DNA from: Tardiphaga sp. vice304
GTDB lineage: Bacteria; Pseudomonadota; Alphaproteobacteria; Rhizobiales; Xanthobacteraceae
DNA length: 64,000 bases
Direction: 5' to 3'
Assembly: GCF_007018905.1 (NCBI RefSeq)
Contig: NZ_CP041402.1
Coordinates: 4,452,001 to 4,516,000, forward strand
In this document: positions 1-64,000 of the stretch, one piece after another
Layout of the letters: each line of letters opens with the position of its first letter
Numbering within the stretch: position 1 is the first letter of the stretch
Made by a program: the position numbers and the translations under genes
The notes under the pieces: model-generated
Told to the model about the DNA's origin: nothing
Database searches by the model: none
What the model saw: the letters and a program-made list of their open reading frames with translations, nothing else

Positions 1-288
1 CAGCGCCTGGCTCTGCACGATCACCGCAGTCAGCCCTGCAGGGACACCATGGGCGAGGCCATAGGTCTGCGCCAGGAATTGACACACCAGCAGCCAGCTG
101 ATGCCCAGCACCAGCGCGAAAGACAGTCGCGGCCGCGGCAGGAACAGGCACGGCAGGGCCGTGATGCCGAAGCGCAACGCGGTCAGCAGCGTCGATGAGA
201 TCTCGTCGAGCGCGATCCGCGTCAGCACGAAGCCAACGCCCCAGATCACGGCCACGGCGACGGCCAGCGCGATATCGAAGGGTTTCAT
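1..288 (-). CDS. EamA/DMT-family transporter, 3' end beyond the window
   Basis: This is the N-terminal 96 codons of a minus-strand membrane protein; the rest lies left of position 1. The start is the ATG at 288. The visible protein has a first hydrophobic helix with the motif VIWGVGFVLTRIALDE at about residues 14-29. This pattern of a Trp-Gly pair followed by a charged helix end is typical of EamA drug/metabolite transporters, which have ten transmembrane helices in two repeats. A second helix follows at about residues 51-66. Family assignment rests on this short region. The substrate cannot be deduced. It lies about 20 bp downstream of the ilvN stop on the same strand and might be co-transcribed. 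Confidence 0.7.
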   Translation of the reverse strand, partial: MKPFDIALAVAVAVIWGVGFVLTRIALDEISSTLLTALRFGITALPCLFLPRPRLSFALVLGISWLLVCQFLAQTYGLAHGVPAGLTAVIVQSQAL

Positions 289-308
289 GAACTAGAATGC
301 GCGCGAGG

Positions 309-851
309 CTACATCCCCTCCGCGCCGCGGCTGATGGCGGCGACGCCGGTGCGGGAGATTTCGACCAGGCCGAGCGGACGCATCAGGTCGATGAACTGGT
401 TGATCTTGGCCGTGTTGCCGGTGATCTCGAACACGAAGCTCTCGGTGGTGGCATCGATCACGCGGGCACGGAAGGCTTCCGCCAGCCGCAGCGCCTCGAC
501 GCGGTGGTCGCCGGTGCCACGCAGCTTCACCATCGCCAGTTCGCGTTCGATCGAGCGGCCGGAAATCGTCATGTCGACGACGCGGTGCACCGGGATCATG
601 CGGTCGAGCTGGTGCTTGATCTGCTGGATCACCATCGGCGTGCCCGTTGTAACGATGGTGATGCGCGAGACGTGCTTCTGGCTCTCCGTCTCCGACACGG
701 TGAGGCTTTCGATATTGTAGCCGCGGCCGGAGAACAGCCCGATCACGCGCGCCAGCACGCCCGGCTCGTTGGCGACCAGCACCGAGAGCGTGTGCGTCTC
801 GTTGGGATCGTGGCGGTCTTCCATGAAATAGGCGGAGGCGGGCTGTTCCAT
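309..851 (-). CDS. ilvN: Acetolactate synthase small (regulatory) subunit
   Basis: The 180-residue protein has an N-terminal ACT domain (about residues 18-90: TLSVLVANEPGVLARVIGLF, then the SLTVSETE stretch) and the usual C-terminal half (MVKLRGTGDHRVEALRLAEAF). This is the regulatory subunit that binds valine and stimulates the catalytic subunit in the first common step of isoleucine, valine and leucine synthesis. Length fits the IlvN/IlvH family. It lies downstream of the catalytic subunit on the same strand, separated by a 161-bp gap filled by a palindromic repeat, so the two should be one transcript under the attenuator at about 2.9 kb. Confidence 0.95.
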   Translation of the reverse strand: MEQPASAYFMEDRHDPNETHTLSVLVANEPGVLARVIGLFSGRGYNIESLTVSETESQKHVSRITIVTTGTPMVIQQIKHQLDRMIPVHRVVDMTISGRSIERELAMVKLRGTGDHRVEALRLAEAFRARVIDATTESFVFEITGNTAKINQFIDLMRPLGLVEISRTGVAAISRGAEGM

Positions 852-883
852 TGTCGTTTCCTGTCGGCGAAGTTCTCAGGTCC

Positions 884-989
884 CGTCATCCTGAGGAGCG
901 CGCCGTGGCGCGCGTCTCGAAGGACGACGGCATGTCCATCGTGGCGCGTCGTCCTAAGAGACGCCGCTACGCGGCTCCTCAGGATGACG
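884..989. repeat. Palindromic intergenic repeat between ilvB and ilvN
   Basis: The outer arms CGTCATCCTGAGGAGC (from 884) and GCTCCTCAGGATGACG (to 989) are perfect reverse complements. Inner parts such as GCGTCTC/GAGACGC and AAGGACGAC/GTCGTCCT also pair. The element can fold into one long hairpin in either orientation. This sequence type is, from general knowledge, a dispersed repeat of Bradyrhizobium-like genomes. Inside the ilv transcript it could affect mRNA stability between the subunit genes. Confidence 0.85.
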
Positions 990-1012
990 CTTCAAGCTTT
1001 ACACTGGCAGGA

Positions 1013-2791
1013 TCACACCAGCGCCTTGCCGCCGGCGAAGGCGGCAGCCGTGGCGTCGTCATTGGCTTCCAGCGGCAGAAGCATCTCGTTGTGCGCCTTG
1101 CCGGACGGGATCATCGGGAAGCAGTTTTCCAGATTGGCAACGCGGCAGTCGAACAGCACCGGCTTCTTCACCTTGATCATCTCGTGGATCGCGCCGTCGA
1201 GATCACCGGGCTTCTCGACCCGGAAGCCGGCGCCGCCATAGGCCTCGGCCAGCTTGACGAAGTCCGGCAGCGCTTCGGAGTAGGAATGCGACAGCCGGTT
1301 GCCGTGCAGCAATTGCTGCCACTGCCGCACCATGCCCATGTACTGGTTGTTGAGGATGAAGATCTTGATCGGCAAATTGTGCTGCACGGCCGCCGACATT
1401 TCCTGCATCGTCATCTGCACCGAGGCGTCACCGGCAATGTCGATCACCAGCGCATCGGGATGCGCGACCTGCACGCCGAGTGCCGCCGGCAGGCCATAGC
1501 CCATGGTGCCTAGGCCGCCGGACGTCATCCAGCGATGTGGCTCCTCGAAGCCATAGAACTGCGCCGCCCACATCTGGTGCTGGCCGACCTCGGTGGTGAT
1601 GTAGGTGTCGAGATTCTTGGTCGCCTCAAACAATCGCTGGACCGCAAACTGCGGCATGATCACATCGGCATTCTTCTTGTAGGCCAGCGAATTGCGGGCG
1701 CGCCAGGTCCCGATCTCCTTCCACCACAGATGTGTGTCCGGCTTTTTCACTTCGGCCTTGAACACCTGCAGGATGTCGCCCAGCACATTGGCGCAGTCGC
1801 CGATGATCGGCACGTCGACCCGGATGTTCTTGTTGATCGACGACGGATCGATGTCGATGTGGATCTTCTTGGAATGCGGCGAGAACGCATCGGTACGTCC
1901 CGTGATGCGATCGTCGAAGCGCGCGCCGACGCACAGCATGACGTCGCAGTCATGCATCGCCATGTTGGCCTCGTAGGTGCCGTGCATCCCGAGCATGCCG
2001 AGCCAGTTCGGACCGGACGCCGGATAGGCGCCGAGGCCCATCAGGGTCGAGGTGATCGGAAAGCCGGTGACTTCGACCAGTTCGCGCAGCAGTTTCGACG
2101 CCGACAAGCCGGCATTGATGACGCCGCCGCCGGAATAGATCACCGGCTTGCGGGCGCCGGCCAGCAGCGCCACCGCCTTGCGGATCTGCGCGGCATCGCC
2201 CTTCACCCGCGGCGTATAGGACACATGCACGTCGGCCTTGCGCGGCGGATGATAGGTGCCGGTGGCGAACTGCACGTCCTTCGGCACGTCGACCACGACC
2301 GGGCCGGGACGGCCGGTGGTGGCGACATAGAACGCCTCGTGCAGCACCTTGGCGAGGTCATTGACGTCGCGGACCAGCCAGTTGTGCTTGGTGCAGGGCC
2401 GTGTGATGCCGACGGTGTCGCATTCCTGGAATGCGTCATTGCCGATCAGATGCGTCGGCACCTGCCCGGTGATGCAGACCAGCGGGATCGAATCCATCAG
2501 CGCGTCAGCCAGCGGCGTCACCATGTTGGTGGCGCCGGGACCCGAGGTGACGAGCACGACGCCCGGCAGGCCGGTGGAGCGCGCATAGCCCTCGGCGGCG
2601 TGGCCGGCGCCCTGCTCGTGGCGGACCAGGATGTGCTCGACTTCGGACTGCTGGTAGATCTCGTCATAGATCGGCAGCACGGCGCCGCCGGGATAGCCGA
2701 AGATGTGCTTGACGCCGTGATCGGCGAGCGCGCGGACGATCATCGCCGCGCCGGTCATCTGGTTGGGATCGCTGGGCTTCATATCGGTCAT
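1013..2791 (-). CDS. ilvB: Acetolactate synthase large (catalytic) subunit
   Basis: The ThDP-dependent enzyme condenses pyruvate with pyruvate or 2-oxobutyrate to form acetohydroxy acids. The N-terminal domain has IFGYPGGAVLPIYDE and the catalytic-glutamate motif VRHEQGAGHAAEGYAR. A central FAD/CoA-type domain follows. The C-terminal ThDP/Mg motif is GDASVQMTMQEMSA to ILNNQYMGMVRQW. I take the ATG at 2791 (MTDMKPSD), giving 592 residues, with GGAG 7 bases upstream. The open frame continues up to 2881, but that part contains the attenuator hairpin and its U-tract, so it is leader RNA. Some would name it ilvI; it pairs with ilvN downstream. Confidence 0.95.
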   Translation of the reverse strand: MTDMKPSDPNQMTGAAMIVRALADHGVKHIFGYPGGAVLPIYDEIYQQSEVEHILVRHEQGAGHAAEGYARSTGLPGVVLVTSGPGATNMVTPLADALMDSIPLVCITGQVPTHLIGNDAFQECDTVGITRPCTKHNWLVRDVNDLAKVLHEAFYVATTGRPGPVVVDVPKDVQFATGTYHPPRKADVHVSYTPRVKGDAAQIRKAVALLAGARKPVIYSGGGVINAGLSASKLLRELVEVTGFPITSTLMGLGAYPASGPNWLGMLGMHGTYEANMAMHDCDVMLCVGARFDDRITGRTDAFSPHSKKIHIDIDPSSINKNIRVDVPIIGDCANVLGDILQVFKAEVKKPDTHLWWKEIGTWRARNSLAYKKNADVIMPQFAVQRLFEATKNLDTYITTEVGQHQMWAAQFYGFEEPHRWMTSGGLGTMGYGLPAALGVQVAHPDALVIDIAGDASVQMTMQEMSAAVQHNLPIKIFILNNQYMGMVRQWQQLLHGNRLSHSYSEALPDFVKLAEAYGGAGFRVEKPGDLDGAIHEMIKVKKPVLFDCRVANLENCFPMIPSGKAHNEMLLPLEANDDATAAAFAGGKALV

Positions 2792-2851
2792 GACGGGCTC
2801 CGGATGCGCCATTCGGCGCGGCTTGGTCGGACGAGAAAGTCGCTGGACAAT

Positions 2852-2877
2852 AAAAAAGGGCCCCGTTGAGGACCCCC
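2852..2877 (-). terminator. ilv attenuator terminator hairpin
   Basis: On the minus strand GGGGTCC, a short loop, GGGGCCC and a TTTTTT run form an intrinsic terminator. It lies between the leader peptide stop (2903) and the ilvB start (2791). This is the position and form expected of an amino-acid attenuator. Alternative pairing with upstream leader RNA is inferred, not modelled. Confidence 0.85.
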
Positions 2878-2902
2878 GCACACCGCCTTCGAGTGGATGG
2901 CC

Positions 2903-2968
2903 TCAACCACCCCCGGCGATGTGCCTGGGTACGACGACGATAATAAGGTGGGTAATTTTATTGCGCAT
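2903..2968 (-). CDS. ilvL: ilv leader peptide (attenuator)
   Basis: A 21-codon frame too short for standard ORF calling. It starts with ATG at 2968 and ends with TGA at 2903. The peptide reads MRNKITHLIIVVVPRHIAGGG and has a run Leu-Ile-Ile-Val-Val-Val at residues 8-13. Ribosome stalling there, when Ile- or Val-tRNA is short, would favour an antiterminator and let transcription pass the hairpin at 2852-2877 into ilvB. A good promoter lies about 35 bp upstream. The peptide is a sensor and probably has no function of its own. The combination of run, terminator and gene makes the call strong. Confidence 0.88.
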   Translation of the reverse strand: MRNKITHLIIVVVPRHIAGGG

Positions 2969-2999
2969 CTGATCGCTCGAACGTTCTAAGGTTGCGCGA

Positions 3000-3027
3000 G
3001 ATATAGCCGCCCGGGATTGGAAGTCAA
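3000..3027 (-). promoter_or_regulatory. Probable sigma-70 promoter of the ilv leader
   Basis: On the minus strand TTGACT (3027-3022) and TATATC (3005-3000) are separated by 16 bp. Transcription should start near 2993, about 25 bases before the leader peptide ATG at 2968. The match is by eye. Confidence 0.6.
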
Positions 3028-3122
3028 GCGCAAGGCGTCGGTATCGCGTGATGACAAGCTAGTCCGGACTTGGTCGTTCCGCGAGCACGAAATTCGCACA
3101 CCCAGCAATGCACGCGGCGGCA

Positions 3123-3222
3123 GGTAGCCCGGATGAAGGTGGCGCGCCACTTAGGGCGCGGCGCCGCAATCCGGGGGCAGCGCTCATGGAGGGGCGAGCC
3201 CCGGATTGTCATCCGGGCTACA
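3123..3222. repeat. Palindromic repeat overlapping the 3' end of miaA
   Basis: The left end GTAGCCCGGATG and the right end CATCCGGGCTAC are reverse complements. Internal AATCCGGGG and CCCCGGATT also pair. The same type occurs at 28124-28212. The miaA stop codon (3184) lies inside it, so the last dozen or so residues of MiaA are repeat-encoded. Confidence 0.85.
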
Positions 3223-4116
3223 GACCGCCTCAGGCGCCACCCAACCAAATTCCGGCAATTGATGCCGAAACCAGGTGAACTGCCGCTTGGCATAATGCCT
3301 TGTGTCGGCGCGGCCGATTACGGCGGCATCCTCGAGCGAGATCTCGCCCGCCAGATGCCGGATCAGTGCCGGCACGCCGTGCGCCTTCATCGCCGGCAGC
3401 AGCGGGTCGAGGTGTCGCGCCGCCATGGCGGCGACCTCGTCCAGCGCCCCTGCCCGCAGCATGCGATCGAACCGCGCATCGATACGCGCATACAGTTCGT
3501 CGCGCTCCGGCGTGAGGAACATCGCCCGAAACGTGCCGGCTGGCAGCAGCGGCGGCAGCGCGTCGCGGTGCCAGTCGGTCAGCGAGCGCCCGGTCGCCTC
3601 GACGACTTCCAGCGCGCGGGCGATCCGCGTGCGGTCGTTGCGATGCAGCCGCGCGGCACTCTCCGCGTCGCGCAGCGCCAGTTGGGCATGCAGCGCCTCG
3701 ACGCCGTCCCGCTCCAGCCGCGCGCGGACATCGTCGCGCACCTCCAGGGCGATCGGCGGCACATCCGATAGACCCCGTGTCAGGGCCTTAAAGTATAGCC
3801 CGGAGCCGCCGACAAAAATCGGCAGCCGACCTTGCGCACGCACTTCGGCCAGCACCTTCGCCGCCTCCGCGACCCACGCCCCGGCGGAGAAATTCACCGC
3901 GGCATCCACAGTGCCATACAGCCGGTGCGGCAGTTCGGCCTCTTCGTCCAGCGTCGGCCGCGCCGTGAGTACGTGCAGGTCGCGGTAGACCTGCATCGAA
4001 TCGGTATTGATGATGACGCCGCCCTGCACGCGCGCCAGCCGCACCGCCAGCGCCGACTTGCCGCTGGCGGTCGGCCCTGCGATAAGCAGCGCACCTTTTT
4101 CCGGCCCGGAATCCAT
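3184..4116 (-). CDS. miaA: tRNA dimethylallyltransferase
   Basis: The enzyme transfers a dimethylallyl group to A37 of tRNAs that read codons starting with U. The P-loop [12 protein letters not shown] lies near residues 14-25, and [16 protein letters not shown] follows. The C-terminal part has [14 protein letters not shown], also typical of MiaA. I use the ATG at 4116 (310 residues); 4119 and 4140 are in-frame alternatives. The start overlaps the divergent serB start. The C-terminus ends inside a palindromic repeat ([13 protein letters not shown]), so its final residues are probably not conserved. Confidence 0.92.
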
Positions 4117-4117
4117 C

Positions 4118-5005
4118 ATGTCGCTTGTCGCTACCCTCATCTGCCATCCTGCCGATCCCGCCCTCGATAGCACGATCGTCGAAGGCGCGCGCGCGGTGTT
4201 GCCGCCGAACGAGGCGCACTGGCTGAGCGACGGGGTCGCCGCCGACTTCTACTTCGAGAGCGACGACGATATCCAGGCGATCGCCGAGCGGCTGCGGCAG
4301 GCGCGCGGCGATCTCGCGATCGACGTCGTCGTGCAATCGCGCGCAACGCGGCGCAAGAAGCTGCTGCTCGCCGACATGGATTCGACCATGATCGGCCAGG
4401 AATGCATCGACGAGCTCGCCGATTTTGCCGGCCTGAAAGCCTATGTCGCCGCCATCACCGAACGCGCGATGCGCGGCGAGATCGAATTCGAGCCGGCGCT
4501 GCGCGAGCGCGTCGCCTTGCTCAAGGGACTCTCCGTCGGAGTCGTCGACGAGGTGCTGGCGTCGCGGATATCGCTGACGTCCGGCGCGCGCGAACTGGTG
4601 CAGACGATGCGCGCCAATGGCGCCTATACCTGCCTGGTTTCGGGCGGCTTCACGCTGTTCACGCAAAAGGTCGCCGAGCTGATCGGCTTCCAGGAAAACC
4701 GCGCCAATGAACTCGTGGTCGAGGACGGCAAGCTGGCCGGGCTGGTCAACGAGCCGATTCTCGGCCGCGCTGCCAAGCTCGCGACGCTGGATGACCTTCG
4801 CGAGTCTTTCGACATCGATGGCATCGACACGCTGGTGGTCGGCGACGGCGCCAACGATCTGGCGATGATCGAAAGCGCGGGCCTGGGCGTCGCCTATCAC
4901 GCCAAGCCCGCGGTGGCCGCGGCAGCCACCGCCCGCATCGACCATGGCGACCTCACCGCGCTGCTCTATGCGCAGGGCTACAAGCGAAGTGAATTCGTGA
5001 GCTAG
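4118..5005 (+). CDS. serB: Phosphoserine phosphatase
   Basis: The 295-residue HAD-family enzyme performs the last step of serine synthesis. The nucleophile motif [18 protein letters not shown] lies near residues 86-103 (DxDST). It is followed by the substrate-binding [17 protein letters not shown], motif II SGGFT, and motif [19 protein letters not shown]. The N-terminal 80 residues form the usual extra domain of proteobacterial SerB. Its ATG at 4118 lies inside the ATG region of miaA on the other strand (4114-4119 CATCAT), so the two genes have essentially no 5' untranslated space between them. Confidence 0.94.
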
Positions 5006-5008
5006 AAA

Positions 5009-5266
5009 CTACCGTTCGTTGCTCATCGGCGGCTGGAAGATCATCGGGCTCTCCTCGACACGGCGGCGCGCGACCTGCAGGGCATCGGCGAAATCGTCCG
5101 GATCGAACCACGGCTCATCGCGAAGCGTCGCATCGAGATCGTCGCGGACAATATCGGCAGCGGGGACGTCAAACCGCATGTCGTGCTTGGTGCTGACCAG
5201 TTGGATGCCGTAGCCGGTGACGGCCCATTGCCGACCCAGCCAGAAAATATCTCGATGCAGTACCAC
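5009..5266 (-). CDS. Small conserved-looking protein of unknown function
   Basis: An 85-residue acidic protein, convergent with serB (3-bp gap). The N-terminus contains aromatic-rich IFWLGRQWAVTGYGIQLV, and the middle is rich in Asp. Composition and the strong third-position GC bias suggest real coding sequence. I recognise no domain and no signal peptide. The frame on the same strand offset by one (5041-5283) looks like a shadow because it is Ser/Arg-rich. No function is assigned. Confidence 0.6.
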   Translation of the reverse strand: MVLHRDIFWLGRQWAVTGYGIQLVSTKHDMRFDVPAADIVRDDLDATLRDEPWFDPDDFADALQVARRRVEESPMIFQPPMSNER

Positions 5267-5398
5267 GCGACGCGTCCATTCAACTTGCTACGTAAACAAC
5301 CCCGGACCGATCAGGCGCCGAGGTTATTGCCGGATTCATGTACCTACGCTTTGTTCCGGCCGCAACGATAATTCGTCGCCCTACGAAAAGTTCCAATT

Positions 5399-5424
5399 CC
5401 GGCGCGGCGCTGCCGCCGCGCCGG
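5399..5424 (-). terminator. GC-rich hairpin just after the RND transporter stop
   Basis: CCGGCGCGGCG and CGCCGCGCCGG are perfect complementary arms with a 4-base loop, starting 4 bp past the stop of the minus-strand pump gene. Only a weak T-run (TTTTC, about 10 bases on) follows on that strand, so it may end transcription imperfectly or protect the 3' end. Confidence 0.55.
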
Positions 5425-5428
5425 ACGG

Positions 5429-8400
5429 TTAGTGATGCGACGCCGTCTCACCCTGGGGCATCGGGAGGCCGACGGTTGCATCACCGTGCTGCGTCAGCGG
5501 CCGGTTGCCGGAAAGCGCACGGAGCAGCACGTAGAACATCGGCGTGAAGAAGATGCCGAAGGCGGTGACGCCGATCATGCCGGAAAACACCGCGACGCCC
5601 ATCGCCTGCCGCATCTCAGAGCCCGCGCCGGTGGAGATCACCAGCGGCACCACGCCCATGATGAAGGCCAGCGACGTCATCAGAATGGGCCGCAGCCGCA
5701 GGCGGTTGGCCTCGACCGCCGCCTGCACCGGCGTGCGCCCGTTGAATTCGAGCTCGCGCGCGAATTCGACGATCAGGATCGCGTTCTTCGCCGACAGCCC
5801 GACCAGCACGATCAGGCCGATCTGCGTGAACACGTTGTTGTCGCTGCCGGTGACCCAGACGCCGAACATCGCGGCCAGGAGGCCCATCGGCACGATCATG
5901 ATAATCGACAGCGGCAACGTCAGGCTCTCATATTGTGCGGCGAGCACCAGGAACACCAGCAACAGCGCTACCGGGAACACGATGAAGGACGAGTTGCCGG
6001 CGATGATTTCCTGATAGGTCAGTTCGGTCCACTCGAAGCCGATGCCCTTCGGCAGCGTTTCGGCCGCCACCCGCGTGATCGCGTCCTGCGCCTGCCCGGT
6101 CGAATAGCCCGGCGCGGCATTGCCGTTGAGGTCGGCGGTGAGGAGGCCGTTGTAGCGCATCGCCCGCTCCGGCCCGGCACTCTCCTTGATCTTCAGCAGT
6201 GTCGACAGCGGCACCATCTCGCCGGTATCGGAGCGTGCCTTCAGCAGGCCGACGTCGTCCGCGCGCGCGCGATATTTCGCATCCGCCTGCACCCGCACCG
6301 AATAGGTGCGGCCGAACTTGTTGAAGTCGTTGACGTAGACCGATCCCAGATAGATCTGCATGGTCTCGAACACTGATGTCACGGGCACGCTGAGCTGACG
6401 CGCCTTGGTGCGGTCGATGTCGGCATAGAGCTGCGGCACGTTGATCTGGTAGCTGGAAAACAGCCCGACCAGTTCCTTCTGCGTCGAGGCCTTGGCGATG
6501 AACGCCTTGGTCGCCTCCGACAGCGCCTCGTAGCCGAGGCCGGCGCGGTCCTCGATCTGCAGCTTGAAGCCGCCGATCGTGCCGAGGCCGGACACCGGCG
6601 GCGGCGGGAACATGGCGATGAAGGCGTCCTGGATCTTCGAGTACTTGCCGTTCAGCGTCATGGCGATGGCGCCGCCGGAGAGTGACTTGTCCTTACGCTC
6701 CTCGAACGGCTTCAGCGTTACGAACACGATGCCGGAGTTCGACGAGTTGGTGAAACCGTTGATCGACAGGCCGGGAAACTGGATGGCGTCCTCGACGCCG
6801 GGCGTGGCACGCGCGATCTCGCCCATCTTGCGGATCACCTCTTCGGTGCGATCCAGCGTGGCGCCGTCGGGCAGTTGCGCGAAGCCGACCAGATACTGCT
6901 TGTCCTGACCCGGCACGAAGCCCCCCGGCACCGCCTTGAACAGCAGCGCGGTGACGCCGACCAGCACGACATAGGCGACCATCACGATGCCGCGCCGCGA
7001 GATCACGCTGGCGACGCCGCCGCCATAGGCGTTCGAGCTCCAGGTGAAGGCACGGTTGAAGCGCTTGAAGAAACCGCCGAGCACTCTGTCCATCCCGCGG
7101 GTCAGCGCATCCTTGGGTGCGTCGTGGCCTTTCAGCAGAAGCGCGGCGAGCGCCGGCGACAGCGTCAGCGAGTTGAACGCGGAGATCACCGTGGAGATCG
7201 CCACCGTCAGCGCGAACTGCTTGTAGAACTGCCCGGTGAGCCCGGTGATGAAGGCCAGCGGCACGAACACCGCGACCAGCACCAGGGCGATCGCGATGAT
7301 CGGACCGGTGACTTCCTGCATCGCCTGATAGGCCGCCTCCTTCGGCGCCAGGCCTGCTTCGATGTTGCGCTCGACGTTCTCGACCACGACGATGGCGTCG
7401 TCGACCACGATGCCGATCGCCAGCACCAGTCCGAACAGCGTCAGCGCGTTGATCGAGAAACCGAACAGATGCATCACCGCAAAGGTGCCGACCACCGACA
7501 CCGGCACCGCGATCAAAGGGATGATCGAGGCGCGCCAGGTCTGCAGGAACAGGATGACGACCAGCACCACCAGCGCCACCGCTTCCAGCAGCGTATGGAT
7601 CACGGCTTCGATGGAAGCGCGGACGAACTGGGTGGGGTCATAGACGATACTGTAGTCCATGCCGTCCGGCATGTTCTGCTTCAGCTCGGCCATCGTCTTG
7701 CGGACGTTGTCGGAGATCTGGATGGCGTTGGAGCCCGGCGACTGGAAGATCGGGATCGCCACGGCGGAATCATTGTTGAGCAGCGAGCGCAGCGAATAGT
7801 CGGCGGCACCGAGTTCGATCCGCGCGACGTCGCGCAGCCGCGTCACTTCGCCATTGCTGCCGTTCTTGACGATGATCTCGCCGAATTCCTCTTCGGTCTG
7901 CAGCCGGCCCTGCGCATTGATCGAGAGCTGTAGATCGAGCCCCGGCTCGCCCGGCGACGCGCCGACCACGCCGGCGGCGGCCTGCACGTTCTGGGCACGG
8001 ATCTCCTTGACGATGTCGCCGGGCGAAAGCCCGCGCTCCGCGACCTTCTGCGGGTCGAGCCAGACCCGCATCGAATAGTCGCCGGAGCCGAACAGCTGCA
8101 CCTGGCCGACGCCTTCGAGGCGCGCCAGGCGGTCCTTGATGTTGAGCACGCCGTAATTGCGCAGATACGTCATGTCGTAGCGGCCGTTGGCCGAGGTCAG
8201 ATGCACCACCATCGTGAGATCGGGTGCGCTCTTGATGGTGGTGATGCCCAGCGTGCGGACTTCCTGCGGCAGCCGCGGCTCGGCCCGCGACACGCGGTTC
8301 TGCACCAGCTGCTGCGCCTTGTCGGGATCGGTGCCGAGCCGGAACGTGACGTTCAGCGTCATCAACCCGTCGGTGGTCGCCTGGCTGCTCATATAGAGCA

Positions 8401-8629
8401 TGCCCTCGACGCCGTTGATCTGCTCCTCGATCGGCGTCGCCACGGTTTCCGCAATGACTTTCGGGTTGGCGCCGGGATAGGTCGCGCGCACCACCACGGT
8501 CGGCGGCGCCACCTCGGGATATTCCGAGATCGGCAGCACCGGCATCGACAACAGGCCCGCCAGGAAGATCAGCGTCGACAGCACGCCGGCAAAGATCGGG
8601 CGATCAATGAAGAATCGGGAGAAGTTCAT
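5429..8629 (-). CDS. RND multidrug efflux inner-membrane transporter (HAE1 family, AcrB/MexF-like)
   Basis: The 1066-residue protein starts MNFSRFFIDRPIFAGVLS, the usual RND N-terminal helix. It has two large periplasmic loops and twelve predicted helices. The proton-relay helix reads GIVVDDAIVVVENVERN near residues 405-421, with the two adjacent aspartates of AcrB-type pumps. Length and motifs fit a complete drug-exporting homotrimer driven by proton entry. The adaptor gene lies immediately upstream on the same strand. No outer-membrane channel gene is nearby, so it must use one encoded elsewhere. Among known pumps it reads closest to MexF/OqxB/BepE types, but this is an impression. Drug specificity cannot be read from the sequence. 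Confidence 0.93.
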   Translation of the reverse strand: MNFSRFFIDRPIFAGVLSTLIFLAGLLSMPVLPISEYPEVAPPTVVVRATYPGANPKVIAETVATPIEEQINGVEGMLYMSSQATTDGLMTLNVTFRLGTDPDKAQQLVQNRVSRAEPRLPQEVRTLGITTIKSAPDLTMVVHLTSANGRYDMTYLRNYGVLNIKDRLARLEGVGQVQLFGSGDYSMRVWLDPQKVAERGLSPGDIVKEIRAQNVQAAAGVVGASPGEPGLDLQLSINAQGRLQTEEEFGEIIVKNGSNGEVTRLRDVARIELGAADYSLRSLLNNDSAVAIPIFQSPGSNAIQISDNVRKTMAELKQNMPDGMDYSIVYDPTQFVRASIEAVIHTLLEAVALVVLVVILFLQTWRASIIPLIAVPVSVVGTFAVMHLFGFSINALTLFGLVLAIGIVVDDAIVVVENVERNIEAGLAPKEAAYQAMQEVTGPIIAIALVLVAVFVPLAFITGLTGQFYKQFALTVAISTVISAFNSLTLSPALAALLLKGHDAPKDALTRGMDRVLGGFFKRFNRAFTWSSNAYGGGVASVISRRGIVMVAYVVLVGVTALLFKAVPGGFVPGQDKQYLVGFAQLPDGATLDRTEEVIRKMGEIARATPGVEDAIQFPGLSINGFTNSSNSGIVFVTLKPFEERKDKSLSGGAIAMTLNGKYSKIQDAFIAMFPPPPVSGLGTIGGFKLQIEDRAGLGYEALSEATKAFIAKASTQKELVGLFSSYQINVPQLYADIDRTKARQLSVPVTSVFETMQIYLGSVYVNDFNKFGRTYSVRVQADAKYRARADDVGLLKARSDTGEMVPLSTLLKIKESAGPERAMRYNGLLTADLNGNAAPGYSTGQAQDAITRVAAETLPKGIGFEWTELTYQEIIAGNSSFIVFPVALLLVFLVLAAQYESLTLPLSIIMIVPMGLLAAMFGVWVTGSDNNVFTQIGLIVLVGLSAKNAILIVEFARELEFNGRTPVQAAVEANRLRLRPILMTSLAFIMGVVPLVISTGAGSEMRQAMGVAVFSGMIGVTAFGIFFTPMFYVLLRALSGNRPLTQHGDATVGLPMPQGETASHH

Positions 8630-8712
8630 GGTGTCATCTTTTCAATGGCAGCGCGCATAGCAGGCACTGGTGCCGGCACGATTGACGGGTCGCTGGAATG
8701 GCGTCGCAGTTC

Positions 8713-8741
8713 TTCACCCTCCCCTGGAGGGGGAGGGTGAA
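8713..8741. repeat. Hairpin between adaptor and pump genes
   Basis: TTCACCCTCCCC, a short loop and GGGGGAGGGTGAA form a perfect stem starting 4 bp after the adaptor stop. CCCTCCCC/GGGGAGGG arms of the same kind recur at about 23.77 and 23.89 kb. It has no U-run. It could be a dispersed repeat that also sets the ratio of adaptor to pump. Confidence 0.7.
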
Positions 8742-8745
8742 ATAA

Positions 8746-9960
8746 TCAGCGCGCCGCGACGGCGGTCTTGGCCTGCTCCAGATGGGCTGAGTCCATCGCC
8801 ACCATTTCCGGCTTGATCTGCACGCCCGGACGCACCCGCTGCAGGCCGTTGACGACGATCCGCTCGCCGGCTTTCAGCCCGCCGAGCACCACGCGCAGGC
8901 CTTCGACCGAGACGCCGAGCGTGACCTCGCGGTATTCCGCCCTGTCCTTGTCGTCGACCACCATCACGAACTTCTTGTTCTGGTCGGTGCCGACCGCACG
9001 CTCAGAAACCAGCAGGGTCTGCTCGGGCTTCGGCTGGCCCATCGACAGCCGCGCGAACTGGCCCGGCATCAGCCTTCCGTCAGCATTGTCGAACTGGGCG
9101 CGGACCCGCACGGTGCCACTTTTCGCATCGACCTGATTGTCGATGAACTGCATGTGGCCCTTAATCGATTTGTCCGACGCGCCGGTGACCATCTGGACCG
9201 GAATGCGGTCGATATCCGCCGGGGTCTTGTCGTCCACCAGCGTCTTCAGCGCGCGCGTCACCACCTGCTCGTCGGCGTTGAAGCTGGCATAGATCGGATT
9301 GATCGACACCAGCGTGGTCAGCACCTCCGCGCCGGGCCCTGCCGCGATCAGATTTCCCACGGTGGTTTCGATCTTGCCGACGCGGCCGGCAACCGGCGCA
9401 CGGATCTCGGTATAGCCGAGATTGAGCCTGGCGGTCTGCAGCGCGGCTTCAGCCGCCTTCAGGTTGGCCTCCGCCTCGCGAAAACCGTTGATGCGGCTGT
9501 CGAGGTCCTTCTGCGAGATCCAGCGCGAATCGTTGAGCTGCTGGCCGCGGTCGAATTCGTTCTTGGTCAGCACCAGCCGGGCGCGGGCGGCGGCGACCTG
9601 GCCGTCGGCCCGCGCCACGTCGGCGGCGAAGAGGCCGGGGTCGATCAGCACCAGGAGGTCGCCCTTCTTGACCAGCGCGCCCTCGCGAAAGTGAATTTCC
9701 TGGATTGCGCCGGCGACGCGGGAGCGTATCTCGACCCGCTCCACGGCCTCGAGCCGGCCGGAAAACGCGTCGGAGGGGGCCGTCGCGCGGGCGGCGACCA
9801 CGGCGACGGAGGCCGACACGGCAGGCGGAACAGCCGCGGCGGTCTCCGCCTGCGCCGCATAGCTGGACAGATTGATCAGCGCGGCGCTGCCGCCGATGGT
9901 CACGGCGACCAGGGCGATCCCGGTGCCGATCAGGATCTTGCGGGCGATATTCTGGGTCAT
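8746..9960 (-). CDS. RND efflux periplasmic adaptor (membrane fusion protein, AcrA/MexE-like)
   Basis: I use the ATG at 9960 (MTQNIARKILIG), giving 404 residues. An N-terminal hydrophobic segment (about residues 9-27) acts as signal or anchor. No lipobox cysteine is seen, so unlike AcrA it is probably not lipidated. The lipoyl-like half motifs are VEIRSRVAGAIQEIHFREGALVKKGDLLV and YTEIRAPVAGRVGK, on either side of an alpha-helical hairpin (about residues 100-170) with heptad-like character. It links the RND trimer to an outer-membrane channel. The gene precedes the transporter by about 115 bp and diverges from a TetR gene. Confidence 0.92.
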   Translation of the reverse strand: MTQNIARKILIGTGIALVAVTIGGSAALINLSSYAAQAETAAAVPPAVSASVAVVAARATAPSDAFSGRLEAVERVEIRSRVAGAIQEIHFREGALVKKGDLLVLIDPGLFAADVARADGQVAAARARLVLTKNEFDRGQQLNDSRWISQKDLDSRINGFREAEANLKAAEAALQTARLNLGYTEIRAPVAGRVGKIETTVGNLIAAGPGAEVLTTLVSINPIYASFNADEQVVTRALKTLVDDKTPADIDRIPVQMVTGASDKSIKGHMQFIDNQVDAKSGTVRVRAQFDNADGRLMPGQFARLSMGQPKPEQTLLVSERAVGTDQNKKFVMVVDDKDRAEYREVTLGVSVEGLRVVLGGLKAGERIVVNGLQRVRPGVQIKPEMVAMDSAHLEQAKTAVAAR

Positions 9961-10091
9961 GGCGAATCCCATCAAGCCTTGGACTCGTTTGAGCCCGGTA
10001 TTCGGGTAAGATGACTTGGCGCTATGCTGCACCGCACACATCCGTAACGTTCGGTATAGATGGGGGATCGACTTCCGCTGTCAAGAGACAT

Positions 10092-10121
10092 ATCTAACGA
10101 AAGGTACGAAACTCGTTAGAT
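10092..10121. promoter_or_regulatory. Inverted repeat, likely operator for the TetR regulator
   Basis: ATCTAACGA (10092-10100) and TCGTTAGAT (10113-10121) are perfect complementary half-sites 12 bp apart, in the 182-bp space between the divergent efflux and tetR genes, just before the tetR ribosome site (GGAGG at about 10130). TetR proteins bind such palindromes; binding here would plausibly affect both transcription units. Specific binding is inferred. Confidence 0.65.
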
Positions 10122-10142
10122 CTATTCTGGAGGCATCGTCAC

Positions 10143-10736
10143 ATGGCCATCATGGGCCGCCCGCGCGAATTCAGTTGCGAACAGGCACTCGACCTCGCCC
10201 TGCAGGTTTTCTGGCGCAAGGGCTATGAGGGCGCGTCGATGGCCGACCTGACCGAGGCGATGGGCATCACCAAGCCCAGCCTGTATGCCGCCTTCGGCAA
10301 CAAGGAAGAGCTGTTTCGCAAGGCGCTCGACCGCTATGTCGATGGCCCCGGCGGCTATTTCCAGGTCGCGCTGACCAAGCCGACGGCGCGCGAGGTCGTC
10401 TCGCATGTGTTGTACGAGGCCGCCGACGCGCTAACCAACCCCGCGCACCCGCCGGGCTGCCTTGCCGTGCAGGGCGCGCTGAGCTGCGGCGACGCCGCCG
10501 AGACGATCAAGCAGGAATTGATGGCCCGCCGCGCCAAGGGCGAAAGCGATTTGCGCCAGCGCTTTGCGCGCGCGCTCGCCGAAGGCGATCTGCCGGAGGG
10601 CGCCGACGCCGCCGATCTGGCGCGCTACATTTCCGCGATGCTGCAGGGCATGGCGGTGCAGGCCGCCGGCGGCGCCGACCACGCGCAGTTGCGCCGCATC
10701 GCCGACATGACGATGCGCAGCTGGCCGCCGGTCTGA
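10143..10736 (+). CDS. TetR/AcrR-family transcriptional regulator
   Basis: The 197-residue protein has an N-terminal TetR helix-turn-helix. FSCEQALDLALQVFWRKGYE leads into GASMADLTEAMGITKPSLYAAFGNKEELF at about residues 31-59, the standard recognition-helix pattern. The C-terminal ligand domain has PPGCLAVQGAL and resembles the TetR_C_16-type group with a conserved GCL stretch, though the ligand is unknown. A GGAGG lies 8 bp before the ATG. It diverges from the efflux operon, with a perfect inverted repeat between them, so it most likely represses the pump and itself. Confidence 0.9.
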   Translation: MAIMGRPREFSCEQALDLALQVFWRKGYEGASMADLTEAMGITKPSLYAAFGNKEELFRKALDRYVDGPGGYFQVALTKPTAREVVSHVLYEAADALTNPAHPPGCLAVQGALSCGDAAETIKQELMARRAKGESDLRQRFARALAEGDLPEGADAADLARYISAMLQGMAVQAAGGADHAQLRRIADMTMRSWPPV

Positions 10737-10802
10737 GCGCCTTTGACACTGAGCGCCTTCGACCTGGACGGTTGCACGCTTCCCGGCGCTGTGCTTCCTG
10801 TG

Positions 10803-10985
10803 ATCCGTCATCGGTGCCTCCCGCAAGGAGGTGAAACGGGAATGCGGTGCGGGGATTACTCCCCTATTCCGCGGCTGCCCCCGCAACTGTAAGCGGCCAT
10901 TTTCGATCCACGACGCCACTGGACCTGAGCAGGTCTGGGAAGGCGGATCGAGAGACGACCGCGAGCCAGGAGACCGGCCGCTGAC
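10803..10985 (+). ncRNA. Cobalamin (adenosylcobalamin) riboswitch upstream of btuB
   Basis: The conserved core is present in order: GGTGCC near the 5' end, AAACGGGAATGCGGTG, the CCCCGCAACTGTAAG box at about 10880, GCCACTGG (near 10914), GGGAAGGCGG, and GAGCCAGGAGACC at the 3' end. These define the B12-sensing RNA class. It ends about 45 bp before the btuB ATG. A hairpin ACGAGTT/AACTCGT (10984-10999) follows, and no U-run is seen, so control is probably by hiding the ribosome site (GGAAGGGG). High B12 should lower expression of the uptake genes. Confidence 0.95.
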
Positions 10986-11029
10986 GAGTTTCAACTCGTT
11001 CGACGGTGGGTCGACGGAAGGGGTTATCG

Positions 11030-12985
11030 ATGGCTATCCGGAATCTTGCTGCCGGCACGGCAGCTATATTGGCATTCTGCGCCGGCACCAGTGCCGCGCG
11101 CGCGCAGTCGAACTCGCAACAGCTCCCCGAACTCGTGGTCACCGCCGATCGCACCCCGGTGCCGCTCAGCCAGACCGGCAGTTCGATCAGTGTCGTCTCC
11201 GGCGAGACCATTGCCACCAGCAATCCGGGCTCGCTGGTCGATGCACTGCGCACCGTGCCGGGTCTCGACATCTCCGAGAATGGCGGCCCCGGCGGCACCG
11301 CCAATGTACGCATCCGCGGCGGCAACAGCGGCCAGGCGCTGGTGATGATCGACGGCATCCGCGTCAACGATCCCACCGCTGCCTCCGGCGATTTCGAATT
11401 CGCGATGTTCACGCCCTCTGCCGTCGAACGCATCGAGGTGCTGAAAGGACCGCAGAGCGCGCTGTACGGCTCCGACGCCATGACCGGCGTCATCAACATC
11501 ATCACCAGAAAAGGCGCCGGGCCCGCGCAGGTCAATGTCCGCACCGAGGCCGGCAGCTACGGGACCGCAGTGACCCAGGGCTCGCTGACCGGCTCGAGCG
11601 GGCCATGGTCCTACGCCTTCACCGGCGGCGGCCAGCACAGCAACGGCTTCTCGCGCTACGGCTATCGCATCCCCGCACTCGAAGCGCGCTTCCCCAATAT
11701 GGAGAGCGACAGCTTTGACCGCGTCGGCGGCTCGGCCCGCCTCGGCTATGATGCCGGCGAAGGCCTCCGGCTGGAATCCGGCATCGTCTCGTCGTTCACC
11801 CGCTCGGCCTATGATGCCGCTAGCGGCACGTTTCCCGACACGCCATCCGCCGCGACGCGGCTGCTGGAAACCATCTACGGGCGAGCGACCATCGACTCAT
11901 TCGGCGGGGTACTCACGCACGCCGTCACCGTGTCGAACACCCACACCGAGCGTTCGTTCAACGACGTGACCTACCGCACCAACACGTTGCCACGAAATAC
12001 GACCTCGACGATCTCCGACTACAATGGCAACAGCCTGGGCGCAGAGTACCAGGCGACGCTGAAGCTCGGCGCCTTCGGCACGCTGATCGCCGGCGCCAAG
12101 ACGCAGGCCGAGACCGCGCAGACCTCCACCACGGCCCTCCTGCCGATCCCCGGCGCGCAGACGCCGGCCCTCGACAGACGTCAGGATACCAACTCGCTGT
12201 TCGCGCTGTGGTCGGTGCCGATCGGCGAACGGCTCACCGTCTCGCTGGGCGGCCGGGTCGACGATGTGGTGGATGTCGCCCGCTTCGAGACCTGGCGCGC
12301 GACCGCGGCCTATGCGATCCGCGAGACCGGCACCAAATTCCACGCCAGCGCCGGCACCGGCGCCAAGGCGCCGACCCTGTTCCAGCTTTACGACCGGCAG
12401 TATGGCAACACGTCGCTGACGCCAGAAACCAGCTTCGGCTATGACGCCGGCATCGACCAGAGCCTGCTCGGCGGCCGGGTGGTTCTCTCCGTTACCGGCT
12501 TCGCCAACGACCTCAACAATCTGATCAACTTTGTCAGCGACGCCTCGCGGCCGAACGGTTACTATGTCAACGTCGCGCGCGCCGAAACCAGCGGGCTGGA
12601 GGTCGGCGCCGATGTCATCCTGTTGCCCGGCCTGATGAAGTTCAACGCCGCCTACACCTATCTTCACGCCACGGACCTATCCACCGGCGCAGTGCTGGCG
12701 CGGCGGCCGAAGAATTTCGCGCGCTTCGCACTGACTATCACGCCAACGGACAAATGGATGATCGAGCCGCGCGTCACCACCGTGTCGAAGCGCTTTTCCA
12801 GCGCCAACCAGGTCGGCCAGGTCGATGCCTATACCCGCGTCGACCTCTACAGCGAGTACCGGCTCGACGCGAACTGGAAGGTGTTTTCCCGCGGCGAGAA
12901 CCTGCTCAACGAACGCTATCAGGAAGTGCTGAACTTCGGCACCACGGGTCCCGCCGCCTATGCCGGGCTCAACGCCACATGGTGA
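11030..12985 (+). CDS. btuB: TonB-dependent outer-membrane receptor for cobalamin
   Basis: I use the ATG at 11030 (MAIRNLAAGT), 651 residues, with GGAAGGGG 7 bp upstream. A signal peptide of about 25 residues ends near AARAQS. The TonB box ELVVTADR follows. The plug domain has GLDISENGGPGGTANVRIRG and VLKGPQSALYGSDAMTGVIN. The rest is a 22-strand barrel ending in a Tyr/Trp-rich C-terminus (YAGLNATW). B12 specificity is inferred from the riboswitch and from the btuC-btuD-btuF genes downstream. The stop overlaps the next gene's start by 7 bp. Confidence 0.92.
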   Translation: MAIRNLAAGTAAILAFCAGTSAARAQSNSQQLPELVVTADRTPVPLSQTGSSISVVSGETIATSNPGSLVDALRTVPGLDISENGGPGGTANVRIRGGNSGQALVMIDGIRVNDPTAASGDFEFAMFTPSAVERIEVLKGPQSALYGSDAMTGVINIITRKGAGPAQVNVRTEAGSYGTAVTQGSLTGSSGPWSYAFTGGGQHSNGFSRYGYRIPALEARFPNMESDSFDRVGGSARLGYDAGEGLRLESGIVSSFTRSAYDAASGTFPDTPSAATRLLETIYGRATIDSFGGVLTHAVTVSNTHTERSFNDVTYRTNTLPRNTTSTISDYNGNSLGAEYQATLKLGAFGTLIAGAKTQAETAQTSTTALLPIPGAQTPALDRRQDTNSLFALWSVPIGERLTVSLGGRVDDVVDVARFETWRATAAYAIRETGTKFHASAGTGAKAPTLFQLYDRQYGNTSLTPETSFGYDAGIDQSLLGGRVVLSVTGFANDLNNLINFVSDASRPNGYYVNVARAETSGLEVGADVILLPGLMKFNAAYTYLHATDLSTGAVLARRPKNFARFALTITPTDKWMIEPRVTTVSKRFSSANQVGQVDAYTRVDLYSEYRLDANWKVFSRGENLLNERYQEVLNFGTTGPAAYAGLNATW

Positions 12986-14001
12986 CGTCGATTTCTCCGC
13001 AGCGCCGGACTTTTGTTACCATCGCCCTCCTCGGGCTCGTCGTGCTGCTGGCGCTGGGCTCGCTCGGCACCGGCCCCGTAAAAATGTCGCCGCTCACCGT
13101 GCTCGACGCGCTGTTCGGTGGCGGCAGCGACGTGCAGCAGACCATCGTGCGCGAGATCCGCCTGCCCCGCGCCATTCTGGCCCTCGCTATCGGCGCCATT
13201 CTCGGCCTGTCCGGTGCGGCGCTGCAGGGACTGCTGCGCAATCCGCTGGCGTCGCCGTCTTTGTTCGGCGCGCCGCAATCGGCCGCCTTCGGCGCGGTGT
13301 TGATGATCGCGCTGGGCTTGGCCGATGTACGCTCCTGGGCGCTGCCGGTCGCCGGCATCACGATGGCCTTTGTCTCGGTATTCGTGCTGCTCGGCATCGC
13401 CGGCCGCAGCGCAGGACTACTGTTGCTGATCCTTGCCGGCCTCGCGATCTCCAGCCTTGCAGGTGCGGCGACCGCGCTGGTGATGAACCTGTCGTCGAAT
13501 CCGTTTGCCGCGCTGGAGATTGCATTCTGGCTGCTCGGCTCGCTGGAGGACCGCAGCTTTCGCCACGTCGAACTGGCGCTGCCTTTCATAGTGGCCGGCG
13601 GCATCCTGCTGATGACCCAGCGCAGCGCGTTCCGCGCGCTCAGCCTGGGCGAAGAAACCGCGCAGAGCCTCGGCGTCGATGTCGGCCGTCTCAGGCTGCT
13701 GGTGATCGCCGGCGTTGCGCTCGGCGTCGGCGGCGCCGTCGCGGTCGCCGGCACGATCGGCTTCATCGGCCTGGTCGCGCCGCATCTGATGCGTCCCCTG
13801 ATCGGCCACGATCCCGGCCGGCTGCTGGTGCCCAGCGCGCTGGCGGGTGCGGCGTTGCTGCTCGCCGCCGACATCGCGGTACGGATCATTCCTTCCACTA
13901 CTGATATCAAGGTCGGCGTGCTGACCTCGATCATCGGCGTGCCGTTCTTCCTCTATCTGATCCTGCGTGAACGCCGCGCGCTCGGCGGAGGCGTCGCATG
14001 A
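12979..14001 (+). CDS. btuC: FecCD-family ABC transporter permease, probable cobalamin permease
   Basis: A 340-residue protein with about ten hydrophobic segments. It has the FecCD/BtuC motifs LRLPRAILALAIGAILGLSGAALQGLLRNPLA near residues 55-86 and the coupling-helix region GEETAQSLGVDVGRLRLL before the last three helices. The C-terminal GTIGFIGLVAPHLMRPLIGHD is a family signature. The same family moves iron-siderophores and haem. The B12 call depends on the upstream riboswitch and the btuB overlap. The ATG at 12979 lies inside the end of btuB, so the two are translationally coupled. Confidence 0.88.
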   Translation: MVTSISPQRRTFVTIALLGLVVLLALGSLGTGPVKMSPLTVLDALFGGGSDVQQTIVREIRLPRAILALAIGAILGLSGAALQGLLRNPLASPSLFGAPQSAAFGAVLMIALGLADVRSWALPVAGITMAFVSVFVLLGIAGRSAGLLLLILAGLAISSLAGAATALVMNLSSNPFAALEIAFWLLGSLEDRSFRHVELALPFIVAGGILLMTQRSAFRALSLGEETAQSLGVDVGRLRLLVIAGVALGVGGAVAVAGTIGFIGLVAPHLMRPLIGHDPGRLLVPSALAGAALLLAADIAVRIIPSTTDIKVGVLTSIIGVPFFLYLILRERRALGGGVA

Positions 14002-14774
14002 CCGCGCTGCTCACCGCCCGGAACCTCGGCGTTACCTTGTCCGGCCGCGCCATCCTGCGTGACGTATCGCTGGCGCTGCAGCCGAAACACCTCGTCGCGC
14101 TGATCGGCCCCAACGGCGCCGGCAAGACCACACTGCTGCGCGCGCTCGCCGGCCTGCAGCCTTCGACCGGTGCAATCCATGTCGCCGGCGACGATCTCGC
14201 CAAACTCTCGCTGCGCGAGCGCGCCAAGCGCTTCGGCTATCTGCCGCAGGGCCACGTCGTGCATTGGCCGCTGGAGGTGAAGGACGTCGTGGCGCTCGGC
14301 CGCTATCCGCACGGCGCCACCAATCCGGCGCGGCTGTCGCCAGCCGATGAGGCTGCCGTGCAACGCGCGATGCGGGCCACCGACGTCACCGGCTTCGCCG
14401 CGCGCCGCGTCACCGAACTGTCCGGCGGCGAGCGCAGCCGCGTCGCGCTGGCGCGGGTGCTGGCGGTGGAGGCGCCGATCGTGCTGGCCGACGAGCCGAC
14501 CGCCTCGCTCGATCCGCGCTACCAACTCGACGTCATGAAAAATCTTCGCGATGTCGCCGACGGCGGCGTGCTGGTCATCGTGGTGACGCACGACCTCGGC
14601 CTTGCCGCGCGCTTTGCCGATACGGTGCTGGTGATGTCGCAAGGCCGCCTTGTCGCGGATGGCGCGCCGGCGCAGGCGTTGTCGGACGAGGTGATGGCCG
14701 ACGTGTTCCGCGTCGTCGCGTTTCGCGCCGACTATCGGAACGAGACCGTCATCCTGCCTTGGGCGGGAGTCTGA
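13998..14774 (+). CDS. btuD: ABC transporter ATP-binding protein, probable cobalamin importer ATPase
   Basis: The 258-residue ATPase has Walker A GPNGAGKTTLLR (about residues 36-47), Q-loop FGYLPQGH, signature LSGGERSRVALARVLAVEAP, Walker B IVLADEPTASLD and the switch His in VVTHD. It overlaps btuC by 4 bp (ATGA). With the permease upstream and a binding protein 1 kb downstream it makes a BtuCDF-type importer. The next gene on the same strand (btuF) is separated by the antisense gene cobC, whose stop lies 9 bp after this one. Confidence 0.9.
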   Translation: MTALLTARNLGVTLSGRAILRDVSLALQPKHLVALIGPNGAGKTTLLRALAGLQPSTGAIHVAGDDLAKLSLRERAKRFGYLPQGHVVHWPLEVKDVVALGRYPHGATNPARLSPADEAAVQRAMRATDVTGFAARRVTELSGGERSRVALARVLAVEAPIVLADEPTASLDPRYQLDVMKNLRDVADGGVLVIVVTHDLGLAARFADTVLVMSQGRLVADGAPAQALSDEVMADVFRVVAFRADYRNETVILPWAGV

Positions 14775-14783
14775 GCGATGCCG

Positions 14784-15773
14784 CTAGTCGTGCGTGGACA
14801 GAGCATCCGCCAGACGCCCCAGCGCGGCATCATTGGCCGGCAGGCCGAAGCGCAGATGGTCGCTGGCCCAGTCGAACTTGCGGACCCAGACGCGCTGTCG
14901 GGCGAGCTGGACATGCAGGTACCTGGCATCCGGATGGCGGACGAAGCGAAACAGCGAGGTGCCGCCGATCACCTTGCCGCCGGCCTGCGTCAGGATGAAA
15001 TCGAGCCGGGTCGCGTGCTCGATGAGTTGCGCGCGCATGTGCTCACCCCATGCGTCGTCGCCGAGCGCGCGCGCGCCGACCTGCAGGGCCGGGCCGGACA
15101 CCGCCCACGCCCCCAGCACTGCGGCGATGCGCTTGATCGTCTCGGGCGCGGCGATGGCGAAGCCGAGCCGCAGGCCCCCGAGACCATAGAACTTTCCGAA
15201 CGAGCGCAGGATGACCACCGGGAGCTTTTCGCACAGAACCGCCGCGCCGATAGCCGGATCGACGTCGGCAAAGGCCTCGTCGACCAGCAGCCAGCCGCCG
15301 CGCTGATGCAGTTTTGCGGCAACGGCGGCGAGCGTCGCATGGTCCGCGATGCGGCCGTCGGGATTGTTGGGATTGACGATCACGACATGCACGGCCTCGT
15401 CGGGCAGTGCGGCGAGGTCGGAGATCGCGATCACCTCGTGGCCGGCGTTCTGCCATGCCGGCGCGTGCTCATTATAGGTCGGGCCGACGATGGCAACCGG
15501 CCCGTTGGCGGCGAGATGCGGCAGCCACTGGATCAGCGCCTGGGTGCCGGGTGCGGCGACCAGATCGACACCGTCCGGCACGCGATAGGCGTGTCGCGCG
15601 GCAGCGAGCAGCGCCTGACCGTCGGCCTGCGACGGCAGCCGGCGCCAGGCCGCGTCGGCGATGTCGCCGAACGGATAGGCCCAGGGGTTGATTCCGGTCG
15701 ACAAGTCGAGCCAGTCTGCGGCTTCGCCGCCATAGCGCGCCATTGCTTCGGTGAGATCGCCGCCATGATTCAT
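14784..15773 (-). CDS. cobC: L-threonine-O-3-phosphate decarboxylase (cobalamin side chain)
   Basis: A 329-residue class I/II PLP enzyme. It supplies (R)-1-amino-2-propanol phosphate for the aminopropanol arm of cobalamin. The N-terminus MNHGGDLTEAMARYGG followed by WLDLSTGINPWAYPF is typical of the family. The PLP-lysine region is ILRSFGKFYGLGGLRLGFA near residues 192-210, and VNPNNPDGR binds cofactor. It is called cobC in Pseudomonas denitrificans naming and cobD in Salmonella naming. It is encoded antisense between btuD and btuF, 9 bp from each neighbour. Its promoter must therefore lie inside btuF, on the other strand. Confidence 0.88.
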   Translation of the reverse strand: MNHGGDLTEAMARYGGEAADWLDLSTGINPWAYPFGDIADAAWRRLPSQADGQALLAAARHAYRVPDGVDLVAAPGTQALIQWLPHLAANGPVAIVGPTYNEHAPAWQNAGHEVIAISDLAALPDEAVHVVIVNPNNPDGRIADHATLAAVAAKLHQRGGWLLVDEAFADVDPAIGAAVLCEKLPVVILRSFGKFYGLGGLRLGFAIAAPETIKRIAAVLGAWAVSGPALQVGARALGDDAWGEHMRAQLIEHATRLDFILTQAGGKVIGGTSLFRFVRHPDARYLHVQLARQRVWVRKFDWASDHLRFGLPANDAALGRLADALSTHD

Positions 15774-15782
15774 GGCCGCTTC

Positions 15783-16628
15783 ATGCCATTATCGAAACGA
15801 AAGTGCGAGAGCCTGATCGCCGCTTTGTGGATGATGCTGGCGGGCACGGCGCATGCCGCCGAGCTGCCGCACCTCGCCTCGATCAACCTGTGCACCGACC
15901 AGTTGCTGATGACGCTGGCCGACCCCGGACAGATTCTGGGCCTCAGCCCCTATGCCCGCGACGCCGCGCGTTCCTGGGATGCCGAGAAGGCCGCGCAGTT
16001 TCCCAAACTGTCCGGCGAGGCCGAGGACGTGCTGGTGTTGAAGCCCGACATCGTCGTCGCCGGCCGCTACACCAAGCGAGCGACGCGCGAGCTGCTGAAG
16101 GAGAAAGGCCTGCGGGTCGTGGAATTCGACGTGCCGCGCTCGATGGAGGACGTGAAGAAGCAGATCGTACGGATGGGCGACATCGCCGGCCATCCCGACC
16201 GCGCCGCGGCCGAAGTGGCGAAGCTGGAGGCCGCCATCGCGCGCACGCGTGCGGTTGCAGCGCGCAAGGCGTTTCGCGTGCTGGCGCTGTCGCGGCGCGG
16301 CTGGGTGTCGGGTAGCGACAGTCTGACGGGCGCACTGCTCGGCGCCGTCGGGCTGAGCAGCGCGGCAAAGGAGATGGGCCTGCGCACCGGCGGCTTCGCC
16401 TCGCTAGAGGCGATCGTCAGCCTCAGGCCGGACTATCTGCTGCTCTCGGAAGACAGCAGCTTTGCCGAGGACGAAGGCCGCGCCCTGCTGCTGCATCCGG
16501 CGCTGGAGCGTTTTTATCCCGCCTCGAAGCGGCTGGTGATTCCCGAGAAACTGATCAACTGCGGCGGGCCGATGATCGCCGAGGCGCTCGACCGGCTGGC
16601 GGCCGAACTCGCGCGCGTGGAGCGCTGA
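15783..16628 (+). CDS. btuF: Periplasmic cobalamin-binding ABC transporter protein
   Basis: A 281-residue type III substrate-binding protein. The start MPLSKRKCESLIA gives a signal peptide ending AGTAHA-AEL near residue 26; an earlier ATG at 15765 would lengthen it and overlap cobC. ASINLCTDQLLMTLADPGQILGLSPYARD and the later VLVLKPDIVVAGRYTKRATRELLKEKGLRV fit the BtuF/FecB fold with two lobes joined by a long helix. It completes the BtuCD importer. The 9-bp spacing to divergent cobC means it is either transcribed through cobC antisense from btuB or from a promoter inside cobC. It ends 1 bp before cbiB. Confidence 0.82.
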   Translation: MPLSKRKCESLIAALWMMLAGTAHAAELPHLASINLCTDQLLMTLADPGQILGLSPYARDAARSWDAEKAAQFPKLSGEAEDVLVLKPDIVVAGRYTKRATRELLKEKGLRVVEFDVPRSMEDVKKQIVRMGDIAGHPDRAAAEVAKLEAAIARTRAVAARKAFRVLALSRRGWVSGSDSLTGALLGAVGLSSAAKEMGLRTGGFASLEAIVSLRPDYLLLSEDSSFAEDEGRALLLHPALERFYPASKRLVIPEKLINCGGPMIAEALDRLAAELARVER

Positions 16629-16629
16629 G

Positions 16630-17598
16630 ATGCTGATCACCGAACACGCACTGTGGATCACCGTCGTCGCCATCCTGTTCGATGCCGCGATCGGCGATCC
16701 CGACTGGCTCTGGCGACGCCTGCCGCATCCCGTGGCGTGGATCGGCCAGGCCATCGACGTCCTGGAACGCACGCTTAATGTCGCGGAATGGTCGGCTCGC
16801 GACCGCAAGATCGCCGGCGTCGGCGCCGTGCTGTGGCTGGTGATCGGCGCGGCGATCGCCGGCCTGCTGATCGAACTGGTGCTGCCGGACCACTGGATCG
16901 GTATCCTGATCGAAGGCTTTCTCGCCTCGGTGCTGCTGGCGCAGCGCAGCCTGTACCAGCACGTTGCCCGCGTCCGCGACGCCTTTGCCGAAGGGGGGCT
17001 GGCGGCGGCACGCCAAGCGGTATCGATGATCGTCGGCCGCGATCCCGCCCGGCTCGACGAGGCCGGCGTGGCGCGCGCCGCGATCGAGTCAACGGCGGAG
17101 AATTTCTCAGACGGCATCGCCGCGCCGATCTTCTGGCTGGCGGTGTTCGGCCTGCCCGGCCTGATCGCCTACAAGGCAATCAACACCGCGGATTCGATGA
17201 TCGGCCATCGCAGCGAACGCTATGAGCAGTTCGGCTGGGCGGCGGCGCGGCTCGACGATCTCGTCAATATCATTCCGGCGCGGCTGTCCGGCCTGCTGTT
17301 CGTCGTCGTCGCGCCGCTGGTCGGCGGCACGATGGCGCATTCGAAGATGATCATGTTCCGCGATGCGCCAAAGCATCGCTCGCCCAATGCCGGCTGGCCG
17401 GAAAGTGCGATGGCCGGCGCGCTCGGCATCGCGCTCGCCGGCCCGCGTCACTATGCCGAGGGACCCGTCAACGACCCCTTCCTCAACGCGGAAGGACGCG
17501 CGGCCACGCCGGCCGATATCAACCGTGCGCTGAAACTGTTCGTCGCCGCCTGCGCGATGCAGGCCGCGATCTACGCCGCGCTGGCGCTGGTGCTCTGA
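16630..17598 (+). CDS. cbiB: Adenosylcobinamide-phosphate synthase
   Basis: The 322-residue membrane protein attaches the aminopropanol (phosphate) arm to adenosylcobyric acid. Signature stretches are [23 protein letters not shown] near residues 18-40, [19 protein letters not shown] near 156-174, and [23 protein letters not shown]. It has about five transmembrane segments. It is also called cobD in Pseudomonas naming. The gene follows btuF with a 1-bp gap and overlaps the convergent cobQ by 28 bp. Its substrate partner enzyme is encoded antisense just upstream (cobC). Confidence 0.94.
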
Positions 17599-19061
17599 CG
17601 GCTGCGGGCGATCTTCAGGATCGCGTCAATATCGAGATTCGTTTCCAGATGATCGGCCAGCGCATCGAGCGCGGATTCGATCTGGGTGTTGTAAGCCAAT
17701 GCCGAGGCGATGCCGAGATGGGCCAGCCACGCGCGGCGAAACGCGTCGCCGGTGAACAGCCCGTGCACATAGGTGCCCTGGACGCGGCCATTCGCCGACA
17801 TCGCGCCATCGGGCCGACCATCGATGGTCAGCAGCGGCCGCGCGCAGTCGGCGCCTTCGCTGCGACCGAGATGAATCTCGTAGCCCTCGATCGCGGCACC
17901 CGTCGCGACATGGGTGCCGGACACCAGCGTGGTCGACTTGTCCGAACTCATCAGGGTCGTCATGTCGAGCAGTCCAAGTCCGTCGACCATTCCTGCCGCG
18001 CCATCGACGCCGTCGGGATCGGCGATCACGCGGCCCAGCATCTGGTAGCCGCCGCACAGGCCGAGCACATGGCCGCCGCGCCGGACATGCGCCGCAATAT
18101 CGATGTCCCAGCCCTGCGCGCGCAAGTAAGCGAGGTCGCCGATAGTGGATTTGCTGCCCGGCAGGATCACCACGTCGGCATTACCCGGGATCGGCTCGCC
18201 CGGCCGCACGAAGACGAGCTTGACGTCGGGCTCCATGCCGAGCGGATCGAGATCGTCGAAATTGGCGATCCGCGCCAGCACCGGTACCGCGATAATGCGC
18301 GTCGCCGTGGAGACGTGGGTGCGGTCGAGATCGACGGCGTCCTCGGCCGGCAACCATGCCGCCTGCGTCAGCCATGGCACCACACCGAGCGACGGCCAGC
18401 CGGTCAGCCGCGTGATCGCGCTGAGCCCACTATCGAACAAGCGAGGATCGCCGCGAAATTTGTTGATGATGAAGCCGTGGATCCGTGCGCGCTCTTCCGG
18501 CTGCAGCACCAGATGCGTACCAGCAAGGCTGGCGATGACGCCACCGCGGTCGATATCGCCGGCGAGCAGCACCGGCACGTTGGCGGCTTCGGCAAAGCCC
18601 ATATTGGCGATATCGCCGGCGCGCAGATTGATCTCCGCCGGCGATCCGGCGCCCTCGACCAGCACGATGTCGGCCTCGCGGGCGAGACGCGCAAAGCTCT
18701 CCAGCACTGCCGGCAGCAAGGCCGCTTTCTTCTCGAGATAATTCTTCGCCCGCAGCGTGCCCCAGCGTTTTCCCTGCACGATGATCTGCGCGCCGGTGTC
18801 GGTCTCCGGCTTCAGCAGCACCGGGTTCATGTGCACGCTCGGCGGCATCCGCGCGGCGCGCGCCTGCACCGCCTGCGCGCGGCCGATCTCGCCGCCATCG
18901 ACGGCGACCGCCGCGTTGTTCGACATGTTCTGCGGCTTGAACGGCGCGACCTTCAGCCCGCGCCGCACCAGCGCCCGCGCCAATCCTGCGACCAGCGTCG
19001 ACTTGCCGGCGTTGGAGCCGGTGGCCTGGATCATGACGGCAGGGGTGGGGTTGGATGTCAT
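17571..19061 (-). CDS. cobQ: Cobyric acid synthase (glutamine-hydrolysing)
   Basis: A 496-residue enzyme that amidates four carboxylates of adenosylcobyrinic a,c-diamide. The N-terminal dethiobiotin-synthetase-like domain has [21 protein letters not shown] and [15 protein letters not shown]. The C-terminal class I glutamine amidotransferase domain has [12 protein letters not shown] with the nucleophilic Cys near residue 337 and [11 protein letters not shown] with the His. Last gene of the minus-strand cob series. A 172-bp gap with a palindromic repeat separates it from cobO. Its 3' end overlaps cbiB convergently. Confidence 0.94.
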
Positions 19062-19089
19062 AGCGTCTTCGTGTCCAACCGCCCCAAAC

Positions 19090-19220
19090 TGTCATTTCGG
19101 GGCGCGAGCGGCGCCAGCCGGGCGCGAACCCGGAATCCCGAGTTGTTCAGCGCGCCCCATTTCGAGGTTCCGGGTTCGCTCGCCAGCGACGGTGTCGCTG
19201 TGGAGCGCCCCGGAATGACG
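19090..19220. repeat. Palindromic intergenic repeat between cobO and cobQ
   Basis: CTGTCATTTCGGGGCGC at the left and GCGCCCCGGAATGACGG at the right are near-perfect reverse complements, with further pairing inside (GCGAACCCGGAATC against GGTTCCGGGTTCGC). It fills almost the entire gap between two genes of one operon and differs in sequence from the repeats at 0.9 and 3.1 kb. Confidence 0.8.
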
Positions 19221-19233
19221 GTGAGGGGCTGCA

Positions 19234-19860
19234 TCAAAACTCCACGCCCTTCTGGCCCTTCACGCCGGCACGGAACGGGTGCTTGATGAGCGTCATTTCG
19301 GTGACCAGATCCGCCATCTCGATCAGCTCCGGCTTGGCGTTGCGGCCGGTGATGACGACGTGCTTGTCGGCCGGCTTCTCGTCGCGCAGGAAGGTCAGCA
19401 CCTCCTGCAAATCGAGATAGTCGTAGCGCAGCACGATGTTGAGCTCATCGAGCAGCACCATGTTGTGGCGATCGTCGCGGATCAGTTCCTTGGCGCGCTC
19501 CCAGCCCTTGGTCGCGGCGGCGATGTCGCGCTCGCGGTCTTGGGTCTCCCAGGTAAAGCCTTCGCCCATGATGTGCAGCGTCACCAGTTCGGGAAATCTG
19601 GCCAAGAGCCGCGCCTCGCCGGTGTCCCAGGCCGGCGACTTGGTGAACTGCACCACCGCCACCGGCATGTCGTGACCGATATGACGGAACACCATGCCGA
19701 GCGCGGCGGAGGTCTTTCCCTTGCCGGTGCCGGTGTGGACGATCAAGAGGCCCTTCTCGCCGATCTTGCCGGCCATGATCTTGTCGCGCGCGGCCTTGTG
19801 CTTGGCCGCCTTGAGCTTGTGCTTCGCATTCTCTTGGTCGTCGTGGGCATCGTCGGTCAT
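19234..19860 (-). CDS. cobO: Cob(I)yrinic acid a,c-diamide adenosyltransferase
   Basis: A 208-residue BtuR/CobO-type ATP:corrinoid adenosyltransferase, forming the cobalt-carbon bond. The P-loop LLIVHTGTGKGKTSAALGM lies near residues 38-56. Later landmarks are VVQFTKSPAWDTGE, LDELNIVLRYDYLD and VITGRNAKPELIEMADLVTEM. The start is the ATG at 19860, overlapping the cobN stop by 4 bp (ATGA); the open frame extending to 20157 is cobN in another frame. The N-terminus is Lys/His rich, common in this family. Confidence 0.94.
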   Translation of the reverse strand: MTDDAHDDQENAKHKLKAAKHKAARDKIMAGKIGEKGLLIVHTGTGKGKTSAALGMVFRHIGHDMPVAVVQFTKSPAWDTGEARLLARFPELVTLHIMGEGFTWETQDRERDIAAATKGWERAKELIRDDRHNMVLLDELNIVLRYDYLDLQEVLTFLRDEKPADKHVVITGRNAKPELIEMADLVTEMTLIKHPFRAGVKGQKGVEF

Positions 19861-22800
19861 GCGATTTCCTTGTGCGTCAGTTCGGCGAGCAGATCGGCGG
19901 CACGGTTGGAGCGCGGCGTCCACATTCCGCGGCGGATCGCCTCGGTGAAGCGCGCGGCCGTCTCGCGCAACGCCTCCGGGTTGGCGTCTTGCATGAAGTC
20001 GCGGACGTCGTCGTTCTCCAGATAGGCGGAAAACAACTGGTCGAAATGGTGGTTGGCAACCGCATCGGTAGAGGCGGCAAAGCCGAACAGGTAGTCCACC
20101 GTGGCGGCGATCTCGAACGCGCCCTTGTAGCCGTGCCGCATCACGCCGGCGATCCATTTCGGATTGGCGGCGCGGCCGCGTACCACGCGGGAAATTTCGT
20201 GAGACAGCGGCCGCGCGACCGGCGCCTCCGGGCGCGAGGTGTCGATATGGCTGACCCGCGGCGCCGATCCGCGCAGGGTCTGCACGGTGGCGGCAAGCCC
20301 TCCGATGAACTGGTAGTAGTCGTCAGAATCCAGAATATCGTGCTCGCGATTGTCCTGCGTCTGGGCGACAAGATCGATCCCCTTGAGCTGTTCGGCGAAT
20401 TCGCCGCGCGCGGCCTCGCCCTCAGTGCCGCTGCCATAGGCATAGCCGCCCCAGTCGAGATAGACCTCGGCGAGATCGCCGCGCTTTTCCCAGCCGCCCT
20501 CGTCCATCAGCGCCTGCAGTCCCGCGCCATAGGCGCCGGGCTTGGAGCCGAACACCCGCCGCGTCGCCTGCTCGCGTGCGATGTCGGCGCTGGCACCGCC
20601 GGCCTGCAGCGCGAGCGCACGGGTGCGAACGTTGGCCGCGATCGGATTGGCCTCGTCAGGTTCGTTCAGCAGCGCGATCGCCGCGACCGCCGAGCCAATG
20701 ATGTCCATCTGCGTCGGGAACGCATCGCGGAACAGGCCGGACACGCGAAACGTGACATCGACGCGCGGGCGCTTCAGCTCCGACAGCGGCGTGATAGCAA
20801 AACCGGTGACGCGGCCTGAAGTGTCTTCCCACACGGGCCGCGCGCCGATCAGCGCCAGCGCCTGCGCTACGTCATCGCCGCCGGTACGCATGTTGGCGGT
20901 GCCCCAGGCCGACAGCGCGATCGCGCGCGGCCATTCGCCGGCCTCCTGCCAATAGGCTTCGACCAGCCGCTCGGCCGCGAGCTGCCCGATCCGCCACGCC
21001 GACGGCGTCGGCACGGCGCGGACATCGACGGCGAAGAAGTTGCGGCCCGTGGGCAGCACGTCGGGCCGCCCGCGCGTCGGCGCGCCGGACGGACCGGGCC
21101 GGATGAAACGGCCATCGAGGCCGGCGAGAAACGCCGACATCTCGGCAGCGCCTGACGCGTCGATGGCAGGACGGAGGGTGGAAGAAATCCAGGCGAGCAC
21201 GGAGGATGTTGCGGGCCAACGCTCAGAAGAAATCACACACTCCGCGTGGTCCCCGCGAAAGCGGGGACCCATAGCCGCTGTCGGCGTCGTCTCGCTCGGT
21301 GGCAGTAACCTCGTTAAAGTTTCTGCTTCGGAGGTTATGGGTCCCCGCTTACGCGGGGACGACGTGGTGAGAAATTCGTCGCCTAACAATGCGGCCTCGC
21401 CTGCAGCGGCTTCGTTCGCGACCAGCTGCAAAGCCAGCATTTCGATGCGCTCCACCGTATCTCCGGTCGTGCGCCACAGCGCTTCGCTGATGTCGGCTAG
21501 AACGGCAGGGCGTGGGCCGGTGTAATCCTCCGCCAATTCCCGCGTCAGCGGATCGAACGCGCCCAGTCCCAGATCCCCGGCGATCGCGCGGTGCAACGAG
21601 GCATCCTGCGGCTTGCTCTCCGAGCGCGGCAGGCGAGCAATCGAGACCAGCAGGTCGTTGCGCGCCGCGTCCTGCGGCGTGCGGCCGAAGATGTGCAGGC
21701 CGTCGCGGATCTGCATTTCCTTGAGGTCGCAGAGATGCGCGTCCAGCGCGCGCAACGCCTCCCCGGTCGGCGTGTCGCGCGTCACGTTGACATCGGCATC
21801 GAGTCGCTGCGCCCGCGCCATCGAGAGAATATCCTCGGCGATCACCCCCGCGCGCTTGGGATCGAGATCCGCCGCCAGCGCATATTCGTCGACCAGGTTT
21901 TCCAGCCGCGCCAGATCGTCGTGCAGTTCGGCGCGCGTCATCGGCGGAGTCAGATGGTCGATGATCACGGCAGAGCCGCGGCGCTTGGCCTGGATGCCTT
22001 CGCCCGGATCGTTGACGATGAACGGATAGAGATGCGGCAGCGGGCCCAGCACCGCGTCCGGCAGACAGTCGGCGGATAGCCCGGCGCTCTTGCCCGGCAG
22101 CCATTCGAGATTGCCGTGCTTGCCGAGATGCACGACGGCATGCGTATCGAATTCGCGACGGAGCCAGAGATAAAACGCGAGATAATGATGCGGCGGCACC
22201 AGGTCGGGATCGTGATAGGTGCTCTTCGGATCGATATTGTAGCCGCGCGCCGGTTGCACGCCGACGACCACGTTGCCGAAGCGATGCAGGCCCAGCCGGA
22301 ACGCGCCGTCCACGATATGCGGATCGCTGTCGGCAATGCCCCAGCGCGCCTCGACCGCCAGCCGCACAGTGTGCGGCAGCGTCGCAAACGCGGTCGTATA
22401 GTCGGCCAACGACCACGTCACGCCGCCGCGGCGATCGGCACGATCGGCCAGCGCATTGGTCGGCCCCTGTTGCAGCAGCCCCATCATCGCCGCGGCGTCG
22501 AGCGGTGCCTCATCGATCGCGTAACCGGCGCTGAGCATCGCCGCCAACACGTCGATCAGGCTCTGCGGCGTGTCGAGGCCGACGCCATTGGCGATCCGGC
22601 CGTCGCGGTTCGGATAGTTGGCGAGGATCAGCGCAATCCGTCGCTCGGGTACTTCGGCGCGGCGTAGCCGGATCCAGGCGTGGGCGAGATCGGCCGTGGC
22701 GTCGATGCGGTCCGGCACCGGCTGGAACGTCACCGGCGCAAAACCGCCATCGCTGTCGCCGCGTTCCTTGAAGGCAATCACGTTGGCGAAGATGCGGCCG

Positions 22801-23732
22801 TCGACCTCCGGCAGCACGACATGCATCGCGAGGTCGCGCGGCGTTAGCCCGCGGGTCGAGGCCTCCCAGGCGGCGCGCGAGGTGCCGGCCTGCGCGACCT
22901 GCAGGATCGGACAGCCCGAGGCCGAAAGCACGCCGGCGTCGTCATGCGCGGTGGCGGTGGCGAACGCCGTGGCGTTGACGATGATATCGGCCGGATGCGC
23001 GGCAAGCGCGGCGCGCAGGAAGGCTGCGGAGCGCTCGTCCTTCAGGCTGGTGACATAGAGGCAGACGGCGTTCAGCCCGCGCGCTTCGAGCGCCAGCCGT
23101 AACGCACCGATCGCCGCGGTGTCGCCGCCGGCGACGATCGCGCGGTAGAAGATCACGACGGCGTTGGGGCGATGGTCCGGCACCGGCTCGCTCGGCCAGA
23201 AGCCGGCCGACGGCATCGGCCGCGCCGCCATCGGCGCCTCGCCATGGCCGATCTGGTGCGCCGCGAGTTGCAGCGCCAGCCGGGCATTGTCGACGCCGCC
23301 CTCGCTGCAATAGCGCCACATCGCCTGTGTGGTCTCATCGTTGACCGTGCCGCGTGCGGCGAGTTCGGCGTTCCAGTACATTTCGCCGGGGATGCAGATG
23401 AATTGCGCGCCGCGCGCCAGCGCATCAGAGCGCAGGCTCTCGACACCGTGCGGCCAGTAGCCGATGCCGCCGAGCATGCGCAGCACGACGATCCTGGCTT
23501 TCGCCAGCGTGCGCTCGACATAGAGATCGACCGAGGCAGGATGGCCGAGCGCCAGCAGGTTGGTCAGCCGCAGGCTGGGGAAGTCTTTCGGCAGCATCGC
23601 ATGCGCGGCGTGAAACGACGCCAGATCGCTGTCGGCCGCCGACAGCACGACGATGTCGGCGGTGTCCTGCCCGAGATCGCGGGCGACGTCGCCGTCGTCA
23701 ATGCCGCCAGTGGGATCGAGCTTTAAGTGCAT
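19857..23732 (-). CDS. cobN: Aerobic cobaltochelatase large subunit, carrying an in-frame repeat
   Basis: The 1291-residue CobN/magnesium-chelatase H-type subunit inserts Co2+ into hydrogenobyrinic acid a,c-diamide with CobS and CobT, which are not in the window. Landmarks are HLGKHGNLEWLPGKSAGLS near residue 535, the TGRNFFAVDVRAVPTPSAW stretch near 900, and YLDWGGYAYGSGTEGEAARG near 1094. Residues about 788-831 (SSPRKRGPI to MGPRFRGDHA) are encoded by a palindromic repeat and interrupt an otherwise normal protein without breaking the frame. An upstream repeat separates it from cobW. The gene is part of the riboswitch-led minus-strand operon. Confidence 0.93.
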   Translation of the reverse strand: MHLKLDPTGGIDDGDVARDLGQDTADIVVLSAADSDLASFHAAHAMLPKDFPSLRLTNLLALGHPASVDLYVERTLAKARIVVLRMLGGIGYWPHGVESLRSDALARGAQFICIPGEMYWNAELAARGTVNDETTQAMWRYCSEGGVDNARLALQLAAHQIGHGEAPMAARPMPSAGFWPSEPVPDHRPNAVVIFYRAIVAGGDTAAIGALRLALEARGLNAVCLYVTSLKDERSAAFLRAALAAHPADIIVNATAFATATAHDDAGVLSASGCPILQVAQAGTSRAAWEASTRGLTPRDLAMHVVLPEVDGRIFANVIAFKERGDSDGGFAPVTFQPVPDRIDATADLAHAWIRLRRAEVPERRIALILANYPNRDGRIANGVGLDTPQSLIDVLAAMLSAGYAIDEAPLDAAAMMGLLQQGPTNALADRADRRGGVTWSLADYTTAFATLPHTVRLAVEARWGIADSDPHIVDGAFRLGLHRFGNVVVGVQPARGYNIDPKSTYHDPDLVPPHHYLAFYLWLRREFDTHAVVHLGKHGNLEWLPGKSAGLSADCLPDAVLGPLPHLYPFIVNDPGEGIQAKRRGSAVIIDHLTPPMTRAELHDDLARLENLVDEYALAADLDPKRAGVIAEDILSMARAQRLDADVNVTRDTPTGEALRALDAHLCDLKEMQIRDGLHIFGRTPQDAARNDLLVSIARLPRSESKPQDASLHRAIAGDLGLGAFDPLTRELAEDYTGPRPAVLADISEALWRTTGDTVERIEMLALQLVANEAAAGEAALLGDEFLTTSSPRKRGPITSEAETLTRLLPPSETTPTAAMGPRFRGDHAECVISSERWPATSSVLAWISSTLRPAIDASGAAEMSAFLAGLDGRFIRPGPSGAPTRGRPDVLPTGRNFFAVDVRAVPTPSAWRIGQLAAERLVEAYWQEAGEWPRAIALSAWGTANMRTGGDDVAQALALIGARPVWEDTSGRVTGFAITPLSELKRPRVDVTFRVSGLFRDAFPTQMDIIGSAVAAIALLNEPDEANPIAANVRTRALALQAGGASADIAREQATRRVFGSKPGAYGAGLQALMDEGGWEKRGDLAEVYLDWGGYAYGSGTEGEAARGEFAEQLKGIDLVAQTQDNREHDILDSDDYYQFIGGLAATVQTLRGSAPRVSHIDTSRPEAPVARPLSHEISRVVRGRAANPKWIAGVMRHGYKGAFEIAATVDYLFGFAASTDAVANHHFDQLFSAYLENDDVRDFMQDANPEALRETAARFTEAIRRGMWTPRSNRAADLLAELTHKEIA
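21240..21370. repeat. Palindromic repeat inserted in frame inside cobN
   Basis: Two 25-bp arms at 21249-21273 and 21336-21360 are near-perfect reverse complements (one mismatch) built on GTCCCCGC and GCGGGGAC plus CCATA. Each arm is itself a small hairpin. This is a dispersed intergenic repeat type of Bradyrhizobium-like genomes. Read in the cobN frame it encodes the peptide with SPRKRGPI and GPRFRGD. The frame stays open on both sides, so it is a tolerated insertion of about 44 codons. Confidence 0.9.
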
Positions 23733-23769
23733 GCGGTCAATTCAAATGTTTATCACAACAGCCATTGGC

Positions 23770-23915
23770 CGCCCCTCCCCCTTGCGGGGAGGGTCGGCCG
23801 CAGCGAAGCGGAGGCCGGGGGTAGCCGCTGGCTCCTGAGCTTGTGGCTACCCCACCCGGCGCGTTTGCTCGCTTCGCTCACAACGCGCCACCCTCCCCGC
23901 AATGGGGAGGGTGGC
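23770..23915. repeat. Palindromic repeat between cobW and cobN
   Basis: CCCCTCCCC with GGGGAGGG (23772-23793) and CCACCCTCCCC with GGGGAGGGTGG (23888-23913) form two hairpins at the ends. GTAGCC and GGCTAC pair in the middle. The element nearly fills the 190-bp gap inside the operon and ends 7 bp from the cobW stop. Confidence 0.8.
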
Positions 23916-23922
23916 GACAGCG

Positions 23923-24933
<1,011 letters not shown>

Positions 24934-24936
24934 GAA

Positions 24937-25464
24937 TTACTCCTGGGAATTTTTCAGCCAGAGCGGAAGCCCGGCTGCGATGAAGGCGACTTGCGGCACG
25001 GCCGCTGCGACGATCTGGTTGAGCCGGCCCTGGGCGTCGCGGAAGGCGCGGCCGAGCGGCGTCTCCGGTACCAGGCCCATGCCGACTTCGTTGGAGACGA
25101 ACACGATCGGATAGCGCGCCACGCCGAGAAAGCGCACCAGCCGGCGCGCTTCGACTTCCGGGTCGCGGTCGGCGAACATCAGGTTGGACAGCCACAGCGT
25201 CAGGCAATCGACCAGCACGGCGCGGCCGCGCGTCGCCTCGCGGGTCAGCGCATCGATCAGCGCCAGCGGTTCCTCGACGGTAATCCAGCCGTCGCCGCGC
25301 TGCTTGCGGTGCTGCGCGATACGCGCGGCCATCTCGTCATCGCCGGGCGTCGCCGTGGCAAGGTACACGCGGGTAAAATTGCTGTCGTGGATCAGCGCCT
25401 CGGCAAAGGCCGACTTGCCCGACCGCGCGCCGCCCAGCACCAGTGTGGTGACCAGCGCGCTCAT
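24937..25464 (-). CDS. cobU: Adenosylcobinamide kinase / adenosylcobinamide-phosphate guanylyltransferase
   Basis: A 175-residue bifunctional enzyme that phosphorylates adenosylcobinamide and adds GMP before nucleotide-loop attachment. The N-terminal P-loop is TLVLGGARSGKSAFAEALI, and the family motif is RIAQHRKQRGDGWITVEEPL near residues 49-68. VLVDCLTLWLSNLMF and VSNEVGMGLVPETPLGRAFRD complete the signature. Called cobP in Pseudomonas naming. The ATG overlaps the upstream gene's stop by 4 bp (ATGA). Confidence 0.95.
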   Translation of the reverse strand: MSALVTTLVLGGARSGKSAFAEALIHDSNFTRVYLATATPGDDEMAARIAQHRKQRGDGWITVEEPLALIDALTREATRGRAVLVDCLTLWLSNLMFADRDPEVEARRLVRFLGVARYPIVFVSNEVGMGLVPETPLGRAFRDAQGRLNQIVAAAVPQVAFIAAGLPLWLKNSQE

Positions 25465-25916
25465 TTCGGCGCGCGCCCGTCATCGGGCGACCAGCGCATC
25501 GGCGGCACCCGTGCCACCATGCCCTTGCGCAGCACGTCGGCGCGCTCGCGCCACGGCACCAGGCCGTAGTCGGATTTCTGGTAGGACTGCACGAAGGACA
25601 AGAGCGCCGCGGTGCCGGTTTCGGTCTGCAGGTCGCCGAACAGGAAAGTGTAGCCGTCCGGACTGGTGACGGCGACCGTCGCCGGCCGCTTGCAGACACC
25701 GAGGCACTGCACCGGCCGCACCATCACGCGGGCCTCCGTCTCGCCCAAGGCCGCCTTCACGGCGTCGAACATTTCCGGGCCGATCACCGCGTTGCCGTCG
25801 GCAGATTTGCAGGTGATACAAACGCTGACCACGACGCAACCGGCCGGCGCATGTGCGCGCGGCGGTTCGGCCAGCAAGGTTTCGCCAAAAATATCGGCGG
25901 GGTCGCGATCCATCAT
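25461..25916 (-). CDS. DUF1636-family predicted metal-binding protein, first gene of the cob operon
   Basis: A 151-residue protein starting MMDRDPADIFGETLL. Two cysteine groups, VCITCKS near residues 32-38 and QCLGVCKRP near 69-77, suggest a bound metal or iron-sulphur centre like thioredoxin-like ferredoxins. The C-terminus has WRERADVLRKGMVARVPP, a family feature. I recognise it as DUF1636, often placed among B12 genes; its function is not known to me. It is the first gene after the B12 riboswitch and overlaps cobU by 4 bp, so it should be expressed when B12 is low. A role in cobalt handling or in redox support is a guess. Confidence 0.8.
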   Translation of the reverse strand: MMDRDPADIFGETLLAEPPRAHAPAGCVVVSVCITCKSADGNAVIGPEMFDAVKAALGETEARVMVRPVQCLGVCKRPATVAVTSPDGYTFLFGDLQTETGTAALLSFVQSYQKSDYGLVPWRERADVLRKGMVARVPPMRWSPDDGRAPK

Positions 25917-26037
25917 AGGCTCACCATCGTGCCCTCAAAGGGGCCGCGAGCTTTGTTGGGTCGCGTCGACGGCATGACCGTCAACTCGCTCCCGTCCGGT
26001 GCACCCCGCCCCGACGACGCCTCCAAAGCACAGTTTT

Positions 26038-26206
26038 CGATGGCAGGTCTCCTGGCTCGCGGGTCATTGCCCTCATCCGCCTTCCCGGGACATTCCCAGT
26101 GGCACCGGCGAGGACTCGTCGCTTACAGTTGCGGGGGCAGCGCCGGAGTAGAGCGCGAACGCCCGCACCGGCTTCCCTATTCACCTTCCACGCGGAAGGA
26201 CCATCA
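26038..26206 (-). ncRNA. Cobalamin riboswitch upstream of the DUF1636-cobU-cobW-cobN-cobO-cobQ operon
   Basis: Read on the minus strand the order is GAAGGTGAATAGGGAAGCCGG, then CCCCGCAACTGTAAGCG (about 26130), GTGCCACTGGGAA, GGGAAGGCGGATG, and GAGCCAGGAGACCTGCC at the 3' end (26040). This is the full B12 riboswitch core. The RNA ends about 120 bp before the first gene. A stem GTTGACGG/CCGTCGAC without a U-run follows, so the control mechanism (translational or Rho-linked) is not clear. Confidence 0.95.
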
Positions 26207-26296
26207 TTCGCAACGCTACCGGGCGAGGTCGTTGGGGTCAACCTTGGTTGACCTGCCGGCCGGTGTTGCGTCAGGTGGGTCGCGTAAAGGAACAGA

Positions 26297-27355
26297 ATGA
26301 TGACCGCCGATTCCCAGCCTGTCTGGCAGCCCCCCGCCATTGCCGCCCTCGATCCGGCGACTGAGGCCGGGATCCGCGCGCGAATCGACGGCAAGGCCAA
26401 GCCGCCGGGATCGCTCGGGCGAATCGAGGAACTCGCGCTGCAGCTCGGCCAGATCCGGCATCCCGGCGAGCCGCGCGGCGACAATGCGGTGCTGCTGATT
26501 TTCGCCGCGGATCACGGGCTGGTCGAGGAAGGCGTCTCGCAATTTCCCGCTGCGGTGACGGTCGGGATGGTGATGACCTATCTGGCCGGCCGCGCCACCG
26601 CCAATGCCTTCGCCACCGCCAGCCGGGTCGAGATCCGCGTCGTCGATTCCGGCGTCGCGGCCGAGTTGCCGCATCACCCACAGTTGATCGACGCCAAGAT
26701 CCGCCTGGGTACGGCCAATGCCGCGCGCGAGCCGGCGATGACGGCCCAGGAGGCGGCCGACGCGCTGACGCGCGGCGCCCGCATCGCGGTCGGCGAGATC
26801 AGGAACGGCGCCGACATCGTCGCGCTGGGCGAGATGGGAATCGGCAACACCGCCTCCTCCGCGCTGCTGCTGCATCGCCTGGCGCCGGCCGACCTTGACG
26901 ACTGCATCGGCGTCGGCGCCGGACAAGACGATATCGGCATGGCACGCAAGCGCGCCGCTATCCACAAGGCCGCGGCGCGCAGCCAGGCCACCGCGCCGCT
27001 CGACGTGCTCAGCGAGTTCGGCGGGCTGGAGATCGCCATGCTGGCCGGCGCGGTGCTGGGTGCGGCGTCGCAGCGCCGCCCGGTGATCGTCGATGGCTTC
27101 ATCACCACCGCGGCGGCGCTGCTGGCGATCCGGCTGTGCCCGGAAGCGCGCGGCTATTGCGTGTTCGCGCACCGCTCGGCCGAACGCGGCCACGACATCG
27201 CGCTGGCGGCGCTGGACGCGACGCCGCTGCTCGACCTCGGCCTGCGGCTCGGCGAGGGCACCGGCGCGATGCTGGCGGTGCCATTGGTGCGCGCGGCGGC
27301 ACGGCTGATCACCGATGTCGCCGATCTCCAGGACGTGCTCGCAGGAAACATCTGA
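26297..27355 (+). CDS. cobT: Nicotinate-nucleotide--dimethylbenzimidazole phosphoribosyltransferase
   Basis: A 352-residue enzyme (CobT of Salmonella, CobU of Pseudomonas) that makes alpha-ribazole phosphate for the lower ligand. Motifs include KPPGSLGRIEELALQLGQI near residues 35-53, VLLIFAADHGLVEEGVSQFP, EMGIGNTASSALL, and the catalytic-glutamate end LRLGEGTGAMLAVPL near residue 322. AAAGGA lies 6 bp before the ATG. It is divergent from the riboswitch-led operon, with about 90 bp of shared upstream DNA, and is not itself behind a riboswitch. Confidence 0.95.
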   Translation: MMTADSQPVWQPPAIAALDPATEAGIRARIDGKAKPPGSLGRIEELALQLGQIRHPGEPRGDNAVLLIFAADHGLVEEGVSQFPAAVTVGMVMTYLAGRATANAFATASRVEIRVVDSGVAAELPHHPQLIDAKIRLGTANAAREPAMTAQEAADALTRGARIAVGEIRNGADIVALGEMGIGNTASSALLLHRLAPADLDDCIGVGAGQDDIGMARKRAAIHKAAARSQATAPLDVLSEFGGLEIAMLAGAVLGAASQRRPVIVDGFITTAAALLAIRLCPEARGYCVFAHRSAERGHDIALAALDATPLLDLGLRLGEGTGAMLAVPLVRAAARLITDVADLQDVLAGNI

Positions 27356-28119
27356 TGCGCCTGCCCGACTCGCTGCTCGACGCGATCCGGTTTCTCACCA
27401 TCGTGCGGGTGCGCGACACCGCGAGCGCGACGGCGCCGGACTGGCTGGCGCGGGCGATGAAGTATTTTCCCGTGGTCGGCTTGGGCATCGGCCTTGTATC
27501 GGCGCTGATACTGCTGATCGCCAACGAGTTTGTCAGCCCGGTGATCGCCGCCCTGCTCGCAATCTCCGCCAGCATCATTCTCACCAGCGCACTGCACGAG
27601 GACGGCCTTGCCGACACCGCCGACGCGTTCGGCGGCGGCTGGACGATCGAGAAGCGGATGGCGATCATGAAAGACAGCCGGATCGGCAGCTACGGCGCGC
27701 TGGCGCTCGGCCTTGGCGTCGCGCTGCGCGTCGCGGCGATTTCCGACATGCCGATGTGGGCGGGTCCGGCAGCGCTGATCGCAGCCCATGCGGCGGCGCG
27801 CGCGGCGCCGGCCTTCGTAATGAACCGCCTGCGCTATGCCGGCAACACCGCGGCGATGAAAGTCAGCTACGCAGAAGCGCCGGTACGCTCCGGCGAATTA
27901 CGGTTCGCGCTTGTCGTCGTGCTGCTCGCAATGCTGCCGCTGGCGTTGATTTCGCTCTCCGCCGTTCTGGTCGGGCTGCTGTGCGGCGCGGCGCTGGCAT
28001 TCGTTCTCACGCGCTGGTCGCGCCACATGCTCGGCGGCTACACCGGCGACGTGCTCGGTGCGGTCGAGCAGGTGTTCGAGATCGGATTTCTGCTGGGTGT
28101 CGTCGCGGCGATGAGGTGA
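27355..28119 (+). CDS. cobS: Adenosylcobinamide-GDP ribazoletransferase (cobalamin synthase)
   Basis: A 254-residue membrane protein (cobV in Pseudomonas naming) that joins adenosylcobinamide-GDP to alpha-ribazole, the last step of the pathway. The family signature is LTSALHEDGLADTADAFGG near residues 77-95, followed by KRMAIMKDSRIGSYGALALG. Five or so hydrophobic helices follow, and GYTGDVLGAVEQVFEIGFL is the usual C-terminal motif. The ATG shares one base with the cobT stop (TGATG). It ends just before a palindromic repeat. Confidence 0.95.
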   Translation: MRLPDSLLDAIRFLTIVRVRDTASATAPDWLARAMKYFPVVGLGIGLVSALILLIANEFVSPVIAALLAISASIILTSALHEDGLADTADAFGGGWTIEKRMAIMKDSRIGSYGALALGLGVALRVAAISDMPMWAGPAALIAAHAAARAAPAFVMNRLRYAGNTAAMKVSYAEAPVRSGELRFALVVVLLAMLPLALISLSAVLVGLLCGAALAFVLTRWSRHMLGGYTGDVLGAVEQVFEIGFLLGVVAAMR

Positions 28120-28123
28120 TCCG

Positions 28124-28212
28124 TAGCCCGGATGAGCCCTTGCGAAATCCGGGGCCGACGATCTCGTTGAAACGCGCTTCCCCGGATTGCGCTTCGCTCC
28201 ATCCTGGCTACG
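28124..28212. repeat. Palindromic repeat between cobS and the phosphatase gene
   Basis: GTAGCCCGGATG and CATCCTGGCTAC at the ends, with AATCCGGGG against CCCCGGATT inside. Same type as the element at 3123-3222. The stop codon of the minus-strand phosphatase gene (28208-28210) lies inside the right end. Confidence 0.82.
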
Positions 28213-28723
28213 ACAACGGCCACTGCAGCGGCAATTGATACGGCGCGCCTTCAAACGCATCGGCGCCGCGGCCGATACGAGCGATGGCGTCGATCATCTT
28301 GCCCTCGCGGCCGAGCAGCTCGTCCGCGAGATGCACCATCAATTTGTTCGGCGTCACGACAGGCGACCGGCGTCGCAATTCGTCGGCGATCTCGTCCTCG
28401 AATCCCGGATTGCGGTCGCAGGCGATCACATAGGCGGCGGCGCTGGAGCGGCTGATCCCGGCCCAGCAGTGGATCAGCAGCGAGCGCTCCGCCAGGCCAT
28501 CGCGGCCGAAATCGAGGATCGCCTGCAGCACCCCCTTATCCGGCGCAATCAGGTCCGGCGTCAGCACCGTGATGTCGTGAAAGGCAAGACGGAGATGGCG
28601 CACCTGCGAAAACCCGCTCCAGTCCCGCGCCTCGGCGCTGGGCGACAGCAGCGTCAGCATGTCGAACGGACCGAGCGAGGCGGCCACGTCGGGAAGGCCG
28701 CTGAGGGAACTGATGTGGATCAT
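28208..28723 (-). CDS. Protein-tyrosine/dual-specificity phosphatase-like protein
   Basis: The ATG at 28723 (MIHISSLSGLPD) gives 171 residues; an upstream ATG at 28756 is possible. The active-site loop LLIHCWAGISRSSAAAYVIA near residues 98-117 has the CX5R motif (Cys-Trp-Ala-Gly-Ile-Ser-Arg), followed by Ser-Ser. An upstream Asp in LRLAFHDI may be the general acid. It resembles small cytoplasmic phosphatases common in rhizobia. The substrate is unknown. The last codons fall in a palindromic repeat. Confidence 0.8.
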   Translation of the reverse strand: MIHISSLSGLPDVAASLGPFDMLTLLSPSAEARDWSGFSQVRHLRLAFHDITVLTPDLIAPDKGVLQAILDFGRDGLAERSLLIHCWAGISRSSAAAYVIACDRNPGFEDEIADELRRRSPVVTPNKLMVHLADELLGREGKMIDAIARIGRGADAFEGAPYQLPLQWPLS

Positions 28724-28891
28724 GGGGCCGCCGCATCTGGATGGAAGCCAGGACATACCATTATCGGCTGCGAACAACATCCCTCGCATAGGCCTACCCG
28801 CTTTTGCCGGTAGCCTGCGCAGTGCGTGTTACGTACAACGCATCGTGCAACGTCACCATGCTCCCTGCCCTCACGCCCATAGTCCTCCGCC

Positions 28892-30652
28892 ATGCCCAGT
28901 TCGGAATCCCACCTCAAGGCGCCGCGCTGGCTGCGCACCTTTGTTCGGGCGCGCGAGACCAGCCTGGTCGTCGTCGCAGCCCTGATCGGCAGCATCGCCG
29001 GCATGCTGGTGGCTTTGATGAGTGGTGCCGTCAATATGATGCACATCGTTTTGTTCAACCTGCTGCCCGGCGAACGCCTGTCGAGCCAGACCTGGATCGA
29101 TCCGGTCCGCGCCATCCTGGTGCCGATGCTCGGCGGACTGCTGCTCGGTATCGCCTTGCTGCTTCTGCTGCGCTGGCGGCCCGGCCGCGAGATCGATCCG
29201 ATCGAGGCCAACGCGCTGCATGGCGGCGCCATGTCGTTCCGCGGCAGCCTCATCGTGGCGCTGCAGACGGTGTGGTCGAGCGGCGTCGGCGGCTCGGTCG
29301 GGCTTGAGGCCGGATACACCCAGATCGCCTCCGGGGTCGCCTCCTCGATCGGCCGCGCGCTGCATCTGCGGCGCAGCGACCAGCGCATCATGGTCGGCTG
29401 CGGCGCCGCCGCCGCCATCGCCGGCGCGTTCGGGGCACCATTGGCCGGCGCATTCTATGCCTTCGAGCTGATCATCGGCGGTTATACGGCCGCCAGCCTG
29501 ACACCGATCGGCGTCGCAGCCGTCGCCGGCTTTGCGACGACGCGGGCGTTCTCGCCGCTGTCGCTCGGCATCTCCGTCAGCCAGATCGGCGAGGTCACCG
29601 GCCAGGATCTCGCGGTCGCGGCCCTGCTCGGGCTAATCGCCGCATTGTTCGGCATCGGGATCATGCGCGGCGTGGCGCAATGCGACACGCTGCTGCAAAA
29701 GATCAGGTTGTGGCCGCCGCTGCGTCCCGCGCTCGGCGGCCTGCTGGTTGGACTGCTGGCGCTGGTGACGCCGGAAGTACTGTCCTCCGGCCATGGCGCG
29801 CTGCATGTCAACAGCGGCATGACCGCGCCAATCACGGCGTTGGTCACCCTGTTCGCACTGAAGACGGTGGCCTCGATCATCTCGCTCGGCTCCGGCTTTC
29901 GCGGCGGTCTGTTCTTCGCATCCTTGCTGCTGGGCGCGATCGGCGGCCATCTGTTTGCCGCGGGCGCCAACGCGCTGCTGCCGACCTTGAACCTCGACAT
30001 CAGCGTTTACGCGGTGATCGGCATGAGCGCCCTGTCGGCGGCGGTCATCGGCGGCCCGCTGACCATGACCTTCATCGCGCTGGAGGCGACCGGCAATTTG
30101 TGGCTGACCACCGCCGTGCTGATTGCAGTGATCGTCTCGACGCAGACCACGCGTGAGCTGTTCGGCTATTCGTTTGCGACCTGGCGCTTGCATCTGCGCG
30201 GCGAGACCATCCGCAGCGCCGCCGATGTCGGCTGGATCCGCGACCTCACCGTGCGCAGCATGATGCGCGCCGACATGACGACGGTGAATGCCGATCTCAG
30301 CATCGCGCAATTCCGCGAGACGTTTCCGCTGGGGTCAAAGACCCAGGTGATCGCCATCGATGCCGACGAACGCTATGCCGGCATCGTGCTGGTCGCCGAT
30401 GCACATGCACCGGAGAACCAGCCCGACGACACCCTGCGCCAGATCCTGCGCAGTCGCGGCTTCACGCTGCTGCCTAACTGGAATGTGCAGGAAGCGGTCG
30501 CCGCCTTCGACCGTGCCGAAGCGGAGTCGCTCGCCGTGCTCGACACGCTGGACCGCGGTCGCGTGATCGGCGTGCTCACCGAGGCCCATGTTTTGCGACG
30601 TTATGCTGAAGAATCCGAAAAGAGACGACGGGATTTGCTGGGAGAAAGTTAG
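28892..30652 (+). CDS. clcA: ClC-type chloride channel/transporter with C-terminal CBS domains
   Basis: A 586-residue protein. The first 430 residues form the ClC membrane domain with many hydrophobic segments. The GREGP-like gate appears as GGSVGLEAGYTQIASG, where the Glu near residue 138 is the likely gating/proton glutamate. GSGFRGGLFFASLLLGA matches the GxFxP region. The C-terminal 150 residues carry paired CBS domains (VRSMMRADMTTVNADLSIAQFRE and ALDTLDRGRVIGVLTEAHV-type ends), which often bind adenosine nucleotides. Selectivity and whether it is a channel or a Cl-/H+ exchanger cannot be told. The clcA name is approximate. Confidence 0.85.
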   Translation: MPSSESHLKAPRWLRTFVRARETSLVVVAALIGSIAGMLVALMSGAVNMMHIVLFNLLPGERLSSQTWIDPVRAILVPMLGGLLLGIALLLLLRWRPGREIDPIEANALHGGAMSFRGSLIVALQTVWSSGVGGSVGLEAGYTQIASGVASSIGRALHLRRSDQRIMVGCGAAAAIAGAFGAPLAGAFYAFELIIGGYTAASLTPIGVAAVAGFATTRAFSPLSLGISVSQIGEVTGQDLAVAALLGLIAALFGIGIMRGVAQCDTLLQKIRLWPPLRPALGGLLVGLLALVTPEVLSSGHGALHVNSGMTAPITALVTLFALKTVASIISLGSGFRGGLFFASLLLGAIGGHLFAAGANALLPTLNLDISVYAVIGMSALSAAVIGGPLTMTFIALEATGNLWLTTAVLIAVIVSTQTTRELFGYSFATWRLHLRGETIRSAADVGWIRDLTVRSMMRADMTTVNADLSIAQFRETFPLGSKTQVIAIDADERYAGIVLVADAHAPENQPDDTLRQILRSRGFTLLPNWNVQEAVAAFDRAEAESLAVLDTLDRGRVIGVLTEAHVLRRYAEESEKRRRDLLGES

Positions 30653-30957
30653 ACTCTCGAATGCACAACGCGACCCGCTATATCGTAAATCGTACATATC
30701 ACTGGGCCGGGTCCATGGCGCTGCTGCATAGCAGAGACGCCTGCCAGCGGTTCTTCAATACCATAAATCTGGTTCCTCAGGTGCCAACGTACTTACCACA
30801 CACTAACGATGCGATCTGAAGGTCAGAAGTCGAATGTCCGGCGCCTGACTTTGCAAGTATGCCTTGCGCTGCAGGCATAACTAGTGACGGCGAGAAGTGT
30901 CCGTTAAGCATTCACGAATACGCATGAAAGGAGAAACGCTGATACCGGAATAGCAGA
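30653..30957. other. Intergenic region without a recognised gene
   Basis: About 305 bp between the ClC gene and the GGDEF-EAL gene. It is somewhat AT-richer than its flanks. A small stem ATGCC/GGCAT (about 30858-30877) is visible. There is no convincing promoter consensus, terminator or repeat. It presumably holds the promoter of the downstream gene. Confidence 0.5.
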
Positions 30958-32967
30958 ATGCTACGCACGACTATCGACTATCTACAGAGCGCAGTTCTCG
31001 TGCCAAGCGGCAATCCCGAGCTGTTGCAGGCCAAACTGGCGGCATTCAGCCGGCAGGTCCCGATCATGTATGCCCTGGTGGTCTTCAACACCGTGGCGGT
31101 CGCGATCACCCATTACGGCAAGGCTCCGGACTGGCTGACCTTGTACCTGCCGGGCTGCCTCGACGCGATCTGCCTGATGCGGATGGCGATGTGGTGGCTT
31201 TCGCATGGTCGAACCGCCAGCGTGAATCAGGCGATCCGGCGGCTGCGAAGCACCATCGTGCTTGCCGGACTTCTCGGGATCGGTTTCGTCAGCTGGAGCA
31301 TCTGGCTGTTCCCCTATGGCGACGCCTATATGCAGGGTCAGGTGATTTTCTTTACCGGCGCCACCGTGATCGGCTGCGGGTTCTGCCTGATGCACCTGCG
31401 ACCGGCGGCGCTGCTGGTCATGACCCTGGTAGTCATCCCGTTCACCGTGTTCCTGCTGTCGAGCGGACATGTCATCCTGGTGTTGATCGCCATCAATTTC
31501 TTCATCGTCTCGGTCGCGGTGACGTTCATGCTGCTCACCAACTACGCCGACTTCGAAAAGCGTGTCATTTCCGAGGACGCCTTGCGATCCAGGCAGGCCG
31601 AGTTGCAGGCGATGAGCGACATCAATTTCCGCAACTCCAACATCGACAGCCTTACCGGGCTGCCCAACCGCCGGTGCTTCTTCAGCGAGTTGAACCAGCA
31701 GATCGCCGCGAGCGACACGACCAGCCTTGTCGTCGCGATCCTCGATCTCGACGGATTCAAGCAGATCAACGACGTTCACGGCCATCCCGCAGGGGACCGG
31801 CTGCTGCGGAGCGTGGGCGACCGTCTGCGCGCGCACCTGCACCCCAGCATGTTTCTCGGCCGCCTCGGCGGCGATGAGTTCGTCATGATCGCTCCCCCCC
31901 TGAGAACGCCTGACACGGCAGCGGACGCCGGCGACGAACTGGCAGCGGTTTTCATGGTCCCGTTCGAGTTCGACGGCGTCATCGTCAAGATCGGATGCAC
32001 GATCGGCTATGCCGAATATCCCACCACGGCGAGAACCGCCGACGAACTGTTCGAGCGCGCCGACTACGCCCTGTTCTTCGCCAAGAAGCACGGCCGCGGC
32101 ACCGTGGTCGGCTTTTCCGCCGAGCACGAGAACACGATCCGCGAGGCCAGCCTGATCGACCAGGCACTGCTCAATGCCGATCTCGAATCCGAATTGTGGG
32201 TGGCCTATCAGCCCATCGTCGATGGCTCCAGTGCGGAGGCGGTCAGCTTCGAGGCGCTGGCGCGCTGGAACAGCCCGGTGCTCGGCAACGTGCCCCCGAT
32301 GAGCTTCATCGTCGCCGCCGAGCGACTGGGCCTGATCGGCCAGCTGACACCGCTGCTGCTGCGCAAGGTCCTGGAGGGTGCCGCGGCCTGGCCGGACGAC
32401 ATGCGCGTCTCTTTCAATTTGTCGAGGCTGGATATCGCCTCGCCGCTGTCGATCCTGAAGATCATCTCCGTCGTGGAGCACAGCGGCATTGACCCCAGCC
32501 GGATCGACTTCGAGATCACCGAAACCGCGGTAATGCACAACATGGCCGAAGCCACGATCGCACTGAACGTGTTGAAACGACTGGGCGCCCGCATCTCGCT
32601 CGACGATTTCGGCACCGGCTACTCCAGCCTCAGCTGTATCCGCGAATTGCCGCTCGACAAGGTCAAGATCGACCGCAGCTTCATCAGCGAAATCGAGTAC
32701 GACACCGCGTCCCGCCTGATCCTAACGACGATCATCGGGCTGTGCCGGAACCTGGGACTCGAATGTATCGTCGAAGGCGTCGAGACCGCCGAACAGGCGG
32801 AATTTCTTCACGGCCAGGGCTGTCGCTTCATGCAGGGCTACCATTTCGGCAAGCCGATGAGCCGGGAGCGGGTCGGCGGCTTTCTCGCCGCATCGATGGG
32901 CAATGCCCTCGCCGCTCCGGTCCAGCTCCACAGCTCGGCCACGCCGAGGCTGGCGTCCGCGCTCTAG
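30958..32967 (+). CDS. Membrane-bound GGDEF-EAL protein (c-di-GMP synthesis/breakdown)
   Basis: A 669-residue protein. The N-terminal 195 residues hold about five transmembrane helices with short loops, an uncharacterised membrane sensor. A short coiled linker leads to the GGDEF domain: SLTGLPNRRCFF and the intact GRLGGDEFVMIA with GGDEF at about residues 304-308. The EAL domain has SFEALARWNSP (E near 432), DDFGTGYSSLSCIRELPLDKVKIDRSFI and VEGVETAEQAEFL, so metal ligands look complete. No clear RxxD inhibitory site precedes GGDEF. Both activities could be present; net direction cannot be inferred. Confidence 0.9.
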   Translation: MLRTTIDYLQSAVLVPSGNPELLQAKLAAFSRQVPIMYALVVFNTVAVAITHYGKAPDWLTLYLPGCLDAICLMRMAMWWLSHGRTASVNQAIRRLRSTIVLAGLLGIGFVSWSIWLFPYGDAYMQGQVIFFTGATVIGCGFCLMHLRPAALLVMTLVVIPFTVFLLSSGHVILVLIAINFFIVSVAVTFMLLTNYADFEKRVISEDALRSRQAELQAMSDINFRNSNIDSLTGLPNRRCFFSELNQQIAASDTTSLVVAILDLDGFKQINDVHGHPAGDRLLRSVGDRLRAHLHPSMFLGRLGGDEFVMIAPPLRTPDTAADAGDELAAVFMVPFEFDGVIVKIGCTIGYAEYPTTARTADELFERADYALFFAKKHGRGTVVGFSAEHENTIREASLIDQALLNADLESELWVAYQPIVDGSSAEAVSFEALARWNSPVLGNVPPMSFIVAAERLGLIGQLTPLLLRKVLEGAAAWPDDMRVSFNLSRLDIASPLSILKIISVVEHSGIDPSRIDFEITETAVMHNMAEATIALNVLKRLGARISLDDFGTGYSSLSCIRELPLDKVKIDRSFISEIEYDTASRLILTTIIGLCRNLGLECIVEGVETAEQAEFLHGQGCRFMQGYHFGKPMSRERVGGFLAASMGNALAAPVQLHSSATPRLASAL

Positions 32968-33015
32968 ATATTCGACACTGCCCTGGTGAATCAAGAAACC
33001 ATCAGGGAGACTATC

Positions 33016-33762
33016 GTGAACGACGCTACCAAGAAGATCGCCTGGGTGACCGGCGGCGGCACCGGGATCGGCCGCGCTGGCGCCGAAGCACTGCTGGCCG
33101 ACGGCTGGACCGTGATCATTTCCGGCCGCCGTGCCGACGTACTGCAGGGCGTCGCCGACGAGCTCGGCCGCAACGGCAGGCCAGTGGAAGCGATGGCGCT
33201 CGACGTTAGCAATGCCGACGACGTTGGCAAGGTGGCACAGGCGATTCTTGCCAGACACGGCCGCATCGACCTGTTGGTCAACAGCGCCGGAATCAACGTC
33301 CCGAAGCGCAGTTGGGCCGACGTGACGCAGGACGGCTGGGACGAGATCGTCGATATCAACCTCAACGGCGTGATGTATTGCATGCGCGCGGTGCTGCCGG
33401 CGATGCGCGCGCAGCAGGACGGCTGCATCATCAACGTGGCGTCCTGGGCCGGGCGCATCGTCTCCAAGATGACCGGCCCGGCCTATACGGCGACCAAGCA
33501 TGCGGTGCTGGCGCTGACGCATTCCTTCAACATGGACGAATGCGTCAACGGCCTGCGCGCCTGCTGCCTGTCGCCCGGCGAGGTCGCCACCCCGATCATG
33601 AAGAACCGCCCGGTGCCACCCAGCGACGAGGTGATGGCGCGGATGCTGCAGCCCGCCGATCTCGGCCGCACCATCGCCTTCATCGCCGGCATGCCGCCGC
33701 ATGTCTGCATCAACGAAGTGCTGATCAGCCCGACCTGGAACCGCTCGTTCTTGGCGATGTGA
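33016..33762 (+). CDS. Short-chain dehydrogenase/reductase
   Basis: A 248-residue SDR with a Rossmann N-terminus WVTGGGTGIGRAGAEALL (TGxxxGxG), the LVNSAGI motif (NAG variant), and the catalytic Ser (NVASWAGR) with Tyr-x-x-x-Lys in AYTATKHAV. I choose GTG at 33016 because GGGAG lies 6 bp upstream; an in-frame GTG at 32986 has no clear site. Substrate unknown. It ends 3 bp from the convergent yhaN-like gene. Confidence 0.9.
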   Translation: MNDATKKIAWVTGGGTGIGRAGAEALLADGWTVIISGRRADVLQGVADELGRNGRPVEAMALDVSNADDVGKVAQAILARHGRIDLLVNSAGINVPKRSWADVTQDGWDEIVDINLNGVMYCMRAVLPAMRAQQDGCIINVASWAGRIVSKMTGPAYTATKHAVLALTHSFNMDECVNGLRACCLSPGEVATPIMKNRPVPPSDEVMARMLQPADLGRTIAFIAGMPPHVCINEVLISPTWNRSFLAM

Positions 33763-33765
33763 CGC

Positions 33766-36700
33766 TCACAGCCGCATCACGTCGATCGCGTGACCGTCGA
33801 TGGCGTTGGCGAGATCAGCGACGTGCTGGTGGTGCGTGAAGACGATGATCTGGCGCTGCCGGCCAGCCTCGGCCAGCAGCGACAGCGTCGCCACCGTGCG
33901 CGCCTCGTCGAAGCTGGTGAGCAAGTCGTCGCCGATGAAGGGCAGCGGCTGGTGCGTGCGCCGCTCCAAGAGCGCCAGCCGTAGCGCCAGGAACAGCTGG
34001 TCGCGCGAGCCCTCGCTGAGGCCACCGGTGCCGACGCGCTCGCCGTCGGCGCGGACCGCGACCAGCACCGGGTGGTCGTCTTCGCCGTAATCGACGCCAA
34101 GCCCGGCAAAGGCCTGCCCCGTTGCCAGCGCGAACAGCCGGCTGGCCTGCTCGATCAGCGGGTCCTGCACCATCGCGCGGTGCCGCTCGATCGCCAGGGA
34201 CGCCAGCTTGGCCGCCGCACTGCGCAACAACCAGCGCTCCGCGACGGAGACAAGCTCGACCGCCGATTCGGCACGTTCGGCCGCCGCAGCGGCCGCGTCG
34301 CGCCCCTTCACCAGCGCCTCGAAGTCGCGCTGCTTCTGGTGCAGTTCGGCGGCAGTGCGCTCGAAATCTTTCAGCACTTCGTTCTGCCGGACGGTTTCCC
34401 GCGCGATCTCACTGGGTAAGGCGTCGAGGTCGAGGCCGAGCTGTTCGGCCCGCAGAAACTCTTCATCCTGACCGTCGGCAATCTCCGGCAGTTCGCGCCG
34501 CAAAGCCGCGCCTTCGGTCTGTAGCGCATGGCGACGCGCCAACCGCTCGATCGCCACCACAAGGGCGGCAAGATCGGCGGCGCCGAATGCGGCGCGGGCG
34601 TCGTCCAACATCATCGTTACGCTCTGGCGTCGGCTCATCGCGGCTTTGCGCTGCGTCGCGCGCCGGGCCATCGCCTCGCGCAGGCGGTGACAGGCATCCG
34701 CCGCGCTCCGGGTCTCGGCGAGGCGCCCGGTCAGCCGCGCCAGCGATTCCTGCGCCGAAGCGCCTGCGGCCTCCGACATCAGGCGCCCCGCCAATTCGGC
34801 CGCGTCGCGATCAAACGCAAGGAGGTCGGCCTCGATGGTCTCGACGCTGCGACCCTCGCGCTCGAAGCTCAATTTTGGCATCGGAACAGATCGCCAGACC
34901 GCCAGCGCGGCCTCGGCCTCGGCCGGCGAGGCCTCCTTGCGCAGACCGATCGGGGCCAGCGCCGCGGGCCACAGCCCGGCCTGTTCGGCCAGCACGGCGG
35001 TCGCCTGATCTTGCGCGCGCTGCGCTTCGGCGAGATCGCGCTCGGCGCGTTGCCTTGCTACGGCGCGGGCGCGCGCATCGGTCCAGGCCTTTTGCAGCTC
35101 GTCGAGCCGGCTGCGCGCCTCACGATACAAAATGTCAGCCGGCAGCGAGCGGTCGGGCGCGCGGCCCATGGCCTCCAGCAGCGCGATCACGGCAGTCTTG
35201 CCCGCTTCCTGCGCCGCGGCGAGCGCGTCAAGTTCGGCCTGCTGTTCTTCCAGCCGGCCGATCCGGCCGATCAATTGATCGACGCGCTCGCGCCAGCGCA
35301 GCATCTCCGCCGGGCGGCGCGGCAGCAGGCCCGACGATTGCCACAGCGAGCGCCACGCCGCCTCGGCTTCTGCGCGACGCAGCTGCAACGCGGCAAGCGC
35401 AGCAGTCACGCGGTCGCGCTCGCGGCGGCTCTGATCGAGGCGCTCTTGCATCGCCTCGCGGCGCGCGGCGCGGTCGGTGTCTGTCAATAGTCGGTCGGTG
35501 ATCGTGTCGATTTTCTGCGAAGCACGCTCGACATCGCCGAAGAGACGGCGGCGCTCGGTGGCGTCGCCGTCCAACACGCTCTGCAGCGATTGTAGCTCAG
35601 CGTCGCGCGCGCTGCGCGCAAGGGTCAAATCTCCGCGCGTCGAAACCGTACCATCGCCCGACAGGCGCCGCAGTTCCGTCTCCGCCGCCTCGATCGCGGC
35701 GTCGGCCATGGCTCTCGCGTCTTCAAGCTTGCGGAGGTCAGCCTCGGCCAATTCGGCCGCGCGGGCATGCGCCACAACGCTGGCTTGGTCCGGCAGCGGC
35801 AGGCCCGCGAGGTCGGCGATATCGCCGGCGCGCGGATCGAGCGCGGTCGCCAGTGCCGACAGATTGTTCTTCTCGATCGCCAGCGCCGAGGTTTCGCGGC
35901 GCAGCCGGTCGGCATGGGTCGGAAGTTCGGACAGCGCTTCGAGCCGCTGCCGGGCGGCTTCGGGATCGCTGATCGCGGCCGGGGCGCCGGCGGCGTCGGC
36001 GAGGCCTTCGATATCGTGCAGTACGCGGGCGCGCTTGGCTTCCGCCTCGGCCCTGCCCTGCTCGGCGCGGCGGGTGCGCTCGATCAGTTCCTTGACCGCG
36101 GCCAGTGCTGGATCGGTCGGCAACCGCTCCAGCAATTCGACATGCGACGGCAGGCCGAGGCGATGTGCGGCGGCGTCGAGCTGCTCCTGCGCGGCGCGGC
36201 GCGCCTCGCGGCGGCGCGGCAGGTCCTCCATCGCCTTGCGCACGGCGCCGAGCCGCTCGCGCAGCGCATCGATAGCTGGCGCGGCGGCCAACGTTGCCTC
36301 GTCGACCGACATGTCTTCCATCGCGTCGTGGTCGGCGGCGTCCGCCGCATCGAGCGCGGCCAGGTCATCGCTCAGCACGGCATCGGCCGCCAGCGCCTCG
36401 CGCCACGGCCCGATCACCTGTGCCGGGACCTCCGGCATGTCGGCCAGATCGGCCAACTCCTGCGCCACGCTGTCGAGCCGCGCCAGTTTGGAGCGAACCC
36501 GCAAGGTGCGCTGCCAGCGTGCGAGGTTGCTGCCGGAGGCCGCGTGCTCGGCCTTCAGCGCGTCGAGCCGCGTGCCGGCTTCGGTCACGGCCTTCTCGAC
36601 ATCCTCCAGCGCCTCGCGCGTCACCACAGCGTCGCGCAGCGCGCGTTCGGCGGCTTCATGGCGATCGGCCGCGACATAAAACGGTCGGCTGGCGGATTTG

Positions 36701-37224
36701 CGCGGCGTGAACAGCTCGTCCGCCTCGTTCTTCAGGCGATCGCGGACGCGCGACAGCGCCGTCATGCCGGCCGATCCCGCCGCGAGGGTTTCCGCGAGGC
36801 TGCCGCCGGCATGCAGCAACTCATTGCCGCCAAGTCGCAGCGCTTCCGCGGTGAGGCCGAACTCGCGGGCAAAAATGTCGCGGGTGATGCCAGCGAGAAA
36901 CGGCTCCAGCGTCGTATCGGGCAGCGGCTGATCGGCGGCATCGACCAGCGTATTCTTGTTGCCCTTGCGCCGCCGCACCGAAAGCGTGCGGCCATCGGCA
37001 TGGCGGAACGCGCCGCCGATCCGCAGCGTCTTGCTGTCATGCCTGAAATCATAGTCGGTGCGCGCGCCGAAGCCGAACAGCAGGTCGCCGATCGCCGACA
37101 GCGCCGAGGTCTTGCCCGCCTCGTTGGCGCCGAGCACGACATGCAGCGGCGCGTCGGGCCGGAACGACAGCACGCGGTCGGTGAAGATGCCGTAGCGCTC
37201 CAGCGTCAGGGTTTCGATTCTCAC
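33766..37224 (-). CDS. yhaN: AAA ATPase with long coiled coil (YhaN/SbcC-like)
   Basis: A 1152-residue SMC/Rad50-related ATPase. The N-terminus has the ABC-type Walker A VLGANEAGKTSALSAIGDLLFGFG (about residues 30-53). The middle 900 residues are Ala/Leu/Glu/Arg rich and predicted to be coiled coil. The C-terminus has signature LSEGSRDQLFLALRLALLE and Walker B PLPFIGDDLLTSFDEART, with the D-loop and HHQH near the end. It is paired with a metallophosphatase gene just upstream (4-bp overlap), as in Bacillus YhaO-YhaN and SbcD-SbcC. It probably processes DNA ends; the precise role in alphaproteobacteria is not established to my knowledge. Confidence 0.85.
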   Translation of the reverse strand: MRIETLTLERYGIFTDRVLSFRPDAPLHVVLGANEAGKTSALSAIGDLLFGFGARTDYDFRHDSKTLRIGGAFRHADGRTLSVRRRKGNKNTLVDAADQPLPDTTLEPFLAGITRDIFAREFGLTAEALRLGGNELLHAGGSLAETLAAGSAGMTALSRVRDRLKNEADELFTPRKSASRPFYVAADRHEAAERALRDAVVTREALEDVEKAVTEAGTRLDALKAEHAASGSNLARWQRTLRVRSKLARLDSVAQELADLADMPEVPAQVIGPWREALAADAVLSDDLAALDAADAADHDAMEDMSVDEATLAAAPAIDALRERLGAVRKAMEDLPRRREARRAAQEQLDAAAHRLGLPSHVELLERLPTDPALAAVKELIERTRRAEQGRAEAEAKRARVLHDIEGLADAAGAPAAISDPEAARQRLEALSELPTHADRLRRETSALAIEKNNLSALATALDPRAGDIADLAGLPLPDQASVVAHARAAELAEADLRKLEDARAMADAAIEAAETELRRLSGDGTVSTRGDLTLARSARDAELQSLQSVLDGDATERRRLFGDVERASQKIDTITDRLLTDTDRAARREAMQERLDQSRRERDRVTAALAALQLRRAEAEAAWRSLWQSSGLLPRRPAEMLRWRERVDQLIGRIGRLEEQQAELDALAAAQEAGKTAVIALLEAMGRAPDRSLPADILYREARSRLDELQKAWTDARARAVARQRAERDLAEAQRAQDQATAVLAEQAGLWPAALAPIGLRKEASPAEAEAALAVWRSVPMPKLSFEREGRSVETIEADLLAFDRDAAELAGRLMSEAAGASAQESLARLTGRLAETRSAADACHRLREAMARRATQRKAAMSRRQSVTMMLDDARAAFGAADLAALVVAIERLARRHALQTEGAALRRELPEIADGQDEEFLRAEQLGLDLDALPSEIARETVRQNEVLKDFERTAAELHQKQRDFEALVKGRDAAAAAAERAESAVELVSVAERWLLRSAAAKLASLAIERHRAMVQDPLIEQASRLFALATGQAFAGLGVDYGEDDHPVLVAVRADGERVGTGGLSEGSRDQLFLALRLALLERRTHQPLPFIGDDLLTSFDEARTVATLSLLAEAGRQRQIIVFTHHQHVADLANAIDGHAIDVMRL

Positions 37225-38456
37225 GACGTCATCGCTCCCGACAGATAGGCGCGGGCATCGTCCGCCAGACGCTGCAACGCCGCAGGATCGGCTTCCAGTT
37301 CCTTTCGTAATTCATGCGGCAGCTTGTCGGTGATACTTTTCATCGTTTCCGCCAGCGCGTCCGCAAAGCCGGGATCGGCGGCAACGGCAGCCAGCAGATC
37401 ATCGACGTCGAGGCTTTCGGCGGCTGACAAGGCGGCCGCGGGCCGCGACGGCGCCATGGTCGACAGCTTGAGCTGCTCGACCCAGCAATCCCCGGCGATG
37501 CGGAAGCCGACCGCGCGCGCCTCGTCCTGCAGCATCTCGCGCCGCGCCATCAATTGCCCATGCAGCGGCGTCACGCCGGACAGCGTGACGCGCACCGCCA
37601 GCGCGCGGCCGCCGCTGCGGCCGTGCAGCGCATCCAGCGCCGCCTCGATCCGCGACAGCACGTCGGTCTCGCGGTCGGCCCCCGACACATCGACGGTCTC
37701 ATGCGCCCAGCGCGCACCGTCGAACACCAGCGGCTCCACCGCGATTATACGGCCATCCTCCACGGTGACGCGCATCGCGCCCTTGGCGCCGGTCTCACGC
37801 ACGCTGCGGCCCTGCAGATTGCCGGGATAGACGATCCAGGGATCCTCGCTCACTATCTTCGCATCATGGACGTGGCCAAGCGCCCAATAGTCGTAACCGA
37901 ACAGGCGCAGGTCGGCGACACTGCACGGCGCGTAGCTCTTGTGGTCGCGCGAGCCTTCGAGCGAGGTGTGCAGCACGCCGATGTTGAGCCAGCCGTCGCG
38001 GCGCGCCGGATAGCTTTCGACGAAATCATCCGGCACCAGACGGTTCGGAAAGCTGCGGCCATGCAGCGCCACGCGGTGCTCCGGCAACTCGATAGTCTCG
38101 GCCTTGCGCGACGAGAAGAAGCGCACCGTGTCGGGATAGCTCAGCGAGCGCGACATGCCGCTTTCCGAATCATGATTGCCCTTGACCATGATGGTCGGGA
38201 TGCCGGCGCGGTGCAGTTCGCCGATCGCGCGGACGAAGAACAATCCGGTAGTGACGTCGCGCCAGTCGCCATCGAAAATATCGCCGGCGACGATCAGGAA
38301 TTTTGCCTCGCTGCGGATCGTCTCGGCGACCAGCGCCTCGACCGCGCGGCGGCCGGCCTGCGCGAAACGCTCGGCAACGGCCTTGTCCTTGAGGCCGAGA
38401 CCGGCGAGCGGACTGTCGATGTGCAGATCGGCCGAGTGGATGAAGCTGAAGCGCAT
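37221..38456 (-). CDS. yhaO: DNA repair metallophosphatase (YhaO/SbcD-like exonuclease)
   Basis: The ATG at 38456 (MRFSFIHSADLHIDSPLAG) gives 411 residues; the longer open frame upstream is non-coding. Metal-ligand motifs are SADLHIDS near residue 8, VAGDIFDGDW near 50, VKGNHDSESG near 83, and FGYDYWALGHVHDAKIV further on. These are Mre11/SbcD-type phosphodiesterase motifs. The C-terminal domain is typical of YhaO. It forms a unit with the ATPase downstream, with overlapping stop and start, so a nuclease-ATPase complex is likely. Confidence 0.88.
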   Translation of the reverse strand: MRFSFIHSADLHIDSPLAGLGLKDKAVAERFAQAGRRAVEALVAETIRSEAKFLIVAGDIFDGDWRDVTTGLFFVRAIGELHRAGIPTIMVKGNHDSESGMSRSLSYPDTVRFFSSRKAETIELPEHRVALHGRSFPNRLVPDDFVESYPARRDGWLNIGVLHTSLEGSRDHKSYAPCSVADLRLFGYDYWALGHVHDAKIVSEDPWIVYPGNLQGRSVRETGAKGAMRVTVEDGRIIAVEPLVFDGARWAHETVDVSGADRETDVLSRIEAALDALHGRSGGRALAVRVTLSGVTPLHGQLMARREMLQDEARAVGFRIAGDCWVEQLKLSTMAPSRPAAALSAAESLDVDDLLAAVAADPGFADALAETMKSITDKLPHELRKELEADPAALQRLADDARAYLSGAMTS

Positions 38457-38718
38457 GGGATCGGTCGTTCCATCGAGGCAAGCAGCGCCCGGCTGAGTGC
38501 CGCAGCGACCGCTACCGATCCATCGGTGACCCGACTCCTCCGGGGATGTCAAGCAAACGGCCCGGCTGTCGCCGCGGCTGTCCAGATCGATTGACAGAGC
38601 GGCAATTCCGCCCGTAAATGCCGGCGATTTCGAGCTGCCGGGGCCCCGTGCGCTGACCGCGTGGCGGGAAACAAGGTGCGATCTGGTGCAGCGTTTCGAC
38701 ACCCCAGGACCAACTTCA

Positions 38719-40056
38719 ATGTTCACGCCGCCACTGGCGCGCGGAGTACCCAATCGGCCGGCGCCGCGCGGCTGGTGCCCCGGCGCGCTGCGCCCGATGC
38801 TTACCGGAGATGGACTGCTAGTGCGGCTGCGGCTGACCGGCGGGATTCTCGACCTCGCCACCGCCCACGCCATTGCAGCTTGCGCCACCCGTTTCGGCAA
38901 CGGCCTGATCGATCTCTCCAGCCGCGCCAATCTGCAACTGCGCGGCGTCGGCGAAGCCACCCTGCCCGGCCTCACCGCTGAGCTCGAACGGTTGCACATT
39001 CTCGATGCCAGTGCCGAAGCAGAGACCGTTCGCAATGTGACCGCCAGCCCGCTGGCCGGGCTCGATCCCGCAGCCGTGCTCGACATCCGTCCGATCGCCA
39101 AAGCGCTGGAGGCGCGGCTGACGAGCGACACCGCGCTGCACCGTCTGCCCGGCAAATTCGGCTTCCTGATCGACGACGGCGGCGCGTTGCCGCTCACCGG
39201 CGTCAGCGCCGATATCCGTCTGACGGCCATCGCCACGCCGCAAGGCCCGCGCTTCCTGATCGCGCTGGGCGACGCCGAGGATTTGCCGATCGCCACCTGC
39301 GAGCCGGCGCAACTGGTCGACTGTGCCGCGCGGCTGGCGCAAGCCTTTATCGATCTACGCAACCAGACGCCGGCGCGCCGGATGCGCGATCTCGTTCGAT
39401 CGCTCGGGGTCGCGGCGATCGCAGAAGCCGCCGATATGGCGATGCAGGATGCGCCGGCGCCCGCTGATCGCCACGTCGCGATCAGCCATGTCATCGGCCG
39501 TCATGAAATCTCCGGCATGGCCTATCTCGGCGTTGCCTTGCCGTTCGGCCGGATGGGCAGCGCCGCGCTCGACCATCTCGCCACCGTGGCGTCACGGCAT
39601 GGTGCGACCGGATTGCGGCTGACGCCGTGGCGCGTGATCCTGGTGGTCGGCATCTCCGCCGACGCCGCCGATGCGATGCTGGCCGAATTGCACGACGACG
39701 GCTTCATCCTGAAGGCGGATGATGCAAGGCTGCACGTCGCCGCCTGCCCCGGCGCGCCATCCTGCAACAGCGCCACCACGCCGGTGCAGCCGGATGCCAC
39801 GCGCTTCAGCCAGCTGTTCACGGACCTCGCGCCGGGCGGCACCGTGCTGCACGTCTCCGGTTGCACCAAAGGCTGCGCGCATGCATCAAGCGCGCAGTTC
39901 ACGCTGGTCGGCCATGCCGGCCGTTACGATCTGATCGAGAACGGCACCGCGGCAGATACGCCAGTCGCCGTTCATCTGTCGCCAGACGAAGTCGAAGCCG
40001 AATTGTCCCGGCGCCTTCGTCCTATCAAGGAACGCCTGCTTGTCGAACACCCATGA
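38719..40056 (+). CDS. cobG: Precorrin-3B synthase
   Basis: A 445-residue nitrite/sulphite-reductase-like protein that oxidises precorrin-3A in the aerobic B12 route, using O2. The ferredoxin-like half-domains (CPGALRPMLTGDGLLVRLRLTGG at the start) and the Fe4S4-sirohaem-type cysteines CPGAPSCNS and CTKGCAH near residues 346 and 384 are visible. I prefer the ATG at 38719 to the GTG at 38686. Presence of this enzyme marks the oxygen-dependent pathway. It heads cobG-H-I-J with overlapping ends. No B12 riboswitch is seen in the 262 bp upstream. Confidence 0.9.
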   Translation: MFTPPLARGVPNRPAPRGWCPGALRPMLTGDGLLVRLRLTGGILDLATAHAIAACATRFGNGLIDLSSRANLQLRGVGEATLPGLTAELERLHILDASAEAETVRNVTASPLAGLDPAAVLDIRPIAKALEARLTSDTALHRLPGKFGFLIDDGGALPLTGVSADIRLTAIATPQGPRFLIALGDAEDLPIATCEPAQLVDCAARLAQAFIDLRNQTPARRMRDLVRSLGVAAIAEAADMAMQDAPAPADRHVAISHVIGRHEISGMAYLGVALPFGRMGSAALDHLATVASRHGATGLRLTPWRVILVVGISADAADAMLAELHDDGFILKADDARLHVAACPGAPSCNSATTPVQPDATRFSQLFTDLAPGGTVLHVSGCTKGCAHASSAQFTLVGHAGRYDLIENGTAADTPVAVHLSPDEVEAELSRRLRPIKERLLVEHP

Positions 40057-40672
40057 CTACGTCCGCGACGGCGCGGAAATCTACCGGCGCTCCTTTGCGC
40101 TGATCCGCAGCGAGGCCGAACTAGCGCGCTTCCAGGGCATCGAGGAGCGCGTTGCCGTGCGTATCATCCACGCCTGCGGCATGGTCGATGTCGCCAGCGA
40201 TATCCATTTCTCGCCCGGCGCCGTCAGCGTCGCCGCGACCGCGCTCGAAGCCGGCGCGCCGATCCTGTGCGATTCCCGCATGCTGGCCGACGGCGTCACG
40301 CGGGCCAGGTTGCCCCGCAACAACGACGTCATCTGCACGCTGAACGATCCCTCGACGCCCGCGCTTGCCGCCAGGCTCGGCACCACGCGGTCCGCCGCAG
40401 CGATGGAGCTGTGGCGGGAGCGTCTGGCCGGCAGCATCGTCGTGATCGGCAATGCGCCGACGGCGTTGTATCGGCTGTTCGAGATGCTCGACGAAGGCGT
40501 CAGCCCGCCGGTCGCGATCGTCGGCATGCCGGTCGGGTTTATCGGGGCGGCCGAATCCAAGGAAGCCCTGATCGAGGACGGCCGCGTGCCGTGCCTCGTG
40601 GTGCGCGGACGCCGCGGCGGCAGCGCGATGGCGGCGGCGACCATCAACGCGCTGGCGAGCGCAGCGGAATGA
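40040..40672 (+). CDS. cobH: Precorrin-8X methylmutase
   Basis: A 210-residue enzyme that moves the C-11 methyl group to C-12, forming hydrogenobyrinic acid. The conserved N-terminus YVRDGAEIYRRSFALIRSEA, the catalytic-His motif VRIIHACGMVDVASDI (residues 38-53), and VGMPVGFIGAAESKEAL near 165 are clear. Translation must start at the TTG at 40040, since no ATG or GTG is usable before residue 48 and AAGG lies 9 bp upstream. This overlaps cobG by 17 bp. Confidence 0.93.
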   Translation: MSNTHDYVRDGAEIYRRSFALIRSEAELARFQGIEERVAVRIIHACGMVDVASDIHFSPGAVSVAATALEAGAPILCDSRMLADGVTRARLPRNNDVICTLNDPSTPALAARLGTTRSAAAMELWRERLAGSIVVIGNAPTALYRLFEMLDEGVSPPVAIVGMPVGFIGAAESKEALIEDGRVPCLVVRGRRGGSAMAAATINALASAAE

Positions 40673-41409
40673 CCGCCGCTTCGCCCATCGGACGGCTGTA
40701 TGGCATCGGCCTTGGACCGGGCGATCCCGAACTGCTGACCGTGAAGGCCGTGCGCCATCTGCAAGCCGCCCCTGTCGTCGCCTACTTCGCGAAAGCCGGC
40801 CGTCGCGGCAACGCCCGCGGCATCGCCGATCAATGGATCTCGGCGTCGTCCGAAGAACTGCCGCTCTACTATCCGGTGACCACCGAACTGCCGTTCACCG
40901 AGCCGGCCTATAACGCTGCGCTCAGCACTTTCTATGAAGAAGCCGCCGACGCCATTACCACGCATCTGCTGGACGGACGCGACGTCGCGCTGTTGTGCGA
41001 AGGCGATCCGTTCTTCTACGGCTCCTTCATGCACATCTACATCCGGCTGAAGGACCGCTTTGCCGTAACCGTCGTGCCCGGCGTCACCGGCATGTCGGGC
41101 TGCTGGACCACCGCGGGCGCACCGATCACCTGGGGCGACGACGTGCTCACCGTGCTGCCCGGCACGCTGTCCGCAGCTTCACTGACCAAACGCCTCAGCG
41201 AGAGCGACGCCGCCGTGGTGATGAAGCTCGGCAATAATTTTGCCAAGGTGCGCGACGCGATCCGCGACGCCGGTCTGATGGAGCGCGCGATCTATGTCGA
41301 GCGCGGCACGATGGCGGCCGAGATCGTGATGCCGCTGAAAGAACACACCGGCGACAGGGCGCCCTATTTCGCGATGGTGCTGGTGCCCGGCAACGGCCGC
41401 CGGCCATGA
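40669..41409 (+). CDS. cobI: Precorrin-2 C20-methyltransferase
   Basis: A 246-residue SAM-dependent methyltransferase of the tetrapyrrole methylase fold. It has YGIGLGPGDPELLTVKAVRHL at the N-terminus and the SAM-site LLCEGDPFFYGSFMHIY near residues 105-121, then VVPGVTGMSGCW. The ATG at 40669 overlaps the cobH stop by 4 bp. The C-20 methylation pulls precorrin-2 into corrin synthesis. The gene overlaps cobJ by 4 bp. Confidence 0.94.
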   Translation: MTAASPIGRLYGIGLGPGDPELLTVKAVRHLQAAPVVAYFAKAGRRGNARGIADQWISASSEELPLYYPVTTELPFTEPAYNAALSTFYEEAADAITTHLLDGRDVALLCEGDPFFYGSFMHIYIRLKDRFAVTVVPGVTGMSGCWTTAGAPITWGDDVLTVLPGTLSAASLTKRLSESDAAVVMKLGNNFAKVRDAIRDAGLMERAIYVERGTMAAEIVMPLKEHTGDRAPYFAMVLVPGNGRRP

Positions 41410-42176
41410 GCAGGCAAGGCTCGTTGAAGATCGTCGGCCTCGGGCCCGGCCCGGCGCACTGGCTGACCCCGGAAGCCACCGCGACGCTGGAGCGCGTCAC
41501 CGATGTCGTCGGCTACGCGCCCTATGTCGCGCGCCTGGCATTGCGCGACAACCAGCAGCACCACGCCAGCGACAACCGCGATGAGATTCGTCGCGCCCGC
41601 CATGCGCTCCAACTCGCAGCCGAGGGCCGCGACGTCGCCGTGGTGTCCGGCGGCGATCCCGGCGTGTTCGCGATGGCTGCGGCCGTACTGGAAGCGGTCG
41701 AAAGCGGCGAACCCGGCTGGCGCGATCTCGACATTGAGGTGCAGCCCGGCATCAGCGCGATGCATGCCGCCGCCGCACGCCTGGGCGCGCCGCTCGGTCA
41801 TGATTTCTGCGCGATCTCGCTTTCGGACAATTTGAAGCCCTGGTCGATCATCGAGCGTCGGTTGATCGCCGCCTCCGACGGCGACTTCGTCATCGCGCTG
41901 TACAACCCCGCCTCGAAAGCGCGACCGACGCGCATCTTCGAGGCGTTCGACATTTTGCGAAGCCGCAAGGCCGCCACCACGCCGGTGGCCTTCGCGCGCG
42001 CGGTGGGACGGCCCGACGAGCGACTTACGCTTTCGACCTTGGCCGATGCCGATCCCGGCCTCATCGACATGAGCACGCTGGTGATGATTGGTTCGAGCGA
42101 GAGCCGGCTGATCACGCGCGGCGGCGACAAATTGCCGTGGCTGCTGACGCCGCGCAGCTACGGAGCCGCGCGATGA
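41406..42176 (+). CDS. cobJ: Precorrin-3B C17-methyltransferase
   Basis: A 256-residue tetrapyrrole methylase which methylates C-17 and brings about ring contraction. Motifs are KIVGLGPGPAHWLTPEA, GYAPYVARLAL, VVSGGDPGVFAMAAAVLEAVE and GISAMHAAAARLGAPLGHDF near residues 118-137, then IALYNPASKARP. Its 3' end overlaps the convergent cobK by 19 bp. It is the last of the tightly coupled cobG-H-I-J set. Confidence 0.95.
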   Translation: MSRQGSLKIVGLGPGPAHWLTPEATATLERVTDVVGYAPYVARLALRDNQQHHASDNRDEIRRARHALQLAAEGRDVAVVSGGDPGVFAMAAAVLEAVESGEPGWRDLDIEVQPGISAMHAAAARLGAPLGHDFCAISLSDNLKPWSIIERRLIAASDGDFVIALYNPASKARPTRIFEAFDILRSRKAATTPVAFARAVGRPDERLTLSTLADADPGLIDMSTLVMIGSSESRLITRGGDKLPWLLTPRSYGAAR

Positions 42177-42904
42177 GCCGCGAGCCAGGCCATCACCGCC
42201 TCGACGTCGAAACATTCGGCGACGGCATCGGCTTTTGGTCGCCGGATCATCACCACGGAAATACCGAGTTCGCGCGCAGCCTCGATCTTCGGATAGGTCG
42301 CGGCGCCACCGCTGTTCTTGCTGACGATGACGTCAATCTGCTCATTCTCGAGCAAGCGCAGTTCGCTGGCTCCGTCGAACGGCCCGCGCTCCAGGATCAA
42401 ACGGTGCTGCGGCAGCATCTCGATGTCGTCCGGCCTGTCGATGGTACGAACCAGATAATCGTGCTGCGGCCGGCGCGCGAAGGCCGCGAGTCGCAGCCGG
42501 CCATGCGTCAGCAGCACGCGTCGCGGCGCATCGCCCAATGCCTCGACTGCGGTATCGATATCGTCGACCACGATCCAGCGGTCGCCAGCCTGCGCCTCCC
42601 ATTCCGGGCGCGTCAGCGCGGCCAGCGGAATTTGCGCGGTCGCACAGGCCAGCCGGGCGTTGTCCGACATCTGCAGGGCGAAGGGATGCGTCGCATCGAT
42701 CACGGCCTCGATAGCCTCGGCGGCCAGATAGTCGCGCAAGCCATCGACGCCGCCGAATCCGCCGATGCGAAACGGGATCGGCGGCAGCCAGGGATTGCGC
42801 GTGCGGCCGGCCAGCGACAGCGTCGCCTGATAGGCCGCGTCTCCGGCGACGCGCTGCGCCAGTGCGCGCGCTTCGCTGGTGCCGCCAAGTATCAGAATTC
42901 GCAT
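42158..42904 (-). CDS. cobK: Precorrin-6A reductase
   Basis: A 248-residue NADPH-dependent reductase. MRILILGGTSEARALAQRV at the N-terminus is the family signature; IDATHPFALQMSDNARLAC, TRPEW near 102 and ERGPFDGASELRLL with VSKNSGGAATYPKIEAA near 187-203 follow. I use the ATG at 42904; the extra frame beyond it is not coding. It is encoded antisense between cobJ and cobL, overlapping the cobJ end by 19 bp and starting 26 bp from the cobL start on the other strand. Confidence 0.94.
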   Translation of the reverse strand: MRILILGGTSEARALAQRVAGDAAYQATLSLAGRTRNPWLPPIPFRIGGFGGVDGLRDYLAAEAIEAVIDATHPFALQMSDNARLACATAQIPLAALTRPEWEAQAGDRWIVVDDIDTAVEALGDAPRRVLLTHGRLRLAAFARRPQHDYLVRTIDRPDDIEMLPQHRLILERGPFDGASELRLLENEQIDVIVSKNSGGAATYPKIEAARELGISVVMIRRPKADAVAECFDVEAVMAWLAAHRAAP

Positions 42905-42930
42905 CGTGCCCTTCCAATACGGAGCCGCCG

Positions 42931-44151
42931 GTGACCCCGTCCAGCACACGCCCGTGGCTGTCGATCGTCGGCCTTGGCGAAGACGGCCTCGAAGGCCTCT
43001 CTCCTGCCGCACGAAACCTGCTGGCGCAAGCCTGCCTGGTGGTCGGCGGCAAGCGGCATCTGGCGCTGGCCGGCGAATTTCCGGGCGAACGACTGGCCTG
43101 GCCCTCGCCACCTGACGCGGCGTTTCCCGGGATACTGGCGCGACGCGGCCAACCTGTCTGCGTGCTCGCCAGCGGCGATCCTTTCTTCTACGGCATCGGA
43201 TCGCTGCTGATGCAGCATATTGCTGCCGAAGAAATGCTCTGCCTGCCCTCAGCCTCGGCCTTCAGCCTTGCGGCGTCGAAACTCGGCTGGGCGCAGCAGG
43301 ATTGCGCGCTGCTGACGCTGCACGGCCGACCGCTGGAGCGCATCATTCCGCAGTTGCGGCCCGGCGCGCGCATCCTTGCACTGTCATGGGATGGCACCAC
43401 CCCCGGCAAACTCGCCGGCCTGCTGCAGGCGCGCGGCATGGGCCACTCCATCCTGACGGTGCTGGAAAACATCGGCGGTCCGCGCCAGCGCATCCGCCAG
43501 TCCTTGGCAGATGGCTTTGCGTTGGGCGACATCGATCCGCTGAACACCATCGCGCTGGAAGTCGTCGCTGACCACGGCGCGCGTATCATCCCCCGTGTAG
43601 GCAGCCTGCCCGATGACTGGTTCGAACATGACGGCCAGATCACCCGGCGCGAGATGCGCGCGGTGACGCTGTCGGTGCTGGCGCCGCGCCGCGGCGAATT
43701 GATGTGGGACATCGGCGCGGGCTCCGGCTCGGTCTCGATCGAATGGATGCTGGCCGATCCCGCCAACTGCGCCATCGCGATCGAACGCGATCCCTCCCGC
43801 ATTGCACGCATCCAACGCAACGCGCTCGCGCTCGGCGTGCCGGATCTGCAGATCGTCGAAGGTGCCGCACCCGGCATCCTGCACGGCCTGCCGCAGCCCG
43901 ATGCCATCTTCGTCGGCGGCGGTGCGACCAATGACGGCGTGCTCGATGCCGCCTGGTCCGCGCTGGCGCCGCGCGGTCGCCTGGTGGTCAATGCGGTGAC
44001 GATCGAGACCCAGGCCGAGCTGACGCGCCGCTTCACGGCGCTGGGCGGTGAATTGCTATCGTTCAATTTCGCGCGCGCCGACAGGATCGGCGGCTTCCAC
44101 GGCTGGCGCGCGGCGATGCCGGTGGTGCAATGGTCGGTGATCAAGCCATGA
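42931..44151 (+). CDS. cobL: Precorrin-6B C5,15-methyltransferase (decarboxylating)
   Basis: A 406-residue fusion of two methyltransferase domains. The N-terminal CbiE-type domain has [23 protein letters not shown] and [16 protein letters not shown]. The C-terminal CbiT-type domain has [21 protein letters not shown] followed by [14 protein letters not shown] near residue 268, the SAM-binding loop. I choose the GTG at 42931 (VTPSSTRPW) because GGAG lies 9 bp upstream and the length matches the family. It overlaps cobE by 4 bp. Confidence 0.94.
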
Positions 44152-44561
44152 CAGATATGATTGCCATTGGCATCGGCTGCCGCAAGGGGTGCGCGGGCGA
44201 CGTGCTGATCCGGCTGATTTCGCAGGCGCTGGCGGAATGGCCGCAGCATCTGCCCGAACACGGCGCGCGAAAATTGTTCACGATCGAGGACAAGCGCGAC
44301 GAGCCGGGCATCCGGCAGGCCGCCGACCTGCTCGGCATCGAGCTGGTGTTTCTGTCGCGCGATCAGCTCAACGCCGCGATGCCGCGCACGCAAATCTATT
44401 CAGCCCGCGCGCAGGAACTGTTCGGCGTGGCCTCGGTCGCGGAAGCCGCCGCGCTGGCCGGCGCCGGCACCGACGCCACGCTGGTGGTGCCGCGCATCAG
44501 CAGCGACCACGCCACCTGCGCCATCGCCGCACGGCTGCCGGATCCTGGAGAGCCATCATGA
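44148..44561 (+). CDS. cobE: CobE / CbiG C-terminal-domain protein
   Basis: A 137-residue protein matching the CbiG C-terminal domain: [20 protein letters not shown] at the start, then [20 protein letters not shown] and [19 protein letters not shown]. In the aerobic pathway CobE is a small protein needed for B12 synthesis with unclear chemistry; in the anaerobic route CbiG opens the lactone. The ATG overlaps the cobL stop by 4 bp and the stop overlaps cobM by 4 bp. Confidence 0.88.
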
Positions 44562-45328
44562 CCGTGCATTTCATCGGCGCGGGCCCGGGCGCGCCCGATC
44601 TGATCACCGTGCGCGGCCGCGACCTGATCGCGCACTGCCCTGTCTGCCTCTATGCGGGATCGCTGGTGCCAAGGGAATTGCTGGCCTGGTGCCCGCCGGA
44701 CGCCCGCATCGTCGATACGGCCTCGCTGGACCTTGACCAGATCGCCGCCGAGTTTTCGCGCGCGCAGGCGGCCGGCCATGACGTGGCGCGGCTGCATTCC
44801 GGCGATCTCTCGGTGTGGAGCGCGATGGGCGAACAATTGCGGCGGCTCGACGCGCTGCAGATCCCCTACACGATCACGCCCGGCGTGCCGTCATTTGCGG
44901 CCGCCGCCGCCGCGCTCGGCCGCGAACTGACGCTGCCGGAAGTCGCGCAATCTCTGGTGCTGACGCGGACCTCGGGTCGCGCCTCGTCGATGCCGCCCGG
45001 CGAGAAGCTCTCGACCTTCGCGCAGACCGGAGCGACGCTGGCGATCCACCTCTCGATCCATACGCTGGACACGGTCGTCGCCGAGCTGCTGCCGCAATAC
45101 GGCGCCGATTGCCCGGTCGCGATCGTCTATCGCGCGAGCTGGCCAGACCAGCAGATCGTGCGCGGCACGCTTTCCAGCATCGTCGATGAGGTGGCGAAAG
45201 CGCCGATTGAGCGCACCGCGCTGATCTTCGTCGGCCGCGTGCTCACCGCCAGCGGCTTTCGCGACAGCGCTCTGTATAACGCCGACTATCACCGCCGCTT
45301 CCGCGACGTGTCGAACAGCGACGACTAG
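44558..45328 (+). CDS. cobM: Precorrin-4 C11-methyltransferase
   Basis: A 256-residue tetrapyrrole methylase. [52 protein letters not shown] and [20 protein letters not shown] are family signatures (CobM/CbiF). GGAG precedes the ATG at 44558. Its stop (45326-45328) shares the CTAG with the stop of convergent cbiD, so both genes end on the same four bases. Confidence 0.95.
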
Positions 45329-46428
45329 CAGACCCGACGGAACGGCGTTTGCGCCAGCAATTGGCCATCGCGATCGAAGATCACGGTTTCCAGTTCGATA
45401 TCGCAGTCGCGCAGCACATGTGCGGCGGTGATCCACGCGGCTTCAGCGACGCGTCCGCCAAGCCGGATGCCGGCACGGTCGGCGATCTCGAAGGCATCCT
45501 TGGCGGTGTTGGCGGCGCGGATGCTATCAGCCAGTTCGGCAGTGCCGTCGGCCGCGCTGGCCAGTTGCGCCAGCCAGTCGCGATCGACCTCGCCGCGCTT
45601 CGAATGCAGGTCGAGCATGCCCTGGCCGAGCTTGGTCATCTTACCCATGCCGCCGGCAATGGAGATGCGCGCGACGGGATTTCGCCGCAGATATTTCAGC
45701 ATGCCGCCGACGAAATCGCCCATGTCGATCAGCGCCACCTCGTGCAGGCCGTGCAGCTTCTGCACCGCCTGCTCGGACGTGTTGCCGGTCGAGCCCGCGA
45801 CATGCTGCAAGCCCATCGCGCGCGCGACGTCGATGCCGCGATAGATCGAATGGATCCACGCCGCGCAGGAATACGGCACGACGATGCCGGACGTGCCGAG
45901 GATCGAAATGCCGCCGACGATGCCGAGCCGGCCGTTCAGCGTGCGCTCGGCGATCCTCGCCCCGCCGGGCACGGAGATTTCCACCACCACGTCGCCCGCG
46001 CCGCCGCACGCTGCGGCGACCTCGGCGATCGCCGTGCGCATCATCTCACGCGGCACCGGGTTGATGGCGGGTTCGCCGGGAGGCAGCGGCAATCCCGGTC
46101 GCGTCACGGTGCCGACGCCGTCGCCGGCGCGGAACTGGATGCCGCGGCCGGGTGCGCCAAGACGCACCGTCGCGATGATCAGCGCGCCATGGGTGACATC
46201 GGGGTCATCGCCGGCGTCCTTGACGATGCCGGCGCGGGCGAAGCCATCGCCGCTTTCCTGCATCGCCAGCGAAAAGGCCGGGCGCGTGCCGCCGGGCAAC
46301 AGCACCGCCACCGGATCGGGAAATTCGCCGGTCAGCAGCGCCTGGTAGGCGGCGCGGGTTGCCGCGGTCGCGCAGGTGCCGGTGGTCCAGCCGCGGCGCA
46401 GGTTCGGCGGGTCGGAAACATCGCTCAT
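45325..46428 (-). CDS. cbiD: Cobalt-precorrin-5B C1-methyltransferase type protein
   Basis: A 367-residue protein from ATG 46428 ([14 protein letters not shown]). The N-terminal motif [21 protein letters not shown] and the central [22 protein letters not shown] and [16 protein letters not shown] regions fit CbiD. CbiD methylates C-1 in the anaerobic pathway; in the classic aerobic pathway CobF does this step. Here it stands among aerobic genes and no cobF is seen. It is antisense between cobM and cobB and convergent with cobM. Confidence 0.9.
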
Positions 46429-46557
46429 CGGGAACCACAGATTGGCGAGCAACGCCTCTCGCAGGTCATGCATGATACAGCCGGCGAAGGTGCTTCAGCA
46501 AGCGGGCGAGGTGCTGTATGACGGGCCCAACCACGCCAGCGCGTGCGGAGAAAAATG

Positions 46558-47880
46558 ATGCCCGATGCCGCCCGCGGCCTGATGATCGCCGCGCCGCGTT
46601 CCGGCAGCGGCAAGACCACCGTGACGATCGGCCTGCTGCGCGCGCTGCGTAACAAGGGGTTTCGCGTCGGCGGCGTCAAATGCGGTCCGGATTACATCGA
46701 TCCCGCGTTCCATGCCGCGGCGAGCGGACGGCCCAGCCTCAATCTCGACAGTTGGGCGATGCGTTCCGATCTGATCGCGCGGCTCGCGCGTGAGGCCTCA
46801 GCCGAATCCGAATTGGTGATCTGCGAGGCCTCGATGGGACTGTTCGACGGCGTGCCTGCGGCAACCGGACGCTCGGGCTCGTCCGCCGATATCGCCGCCG
46901 CGCTCGGCCTGCCGGTCGTGCTGGTGATCGACGTCAGCGGGCAATCGCAATCCGCCGGCGCCATCGTTCGGGGGTGCTTGGGATTCGACCCGCGCGTCAC
47001 CATCGCCGGGGTGATTCTCAACCGCGTCGGCAGCGCGCGGCATCTGCGGCTGGTGACCGAGGGCATCGCGCCTTTGGGCCTTCCGATTCTCGGCGCCCTA
47101 CCGAAATCTCCGGGAATCGTTTTGCCGGAGCGACATCTCGGACTCGTGCAGGCGGGCGAGACATCCGACCTCGACGCGCGGCTCGATGCGATGGCCGGCT
47201 TCGTCAGCGAGCATGTCGATCTTGATGCGATCGCCGCGCTGGCTTCGGCGTCCAACGCCGATGCGGCTCCATCTGCGCAAGCCGCATTGCCGCCGCCGGG
47301 ACGACGCATCGCGATGGCCAGAGATCAGGCGTTTTCCTTCATCTATCCGCATCTGTTGTCGGGCTGGCGCAGCGCCGGCGCCGAGATTTCGTTCTTCTCG
47401 CCGCTGGCGAATGAAGCACCGCCGGAGCAGTGCGATATCTGCTGGCTGCCGGGTGGTTATCCGGAACTGCACGCCGGACGGCTTGCGGCGTCGGCCGTCT
47501 TTCTGAGCGGACTGCGGCAATTCGCCGAAACGCGGCCGGTGCATGGCGAATGCGGAGGCTACATGACGCTCGGCGAGACACTGACCGACAAGGAAGGCGT
47601 CGTACATCGCATGGCCGGCTTGCTCAGTGTCCGCACCAGCTTTGCGGCCCGCAAGATGCACCTCGGCTATCGCGAAGCGCGACTCGCTGCGGACGGTTGT
47701 CTCGGCAAGACCGGCGCGACGTTTCGCGGCCATGAATTCCACTACGCCACGATTATCGACCAGGGCGACGACGCGCCGTTCGCGCTGGCAACGGATGCCT
47801 ACGACAGCGAGCCGGTGGCCGCAGGAAGCCGACGCCGCAATGTCACCGGCAGCTTCTTTCATCTGGTGGCGCAGGTCTAA
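46558..47880 (+). CDS. cobB: Hydrogenobyrinic acid a,c-diamide synthase
   Basis: A 440-residue glutamine amidotransferase of the CobB/CbiA family. The N-terminal domain has LMIAAPRSGSGKTTVTIGLL and FRVGGVKCGPDYIDPAFH. ICEASMGLFDGV lies near residue 89. The C-terminal domain has VHGECGGYMTLGETL with the nucleophile Cys near 328 and FRGHEFHYATI. I use the ATG at 46558 (GGAG 7 bp upstream); 46555 and a GTG at 46543 are alternatives. It supplies the diamide substrate for CobN. A perfect terminator follows. Confidence 0.94.
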   Translation: MPDAARGLMIAAPRSGSGKTTVTIGLLRALRNKGFRVGGVKCGPDYIDPAFHAAASGRPSLNLDSWAMRSDLIARLAREASAESELVICEASMGLFDGVPAATGRSGSSADIAAALGLPVVLVIDVSGQSQSAGAIVRGCLGFDPRVTIAGVILNRVGSARHLRLVTEGIAPLGLPILGALPKSPGIVLPERHLGLVQAGETSDLDARLDAMAGFVSEHVDLDAIAALASASNADAAPSAQAALPPPGRRIAMARDQAFSFIYPHLLSGWRSAGAEISFFSPLANEAPPEQCDICWLPGGYPELHAGRLAASAVFLSGLRQFAETRPVHGECGGYMTLGETLTDKEGVVHRMAGLLSVRTSFAARKMHLGYREARLAADGCLGKTGATFRGHEFHYATIIDQGDDAPFALATDAYDSEPVAAGSRRRNVTGSFFHLVAQV

Positions 47881-47881
47881 A

Positions 47882-47913
47882 CGCAAAAAGCCGGCGTTGC
47901 CGCCGGCTTTTCG
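47882..47913. terminator. Bidirectional terminator between cobB and rpoH
   Basis: AAAAGCCGGCG, a 4-base loop and CGCCGGCTTTT form a perfect stem with A-run on one side and T-run on the other, so it can end transcripts of both convergent genes. Confidence 0.88.
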
Positions 47914-47930
47914 CTTAACATTCCATCCGC

Positions 47931-48830
47931 TCAGTAGGCAGCTTCCATCGCCGCCTGCTCCTGGCGGGCGATGGTGCCCTTGACCGCGGTCTGCACCTTC
48001 TCGAAGGCACGCACCTCGATCTGGCGGACGCGCTCGCGGGAGACGCCGAACTCCGTGGCGAGATCCTCCAGCGTCATCGGGTCGTCTGCCAGGCGACGCG
48101 CCTCGAAGATACGCTTCTCGCGCGGGTTGAGCACGCCGATCGCGCCGTTCAGCGCCTGACGGCGGTGATCCAGTTCCTCATGCTCGGCCAGCACCGCTTC
48201 CTGCGTCGGCGCATGGTCGACCAGCCAGTCCTGCCATTCGCCGGCCTCGCCATCGTCCCGGATCGGGGCGTTGAGCGACGCATCGCCGCCGAGGCGGCGG
48301 TTCATGTCGACCACGTCCTGCTCGGTGACGCCGAGGCGCTTGGCAATGATCTTGACCTGATCCGGGCGCATATCGCCCTCGTCCAGCGCCGAGATCTTGC
48401 TCTTCGCCTTGCGCAAATTGAAGAACAGTTTTTTCTGGTTCGCGGTGGTGCCCATCTTCACGAGCGACCACGAGCGCAGGATGTACTCTTGAATCGATGC
48501 CTTGATCCACCACATGGCGTAGGTGGCGAGGCGGAAGCCCTTCTCGGGCTCGAACCGCTTCACCGCCTGCATCAGGCCGACGTTGCCTTCCGAGACGACC
48601 TCGGAGATCGGCAGGCCGTAGCCGCGATAGCCCATCGCGATCTTGGCGACGAGCCGCAAATGGCTGGTCACGAGATGATGCGCCGCGTCGCGGTCGTCAT
48701 GCTCGCGCCAGGACTTGGCGTACATATATTCCTGCTGGGGTTCCAGCATCGGAAATTTGCGGATTTCCGACAGGTAGCGGGACAGTCCGGATTCTCCGTT
48801 GAGAACCGGCAGTGTAGCTGTACGGGCCAT
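47931..48830 (-). CDS. rpoH: RNA polymerase sigma-32 (heat-shock) factor
   Basis: A 299-residue sigma factor. Region 1.2/2: LSRYLSEIRKFPMLEPQQEY and LVTSHLRLVAKIAMGYRGYG. Region 2.3-2.4 has GNVGLMQAVKRFEPEKGFRL then ATYAMWWIKASIQEYILRSW, and LVKMGTTANQKKLFFNLRKAK is the RpoH box, the hallmark of sigma-32. Region 4 helix-turn-helix: LEDLATEFGVSRERVRQIEVRAFEKV. GGAGGG lies 8 bp before the ATG. Relatives of this genus often have several rpoH copies, so which paralogue this is cannot be said. Confidence 0.95.
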   Translation of the reverse strand: MARTATLPVLNGESGLSRYLSEIRKFPMLEPQQEYMYAKSWREHDDRDAAHHLVTSHLRLVAKIAMGYRGYGLPISEVVSEGNVGLMQAVKRFEPEKGFRLATYAMWWIKASIQEYILRSWSLVKMGTTANQKKLFFNLRKAKSKISALDEGDMRPDQVKIIAKRLGVTEQDVVDMNRRLGGDASLNAPIRDDGEAGEWQDWLVDHAPTQEAVLAEHEELDHRRQALNGAIGVLNPREKRIFEARRLADDPMTLEDLATEFGVSRERVRQIEVRAFEKVQTAVKGTIARQEQAAMEAAY

Positions 48831-49045
48831 GGTAGCACCCTCCAGTCGTTCAGGCCCCCGATAGCGGCGGGCCAGGCAGCGAGCGCGTTACTAAAGCCGC
48901 TCTTGCTGCGATGTTCCACGTTGCATGTTCAACGCAGACGCAACATACACCTGACTACAGGCGTATTGGAAGTGAACTTTCTGTCACGTCCGCGTGTTAC
49001 TTAAATAACTTATTGGAATACCTCAATTTAATATATGCATCTGCG

Positions 49046-50074
49046 TCATTCCGTCACCGCCAGGGCATCGCGCAGGCGGGCGAGGTCGGGCGGCAGGTCG
49101 GAAATCCATTCGAGAATCTCGCCACTGCGCGGGTGTTCGAGGGCCAGCAGATAGGCGTGCAGCGCCTGGCGATCGAGTTCGGCCAGCGCCTTCTGGCTGA
49201 CGGGACCCAGCGCATTGCTCTTGGTCTTGAAATGCGGACCATACACTGAATCGCCCATCAGCGGATGCTGGATATGCGCCAGATGGACGCGAATCTGGTG
49301 GGTACGGCCGGTCTCGAGCTGGCACGCCAGAAGGCTGGCGACCGGCCGGCCGTGGCGATCGTCGAAGGTCTGCTGCACTTCCCAATGCGTCACCGCCTCG
49401 CGGCCGGTATCGCGCACCGCCATTTTCTCGCGGGCATAGGGATGGCGGTCGATCGGCGCCTCCACGGTGCCGCGCTGCCGGTTCGGCACGCCCCAGGCAA
49501 ACGCCATGTAGCCCCGCCGCATCTCGTTGGTGCGGCCGTGGTCGGCGAACTGCGCGGACAGCGACTGGTGCGCGTGGTCGTTCTTGGCAACCACCATCAG
49601 GCCGGTGGTATCCTTGTCGAGCCGGTGCACGATGCCCGGCCGCTTGACGCCGCCGATCCCCGACAGGATCGCGCCGCAATGGGCGATCAGCGCGTTGACC
49701 AGCGTGCCGGTCTCGTGGCCGGCGGCGGGATGCACCACCAGCCCCTTCGGCTTGTTGATGACGATGATGTCCTCGTCCTCGAACACGATATCGAGCGCGA
49801 TGTCCTCGCCTTCCGGCTCGGCGGCGACCGCCGGCGGCACGTCGATTGTGATCGTATCGCCCGCAGTGACATGATAAGCGGGGTCGCGAACGGCATCGGC
49901 GCCGATCCTGACCTGCCCGGCCAGAATCAGCGCCTTCAGCCGCGAGCGCGACAGCGCGGGACTGCGCACCGCCAGCACGCGGTCGAGCCGCACCGAGCCC
50001 TCATCGCCCTGCACCGTGACGTCCAGCGTGACATCGTTGGTGGCGGGTATGCCCTGATCAGAAGAGTTTTGCAT
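49046..50074 (-). CDS. rluD: 23S rRNA pseudouridine synthase, RluD type
   Basis: A 342-residue protein from ATG 50074 (MQNSSDQGIPATN). An N-terminal S4 RNA-binding domain (RLDRVLAVRSPALSRSRLKALI) is followed by the catalytic domain with IVHRLDKDTTGLMVVAKND near residues 147-165, carrying the catalytic Asp, and GRTHQIRVHLAHIQHPLMGD near 242-261. It isomerises uridines in helix 69 of 23S rRNA. The start overlaps that of the divergent gene at 50073, with CATG shared. Confidence 0.92.
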   Translation of the reverse strand: MQNSSDQGIPATNDVTLDVTVQGDEGSVRLDRVLAVRSPALSRSRLKALILAGQVRIGADAVRDPAYHVTAGDTITIDVPPAVAAEPEGEDIALDIVFEDEDIIVINKPKGLVVHPAAGHETGTLVNALIAHCGAILSGIGGVKRPGIVHRLDKDTTGLMVVAKNDHAHQSLSAQFADHGRTNEMRRGYMAFAWGVPNRQRGTVEAPIDRHPYAREKMAVRDTGREAVTHWEVQQTFDDRHGRPVASLLACQLETGRTHQIRVHLAHIQHPLMGDSVYGPHFKTKSNALGPVSQKALAELDRQALHAYLLALEHPRSGEILEWISDLPPDLARLRDALAVTE

Positions 50075-50408
50075 GACTGAACCTGTTGCGCCCGATCCGA
50101 ACCCTGAAGCGACCGCGGCCATGATGGCGAAGGTCAGGCGGATGATGCTGATTGCCGGGCTGACCACTGCGCTGGGCGTGGGCGCACTGCTCGTTGTGAT
50201 CGGCTACCGCCTTTTCAAGTCCGAGGGAAGCGTCGTGACGCAAGCTACCACGGCGACCCTGCCGAAAGGTGCCAGAATCCTGTCCACGGCGGTCGCCGGC
50301 GACCGCCTGGTGCTGACGCTGGATGTCGGCGACGCCACCGAGATCCGCACCTTTGACGCCAAGACGCTGAAGCCGGCCGGCACGCTGAAATTCGCGCAGG
50401 AACCGTAA
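50073..50408 (+). CDS. Small membrane protein, function unknown (DUF6476-like)
   Basis: A 111-residue protein. After an acidic N-terminus a single hydrophobic segment (about residues 27-45, IAGLTTALGVGALLVVIGYRL) is followed by a soluble C-terminal half rich in Thr and Asp (GDRLVLTLDVGDATEIRTFD). It probably faces the periplasm. The frame has the local codon bias and keeps conserved synteny with rluD in related genomes as I recall, but its role is unknown. Its ATG is fused to that of rluD on the other strand. Confidence 0.78.
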   Translation: MTEPVAPDPNPEATAAMMAKVRRMMLIAGLTTALGVGALLVVIGYRLFKSEGSVVTQATTATLPKGARILSTAVAGDRLVLTLDVGDATEIRTFDAKTLKPAGTLKFAQEP

Positions 50409-50493
50409 ATCCAACGCCGTCGCTTCTATTCCCATCAAACCTCCTTTTGGCATCTTGCCACCGCCATCCATCTTGGCTATTGCTTGCCTCAAT

Positions 50494-50568
50494 GCTCCCT
50501 TCGTCTAGCGGTTAGGACGTTGCCCTCTCACGGCGAAAACAGCGGTTCGATTCCGCTAGGGAGCACCA
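50494..50568 (+). tRNA. tRNA-Glu (anticodon CTC)
   Basis: The acceptor arms GCTCCCT (50494-50500) and AGGGAGC (50558-50564) pair perfectly. The anticodon loop CTCTCAC sits between TTGCC and GGCGA, giving anticodon CTC. The T-arm has GGTTCGATTCC, and discriminator A plus encoded CCA follow. The phage integrase gene begins 125 bp downstream. Confidence 0.96.
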
Positions 50569-50575
50569 TTTTCCC
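50541..50575. other. Probable left attachment site (attL) in the tRNA-Glu 3' end
   Basis: Integrases of this type often use the T-arm and 3' end of a tRNA gene, which stays intact after integration. Here the integrase lies just downstream. The exact core cannot be fixed without the right end. Confidence 0.5.
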
Positions 50576-50692
50576 CTTAAGGTGCTGATCTCTCACACAC
50601 TTAATTGTCGGAAATTGTCAAACCGCCCCAAGGTTTGACAGTCGTCATCCCACAGGTCACGGTTAGGTTCCATTTACGGGAACCGATTTGCA

Positions 50693-51823
50693 ATGCCGCG
50701 CTCGCTGCCAAAGTACGTTCAGGCGTTCACCGACCGACACAATAAGCCTCGCTTCTACTTCCGCCGCGCAGGCGTGAAGCGCCAGCCACTGCCCGGCCTG
50801 CCCTACACCCCAACCTTCATGCTCGCGTACGGCGCGGCCTTGGAAGCCTCGCAGCTCGCAGGCGTGAAGTCTGGCAGCAAGGTGCGACTCAGTAAGACGG
50901 AAGGCCCCAAGGTCGCGCCGCTGCCGGGATCGATGTCGGCGCTGGTCGCCGAATACAAAGCCTCGAAATACTTCGGCAGACTGGGGCCGACCACCATCAA
51001 GAATTACACCCGGCTCTTCGACAAGCTGGAAGCTGAGGTCGGCACCTTCCCGGTCAAGAAGATGCGCCGGGCCGACGTCGAGCGCATGATCGACCGCAGG
51101 GTTAAGGCTGGCGGTCCCGAGGCTGGCAACAGCGTGCGCCGCGTCCTGAAGCTGCTCATGAAGGTCGCGGTCCAGCGAGGCTATCGCGAGGACAACCCCA
51201 CCCTTGGCGTCGAGAAGGCCGAGGCCCCCTTGGGAAAGAAGGGCTACCGGACGTTCAGCGAGGCCGACGTGTCAGCCTTCATCGCCAAGTTCCCCTTGGG
51301 CACCCGCCAGTACCTCGCCCTGTCCCTCCTGCTCTGCACGGCGCAACGGCGGTCCGACGTGGTCAAGCTCAGCCCCAAGAACATTGTGGGGACCTATGAC
51401 CCGACCGACTTCGCGGGGCGGCGGCTGGCGCTGACCCAGATCAAGACAGGGAAGCAGCTGGTCATCCCCATCGCGGATATGTTGCGGGAAGCTCTTGCGG
51501 TCGCGGCGGTGCCGGCCGGTGCGCCAGCTTTCATGCGGACAAAGGATGGCAGAGCGTACACCCCCGAATCGTTCTCCAACCTTTTCAGCGCGTGGTCTAA
51601 GCGTGCCGGCATAACCGAACAGGCTTCGCCTCATACCCTGCGCAAGGCTGCAGCTCGCCGGCTGGCACAGGCGGGCTGTTCCGTCCACATGATCGCGGCC
51701 ATGACCGGCCACGACTCCCTTGCCGAGGTCGAGAACTACACCAAGGCAGCCGAGCAAGAAGGGCTGGCTGACATGGCTATGCTGCAGCTACAGCGTCCCA
51801 AGGGTTTACCTCAACCTCTGTAA
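50693..51823 (+). CDS. int: Phage-type tyrosine integrase
   Basis: A 376-residue recombinase. An N-terminal arm/core-binding part is followed by the catalytic domain: LSLLLCTAQRRSDVVKLSPKN with the first Arg near residue 218, then the HTLRKAAARRLAQAG box (His, Arg) near 314 and MTGHDSLAEVENYTKAAEQ with the nucleophile Tyr near 345. All key residues look present. It should excise and integrate the element at tRNA-Glu. The 3' end overlaps the antisense excisionase-like gene by 47 bp. Confidence 0.92.
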   Translation: MPRSLPKYVQAFTDRHNKPRFYFRRAGVKRQPLPGLPYTPTFMLAYGAALEASQLAGVKSGSKVRLSKTEGPKVAPLPGSMSALVAEYKASKYFGRLGPTTIKNYTRLFDKLEAEVGTFPVKKMRRADVERMIDRRVKAGGPEAGNSVRRVLKLLMKVAVQRGYREDNPTLGVEKAEAPLGKKGYRTFSEADVSAFIAKFPLGTRQYLALSLLLCTAQRRSDVVKLSPKNIVGTYDPTDFAGRRLALTQIKTGKQLVIPIADMLREALAVAAVPAGAPAFMRTKDGRAYTPESFSNLFSAWSKRAGITEQASPHTLRKAAARRLAQAGCSVHMIAAMTGHDSLAEVENYTKAAEQEGLADMAMLQLQRPKGLPQPL

Positions 51824-52019
51824 CGAGGTCGTCGAAAGCGGCGTCGAGCCGCTTCATATCCCAGATCACGCAGCCGCCCAGCCTGACAGGCTTGGGCATG
51901 ATGCTGTCGGTAACAAGCTGGTCGAACTTCGAAGCGCTCACCCCGATATATGCGGCGGCATCCTCGCGTCGAAGGCCTCGACGGGGGCGATGGTTCGGTC
52001 GTTCAGTTGCGGTAGGCAT
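51777..52019 (-). CDS. AlpA/excisionase-like small DNA-binding protein
   Basis: An 80-residue basic protein. The motif LRREDAAAYIGVSASKFDQLVTDSIMPKPVRLGG followed by VIWDMKRLDAAFDDL is the winged-helix/MerR-like AlpA pattern used by recombination directionality factors. AGGAAAT lies 10 bp before the ATG. It is antisense to the last 47 bp of int, so transcription of one interferes with the other. An excisionase role is inferred from motif and position. Confidence 0.75.
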   Translation of the reverse strand: MPTATERPNHRPRRGLRREDAAAYIGVSASKFDQLVTDSIMPKPVRLGGCVIWDMKRLDAAFDDLVTEVEVNPWDAVAAA

Positions 52020-52099
52020 GGTGATGGATTTCCTGCCCGGTACTCAGTCGGGGCGCGGGGAAGATGTTGTTTCTAATTTTTCTAAAGGTCGTTCGTCTT

Positions 52100-52113
52100 A
52101 AGGCTTAAGCCTT
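52100..52113. promoter_or_regulatory. Perfect 14-bp palindrome between divergent genes
   Basis: AAGGCTTAAGCCTT is a perfect palindrome, 81 bp upstream of the excisionase-like gene and 55 bp before the gene on the plus strand. It could be a binding site for the AlpA-like protein or a regulator; there is no further evidence. Confidence 0.4.
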
Positions 52114-52138
52114 GCCGCCTGTCCTGTCGAACGGGTGG

Positions 52139-52156
52139 AAAGCTGAGCGGACGATA
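52139..52156. repeat. 18-bp direct repeat, left copy
   Basis: AAAGCTGAGCGGACGATA occurs here and again at 52561-52578, on either side of a 130-codon gene. It ends 11 bp before the gene's ATG. The repeat is too long to be chance. Confidence 0.85.
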
Positions 52157-52167
52157 ACCCCGAGCTG

Positions 52168-52560
52168 ATGCGCCTGGCATCAGACGTACTGCGAGGCCTG
52201 CGGGATGGCTCTCTCCGGATCACCACTTTGGGCGCTAACTTTGCACTTTACTGCCAACCACCACGTGAGCTACATTTTGAGAACTACTATGTGCCACGCT
52301 ACGGGTGGCTTAACTCGCACAGCTTTGATGAAATGCGTCGTAAACCCTTCGTAAGTCTATGGACGCCCGAAGATGTTGCACGTCTGGAAGCCCTGCTAGA
52401 TGCGGGGGCCTCTGCAGTACGTGCGGCTGCCGCAATGAACCGCACAATCATCTCTGTTCAGACGAAGGCAAGGCAAATTGGGAGACCGTTTCCGCACAAA
52501 CGTGCCGTTAAACGCGCTACGCTTGTGAAAGGGATGGCGGCACGTCCCGGACCCAATTGA
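52168..52560 (+). CDS. Unknown protein with C-terminal SANT/Myb-like helix-turn-helix
   Basis: A 130-residue protein. The N-terminal half (LYCQPPRELHFENYYVPRYGWL) is not recognised. The C-terminal part has WTPEDVARLEALLDAGASA followed by RAAAAMNRTIISVQTKARQIG, similar in pattern to SANT/Myb or GcrA-like DNA-binding helices (Trp start, regularly spaced Ala). A basic tail follows. It is bounded by 18-bp direct repeats, the second copy beginning directly after the stop. The start ATG has only a weak ribosome site. Confidence 0.65.
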   Translation: MRLASDVLRGLRDGSLRITTLGANFALYCQPPRELHFENYYVPRYGWLNSHSFDEMRRKPFVSLWTPEDVARLEALLDAGASAVRAAAAMNRTIISVQTKARQIGRPFPHKRAVKRATLVKGMAARPGPN

Positions 52561-52578
52561 AAAGCTGAGCGGACGATA
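52561..52578. repeat. 18-bp direct repeat, right copy
   Basis: Identical to 52139-52156 (AAAGCTGAGCGGACGATA). It starts immediately after the TGA of the enclosed gene. Confidence 0.85.
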
Positions 52579-52744
52579 GCCAAGGCACCGTTGCGGCCCT
52601 AATCGGGCCTACCGCTGGCCTCGCTTAACGCATAGACGAGAAGTTCGCTAACCCCTATTGTCGTCTTCGCGGGCGCTACTACGCTCGCCGAGCCAGTTTT
52701 TGAACTAAGATTTTTTTGGTTAGTTGCGTCGGCGTGGGGGCAAG

Positions 52745-53710
52745 ATGTGGGACTTATCAGCGCGTGAATTTGCGAACAACTTGCCCGCGCTTTGTTGGAT
52801 CGCCCAACCCGATGGCTACATCGCTTGGTACAACAAGAGATGGTACGAATTTACTGGCGCAACCGTTGAAGAAATGGAAGGCTGGGGCTGGCAGTCTGTC
52901 CATAAGCCTGAAGAACTTCCTGGGGTACTTGAGCGGTGGCGCGGCTCGATATCCTCTGGAGAACCGTTTGAAATGGTTTTCCCGCTGCGGAAATTCGACG
53001 GCACCTTTACTCCATTTCTGACGCGGGTAAATCCTGCGAGAAATGAAAGCGGTGAGATCACTGCTTGGTATGGGGTCAACACCGAAATAACCGAGCAAGT
53101 GCAGGCGGAAGATGCACTCGCTCTGCTAGCAAACGAGCTGAGCCACCGCATCAAAAACATATTTGCCGTCGTTTCGGGTTTGATATCGTTCTCAGCACGA
53201 TCCGTCCCCGCCTGCCGAGAGTTTTCATTTGAGTTATCAAAACGAATTGCTGCATTGGGCAAAGCACACGATTTTATTCGCCCGCACAATGCTTCATCAT
53301 CCAAGCTCATCGCCACTTCAATGTTCGACCTCATTCATCAGTTACTTGCCCCCTATCAACGAGACGAGCGAATTCTCATTACCGGAAAAGACTTGCAGGT
53401 GAACGAGCGAGCGACAATGTCTCTTGCTCTGCTTTTCCATGAGCTTGCTACCAACTCCACAAAATACGGATCGCTATCGACTGCGGAAGGCCTAGTCGAG
53501 ATTTCTACAGAGGTAACCGAGACCGCGTTGAAAATTAATTGGGAAGAGAAGCGCGGTCCTCCGGTCGCAACTCCAATGAGTTTAGGTTTCGGCTCAAATC
53601 TAACGCGAATTAGCATCGAGGCGCAGCTCAGTGGGAGAATTACCTATGACTGGAAACCGAAAGGATTGATCGTCTGTGCATCCATACCCTTGGAGGCCGT
53701 GCTACCATAG
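52745..53710 (+). CDS. PAS-HWE-family sensor histidine kinase
   Basis: A 321-residue soluble kinase. An N-terminal PAS domain (LPALCWIAQPDGYIAWYNKRW to GVNTEITEQ; residues about 12-120) precedes the HWE domain: phosphoacceptor ELSHRIKNIFAVVSGLISF near 131-149, N-box LLFHELATNSTKYGSLS near 230, and the Trp-x-Glu motif INWEEKRGPP. The glycine-rich end GFGSNLTRISIEAQLSG completes the ATP lid. I use the ATG at 52745 with GGGGG upstream; a TTG at 52724 is less likely. No response regulator is adjacent. DNA is AT-richer than the core genome, consistent with phage cargo. Confidence 0.88.
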   Translation: MWDLSAREFANNLPALCWIAQPDGYIAWYNKRWYEFTGATVEEMEGWGWQSVHKPEELPGVLERWRGSISSGEPFEMVFPLRKFDGTFTPFLTRVNPARNESGEITAWYGVNTEITEQVQAEDALALLANELSHRIKNIFAVVSGLISFSARSVPACREFSFELSKRIAALGKAHDFIRPHNASSSKLIATSMFDLIHQLLAPYQRDERILITGKDLQVNERATMSLALLFHELATNSTKYGSLSTAEGLVEISTEVTETALKINWEEKRGPPVATPMSLGFGSNLTRISIEAQLSGRITYDWKPKGLIVCASIPLEAVLP

Positions 53711-53832
53711 CCATTTTGAAGAAGAACGTTTTGCAAGTGACCGACACAAGATTTTCTTAATCTTCCCGCAGTACGAACATGGCGGGGATCGGCCTCATGT
53801 GGCGCGGTCGATCTCTGTTCTCAAAACAATAC

Positions 53833-53871
53833 AAGCCGTCGCGGTGATATCGTCGCGGCGGCTTCTTTTTG
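53833..53871 (+). terminator. Intrinsic terminator downstream of the kinase gene
   Basis: AAGCCGTCGCG and CGCGGCGGCTT pair over 11 bp (one G-T) with a 10-base loop, followed by CTTTTTGTT. It would end plus-strand transcripts of the kinase. Confidence 0.8.
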
Positions 53872-53895
53872 TTACCGACATAGTCATGGGTCTCG

Positions 53896-54208
53896 CTAAC
53901 GTGGCGCATCACTGATAAAGCGCACACCTATAGTATTTTCTTTGCGCCACACCACTTCGCAGGAAAGTACCACCGTTTCCATCTCAAGTACCAATGTAAA
54001 TTTGTCGGGAATGCCGATTGGGCTTGTCACACCGAGCGCAGCGCCAGTTTTCGAGACGTTTCGCACAGGTGCACGTGATCGCACCGCCGTTCGCGAAAGT
54101 CATTCTGCCAGCCTTAAGCACACGACGGCGCGGCGCAATCCGCCCCTCCGGCTGAACGTCCCCCTTCGTCGTGCGCTGATCAGGCAACGTCGTGCTCGAT
54201 GATTTCAT
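53896..54208 (-). pseudogene. PilZ-domain protein gene broken by a single-base insertion
   Basis: Two minus-strand frames join to one PilZ-type protein. The first part (from ATG 54208) has EGRIAPRRRVLKAGRMTF and FANGGAITCT, containing the RxxxR c-di-GMP motif. The second part (to the stop at 53896) has VRNVSKTGAALGVTSPIGIP and VVWRKENTIGVRF. They meet where TGCACC is followed by one extra T before GTGCGA (base 54067 on the plus strand); without it the frame would read through as CTVRNVSKTG. It is either a disabled gene or a sequence error. It overlaps the diguanylate cyclase stop region (54180). Confidence 0.8.
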
Positions 54209-55259
54209 CTTCTGAAACAGTTTGATTGCGCCCCATCCGCTTTGCCTGATACAGGCCTTTGTCGCAGCGCACGACCATTTCTTCAGAAGATTCCCCTAAG
54301 CGATATTGAGCAACGCCAATGGAAACAGTTACATTGCCAATTTCGGCCCCAGATACGCGCTTTTTCAATCGAGCATCAGATATTCGTTTGCGGATGCGTT
54401 CAGCTAGTTCTTTCGCGGCGTATAGATTGACCCCCGGTAAGACCGTGATTAGTTCCTCGCCGCCGTAGCGTGCTGCCAAATCCGACTCTCTAACACTGCT
54501 TTGCAGAACATTCGAGACGAGCTTGAGAACCTGATCGCCAATTTGATGACCGTGACTATCATTGAATTTTTTAAAATGGTCGATATCAATCATGAACACA
54601 CTAAGCGCACCTCCTGTCTCCATTGCCCCTATCAGGGCCGAGCGAAAGAAGTTTTCTAACGACCGACGATTTGCCAAGCCGGTTAAAGAATCGGTATTCG
54701 ACCGCTCCTCCGCCTCGTGCAATGAGACGCGAACCTTCTCCAATTGTTCAGATGTCGATGCAAAATTTGCTTCCAACGCAGTTGCGCGTGAAGTAGCTTT
54801 TGCCAGCTCGCCGACTAATCTAAGAATGATAGGGCGAGGGTCCGTAGCAGACTTACATTCGACAGATGCTTTACTTAGGTCCGCGATTTGAGTTTTGTTG
54901 TCCGCAATAGCTGCTTGCAGAAAATTTCTCGCACCACTTACGGCGCCATTCAACTGTTCCGCTGCGCTGCCTACATCGGGGGAGCCGGTTGGCGTCCCGA
55001 TGAAGGTATTGAAAAGTTCTCTATCTATCGATGCATCAAACTTTTGCCTGTTGCTCAGCATGACATCGATAGTCTTACGGAGCATTGGCGGCGTACCCAA
55101 AGTATATGCGAACCAAACGCTGAAGTTGTCAGGCGTTGCTGGCACTGACTGTTGTGACATGGTTCGAAGTGCCCGGTCGGCGACATTGGCCGAATATTCT
55201 AGGTCCATCTCATCAAAACGATCCAAAACCATAAGATTTCCCGCTACTAAATCATTCAT
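54180..55259 (-). CDS. Diguanylate cyclase (GGDEF domain)
   Basis: A 359-residue soluble protein. The N-terminal 190 residues are helical with a long coiled stretch (TALEANFASTSEQLEKVRVSL) before the GGDEF domain: DSLTGLANRRSLENFF, FMIDIDHFKKFNDSHGHQIGD and the active site AARYGGEELITVLPG near residue 266. The motif reads GGEEL rather than GGEEF, a conservative change. A late helix has VTVSIGVAQYRLG and CDKGLYQAKRMGRNQT. It lies directly upstream of the broken PilZ gene. No transmembrane segment is seen; the N-terminal sensor is not recognised. Confidence 0.9.
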   Translation of the reverse strand: MNDLVAGNLMVLDRFDEMDLEYSANVADRALRTMSQQSVPATPDNFSVWFAYTLGTPPMLRKTIDVMLSNRQKFDASIDRELFNTFIGTPTGSPDVGSAAEQLNGAVSGARNFLQAAIADNKTQIADLSKASVECKSATDPRPIILRLVGELAKATSRATALEANFASTSEQLEKVRVSLHEAEERSNTDSLTGLANRRSLENFFRSALIGAMETGGALSVFMIDIDHFKKFNDSHGHQIGDQVLKLVSNVLQSSVRESDLAARYGGEELITVLPGVNLYAAKELAERIRKRISDARLKKRVSGAEIGNVTVSIGVAQYRLGESSEEMVVRCDKGLYQAKRMGRNQTVSEDEIIEHDVA

Positions 55260-55315
55260 TTAGACGAAATCTTTCTTAAGATTACGTTTAATTCGCTGCC
55301 ACGCATTACCAACCC

Positions 55316-55350
55316 AAAAAAAACCGGCAGCCTTTTTCAGGCATACCGGG
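55316..55350 (-). terminator. Intrinsic terminator after the 68-residue protein gene
   Basis: On the minus strand an imperfect stem (CCGG..GCC against GGC..CCGG) is followed by eight T residues (55323-55316). It lies just past the stop at 55370 and also isolates the diguanylate cyclase gene from phage transcription. Confidence 0.75.
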
Positions 55351-55369
55351 CTTGATGTTGTCAGCGCAA

Positions 55370-55576
55370 TCAGTGGCGGGTGATCTGTTGGGGGGCTTCC
55401 AAGAGCCAAGCGAAGTATTTGTCGGCGGTGTACGACGTCTCGCAATCGGTCTCTTGGGGATGGCCGCCGAACGACTGCAAGAGTGTTAGTCCGTTCGCTG
55501 TTCGGCGCACCGTCTCGACGCACGGATAGCCGTCGAGGTTATAGCGGCGGGTCGCAAGGGTCATGGTGGCGGTCAT
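55370..55576 (-). CDS. Small protein of unknown function
   Basis: A 68-residue protein from ATG 55576 (MTATMTLATRRYNLDGYP), with GGAG 8 bp upstream. Sequence has VETVRRTANGLTLLQSFGG and YTADKYFAWLLEAPQQITRH. No domain is recognised. It is followed by a clear terminator, which supports it being expressed alone. Confidence 0.6.
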   Translation of the reverse strand: MTATMTLATRRYNLDGYPCVETVRRTANGLTLLQSFGGHPQETDCETSYTADKYFAWLLEAPQQITRH

Positions 55577-55750
55577 CGGGGTTGCTCCTGTTTCGATAGC
55601 AGGAGACTCCCACGATATGGGCAATCTGTAAAATAGGCTTGTAAGGTGACAGACCTAACAATCGTTGCTCTGCAAACACCCGAACCGCCTGTGCCGCAAC
55701 TGCAATTCTCGTTCTAATCTGCGGTCGCGAACCTCACAATTCCTGTCACC

Positions 55751-55780
55751 GCCGTTGTAATAAAACGGCAATTTTTCTTT
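55751..55780 (+). terminator. Terminator-like hairpin facing the phage tail genes
   Basis: GCCGTT and AACGGC form a 6-bp stem, followed on the plus strand by AATTTTTCTTTT. There is no annotated plus-strand gene in the 500 bp before it. Confidence 0.5.
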
Positions 55781-55792
55781 TCTGTAAGGTGC

Positions 55793-55993
55793 TCACCGGT
55801 TGCCCCCGATCAGTGCCGAATAGAAGCCGTAAAGCCAGTGGATCGCGAGGAAGGTGACGGCCCCAAAGCCCAGCGTTAGCCCCGCGCCCGCAGCCATATG
55901 GATAGCTGCGAGCGGAAGGTGGGGCCACGCAATGACTGCCAGCGGTGCGCCCGACAGCAGCACGACGGCATATGTCCATTGCACATCCGTCAT
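55793..55993 (-). CDS. Two-helix small membrane protein, possible holin
   Basis: A 66-residue protein with two hydrophobic segments (about residues 7-23 and 30-55) joined by a short turn with Pro, and a basic end GGNR. Its ATG overlaps the previous gene's stop by 4 bp (ATGA), so it is the last gene of the phage operon. Size and topology fit a class II holin, but no lysin is next to it, so this is only a possibility. Confidence 0.65.
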   Translation of the reverse strand: MTDVQWTYAVVLLSGAPLAVIAWPHLPLAAIHMAAGAGLTLGFGAVTFLAIHWLYGFYSALIGGNR

Positions 55994-56427
55994 CGTGCCG
56001 GCCGGTCGAGTTGACCGCTGCGGCCCAGCTGAACGACATCAAGTTCGATGCGGCTGATACCGTCAGGCTTCATGTCAGTGATCTCCCATTGCGTCTTGTC
56101 CCAGCAGCGTTCAATCCGATAGTGCTGGCGAAGCGGGAACGGCAGTTCGCACGCCTTCACTGAGAAGCACGGCTTTCTTGTGCTGATCAGCGGCGCGAGG
56201 TCGAACTCCCTGTTACCAGAAGCCGGCTCGCCCTTCTTGCTGAACGCCATCACTGCCTTGTGAGTAAACACGGCAGTGATAGAGAACGGCAACAGCGACG
56301 GGTCTGGCATAGATGGGAAGTTCGGCTTTGCCGTGTAGGGAAAGACGGTGACCGTCTCCCCCATGGTGTCATTGATAGCAGAGGCCATTTCGTTCGCGGC
56401 CTCACGGAAGTAACTAGCGAAGGTCAC
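55990..56427 (-). CDS. Phage structural protein, possibly head-tail or tail completion
   Basis: A 145-residue protein starting MTFASYFREAANEMASAIND. The end WEITDMKPDGISRIELDVVQLG resembles the last strands of small head-tail joining or gpU-type proteins, but I cannot name a family. It follows the tape measure with a 15-bp gap, where tail-tip or completion proteins are normally found. Confidence 0.55.
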   Translation of the reverse strand: MTFASYFREAANEMASAINDTMGETVTVFPYTAKPNFPSMPDPSLLPFSITAVFTHKAVMAFSKKGEPASGNREFDLAPLISTRKPCFSVKACELPFPLRQHYRIERCWDKTQWEITDMKPDGISRIELDVVQLGRSGQLDRPAR

Positions 56428-56442
56428 TGCCTTGCTCCTGTG

Positions 56443-58728
56443 TTAGTGGTGCCCGCCTGAAGGGTTGCCAGTTGATACGGGTTGAGCACCATTGCTGCCG
56501 CCCATGTTGAAGCCGGTCTTGCCGCTGCCGGCCTGTCCCTTCAAGTGCAGCACTGCGGCCTCTAGACCATCGATCTTTGCCATGAACATCGGCGACGGCG
56601 TAAGCGAGATGTTCGCAGTGATATTCGCCTGCCCCGTCATCTCGCCTGTAACAGTCACCGGCACGCTGGCAGCGGGGGCCGCTGTTCCATCAACCGTGTC
56701 CCGGTTATCCCACTTTTCTCGGAGTTGCTTGCGCAGAGCGCCATTGCCGCCGCGACGCGTGGCCTGCTCGACATTAGCGTTACCGCGTTCTGCGGCTTCC
56801 TTGGCTTGCTGGTCCGCCTCTTCGATTGCGCGTTTCATCCGATCTTCGGCATCCGCCTTGATAGCAGCCCGAGCGGTGTTCGATTTGCTATGGTCACGGT
56901 CTACGCCTTGCGTCTTATCGCTGGTCGCTTCATAAATGATTGGCACAGCAGCAGCCACGACAGCTCCGACGACAAGGCCCTTTGCGAGCGCACCGACTGC
57001 TCCTGCAATCTTGCTGCCAGCCGTTGCAGCCGCAGCGACAGGGCCGGCGGCAGCAGTGGCAGCAGTAGTTGTGACAGCGCTGGAAGCAATACCCGGAATG
57101 CCTCTTGTCGCGAGCAGGTTCAGCGATGCAGCCGCACCAGCTGCAGACGCCCCCAACGATATGACGCTCGCGACGGAACCGAGCGCAGCAGCGCCAAGCC
57201 CAAACACGCCACCCGTCACCGCTCCCATCTTCACGTTGTCCGGTAGAGCGTCGAATGCATTCACGATCTTAGTGACAGCCCCGACGACACCTTCAATCGG
57301 TGTCGCTGCCAGCTTGACAAGGTTCTTCTCTGCGCTGTCCGCTGACGATGCTAGCCTGTCCAGCGCGGCCCCAAGGCCCTGCTGACGTTCGGCCGCGATC
57401 TTACCCGCAAGTCCGGTGCCGTTGTCCAGCTCTTCGCGGTTCTTCTTATAGGTGTCCAGCGCACCCTTGAGCATGTCGAACTTCGCACCCTGCTTTACGC
57501 CCAGATAGGCTAGCAGTTGCTCCGGCGACATCTTCTCCAGCATCTTCGCTAACAGCGCATCGCCCTGCAGATTGGTCTGCCCGAGCTTGTACTGAGATTG
57601 CGCCGCCGACGTCACATGCTTGGCGTCGGTTTTGGACAGCTTCCCGTCGGAGGCTTCGACCGTTTCGACTACAGCCTGCGAGAAGTTGCTGCCGCTCTCC
57701 AGAACCTTGCTGACGTCCGCGTCGATCTTATCCTGTAACGCTTTCTTTGCAGCCGCACTTAGAGCCTTGCCAAACTTGCCCTTCATCGTATTGCTGACAG
57801 CATCAGGGGTAATCGACTGATGGTTAGAATAGTCGTCGTAGTTGATGCTCGCAGCTTCGAGAGCGCGCCTGCCTTCCAATGTCGGAGACAGCAGCCGAGC
57901 ATAGAGCTGACGCTGGAACGTTCCGGACTCATCGCCGCTGATCTTCGCTCGCATCAACGTCATCGCGATAGCAGAGTTGGTCTGCGGCGATACATGCGCA
58001 ACGGACGCCATCGCTCCAGAATACTTGGTATTCGCTTCGATATCGTCTGCGGACAGTGCGCCTTTCTTCATCATCACCGTCGCCCGGTCGGCGGCCTCTT
58101 TGAACTTCTTGTGCGCCTCCGCGACGTTGTGCGGTGCTTCCTCTTCGCCTTGAGTGAAGACCATCGACTCGATCAGCGTCGCAGCCTTCTCGAGCGGAAT
58201 GTCGAGCGCCTTGCCGACCGTGATCGCGTATTGAGTTGCGGCCTCGGTCATCTCCGCGCTGAACTGCCGCTTAACGAACTCATTCTGCGCGTGCAGCGTC
58301 TGCTCGACGGGAACACCCCGCGTCTTGGCTGCCTCGACCCGCTGCTTATCCAGCATGTCCATGTCTTGGGCATTGTAACGCCCATCGGATCGATTGTGGT
58401 CCGTCGAGGCTGCCTGTTGAAGCCGCACTTCCTTGTCGTATTTGCCGTAGTCGAGCACCTTGTCTTTTACTTGGTGCGCGACCTTCCCAGACAGATAGCC
58501 GCCAGCGATGCCCGCAATGTCGTGGTGCATCTTCTTGATATTGGCAAGCGTACTAAGCTGCTCTTTCGCTGATCGGTTCGCCGTCTTGAACGGATCGACG
58601 TTGCCGCTCCTTGCAAGAGCGGCGCTGGTTTCTGCGGCGATCATCTTCGCCATCGCAGCGAGTTGCTTTAATGCCGGTGAAGCCTGATCATCGACGATGA
58701 TGCTGGCTGTGACGGTCGGGTTTGTCAT
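56443..58728 (-). CDS. Phage tail tape measure protein
   Basis: A 761-residue protein. The first 450 residues are helix-rich and Ala/Lys rich (e.g. ASIIVDDQASPALKQLAAMA at the start). A hydrophobic Gly/Ala zone (about residues 495-620, VTGGVFGLGAAALGSVASVI and later [20 protein letters not shown]) fits the membrane-interacting part. A Glu/Lys/Arg coiled stretch near 640-680 follows, and the end is Gly/Ser/His rich. This matches TP901/P2 gpT-type tape measures, which set tail length. A 761-residue tape measure would suggest a fairly short tail. Confidence 0.85.
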   Translation of the reverse strand: MTNPTVTASIIVDDQASPALKQLAAMAKMIAAETSAALARSGNVDPFKTANRSAKEQLSTLANIKKMHHDIAGIAGGYLSGKVAHQVKDKVLDYGKYDKEVRLQQAASTDHNRSDGRYNAQDMDMLDKQRVEAAKTRGVPVEQTLHAQNEFVKRQFSAEMTEAATQYAITVGKALDIPLEKAATLIESMVFTQGEEEAPHNVAEAHKKFKEAADRATVMMKKGALSADDIEANTKYSGAMASVAHVSPQTNSAIAMTLMRAKISGDESGTFQRQLYARLLSPTLEGRRALEAASINYDDYSNHQSITPDAVSNTMKGKFGKALSAAAKKALQDKIDADVSKVLESGSNFSQAVVETVEASDGKLSKTDAKHVTSAAQSQYKLGQTNLQGDALLAKMLEKMSPEQLLAYLGVKQGAKFDMLKGALDTYKKNREELDNGTGLAGKIAAERQQGLGAALDRLASSADSAEKNLVKLAATPIEGVVGAVTKIVNAFDALPDNVKMGAVTGGVFGLGAAALGSVASVISLGASAAGAAASLNLLATRGIPGIASSAVTTTAATAAAGPVAAAATAGSKIAGAVGALAKGLVVGAVVAAAVPIIYEATSDKTQGVDRDHSKSNTARAAIKADAEDRMKRAIEEADQQAKEAAERGNANVEQATRRGGNGALRKQLREKWDNRDTVDGTAAPAASVPVTVTGEMTGQANITANISLTPSPMFMAKIDGLEAAVLHLKGQAGSGKTGFNMGGSNGAQPVSTGNPSGGHH

Positions 58729-58871
58729 CGTCCACCTTTTTGCTTCTCACGATCCTTGAAGAGATCGTTGCCAGCCATAATCCATGTGTACAGGCGTGAA
58801 AGCGAGAAGGCCTCGACCGTGTCAGGGTCGAGGCCATAGTCGAACACCAGAATGGCGCTCGCTCGTTTCAC
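58725..58871 (-). CDS. Short overlapping frame between tail chaperone and tape measure
   Basis: A 48-residue frame from GTG 58871 to TGA 58725. It begins inside the stop of the upstream gene (GTGA) and ends inside the tape-measure ATG (ATGA). The peptide has ILVFDYGLDPDTVEAFSLSR and YTWIMAGNDLFKDREKQKGG. In P2- and Mu-type phages the second tail chaperone (E', gpT) is read by a -1 shift at this spot. This could be expressed by such a shift or by restart. Confidence 0.65.
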   Translation of the reverse strand: MKRASAILVFDYGLDPDTVEAFSLSRLYTWIMAGNDLFKDREKQKGGR

Positions 58872-59194
58872 GCTTCCGTGGGGTCCGATCCGGCGACTCC
58901 GATGATCAGGTTGGTTGCGGCGTTGCGGAGCAAGAAGTAGTCACTCGCGCTAACCTTCCCGAGGATCATGTCGTCAAGGCCCGACATGTCCTGCAGGAAC
59001 TTGCCGAGTACCTTGTGATTGTAATCGAACTCGACGCGGTCGCTTTGGCCCTCGTTTATGACACGCATCTTGAACGGCTCGCCATGTTCGAAGAACGAAC
59101 GGGCCTTCGGTTCTTTCAGCGTGATGGTGGTTGCTTCCCCGCTATGGGTGAGCAGCGGGGACTTGAGGGTGACGGTGACGGTGGGTGCAGACAT
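58868..59194 (-). CDS. Phage tail assembly chaperone (P2 gpE / Mu gp41-like)
   Basis: A 108-residue protein. TVTLKSPLLTHSGEATTITL then LKEPKARSFFEHGEPFKMRV and DMSGLDDMILGKVSASDYFLL follow the pattern of the TAC_7 family: a beta start, a conserved LxEP motif near residue 27, and a helical end. Its place directly before the tape measure supports the call. The related E/E+E' system uses a frameshift near the end. Confidence 0.72.
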   Translation of the reverse strand: MSAPTVTVTLKSPLLTHSGEATTITLKEPKARSFFEHGEPFKMRVINEGQSDRVEFDYNHKVLGKFLQDMSGLDDMILGKVSASDYFLLRNAATNLIIGVAGSDPTEA

Positions 59195-59203
59195 AATAGC
59201 TCC

Positions 59204-59425
59204 TTAAAGCTGGGGTGCGGGAAGTGAGATGTTCGTGGCGCAGGCCTTGCCTGATCGGCCGTCGGTAGACAGTTCGTAGTTTATGGGATCGCCTTCGCGC
59301 AGGAAGAAGATGCCTGCGCTTATGACGTCGCGGATATGCAGGAAGACGTCTTTTCCGCCACCCTCCGGCGTGATAAATCCGAACCCCCTGTCGGCATCGA
59401 ACCAACTAAGCTCGCCGGTAGCCAT
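59204..59425 (-). CDS. Cold-shock-domain protein inside the phage operon
   Basis: A 73-residue protein with a full CSD: LSWFDADRGFGFITPEGGGK contains the RNP1 motif (RGFGFI), and DVFLHIRDVI the RNP2 motif. It differs from chromosomal Csp proteins in a long insert IFFLREGDPINYELSTDGRSG and in its acidic loops. Its ATG overlaps the stop of the 194-codon gene upstream by 1 bp (TAATG). A phage-encoded RNA chaperone or antiterminator is a plausible role; this is inference. Confidence 0.88.
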   Translation of the reverse strand: MATGELSWFDADRGFGFITPEGGGKDVFLHIRDVISAGIFFLREGDPINYELSTDGRSGKACATNISLPAPQL

Positions 59426-60009
59426 TAGTTCGCAACTCCAAGGATGGCGCTGATCGTCGCGCGGGCGTCGAGGCCGACCGACGCGAACGCCGATCCATAG
59501 CTAACGCCGGTCTGGGAAACGATGGAGAGGCCGAGCTTAATTTTCCTGGCTTCGACCGCAGCCGCCTCGTTGCCTTTTTGGCCGTTGCGGGTCAAAGCGG
59601 TAACTCGCAATTCTGCACGCCTGTTAAAAGATGCTACGTCGGCGGCGGACAGTTTCGAGGTCGAGGTGGTCATGGTGGTGTCGTCCTGTTCGGTGGGAAG
59701 GCCCCGCAACGTGGCGGCAGCACTGGTGAGGGAAAGGGTATCGGCGGTGAAGTTGTCAGCCAGAGCGGCAGCGGCAGCCGGTCGGCCTTGAGCCTCAGGC
59801 AGCGCGGCAACAAGTTGCGAGAACGTCATGGGTCGCGGTGTGTAGCTCGCGACGGCCGGCGCTGGCTTGGAGACTGATCGACTGGTCGTCTGTGCGCTTG
59901 CAATCGTGAATCCTTTTGCTTCTGCGGCTCCGATTGTTTCCCGACTACCGTCAGGCATGATGCACATGCTGCGGTACGTCGGACAGCGCGTTGCGGTCTT
60001 CGTTGTCAT
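59425..60009 (-). CDS. Phage protein with scaffold-like helix motif
   Basis: A 194-residue Ala/Thr-rich protein. TFSQLVAALPEAQGRPAAAA and LADNFTADTLSLTSAAATLR (near residues 61-100) resemble the helical C-terminal segment found after prohead protease domains in other phages (pattern E-A-x-G-R then helices). A second helical block follows (SAADVASFNRRAELRVTALT). There is no protease domain. It could be a scaffold relic or a new small protein. Confidence 0.55.
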   Translation of the reverse strand: MTTKTATRCPTYRSMCIMPDGSRETIGAAEAKGFTIASAQTTSRSVSKPAPAVASYTPRPMTFSQLVAALPEAQGRPAAAAALADNFTADTLSLTSAAATLRGLPTEQDDTTMTTSTSKLSAADVASFNRRAELRVTALTRNGQKGNEAAAVEARKIKLGLSIVSQTGVSYGSAFASVGLDARATISAILGVAN

Positions 60010-60020
60010 GTCGTATGTCC

Positions 60021-60323
60021 TTAGCGATAGCGGTTATGCGGGAAGCCAAGTGAACCGGCTGGCCGTCGTGGCGTCCCCATTGCACGGCCCCGATTGTTCA
60101 CGGTGCCGTCCCCGTTGCACATGTGCTCCAGACGTTGCACTTCCAGCCGCAGCTCTGCTACGTTGGTCTGGTGATATCGCAGCGTCTGATCGCCAAAGCG
60201 GATTTCAGCCCGCGCCTGTCCCGCCATCAACGTGTATAGCGCAGCTCGCAGTTGCCCCAGATATGCGCAGGGGTTGTCGATGTTCGGCGGCGGGGTCGCC
60301 ACCGGATTGCAAGGGTTGGTCAT
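60021..60323 (-). CDS. gpW-like head-tail joining protein
   Basis: A 100-residue protein. CAYLGQLRAALYTLMAGQAR followed by TLRYHQTNVAELRLEVQRLE has the alpha/beta pattern of lambda gpW: a first helix ending LMxG, a beta hairpin, then a second helix. In lambda W stabilises packaged DNA before tail joining and lies before the portal gene; here it follows it. The ATG overlaps the portal stop by 4 bp. Confidence 0.75.
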   Translation of the reverse strand: MTNPCNPVATPPPNIDNPCAYLGQLRAALYTLMAGQARAEIRFGDQTLRYHQTNVAELRLEVQRLEHMCNGDGTVNNRGRAMGTPRRPAGSLGFPHNRYR

Positions 60324-62056
60324 CGCTTCGGCTTTCTCGTTCGCAACGGTGAAGCTCCGCCCTCGTCGGCGATGTCTTCAGCTGCAATGTCATCTTCGTT
60401 GTCCGGTGTCGGGGCGGTCGGCCCCTTGGGGTTAATCTCCTTCGGCTCGCGCCACAGGCCCAGCTCTTTCAGCACCCGCATCTCCTGTGCTCTCTCTTCC
60501 GCAACGGTCTCAAAATCCAGACCACGCTCTGCGAGAGCTGACGACAGGGTGCCGAGACCTTCCTCGATCTCCAAAACAGTCGCTTGGGCATCTTTAAGTT
60601 TGTCGGCCGATACTTTACCGATACCGAGCCATTTGCATTCGTGGTACAGATGCTGATTGCCGTAGTACGGCACGACACCGGCTGGCATTTTAATTTCATT
60701 GGTAGCAAGGGCCTCTTCAAGCCACGCTTCAAAGGTCTGCTGATAGAACGCCGCCGCGATGTCTGCTCGCCGTTGCATCGTAATGCGATGCGGCGTTTCT
60801 GCAGATAGTCGGGACGCCGAGAAGCTCGTCTTGCTATAATCCCCGCTCACGTCTTCGGCCGACATGCCTGCAGACTTGCTTGCTTGACGGCTCAAGCTGG
60901 CATCGAACTCCAGATATCCCGCAGACGGGTTCTGCGCGCGGTGCAGCTTTAGACTGTCGCCCTTCGGCAGCGGCGCGATACTTCCCAGCTTCGGCGGCAG
61001 TCGCGCGTAAAACGCTGCGCGGTCGGCTTCGGTGCTGCCTGCAATAGCGACGCCGCCCGGCTGCTCATAACCGAGGCCGTCATCGACCTTGAGATTATTC
61101 AGTGCCTGTGCACCCGGCAGTGACGACTCCAACGTGATGGCAATTTGCGCCTGCACGTTCGCACTGGTCAGCGTGGTCTCTTGCAGCACCGCTTTCGACT
61201 GCGCTGGCGTCAGCGCAGGAGCTACAACCGGATATCCCCGCACCTGCGCACCATCTCGCAACTGGAACAGATAAATCACGTTGCGCCGCCCAAACCCCGT
61301 AAAGGCAGGAATACGCACCGGCAGCGGCGTGTACAACGTGTGCCCCATAATGAACTCGCGGATGTGGTACGCGATTACGCGACCGTCCCCGTTGAACTCG
61401 ACCCCGTTCTGCACAGCTACACCATCGCGGCCCTTCTCGAAGTTCCGCTGCTGGTCGAGCTGGCTGGTCTGCAACAGCTGCACCTTCGTGCGGGTCCGCG
61501 AGTTGGCGACCTTTTTCCAGCGCAGCAAAGCCAAAACCTCACCAGACCGCATGAACGACTCGAAAGCCGCCGAGGCTAATTGATCTAAATTGTGTCGGCC
61601 AGCGAGATCAACTTCTAGGGCATCCTTGCTCCAACGAATCCACGCTTTCTCAATCTGAGAGCCGAACTTGCGCGCAACGTCGGGCGATAACCCCAACGCT
61701 TCCGGGTCGAGCTTCATGCTGAGATTGAGGCCGGTGCCGACCGCATGCGTCACGCCGTTCATAATGATCGTCGAGATGATCGGGTCACTGATGGCAAGCT
61801 GCTGGCTGGCACTGATCGCGGCGTTGCGGTCGCGGCTGAGATACCCGCCGGTCTGCAAGGTGTAGCTGCCAGCCATGGAGCGAAAGCCCGACCAGACATC
61901 ACGGTCCTGCGAATTATCGTTTGCCGATGACGCGAAGCCAGACGATGGCAGCCCCTGCGCAAATGTTGACTGCGACAGGAGCGCTTTTGGCATCGACGGG
62001 GTCGTCAGCGCAGGCGACCCCATAAATGCAGATTTCACTTTCGATAAAAACGACAT
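60320..62056 (-). CDS. Phage portal protein (lambda gpB-like)
   Basis: A 578-residue protein of the lambda-type portal family. GGYLSRDRNAAISASQQLAI near residue 70, AGRHNLDQLASAAFESFMRSGEVL near 151, the LLQTSQLDQQRNF strand and DGDGRVIAYHI-like segment (FNGDGRVIAYHIRE), and SAEDVSGDYSKTSFSASRLS near 399 are typical. The acidic C-terminal tail (DNEDDIAAEDIADEGG) is usual. The 12-mer portal carries DNA into the capsid, but no capsid gene follows. Confidence 0.88.
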   Translation of the reverse strand: MSFLSKVKSAFMGSPALTTPSMPKALLSQSTFAQGLPSSGFASSANDNSQDRDVWSGFRSMAGSYTLQTGGYLSRDRNAAISASQQLAISDPIISTIIMNGVTHAVGTGLNLSMKLDPEALGLSPDVARKFGSQIEKAWIRWSKDALEVDLAGRHNLDQLASAAFESFMRSGEVLALLRWKKVANSRTRTKVQLLQTSQLDQQRNFEKGRDGVAVQNGVEFNGDGRVIAYHIREFIMGHTLYTPLPVRIPAFTGFGRRNVIYLFQLRDGAQVRGYPVVAPALTPAQSKAVLQETTLTSANVQAQIAITLESSLPGAQALNNLKVDDGLGYEQPGGVAIAGSTEADRAAFYARLPPKLGSIAPLPKGDSLKLHRAQNPSAGYLEFDASLSRQASKSAGMSAEDVSGDYSKTSFSASRLSAETPHRITMQRRADIAAAFYQQTFEAWLEEALATNEIKMPAGVVPYYGNQHLYHECKWLGIGKVSADKLKDAQATVLEIEEGLGTLSSALAERGLDFETVAEERAQEMRVLKELGLWREPKEINPKGPTAPTPDNEDDIAAEDIADEGGASPLRTRKPKR

Positions 62057-62061
62057 TTCGA

Positions 62062-62421
62062 TCAGTCCTCGTTCAGCTTGACGGTGTAGCCCTTGGCGTG
62101 ATTGAACGCCTTCATGCTGCCTTTAAGCTCTTCAAGGCGTGCAGCCTTGGGGTCGCTGTTCATGCTCGCCGCACCGGTGTTGCCGGTGAAGTTCACGGCC
62201 TCGCGCTCCATGGCCATCAGGAACTTTGAGCTTGCGTCTTCCGGCATCTTCGCGAGCAGGTCGAGCACTGTGTCGGTCGTCAGGTCGGTGTTGAGCGCGA
62301 GCTGCAAAGCCGCATCGCGTCGGGACTTGCCGACTTCGGAATTGACGATGCTGCTGATACGGGCACGCTCGACGGCCACGATGGCGCTGACAGCGGGAGT
62401 GTTGGGTGAGAGTTTAGCCAC
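62062..62421 (-). CDS. Small phage protein between terminase and portal, scaffold-like motif
   Basis: A 119-residue protein with VERARISSIVNSEVGKSRRD then LALNTDLTTDTVLDLLAKMPED. This is like the helical segment that follows S49-type prohead proteases (ERxRI ... exxxR ... LA ... s.e.A..LL...P). No protease residues are present. Its start overlaps the terminase stop by 8 bp, and it ends 5 bp before the portal start. The usual neighbour here would be gpW. Confidence 0.6.
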   Translation of the reverse strand: MAKLSPNTPAVSAIVAVERARISSIVNSEVGKSRRDAALQLALNTDLTTDTVLDLLAKMPEDASSKFLMAMEREAVNFTGNTGAASMNSDPKAARLEELKGSMKAFNHAKGYTVKLNED

Positions 62422-64000
62422 GTTGGCCTCCGGTGTTGAAGACAGCGCTCATGACATCAAGAGCGTCTGCAGTTGGTTTTGGTTGTTGTGCAGTGGCAGG
62501 CTTACTGCGGTCCGGCTTCGCGAGCGTGGCGACTGCCGAGGCGTACACGCAACTATCAAGCGCCTCGTTTGCCCGCACCGTTTTCTCGAAGCGGTAGCTG
62601 ACGAAGCCATGCTTTGGCGTCCCCACCAATTGTTCGGATGCGAGGCCGTCGAAATAGTCCGTATCCAAATGCGATGGCAGATGGATGTAACCGGGACCGA
62701 CGGCCTGCATTGATAGCCGCTTGGCAATCGACAGCTTGAGGCCATCGACCCCAATCAGCAAAAGCCGGACCACGCCTTTCAAGCGACCACCCTCGCGGGT
62801 AGCAGGCTTGTCGAAGCCAGCCGTTCCTTTGATTGCATAGCAGCGTCGCGATTTCTTGCGTTGCATCAACACAAACTTGTTGACCTGATCGGCGCTGAAC
62901 CCCGAGTCGATTGCGCTGATCTGTACGGGCAACGAGCGCCCGTCCAGCAGCTGAAAGCGTTGACCGAGCGCGTCGTCGAGGTCCAGCCAGACCGTATCTG
63001 CGCTGGTGTCCCCGCGCAGGATGATGTGGTTCAGCACGTAGGCCTGGCCCTGCTCACCCTTTGGCCCAGAGTGTCCCGTCGCAAGTATGGTACACTCCAG
63101 CCGGTCGCCCTGAACGTCAACGCCAGCGCAGACGTGTTGAATGTCCGCCGGGTATGGCGCAACGATCTCAACAGCTCGTTGCTGTAGTTCGGAAGACGAC
63201 AGATCGATCTCAGTTCCCGCGTCGTACACCTCGGCGAGTGTGGTATTAAAAAAGCTCTGTTTCATCTCCGGGGTGGTCGCGGCGTCGAATTGCGCGGCCA
63301 CACTGGCGAGGGTCGAGAACTTGGACGCCAATTCGTTTAGGTGGTACGAACGTACACCGGGTTCACCGAGCGCAGTGGCGACCCATGTTCCGCCGTCCAC
63401 CATTTTGCGCTTCGTCGTTTCATCGTGAAGGCATCCGCATTGCTCGCACATAAGCTGTGCGGCTTCTGGCTTGCCCTGCTCCCACTTCAATTGCTCGAAT
63501 GAGAGCGGCGCGCGGTGGTCGCAGTCGGGACAGGCAACAAAGAACCGACGTTTATCGCCGCGTTCGAACCACGCAGCAACCCGTGACCCCATACGTGATG
63601 TCGGGGTCGAGATGATCACCACCTTGCGGCCTGCGTTCTCAAACGTCTTCGTTCGTTTGATGGCGAGCGAGACAGGATCACCCTCGACGCCGACCGACTT
63701 AGCGAAGCGGTCCACTTCGTCGAGGAACAGATACTTGATAGCTCGCGCCGCGAGGTCGTCCGCCTTGAAGCTCGATCCGAAGTCGATCTGTCCGCCGGGA
63801 AATGTTTTCGACGTCAGGCTGTCAGCGCCGCCGGTTGATCCTTTGCGGGTTGCGACCCCGCGGCCGACCAGCGCGCGCAGCGTAGGGCTGGCTCCGATCA
63901 GCGGGTCGATACGATTTCTAACAAGCTGCTCCGCTTTTGAACTCGTAGGGCTGACGTGCAACGCAGGTCCCGGATCGCTCGCGATCACATAGGCCATCTG
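62414..64000 (-). CDS. Phage terminase large subunit (lambda GpA-like), 5' part beyond the window
   Basis: A partial gene with 527 codons after the ATG at 63997, which I take as internal because the GpA family has about 100 residues before DPGPALHVSPT. Walker B YLFLDEVDRFAKSVG, a CxxC pair (CPDCDHRAP, CEQCGC), and nuclease-domain aspartates CAGVDVQGDRLECTI and AIDSGFSADQVNKF follow in order. It cuts and packages DNA concatemers into heads. The Walker A is outside the window. Confidence 0.9.
   Translation of the reverse strand, partial: QMAYVIASDPGPALHVSPTSSKAEQLVRNRIDPLIGASPTLRALVGRGVATRKGSTGGADSLTSKTFPGGQIDFGSSFKADDLAARAIKYLFLDEVDRFAKSVGVEGDPVSLAIKRTKTFENAGRKVVIISTPTSRMGSRVAAWFERGDKRRFFVACPDCDHRAPLSFEQLKWEQGKPEAAQLMCEQCGCLHDETTKRKMVDGGTWVATALGEPGVRSYHLNELASKFSTLASVAAQFDAATTPEMKQSFFNTTLAEVYDAGTEIDLSSSELQQRAVEIVAPYPADIQHVCAGVDVQGDRLECTILATGHSGPKGEQGQAYVLNHIILRGDTSADTVWLDLDDALGQRFQLLDGRSLPVQISAIDSGFSADQVNKFVLMQRKKSRRCYAIKGTAGFDKPATREGGRLKGVVRLLLIGVDGLKLSIAKRLSMQAVGPGYIHLPSHLDTDYFDGLASEQLVGTPKHGFVSYRFEKTVRANEALDSCVYASAVATLAKPDRSKPATAQQPKPTADALDVMSAVFNTGGQRG

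What the first reader, a model, noticed from the sequence alone, without database searches (positions are those of the whole stretch)
55793..64000. Phage morphogenesis module without capsid, protease or tail-tube genes
Reading from the right: terminase, small protein, portal, gpW-like, small protein, Csp, tail chaperone, tape measure. In lambda-like, P2-like and Mu-like phages the protease, capsid and tail tube genes lie between portal and tape measure. Here only about 1.1 kb of other genes is present, all frames are open and the ends overlap tightly. This may be a deletion, or a streamlined element that uses another phage's capsid, as satellites do.
Basis: partly seen in the sequence, partly recalled or inferred. 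Interest (0 to 1): 0.75.

Follow-up and report, generated by a model that had tools for sequence, protein, structure and literature searches.

The report
Phage satellite lacking its own capsid
A 24-kilobase mobile element in a soil bacterium carries the DNA-packaging motor, neck and tail-length ruler of a phage but no recognisable shell or tube, and related elements in other bacteria and environmental DNA share this layout, so it probably builds hybrid particles with parts taken from another phage.

Summary
The module belongs to an integrated element (tRNA-Glu 50494 to an att repeat at 74249-74271, 23.7 kb). It encodes a gpZ-like neck protein, TerS, TerL, two scaffold-like proteins, portal, gpW, tail chaperone, tape measure and a head-closure protein. 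No capsid, protease, tube, sheath or baseplate gene was found among the proteins scanned. The order recurs in five other genomes of the family (Bradyrhizobium, Tardiphaga, Afipia), a more distant seventh, and 12 viral contigs (two near copies). Three relatives are bounded by 46-49 bp tRNA repeats at about 22-23.5 kb. One 22.4 kb viral contig is circularly permuted against a relative, so the element occurs as a circle or concatemer. Nineteen distinct portals form one clade (support 1.0) apart from 74 other portals. Best reading: a phage satellite that supplies motor, portal, neck, scaffold and ruler, and borrows shell, tube and tip from a helper. Vibrio cholerae PLE satellites, which put their own tape measure into chimeric tails (PMC12987554), are the working precedent; capsid-forming PICIs are the mirror image. 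Helper dependence and hybrid particles are inferred; no helper was identified.

The parts
50494..50568 (+). tRNA-Glu (CTC); its last 23 bp (50546-50568) are the left att core; the right att core lies outside the window at 74249-74271 (L003:10249-10271)
   Evidence: ARAGORN; exact 23 bp repeat at 74249-74271 and 46 bp repeat (50523-50568) at 96326-96371
50693..51823 (+). tyrosine integrase, 376 aa
   Evidence: PF00589 1.7e-21
52724..53710 (+). cargo: PAS plus HWE histidine kinase
   Evidence: PF07536 2e-13
54180..55259 (-). cargo: GGDEF diguanylate cyclase
   Evidence: PF00990 5.1e-46
55793..55993 (-). 66 aa protein (hydrophobic by eye), in the place where relatives have p106
   Evidence: open frame; Pfam only DUF6789 0.01, below cut-off
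55990..56427 (-). head-closure (Hc1 / lambda FII-like) protein, 145 aa
   Evidence: phrog_82 0.012, Phage_attach 0.08; relative in L026 5.5e-6, over cut-off
56443..58728 (-). tail tape measure protein, 761 aa
   Evidence: PF10145 1.4e-11, phrog_1533 6.2e-12
58725..58871 (-). 48 aa second frame overlapping the end of the chaperone gene (P2 E'-like position; label recalled)
   Evidence: an overlapping open frame follows the chaperone in all 6 compared; 57% identical in L025
58868..59194 (-). tail assembly chaperone (P2 gpE / TAC_7 type), 108 aa
   Evidence: PF10109 0.0023 here, below cut-off; 1.2e-5, over cut-off, in L026
59204..59425 (-). cold-shock protein, absent from the module of the five genome relatives
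   Evidence: PF00313 4e-15
59425..60009 (-). Scaf2: second scaffold-like protein, 194 aa
   Evidence: no Pfam/PHROG hit; shares a domain pattern with Scaf1 in alignment, Scaf1 matches inside it in 4 of 5 relatives; relative P0222 carries part of an S49 protease in front of it; direct BLASTP of Scaf1 against this copy finds nothing
60021..60323 (-). gpW head-tail adaptor (Ad1), 100 aa
   Evidence: phrog_75 1.4e-8, PF02831 6.1e-5 over cut-off
60320..62056 (-). portal protein, lambda family, 578 aa
   Evidence: PF05136 6.1e-59, phrog_21 1.9e-82
62062..62421 (-). Scaf1: scaffold-like protein without protease domain, 119 aa
   Evidence: phrog_8399 1.9e-5, phrog_53 C-terminal part 6.3e-5
62414..64000 (-). 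large terminase gpA type, 610 aa; the gene runs on to 64246. Further parts outside the window, in locus L003: TerS L003:243-947, gpZ-like neck protein L003:1099-1695, primase/helicase-like 898 aa L003:4083-6779, AAA ATPase 252 aa L003:8214-8972
   Evidence: TerL PF05876 1.4e-63, PF20454 5.9e-58; TerS phrog_57 1.5e-22 and gpZ-like phrog_27 5.4e-7; 898 aa PF13481 1.9e-16, phrog_906 8.9e-21; 252 aa PF13481 3.3e-6, no PHROG hit

Best explanation
It is an integrative phage satellite of a family that my literature searches did not find described. It excises from a tRNA, replicates with its own primase/helicase, and on arrival or induction of a helper phage makes its own TerS/TerL, portal, gpW, head-closure and gpZ neck proteins, two protease-less scaffold proteins, and a tail chaperone plus tape measure. 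The scaffolds are proposed to draw helper capsid protein onto the satellite's portal (perhaps at a smaller size), the terminase to fill that head with satellite DNA, and the tape measure and chaperone to set the length of a tail made of helper tube, sheath and tip. Shown: gene content, att bounds in four elements, absence of known capsid, sheath and baseplate genes in what was scanned, recurrence, selection, a circular or concatemeric form. Inferred: helper use, capsid remodelling, chimeric tail, packaging choice.
For: Same order gpZ-TerS-TerL-Scaf1-portal-gpW-Scaf2-TAC-TMP in 5 further family genomes and G218; gpZ to TAC in the same order in 12 viral contigs, Scaf2 matched in 9 of the 12; portal-to-TAC distance 0.9-1.8 kb in all of these. 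Three relatives bounded by 46-49 bp tRNA repeats, about 21.8-23.5 kb. In G368 ten proteins were scanned: primase/helicase and unknowns, no capsid, tube or sheath. Capsid, sheath, hub and wedge queries from the resident prophage match none of 35 member sequences, while its capsid query finds 36 of 74 control phage loci; capsid profiles phrog_29 and PF05065: 0 of 13 viral records. One portal clade, support 1.0. dN 0.10, dS 1.01 for tape measure between L027 and L029. Contig G392 circularly permuted against L063. The chaperone-tape measure block has a different history from TerL. Precedent: PLE tape measure and hub found in chimeric tails (PMC12987554, section 8 read).
Against: No helper identified. 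Of 6 strong satellite genomes only G000 holds a match to the capsid protein tested, against 32 of 385 others: no enrichment; a profile adds one weak match in G336. Tail sheath found in 1 of 7 satellite genomes. G000's own candidate prophage has an in-frame TAG in its sheath gene, so it may be defective, and its scaffold protein as a query matches no member. One 265-aa protein of G368 has a marginal tail-fibre match, 0.0095. No particle, induction or expression data. In this copy the right att repeat is 23 bp, shorter than the 46-49 bp of relatives, and a 46 bp repeat lies further right at 96326, so its right border is less certain. Capsid absence rests on homology; some small ORFs of this copy were not scanned (all 211 aa or less).
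Confidence: 0.78

Rival explanations
1. Decayed prophage: an ordinary lambda-like phage lost capsid, protease, tube and tip genes by deletion and is a remnant.
For: The genes present are homologous to those of ordinary phages.
Against: Same capsid-less order across genera and viral contigs; purifying selection in three pairs; satellite portals form one clade rather than lying scattered among phage portals; a circular or concatemeric copy; att-bounded copies with integrase and replication genes.
Confidence: 0.04
2. Assembly poison: the structural proteins act as dominant-negative decoys that spoil virions of incoming phages, as defence cargo, and are not used to move the element.
For: Tail assembly is a known defence target: Tai (PMC11364771) and Tab (PMC10884400), passages seen. 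Two sibling elements carry restriction genes as cargo.
Against: A decoy would not need TerS, TerL, portal, integrase and primase kept together (inference). Both roles may coexist, as in PLE.
Confidence: 0.1
3. Self-sufficient virus with unrecognised capsid and tube proteins.
For: Conserved small proteins p106, p80 and p98 have no family hit; a fourth, p96, was not scanned.
Against: These conserved unknowns are about 74-130 aa; p106 is predicted all-helical with 5 helices, mean pLDDT 80 from 7 sequences, unlike a tube or HK97-fold shell; the only larger genes shared outside the core are integrase and replication genes; sheath, tip and lysis would also have to be unrecognisable.
Confidence: 0.05
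4. Domesticated host system (gene-transfer-agent-like or tailocin-like).
For: Capsid-type PF05065 genes exist elsewhere in 4 of 7 satellite genomes.
Against: Own integrase, tRNA att sites at four different tRNAs and sporadic presence (strong portal in 6 of 391 genomes) mark a mobile element; no tube or tip was found for a tailocin.
Confidence: 0.03

Closest known systems
PLE satellites of Vibrio cholerae (PMC12987554; passages, and section 8 read)
   Same: Satellite-encoded tape measure and tail chaperone used with helper tail components; tape measure and chaperone genes vary as a block.
   Different: As described there PLE virions contain ICP1 capsid proteins; no PLE-encoded portal is named in the section read. 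Ours encodes TerS, TerL, portal, gpW, Hc1 and gpZ and lies in Hyphomicrobiales hosts. PLE sequences were not compared here.
Capsid-forming PICIs (cf-PICI; described in passages of PMC10690885 and PMC12987554)
   Same: Own terminase, portal and connectors; a sampling is said to carry putative tmp genes (legend of Extended Data Fig. 10).
   Different: cf-PICIs encode capsid and protease and depend on the helper for tails; ours has no recognised capsid and most members lack the protease, but it has tail-length genes.
MulchRoom/MiniFlayer satellites of Streptomyces phages (PMC10690885, passages)
   Same: Terminases, portal, scaffold, head-tail adapter.
   Different: They encode a major capsid protein and no recognised primase.
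Phi-AH14b satellite of Pseudomonas (PMC4936722, passages)
   Same: Integrated element with primase that uses another phage's capsid.
   Different: No terminase was identified in AH14b and none of its proteins was detected in particles.
Lambda-head / contractile-tail prophages such as G000:C1:2818001-2838000 (L033)
   Same: Homologous portal, Hc1, chaperone and tape measure, about 24-33% identity.
   Different: Has S49 protease, capsid, sheath and baseplate genes; this element has none of these.

Membership tests
Phage satellite (general) | Integrative element with integrase and att sites | tested here: met
   integrase, att repeats in four elements; no att repeat found for G261 and only a 14-base match for G244
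Phage satellite (general) | Own replication or regulation genes | tested here: met
   primase/helicase-like genes in this copy and G368
Phage satellite (general) | Incomplete virion gene set | tested here: met
   no capsid, sheath or baseplate match in members; by homology only
Phage satellite (general) | Transfer depends on a helper phage | not testable with these tools
   no induction or transfer data
cf-PICI | Encodes major capsid protein and head protease | tested here: not met
   no capsid; protease only in L061 and L063/G392
cf-PICI | Encodes terminase, portal and connectors | tested here: met
PLE | Encodes TMP and TAC | tested here: met
PLE | Sequence homology to PLE genes, Vibrio host | not tested
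   PLE proteins not fetched; hosts here are Bradyrhizobium, Tardiphaga, Afipia by record titles
Complete lambda-like (pro)phage | Protease, capsid, tube and tip genes between or after portal and tape measure | tested here: not met
   1.1 kb between portal and chaperone, no hits
P4-like satellite | Sid/Psu capsid-size proteins and P4 alpha-type replication (features partly recalled) | not tested
   no P4 sequence compared

The most novel reading that the evidence does not exclude
A widespread satellite class that supplies the whole axis of the virion (motor, portal, neck, scaffold, tail ruler) and takes only the bulk polymers (shell, tube, sheath, tip) from its helper, so that both head size and tail length of the hybrid particle are set by the satellite. 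Simpler loci in the same bacterial family carry only scaffold/protease plus tape measure, or chaperone plus tape measure, suggesting that scaffold and ruler are the minimum needed to redirect a helper.
Probability: 0.55. Interest if true: 0.85.

Novelty: new variant of a known kind. Interest (0 to 1): 0.73.

Why it matters
The PLE paper of 2026 states that all well characterised double-stranded DNA satellites hijack phage tails, and that PLEs are the first known to put their own tape measure into chimeric tails. This family goes further by keeping portal, motor and neck while dropping the shell, the reverse of capsid-forming PICIs. It gives a natural test of which virion parts fix packaging specificity, head size and tail length. 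By two protein-profile searches it looks common in environmental sequence: at least 194 relatives of p106 and 164 of Scaf2, with only the candidates sharing most words scored.

Tried and rejected
Helper by co-occurrence: the resident prophage's capsid protein was found in 33 of 391 genomes of the family, but in only 1 of the 6 strong satellite genomes. The profile phrog_29 adds a weak match in G336 (C16:71798, 3.0e-11), about 5 kb from a lambda-family portal match, so G336 may hold another lambda-head prophage. Sheath in 1 of 7. No association, so not used as support; a review passage notes a cf-PICI whose strain has 17 prophages, none of which mobilised it (PMC11389934), so absence is weak evidence. 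Helper by isolate: portal tblastn against 50,697 phage records gave 561 records, all under 60% identity and at most 29.7% in the 25 rows listed; the tape measure of L026 gave no match.

End repeats in viral contigs as a sign of packaged ends: none of 15 bases or more in G392, G394, G395, and no identical ends in 10 contigs. G394 ends in a gene that looks, by eye, like an IS110-type transposase and says nothing. The G392 permutation came from comparison with L063 instead. Slippery heptamers at the chaperone end: none consistent.

A direct BLASTP of Scaf1 against Scaf2 of this copy found nothing; the link rests on the relatives. p106 against solved structures by sequence: none.
Full report
WHAT IS THERE. 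The window is G000:C1:4452001-4516000 of a 5.79 Mb single-contig genome. Its genus is shared by G244, whose contig appears under the title Tardiphaga sp. MAG. Profile searches identify TerL (gpA ATPase and nuclease), portal (PF05136), gpW (PF02831), tape measure (PF10145) and a cold-shock protein over cut-off. The 119-aa protein matches a head scaffolding family and the C-terminal part of the S49 head maturation protease. The 108-aa and 145-aa proteins are weak matches to tail chaperone TAC_7 and to head-closure/attachment proteins in this copy, and pass the curated cut-offs in the relative L026. The 194-aa protein has no family match.

THE ELEMENT. A tRNA-Glu gene lies at 50494-50568, followed by an integrase at 50693-51823. 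The last 23 bases of the tRNA recur at 74249-74271, which gives an element of 23.7 kb. A longer, 46-base repeat of the tRNA end lies at 96326-96371, next to a second integrase (94882-96183), so a second element seems to sit in tandem; 10 of its proteins were scanned against PHROGs and only integrase and unknown-function families were hit. To the right of the window the module continues with TerS and a gpZ-like tail-completion/neck protein, and after these come a primase/helicase-like protein and an AAA ATPase.

RECURRENCE. A tape-measure search of 391 genomes of the family found 19 with a match, this one included. Ten regions were fetched. Five of them (L025 to L029) carry gpZ-TerS-TerL-Scaf1-portal-gpW-Scaf2-TAC-TMP in the same order, at 25-61% protein identity to this copy; an Hc1 match is found in four of the five, and L027 shows none. 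By contigs of the same length these are Bradyrhizobium sp. Ghvi (G368), B. neotropicale (G309), a Bradyrhizobium MAG (G336), a Tardiphaga MAG (G244) and an Afipia MAG (G261). A portal profile over the same 391 genomes separates these five and G000 (E below 1e-250) from one intermediate genome, G218 (4.6e-133), and from weaker hits (1.8e-99 and less). G218 has the same order. Of the weaker hits looked at, L146, L147, L148, L182, L183 and L188 have an S49 protease match beside the portal; the other short loci show none.

In viral contigs the order from gpZ to TAC is seen in L060, L063, L064, L065, L066, L067, L068, L069, L071, L072, L073 and L134. Scaf2 is matched in 9 of these 12 (not in L066, L068, L134) and Hc1 in 8 (not in L066, L067, L068, L072); the tape-measure match is weak (about 43-56 bits) in L066, L067, L068, L071, L072, L073 and L134. 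L071 and L072 are near copies. L074 is the G368 element again, and L061, L062, L070, L089 and L127 are partial or opened elsewhere. A portal hit in another family, G467 (L181), shows nearly the same match values as L134 and may be the same element. The portal-to-TAC distance is 0.9-1.8 kb in all these. The longest cases, L061 and L063, hold an S49 head maturation protease between portal and gpW. They too show no capsid match.

COMPLETENESS AND MOBILITY. G309, G336 and G368 elements are bounded by tRNA-end repeats of 48, 46 and 49 bases at three different tRNAs (Arg, Pro, Lys), giving about 23.0, 23.5 and 21.8 kb. For G261 no att repeat was found and for G244 one 14-base match only. In G368 ten proteins were scanned against PHROGs: primase/helicase, a 73-aa match to a family labelled kinase, unknowns, and one 265-aa protein with a marginal tail-fibre match (0.0095); no capsid, protease, tube or sheath. 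Nine of 13 viral records searched carry an integrase. Cargo differs: a type IIG/ISP restriction-modification enzyme in G336, an Mrr-type endonuclease in G309, a sensor kinase and a diguanylate cyclase here. Contig G392 (22,413 bases) is circularly permuted: L063 positions 1-7537 align with its right end (14864-22413, 99%) and 7542-12274 with its left end (1-4739, 96%). Its ends therefore lie next to each other, inside Scaf2, in a circle or a head-to-tail concatemer. In the two protein searches the longest contigs holding p106 or Scaf2 relatives, for the 120 best rows listed in each, pile up at 21-27 kb: 25 of 213 distinct lengths, against 4 at 18-21 kb and 2 at 27-30 kb. This is what free elements of that size would give, though assembly habits could contribute.

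ABSENCE OF THE SHELL, WITH CONTROLS. The resident prophage L033 has protease, a separate scaffold-like protein, capsid, sheath, tape measure and baseplate genes. Used as queries against 35 member sequences (overlapping sets, some short), its capsid, sheath, hub and wedge match none, nor does its scaffold protein, while Hc1 and tape measure match many and the S49 protease only L061 and L063/G392. The same capsid query matches 36 of 74 control phage loci, 15 of 22 among loci of 20 kb or more; 14 controls showed neither protease nor capsid match, 13 of them loci of about 12 kb or less. Capsid profiles phrog_29 and PF05065 gave 0 of 13 viral satellite records, which may be fragments; in the 7 satellite genomes phrog_29 matches in 2 and PF05065 in 4, outside the elements. 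For this copy, not all small ORFs were scanned; those left out are at most 211 aa.

EVOLUTION. In a portal tree of 93 distinct sequences (103 before identical ones were removed; segments under 400 aa dropped), 19 satellite portals form one clade with support 1.0. The satellite label was set from portal similarity and layout, and the short control loci were not all checked for capsids, so the test speaks for one old lineage rather than repeated recent deletions, not for perfect coincidence of clade and capsid loss. Codon comparison gives pN/pS 0.17-0.63 for eight genes in three pairs, several with saturated synonymous sites; tape measure and chaperone of L027 and L029 have dN 0.10 and 0.11 at dS about 1.0. 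TAC, TMP, p106 and p80 are closest among L027, L028 and L029 (57-85%), whereas L027's TerL is closest to those of L025 and L026 (68-70%, against 51-57% with L028 and L029). The portal does not follow TerL: L027's is 66% to L029 and 63% to L025. The ruler block thus has a different history from TerL, as would help an element that must fit different helper tails.

SCAFFOLDS. In the alignment of Scaf1 and Scaf2 from six elements both share a segment around a conserved L..P motif, and most carry DP-AAR...FN. A relative, P0222, carries an S49-protease domain call and protease-like sequence in front of Scaf2. Scaf2 is therefore best read as a protease scaffold tail without the protease. The resident prophage also has a separate scaffold-like protein (phrog_17040 2.4e-11, labelled head maturation protease, and phrog_8399 2.2e-5).

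MECHANISM. In phage assembly generally (established knowledge) scaffold plus portal nucleate the head, terminase docks on the portal, gpW and FII/Hc1 close the head, gpZ completes the tail, and chaperone-coated tape measure sets tube length. The element supplies just these and none of the bulk polymers. The PLE satellites are experimental precedent for the tail half: their TMP and hub were found in virions with helper tail components, tails are about 10 nm shorter, and removal of tmp cuts transduction (PMC12987554, section 8 read in full). The head half, a satellite with its own portal and terminase but no capsid, is inferred. The C-termini of satellite tape measures resemble those of L033 and L030 by eye and differ from those of L016, L017 and L020, which hints at a contractile-tailed helper class but was not tested statistically.

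SIMPLER RELATIVES. Tape-measure hits also led to loci with integrase or excisionase and replication genes but no TerL or capsid match to the queries used, and at most one 87-residue portal match (L031, 27.6%, 0.003): L032 (integrase-like frame by eye, AAA protein, S49 protease, 286 aa, TMP), L031 (integrase-like frame by eye, scaffold-like protein with two matched stretches, TMP at contig end), L030 (excisionase, chaperone, TMP, weak AAA match, integrase-like frame). L034 is truncated (TMP, then a fibre-like and a methylase-like protein by eye). They were not bounded by att sites here.

LITERATURE. Nine full-text searches of the held library listed no title or abstract start that describes a satellite with portal and terminase but no capsid, or such an element in Bradyrhizobium. 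Of six papers passages were seen, of one of them also section 8. The library lacks most subscription papers, so absence is weak.

VERDICT.

Noticed in passing
74272-96371 in window coordinates (L003, L004): A second element apparently in tandem at the same tRNA-Glu att site, with its own integrase (94882-96183) and an 834-aa protein of unknown-function phage families; no structural hits among 10 proteins scanned.
   Followed up: partly
L033 (G000:C1:2818001-2838000): Resident prophage with lambda-type head and contractile tail genes; its sheath frame holds one in-frame TAG, so it may be defective.
   Followed up: partly
L030, L031, L032 (G209, G389, G155): Smaller loci without a capsid match that pair a tape measure with a scaffold/protease or chaperone and integrase-like genes: possibly a second satellite type.
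   Followed up: partly
L186 (G675): Another compact locus TerL-Scaf1-portal-gpW-TAC with about 0.9 kb between portal and TAC matches; its portal lies outside the clade defined here.
   Followed up: no
59204-59425: Cold-shock protein gene between Scaf2 and chaperone, absent from the module of the five genome relatives.
   Followed up: partly
53896-54084: A 62-aa frame that looks, by eye, like a PilZ-type fragment beside the kinase and diguanylate cyclase: a small signalling cargo set.
   Followed up: no
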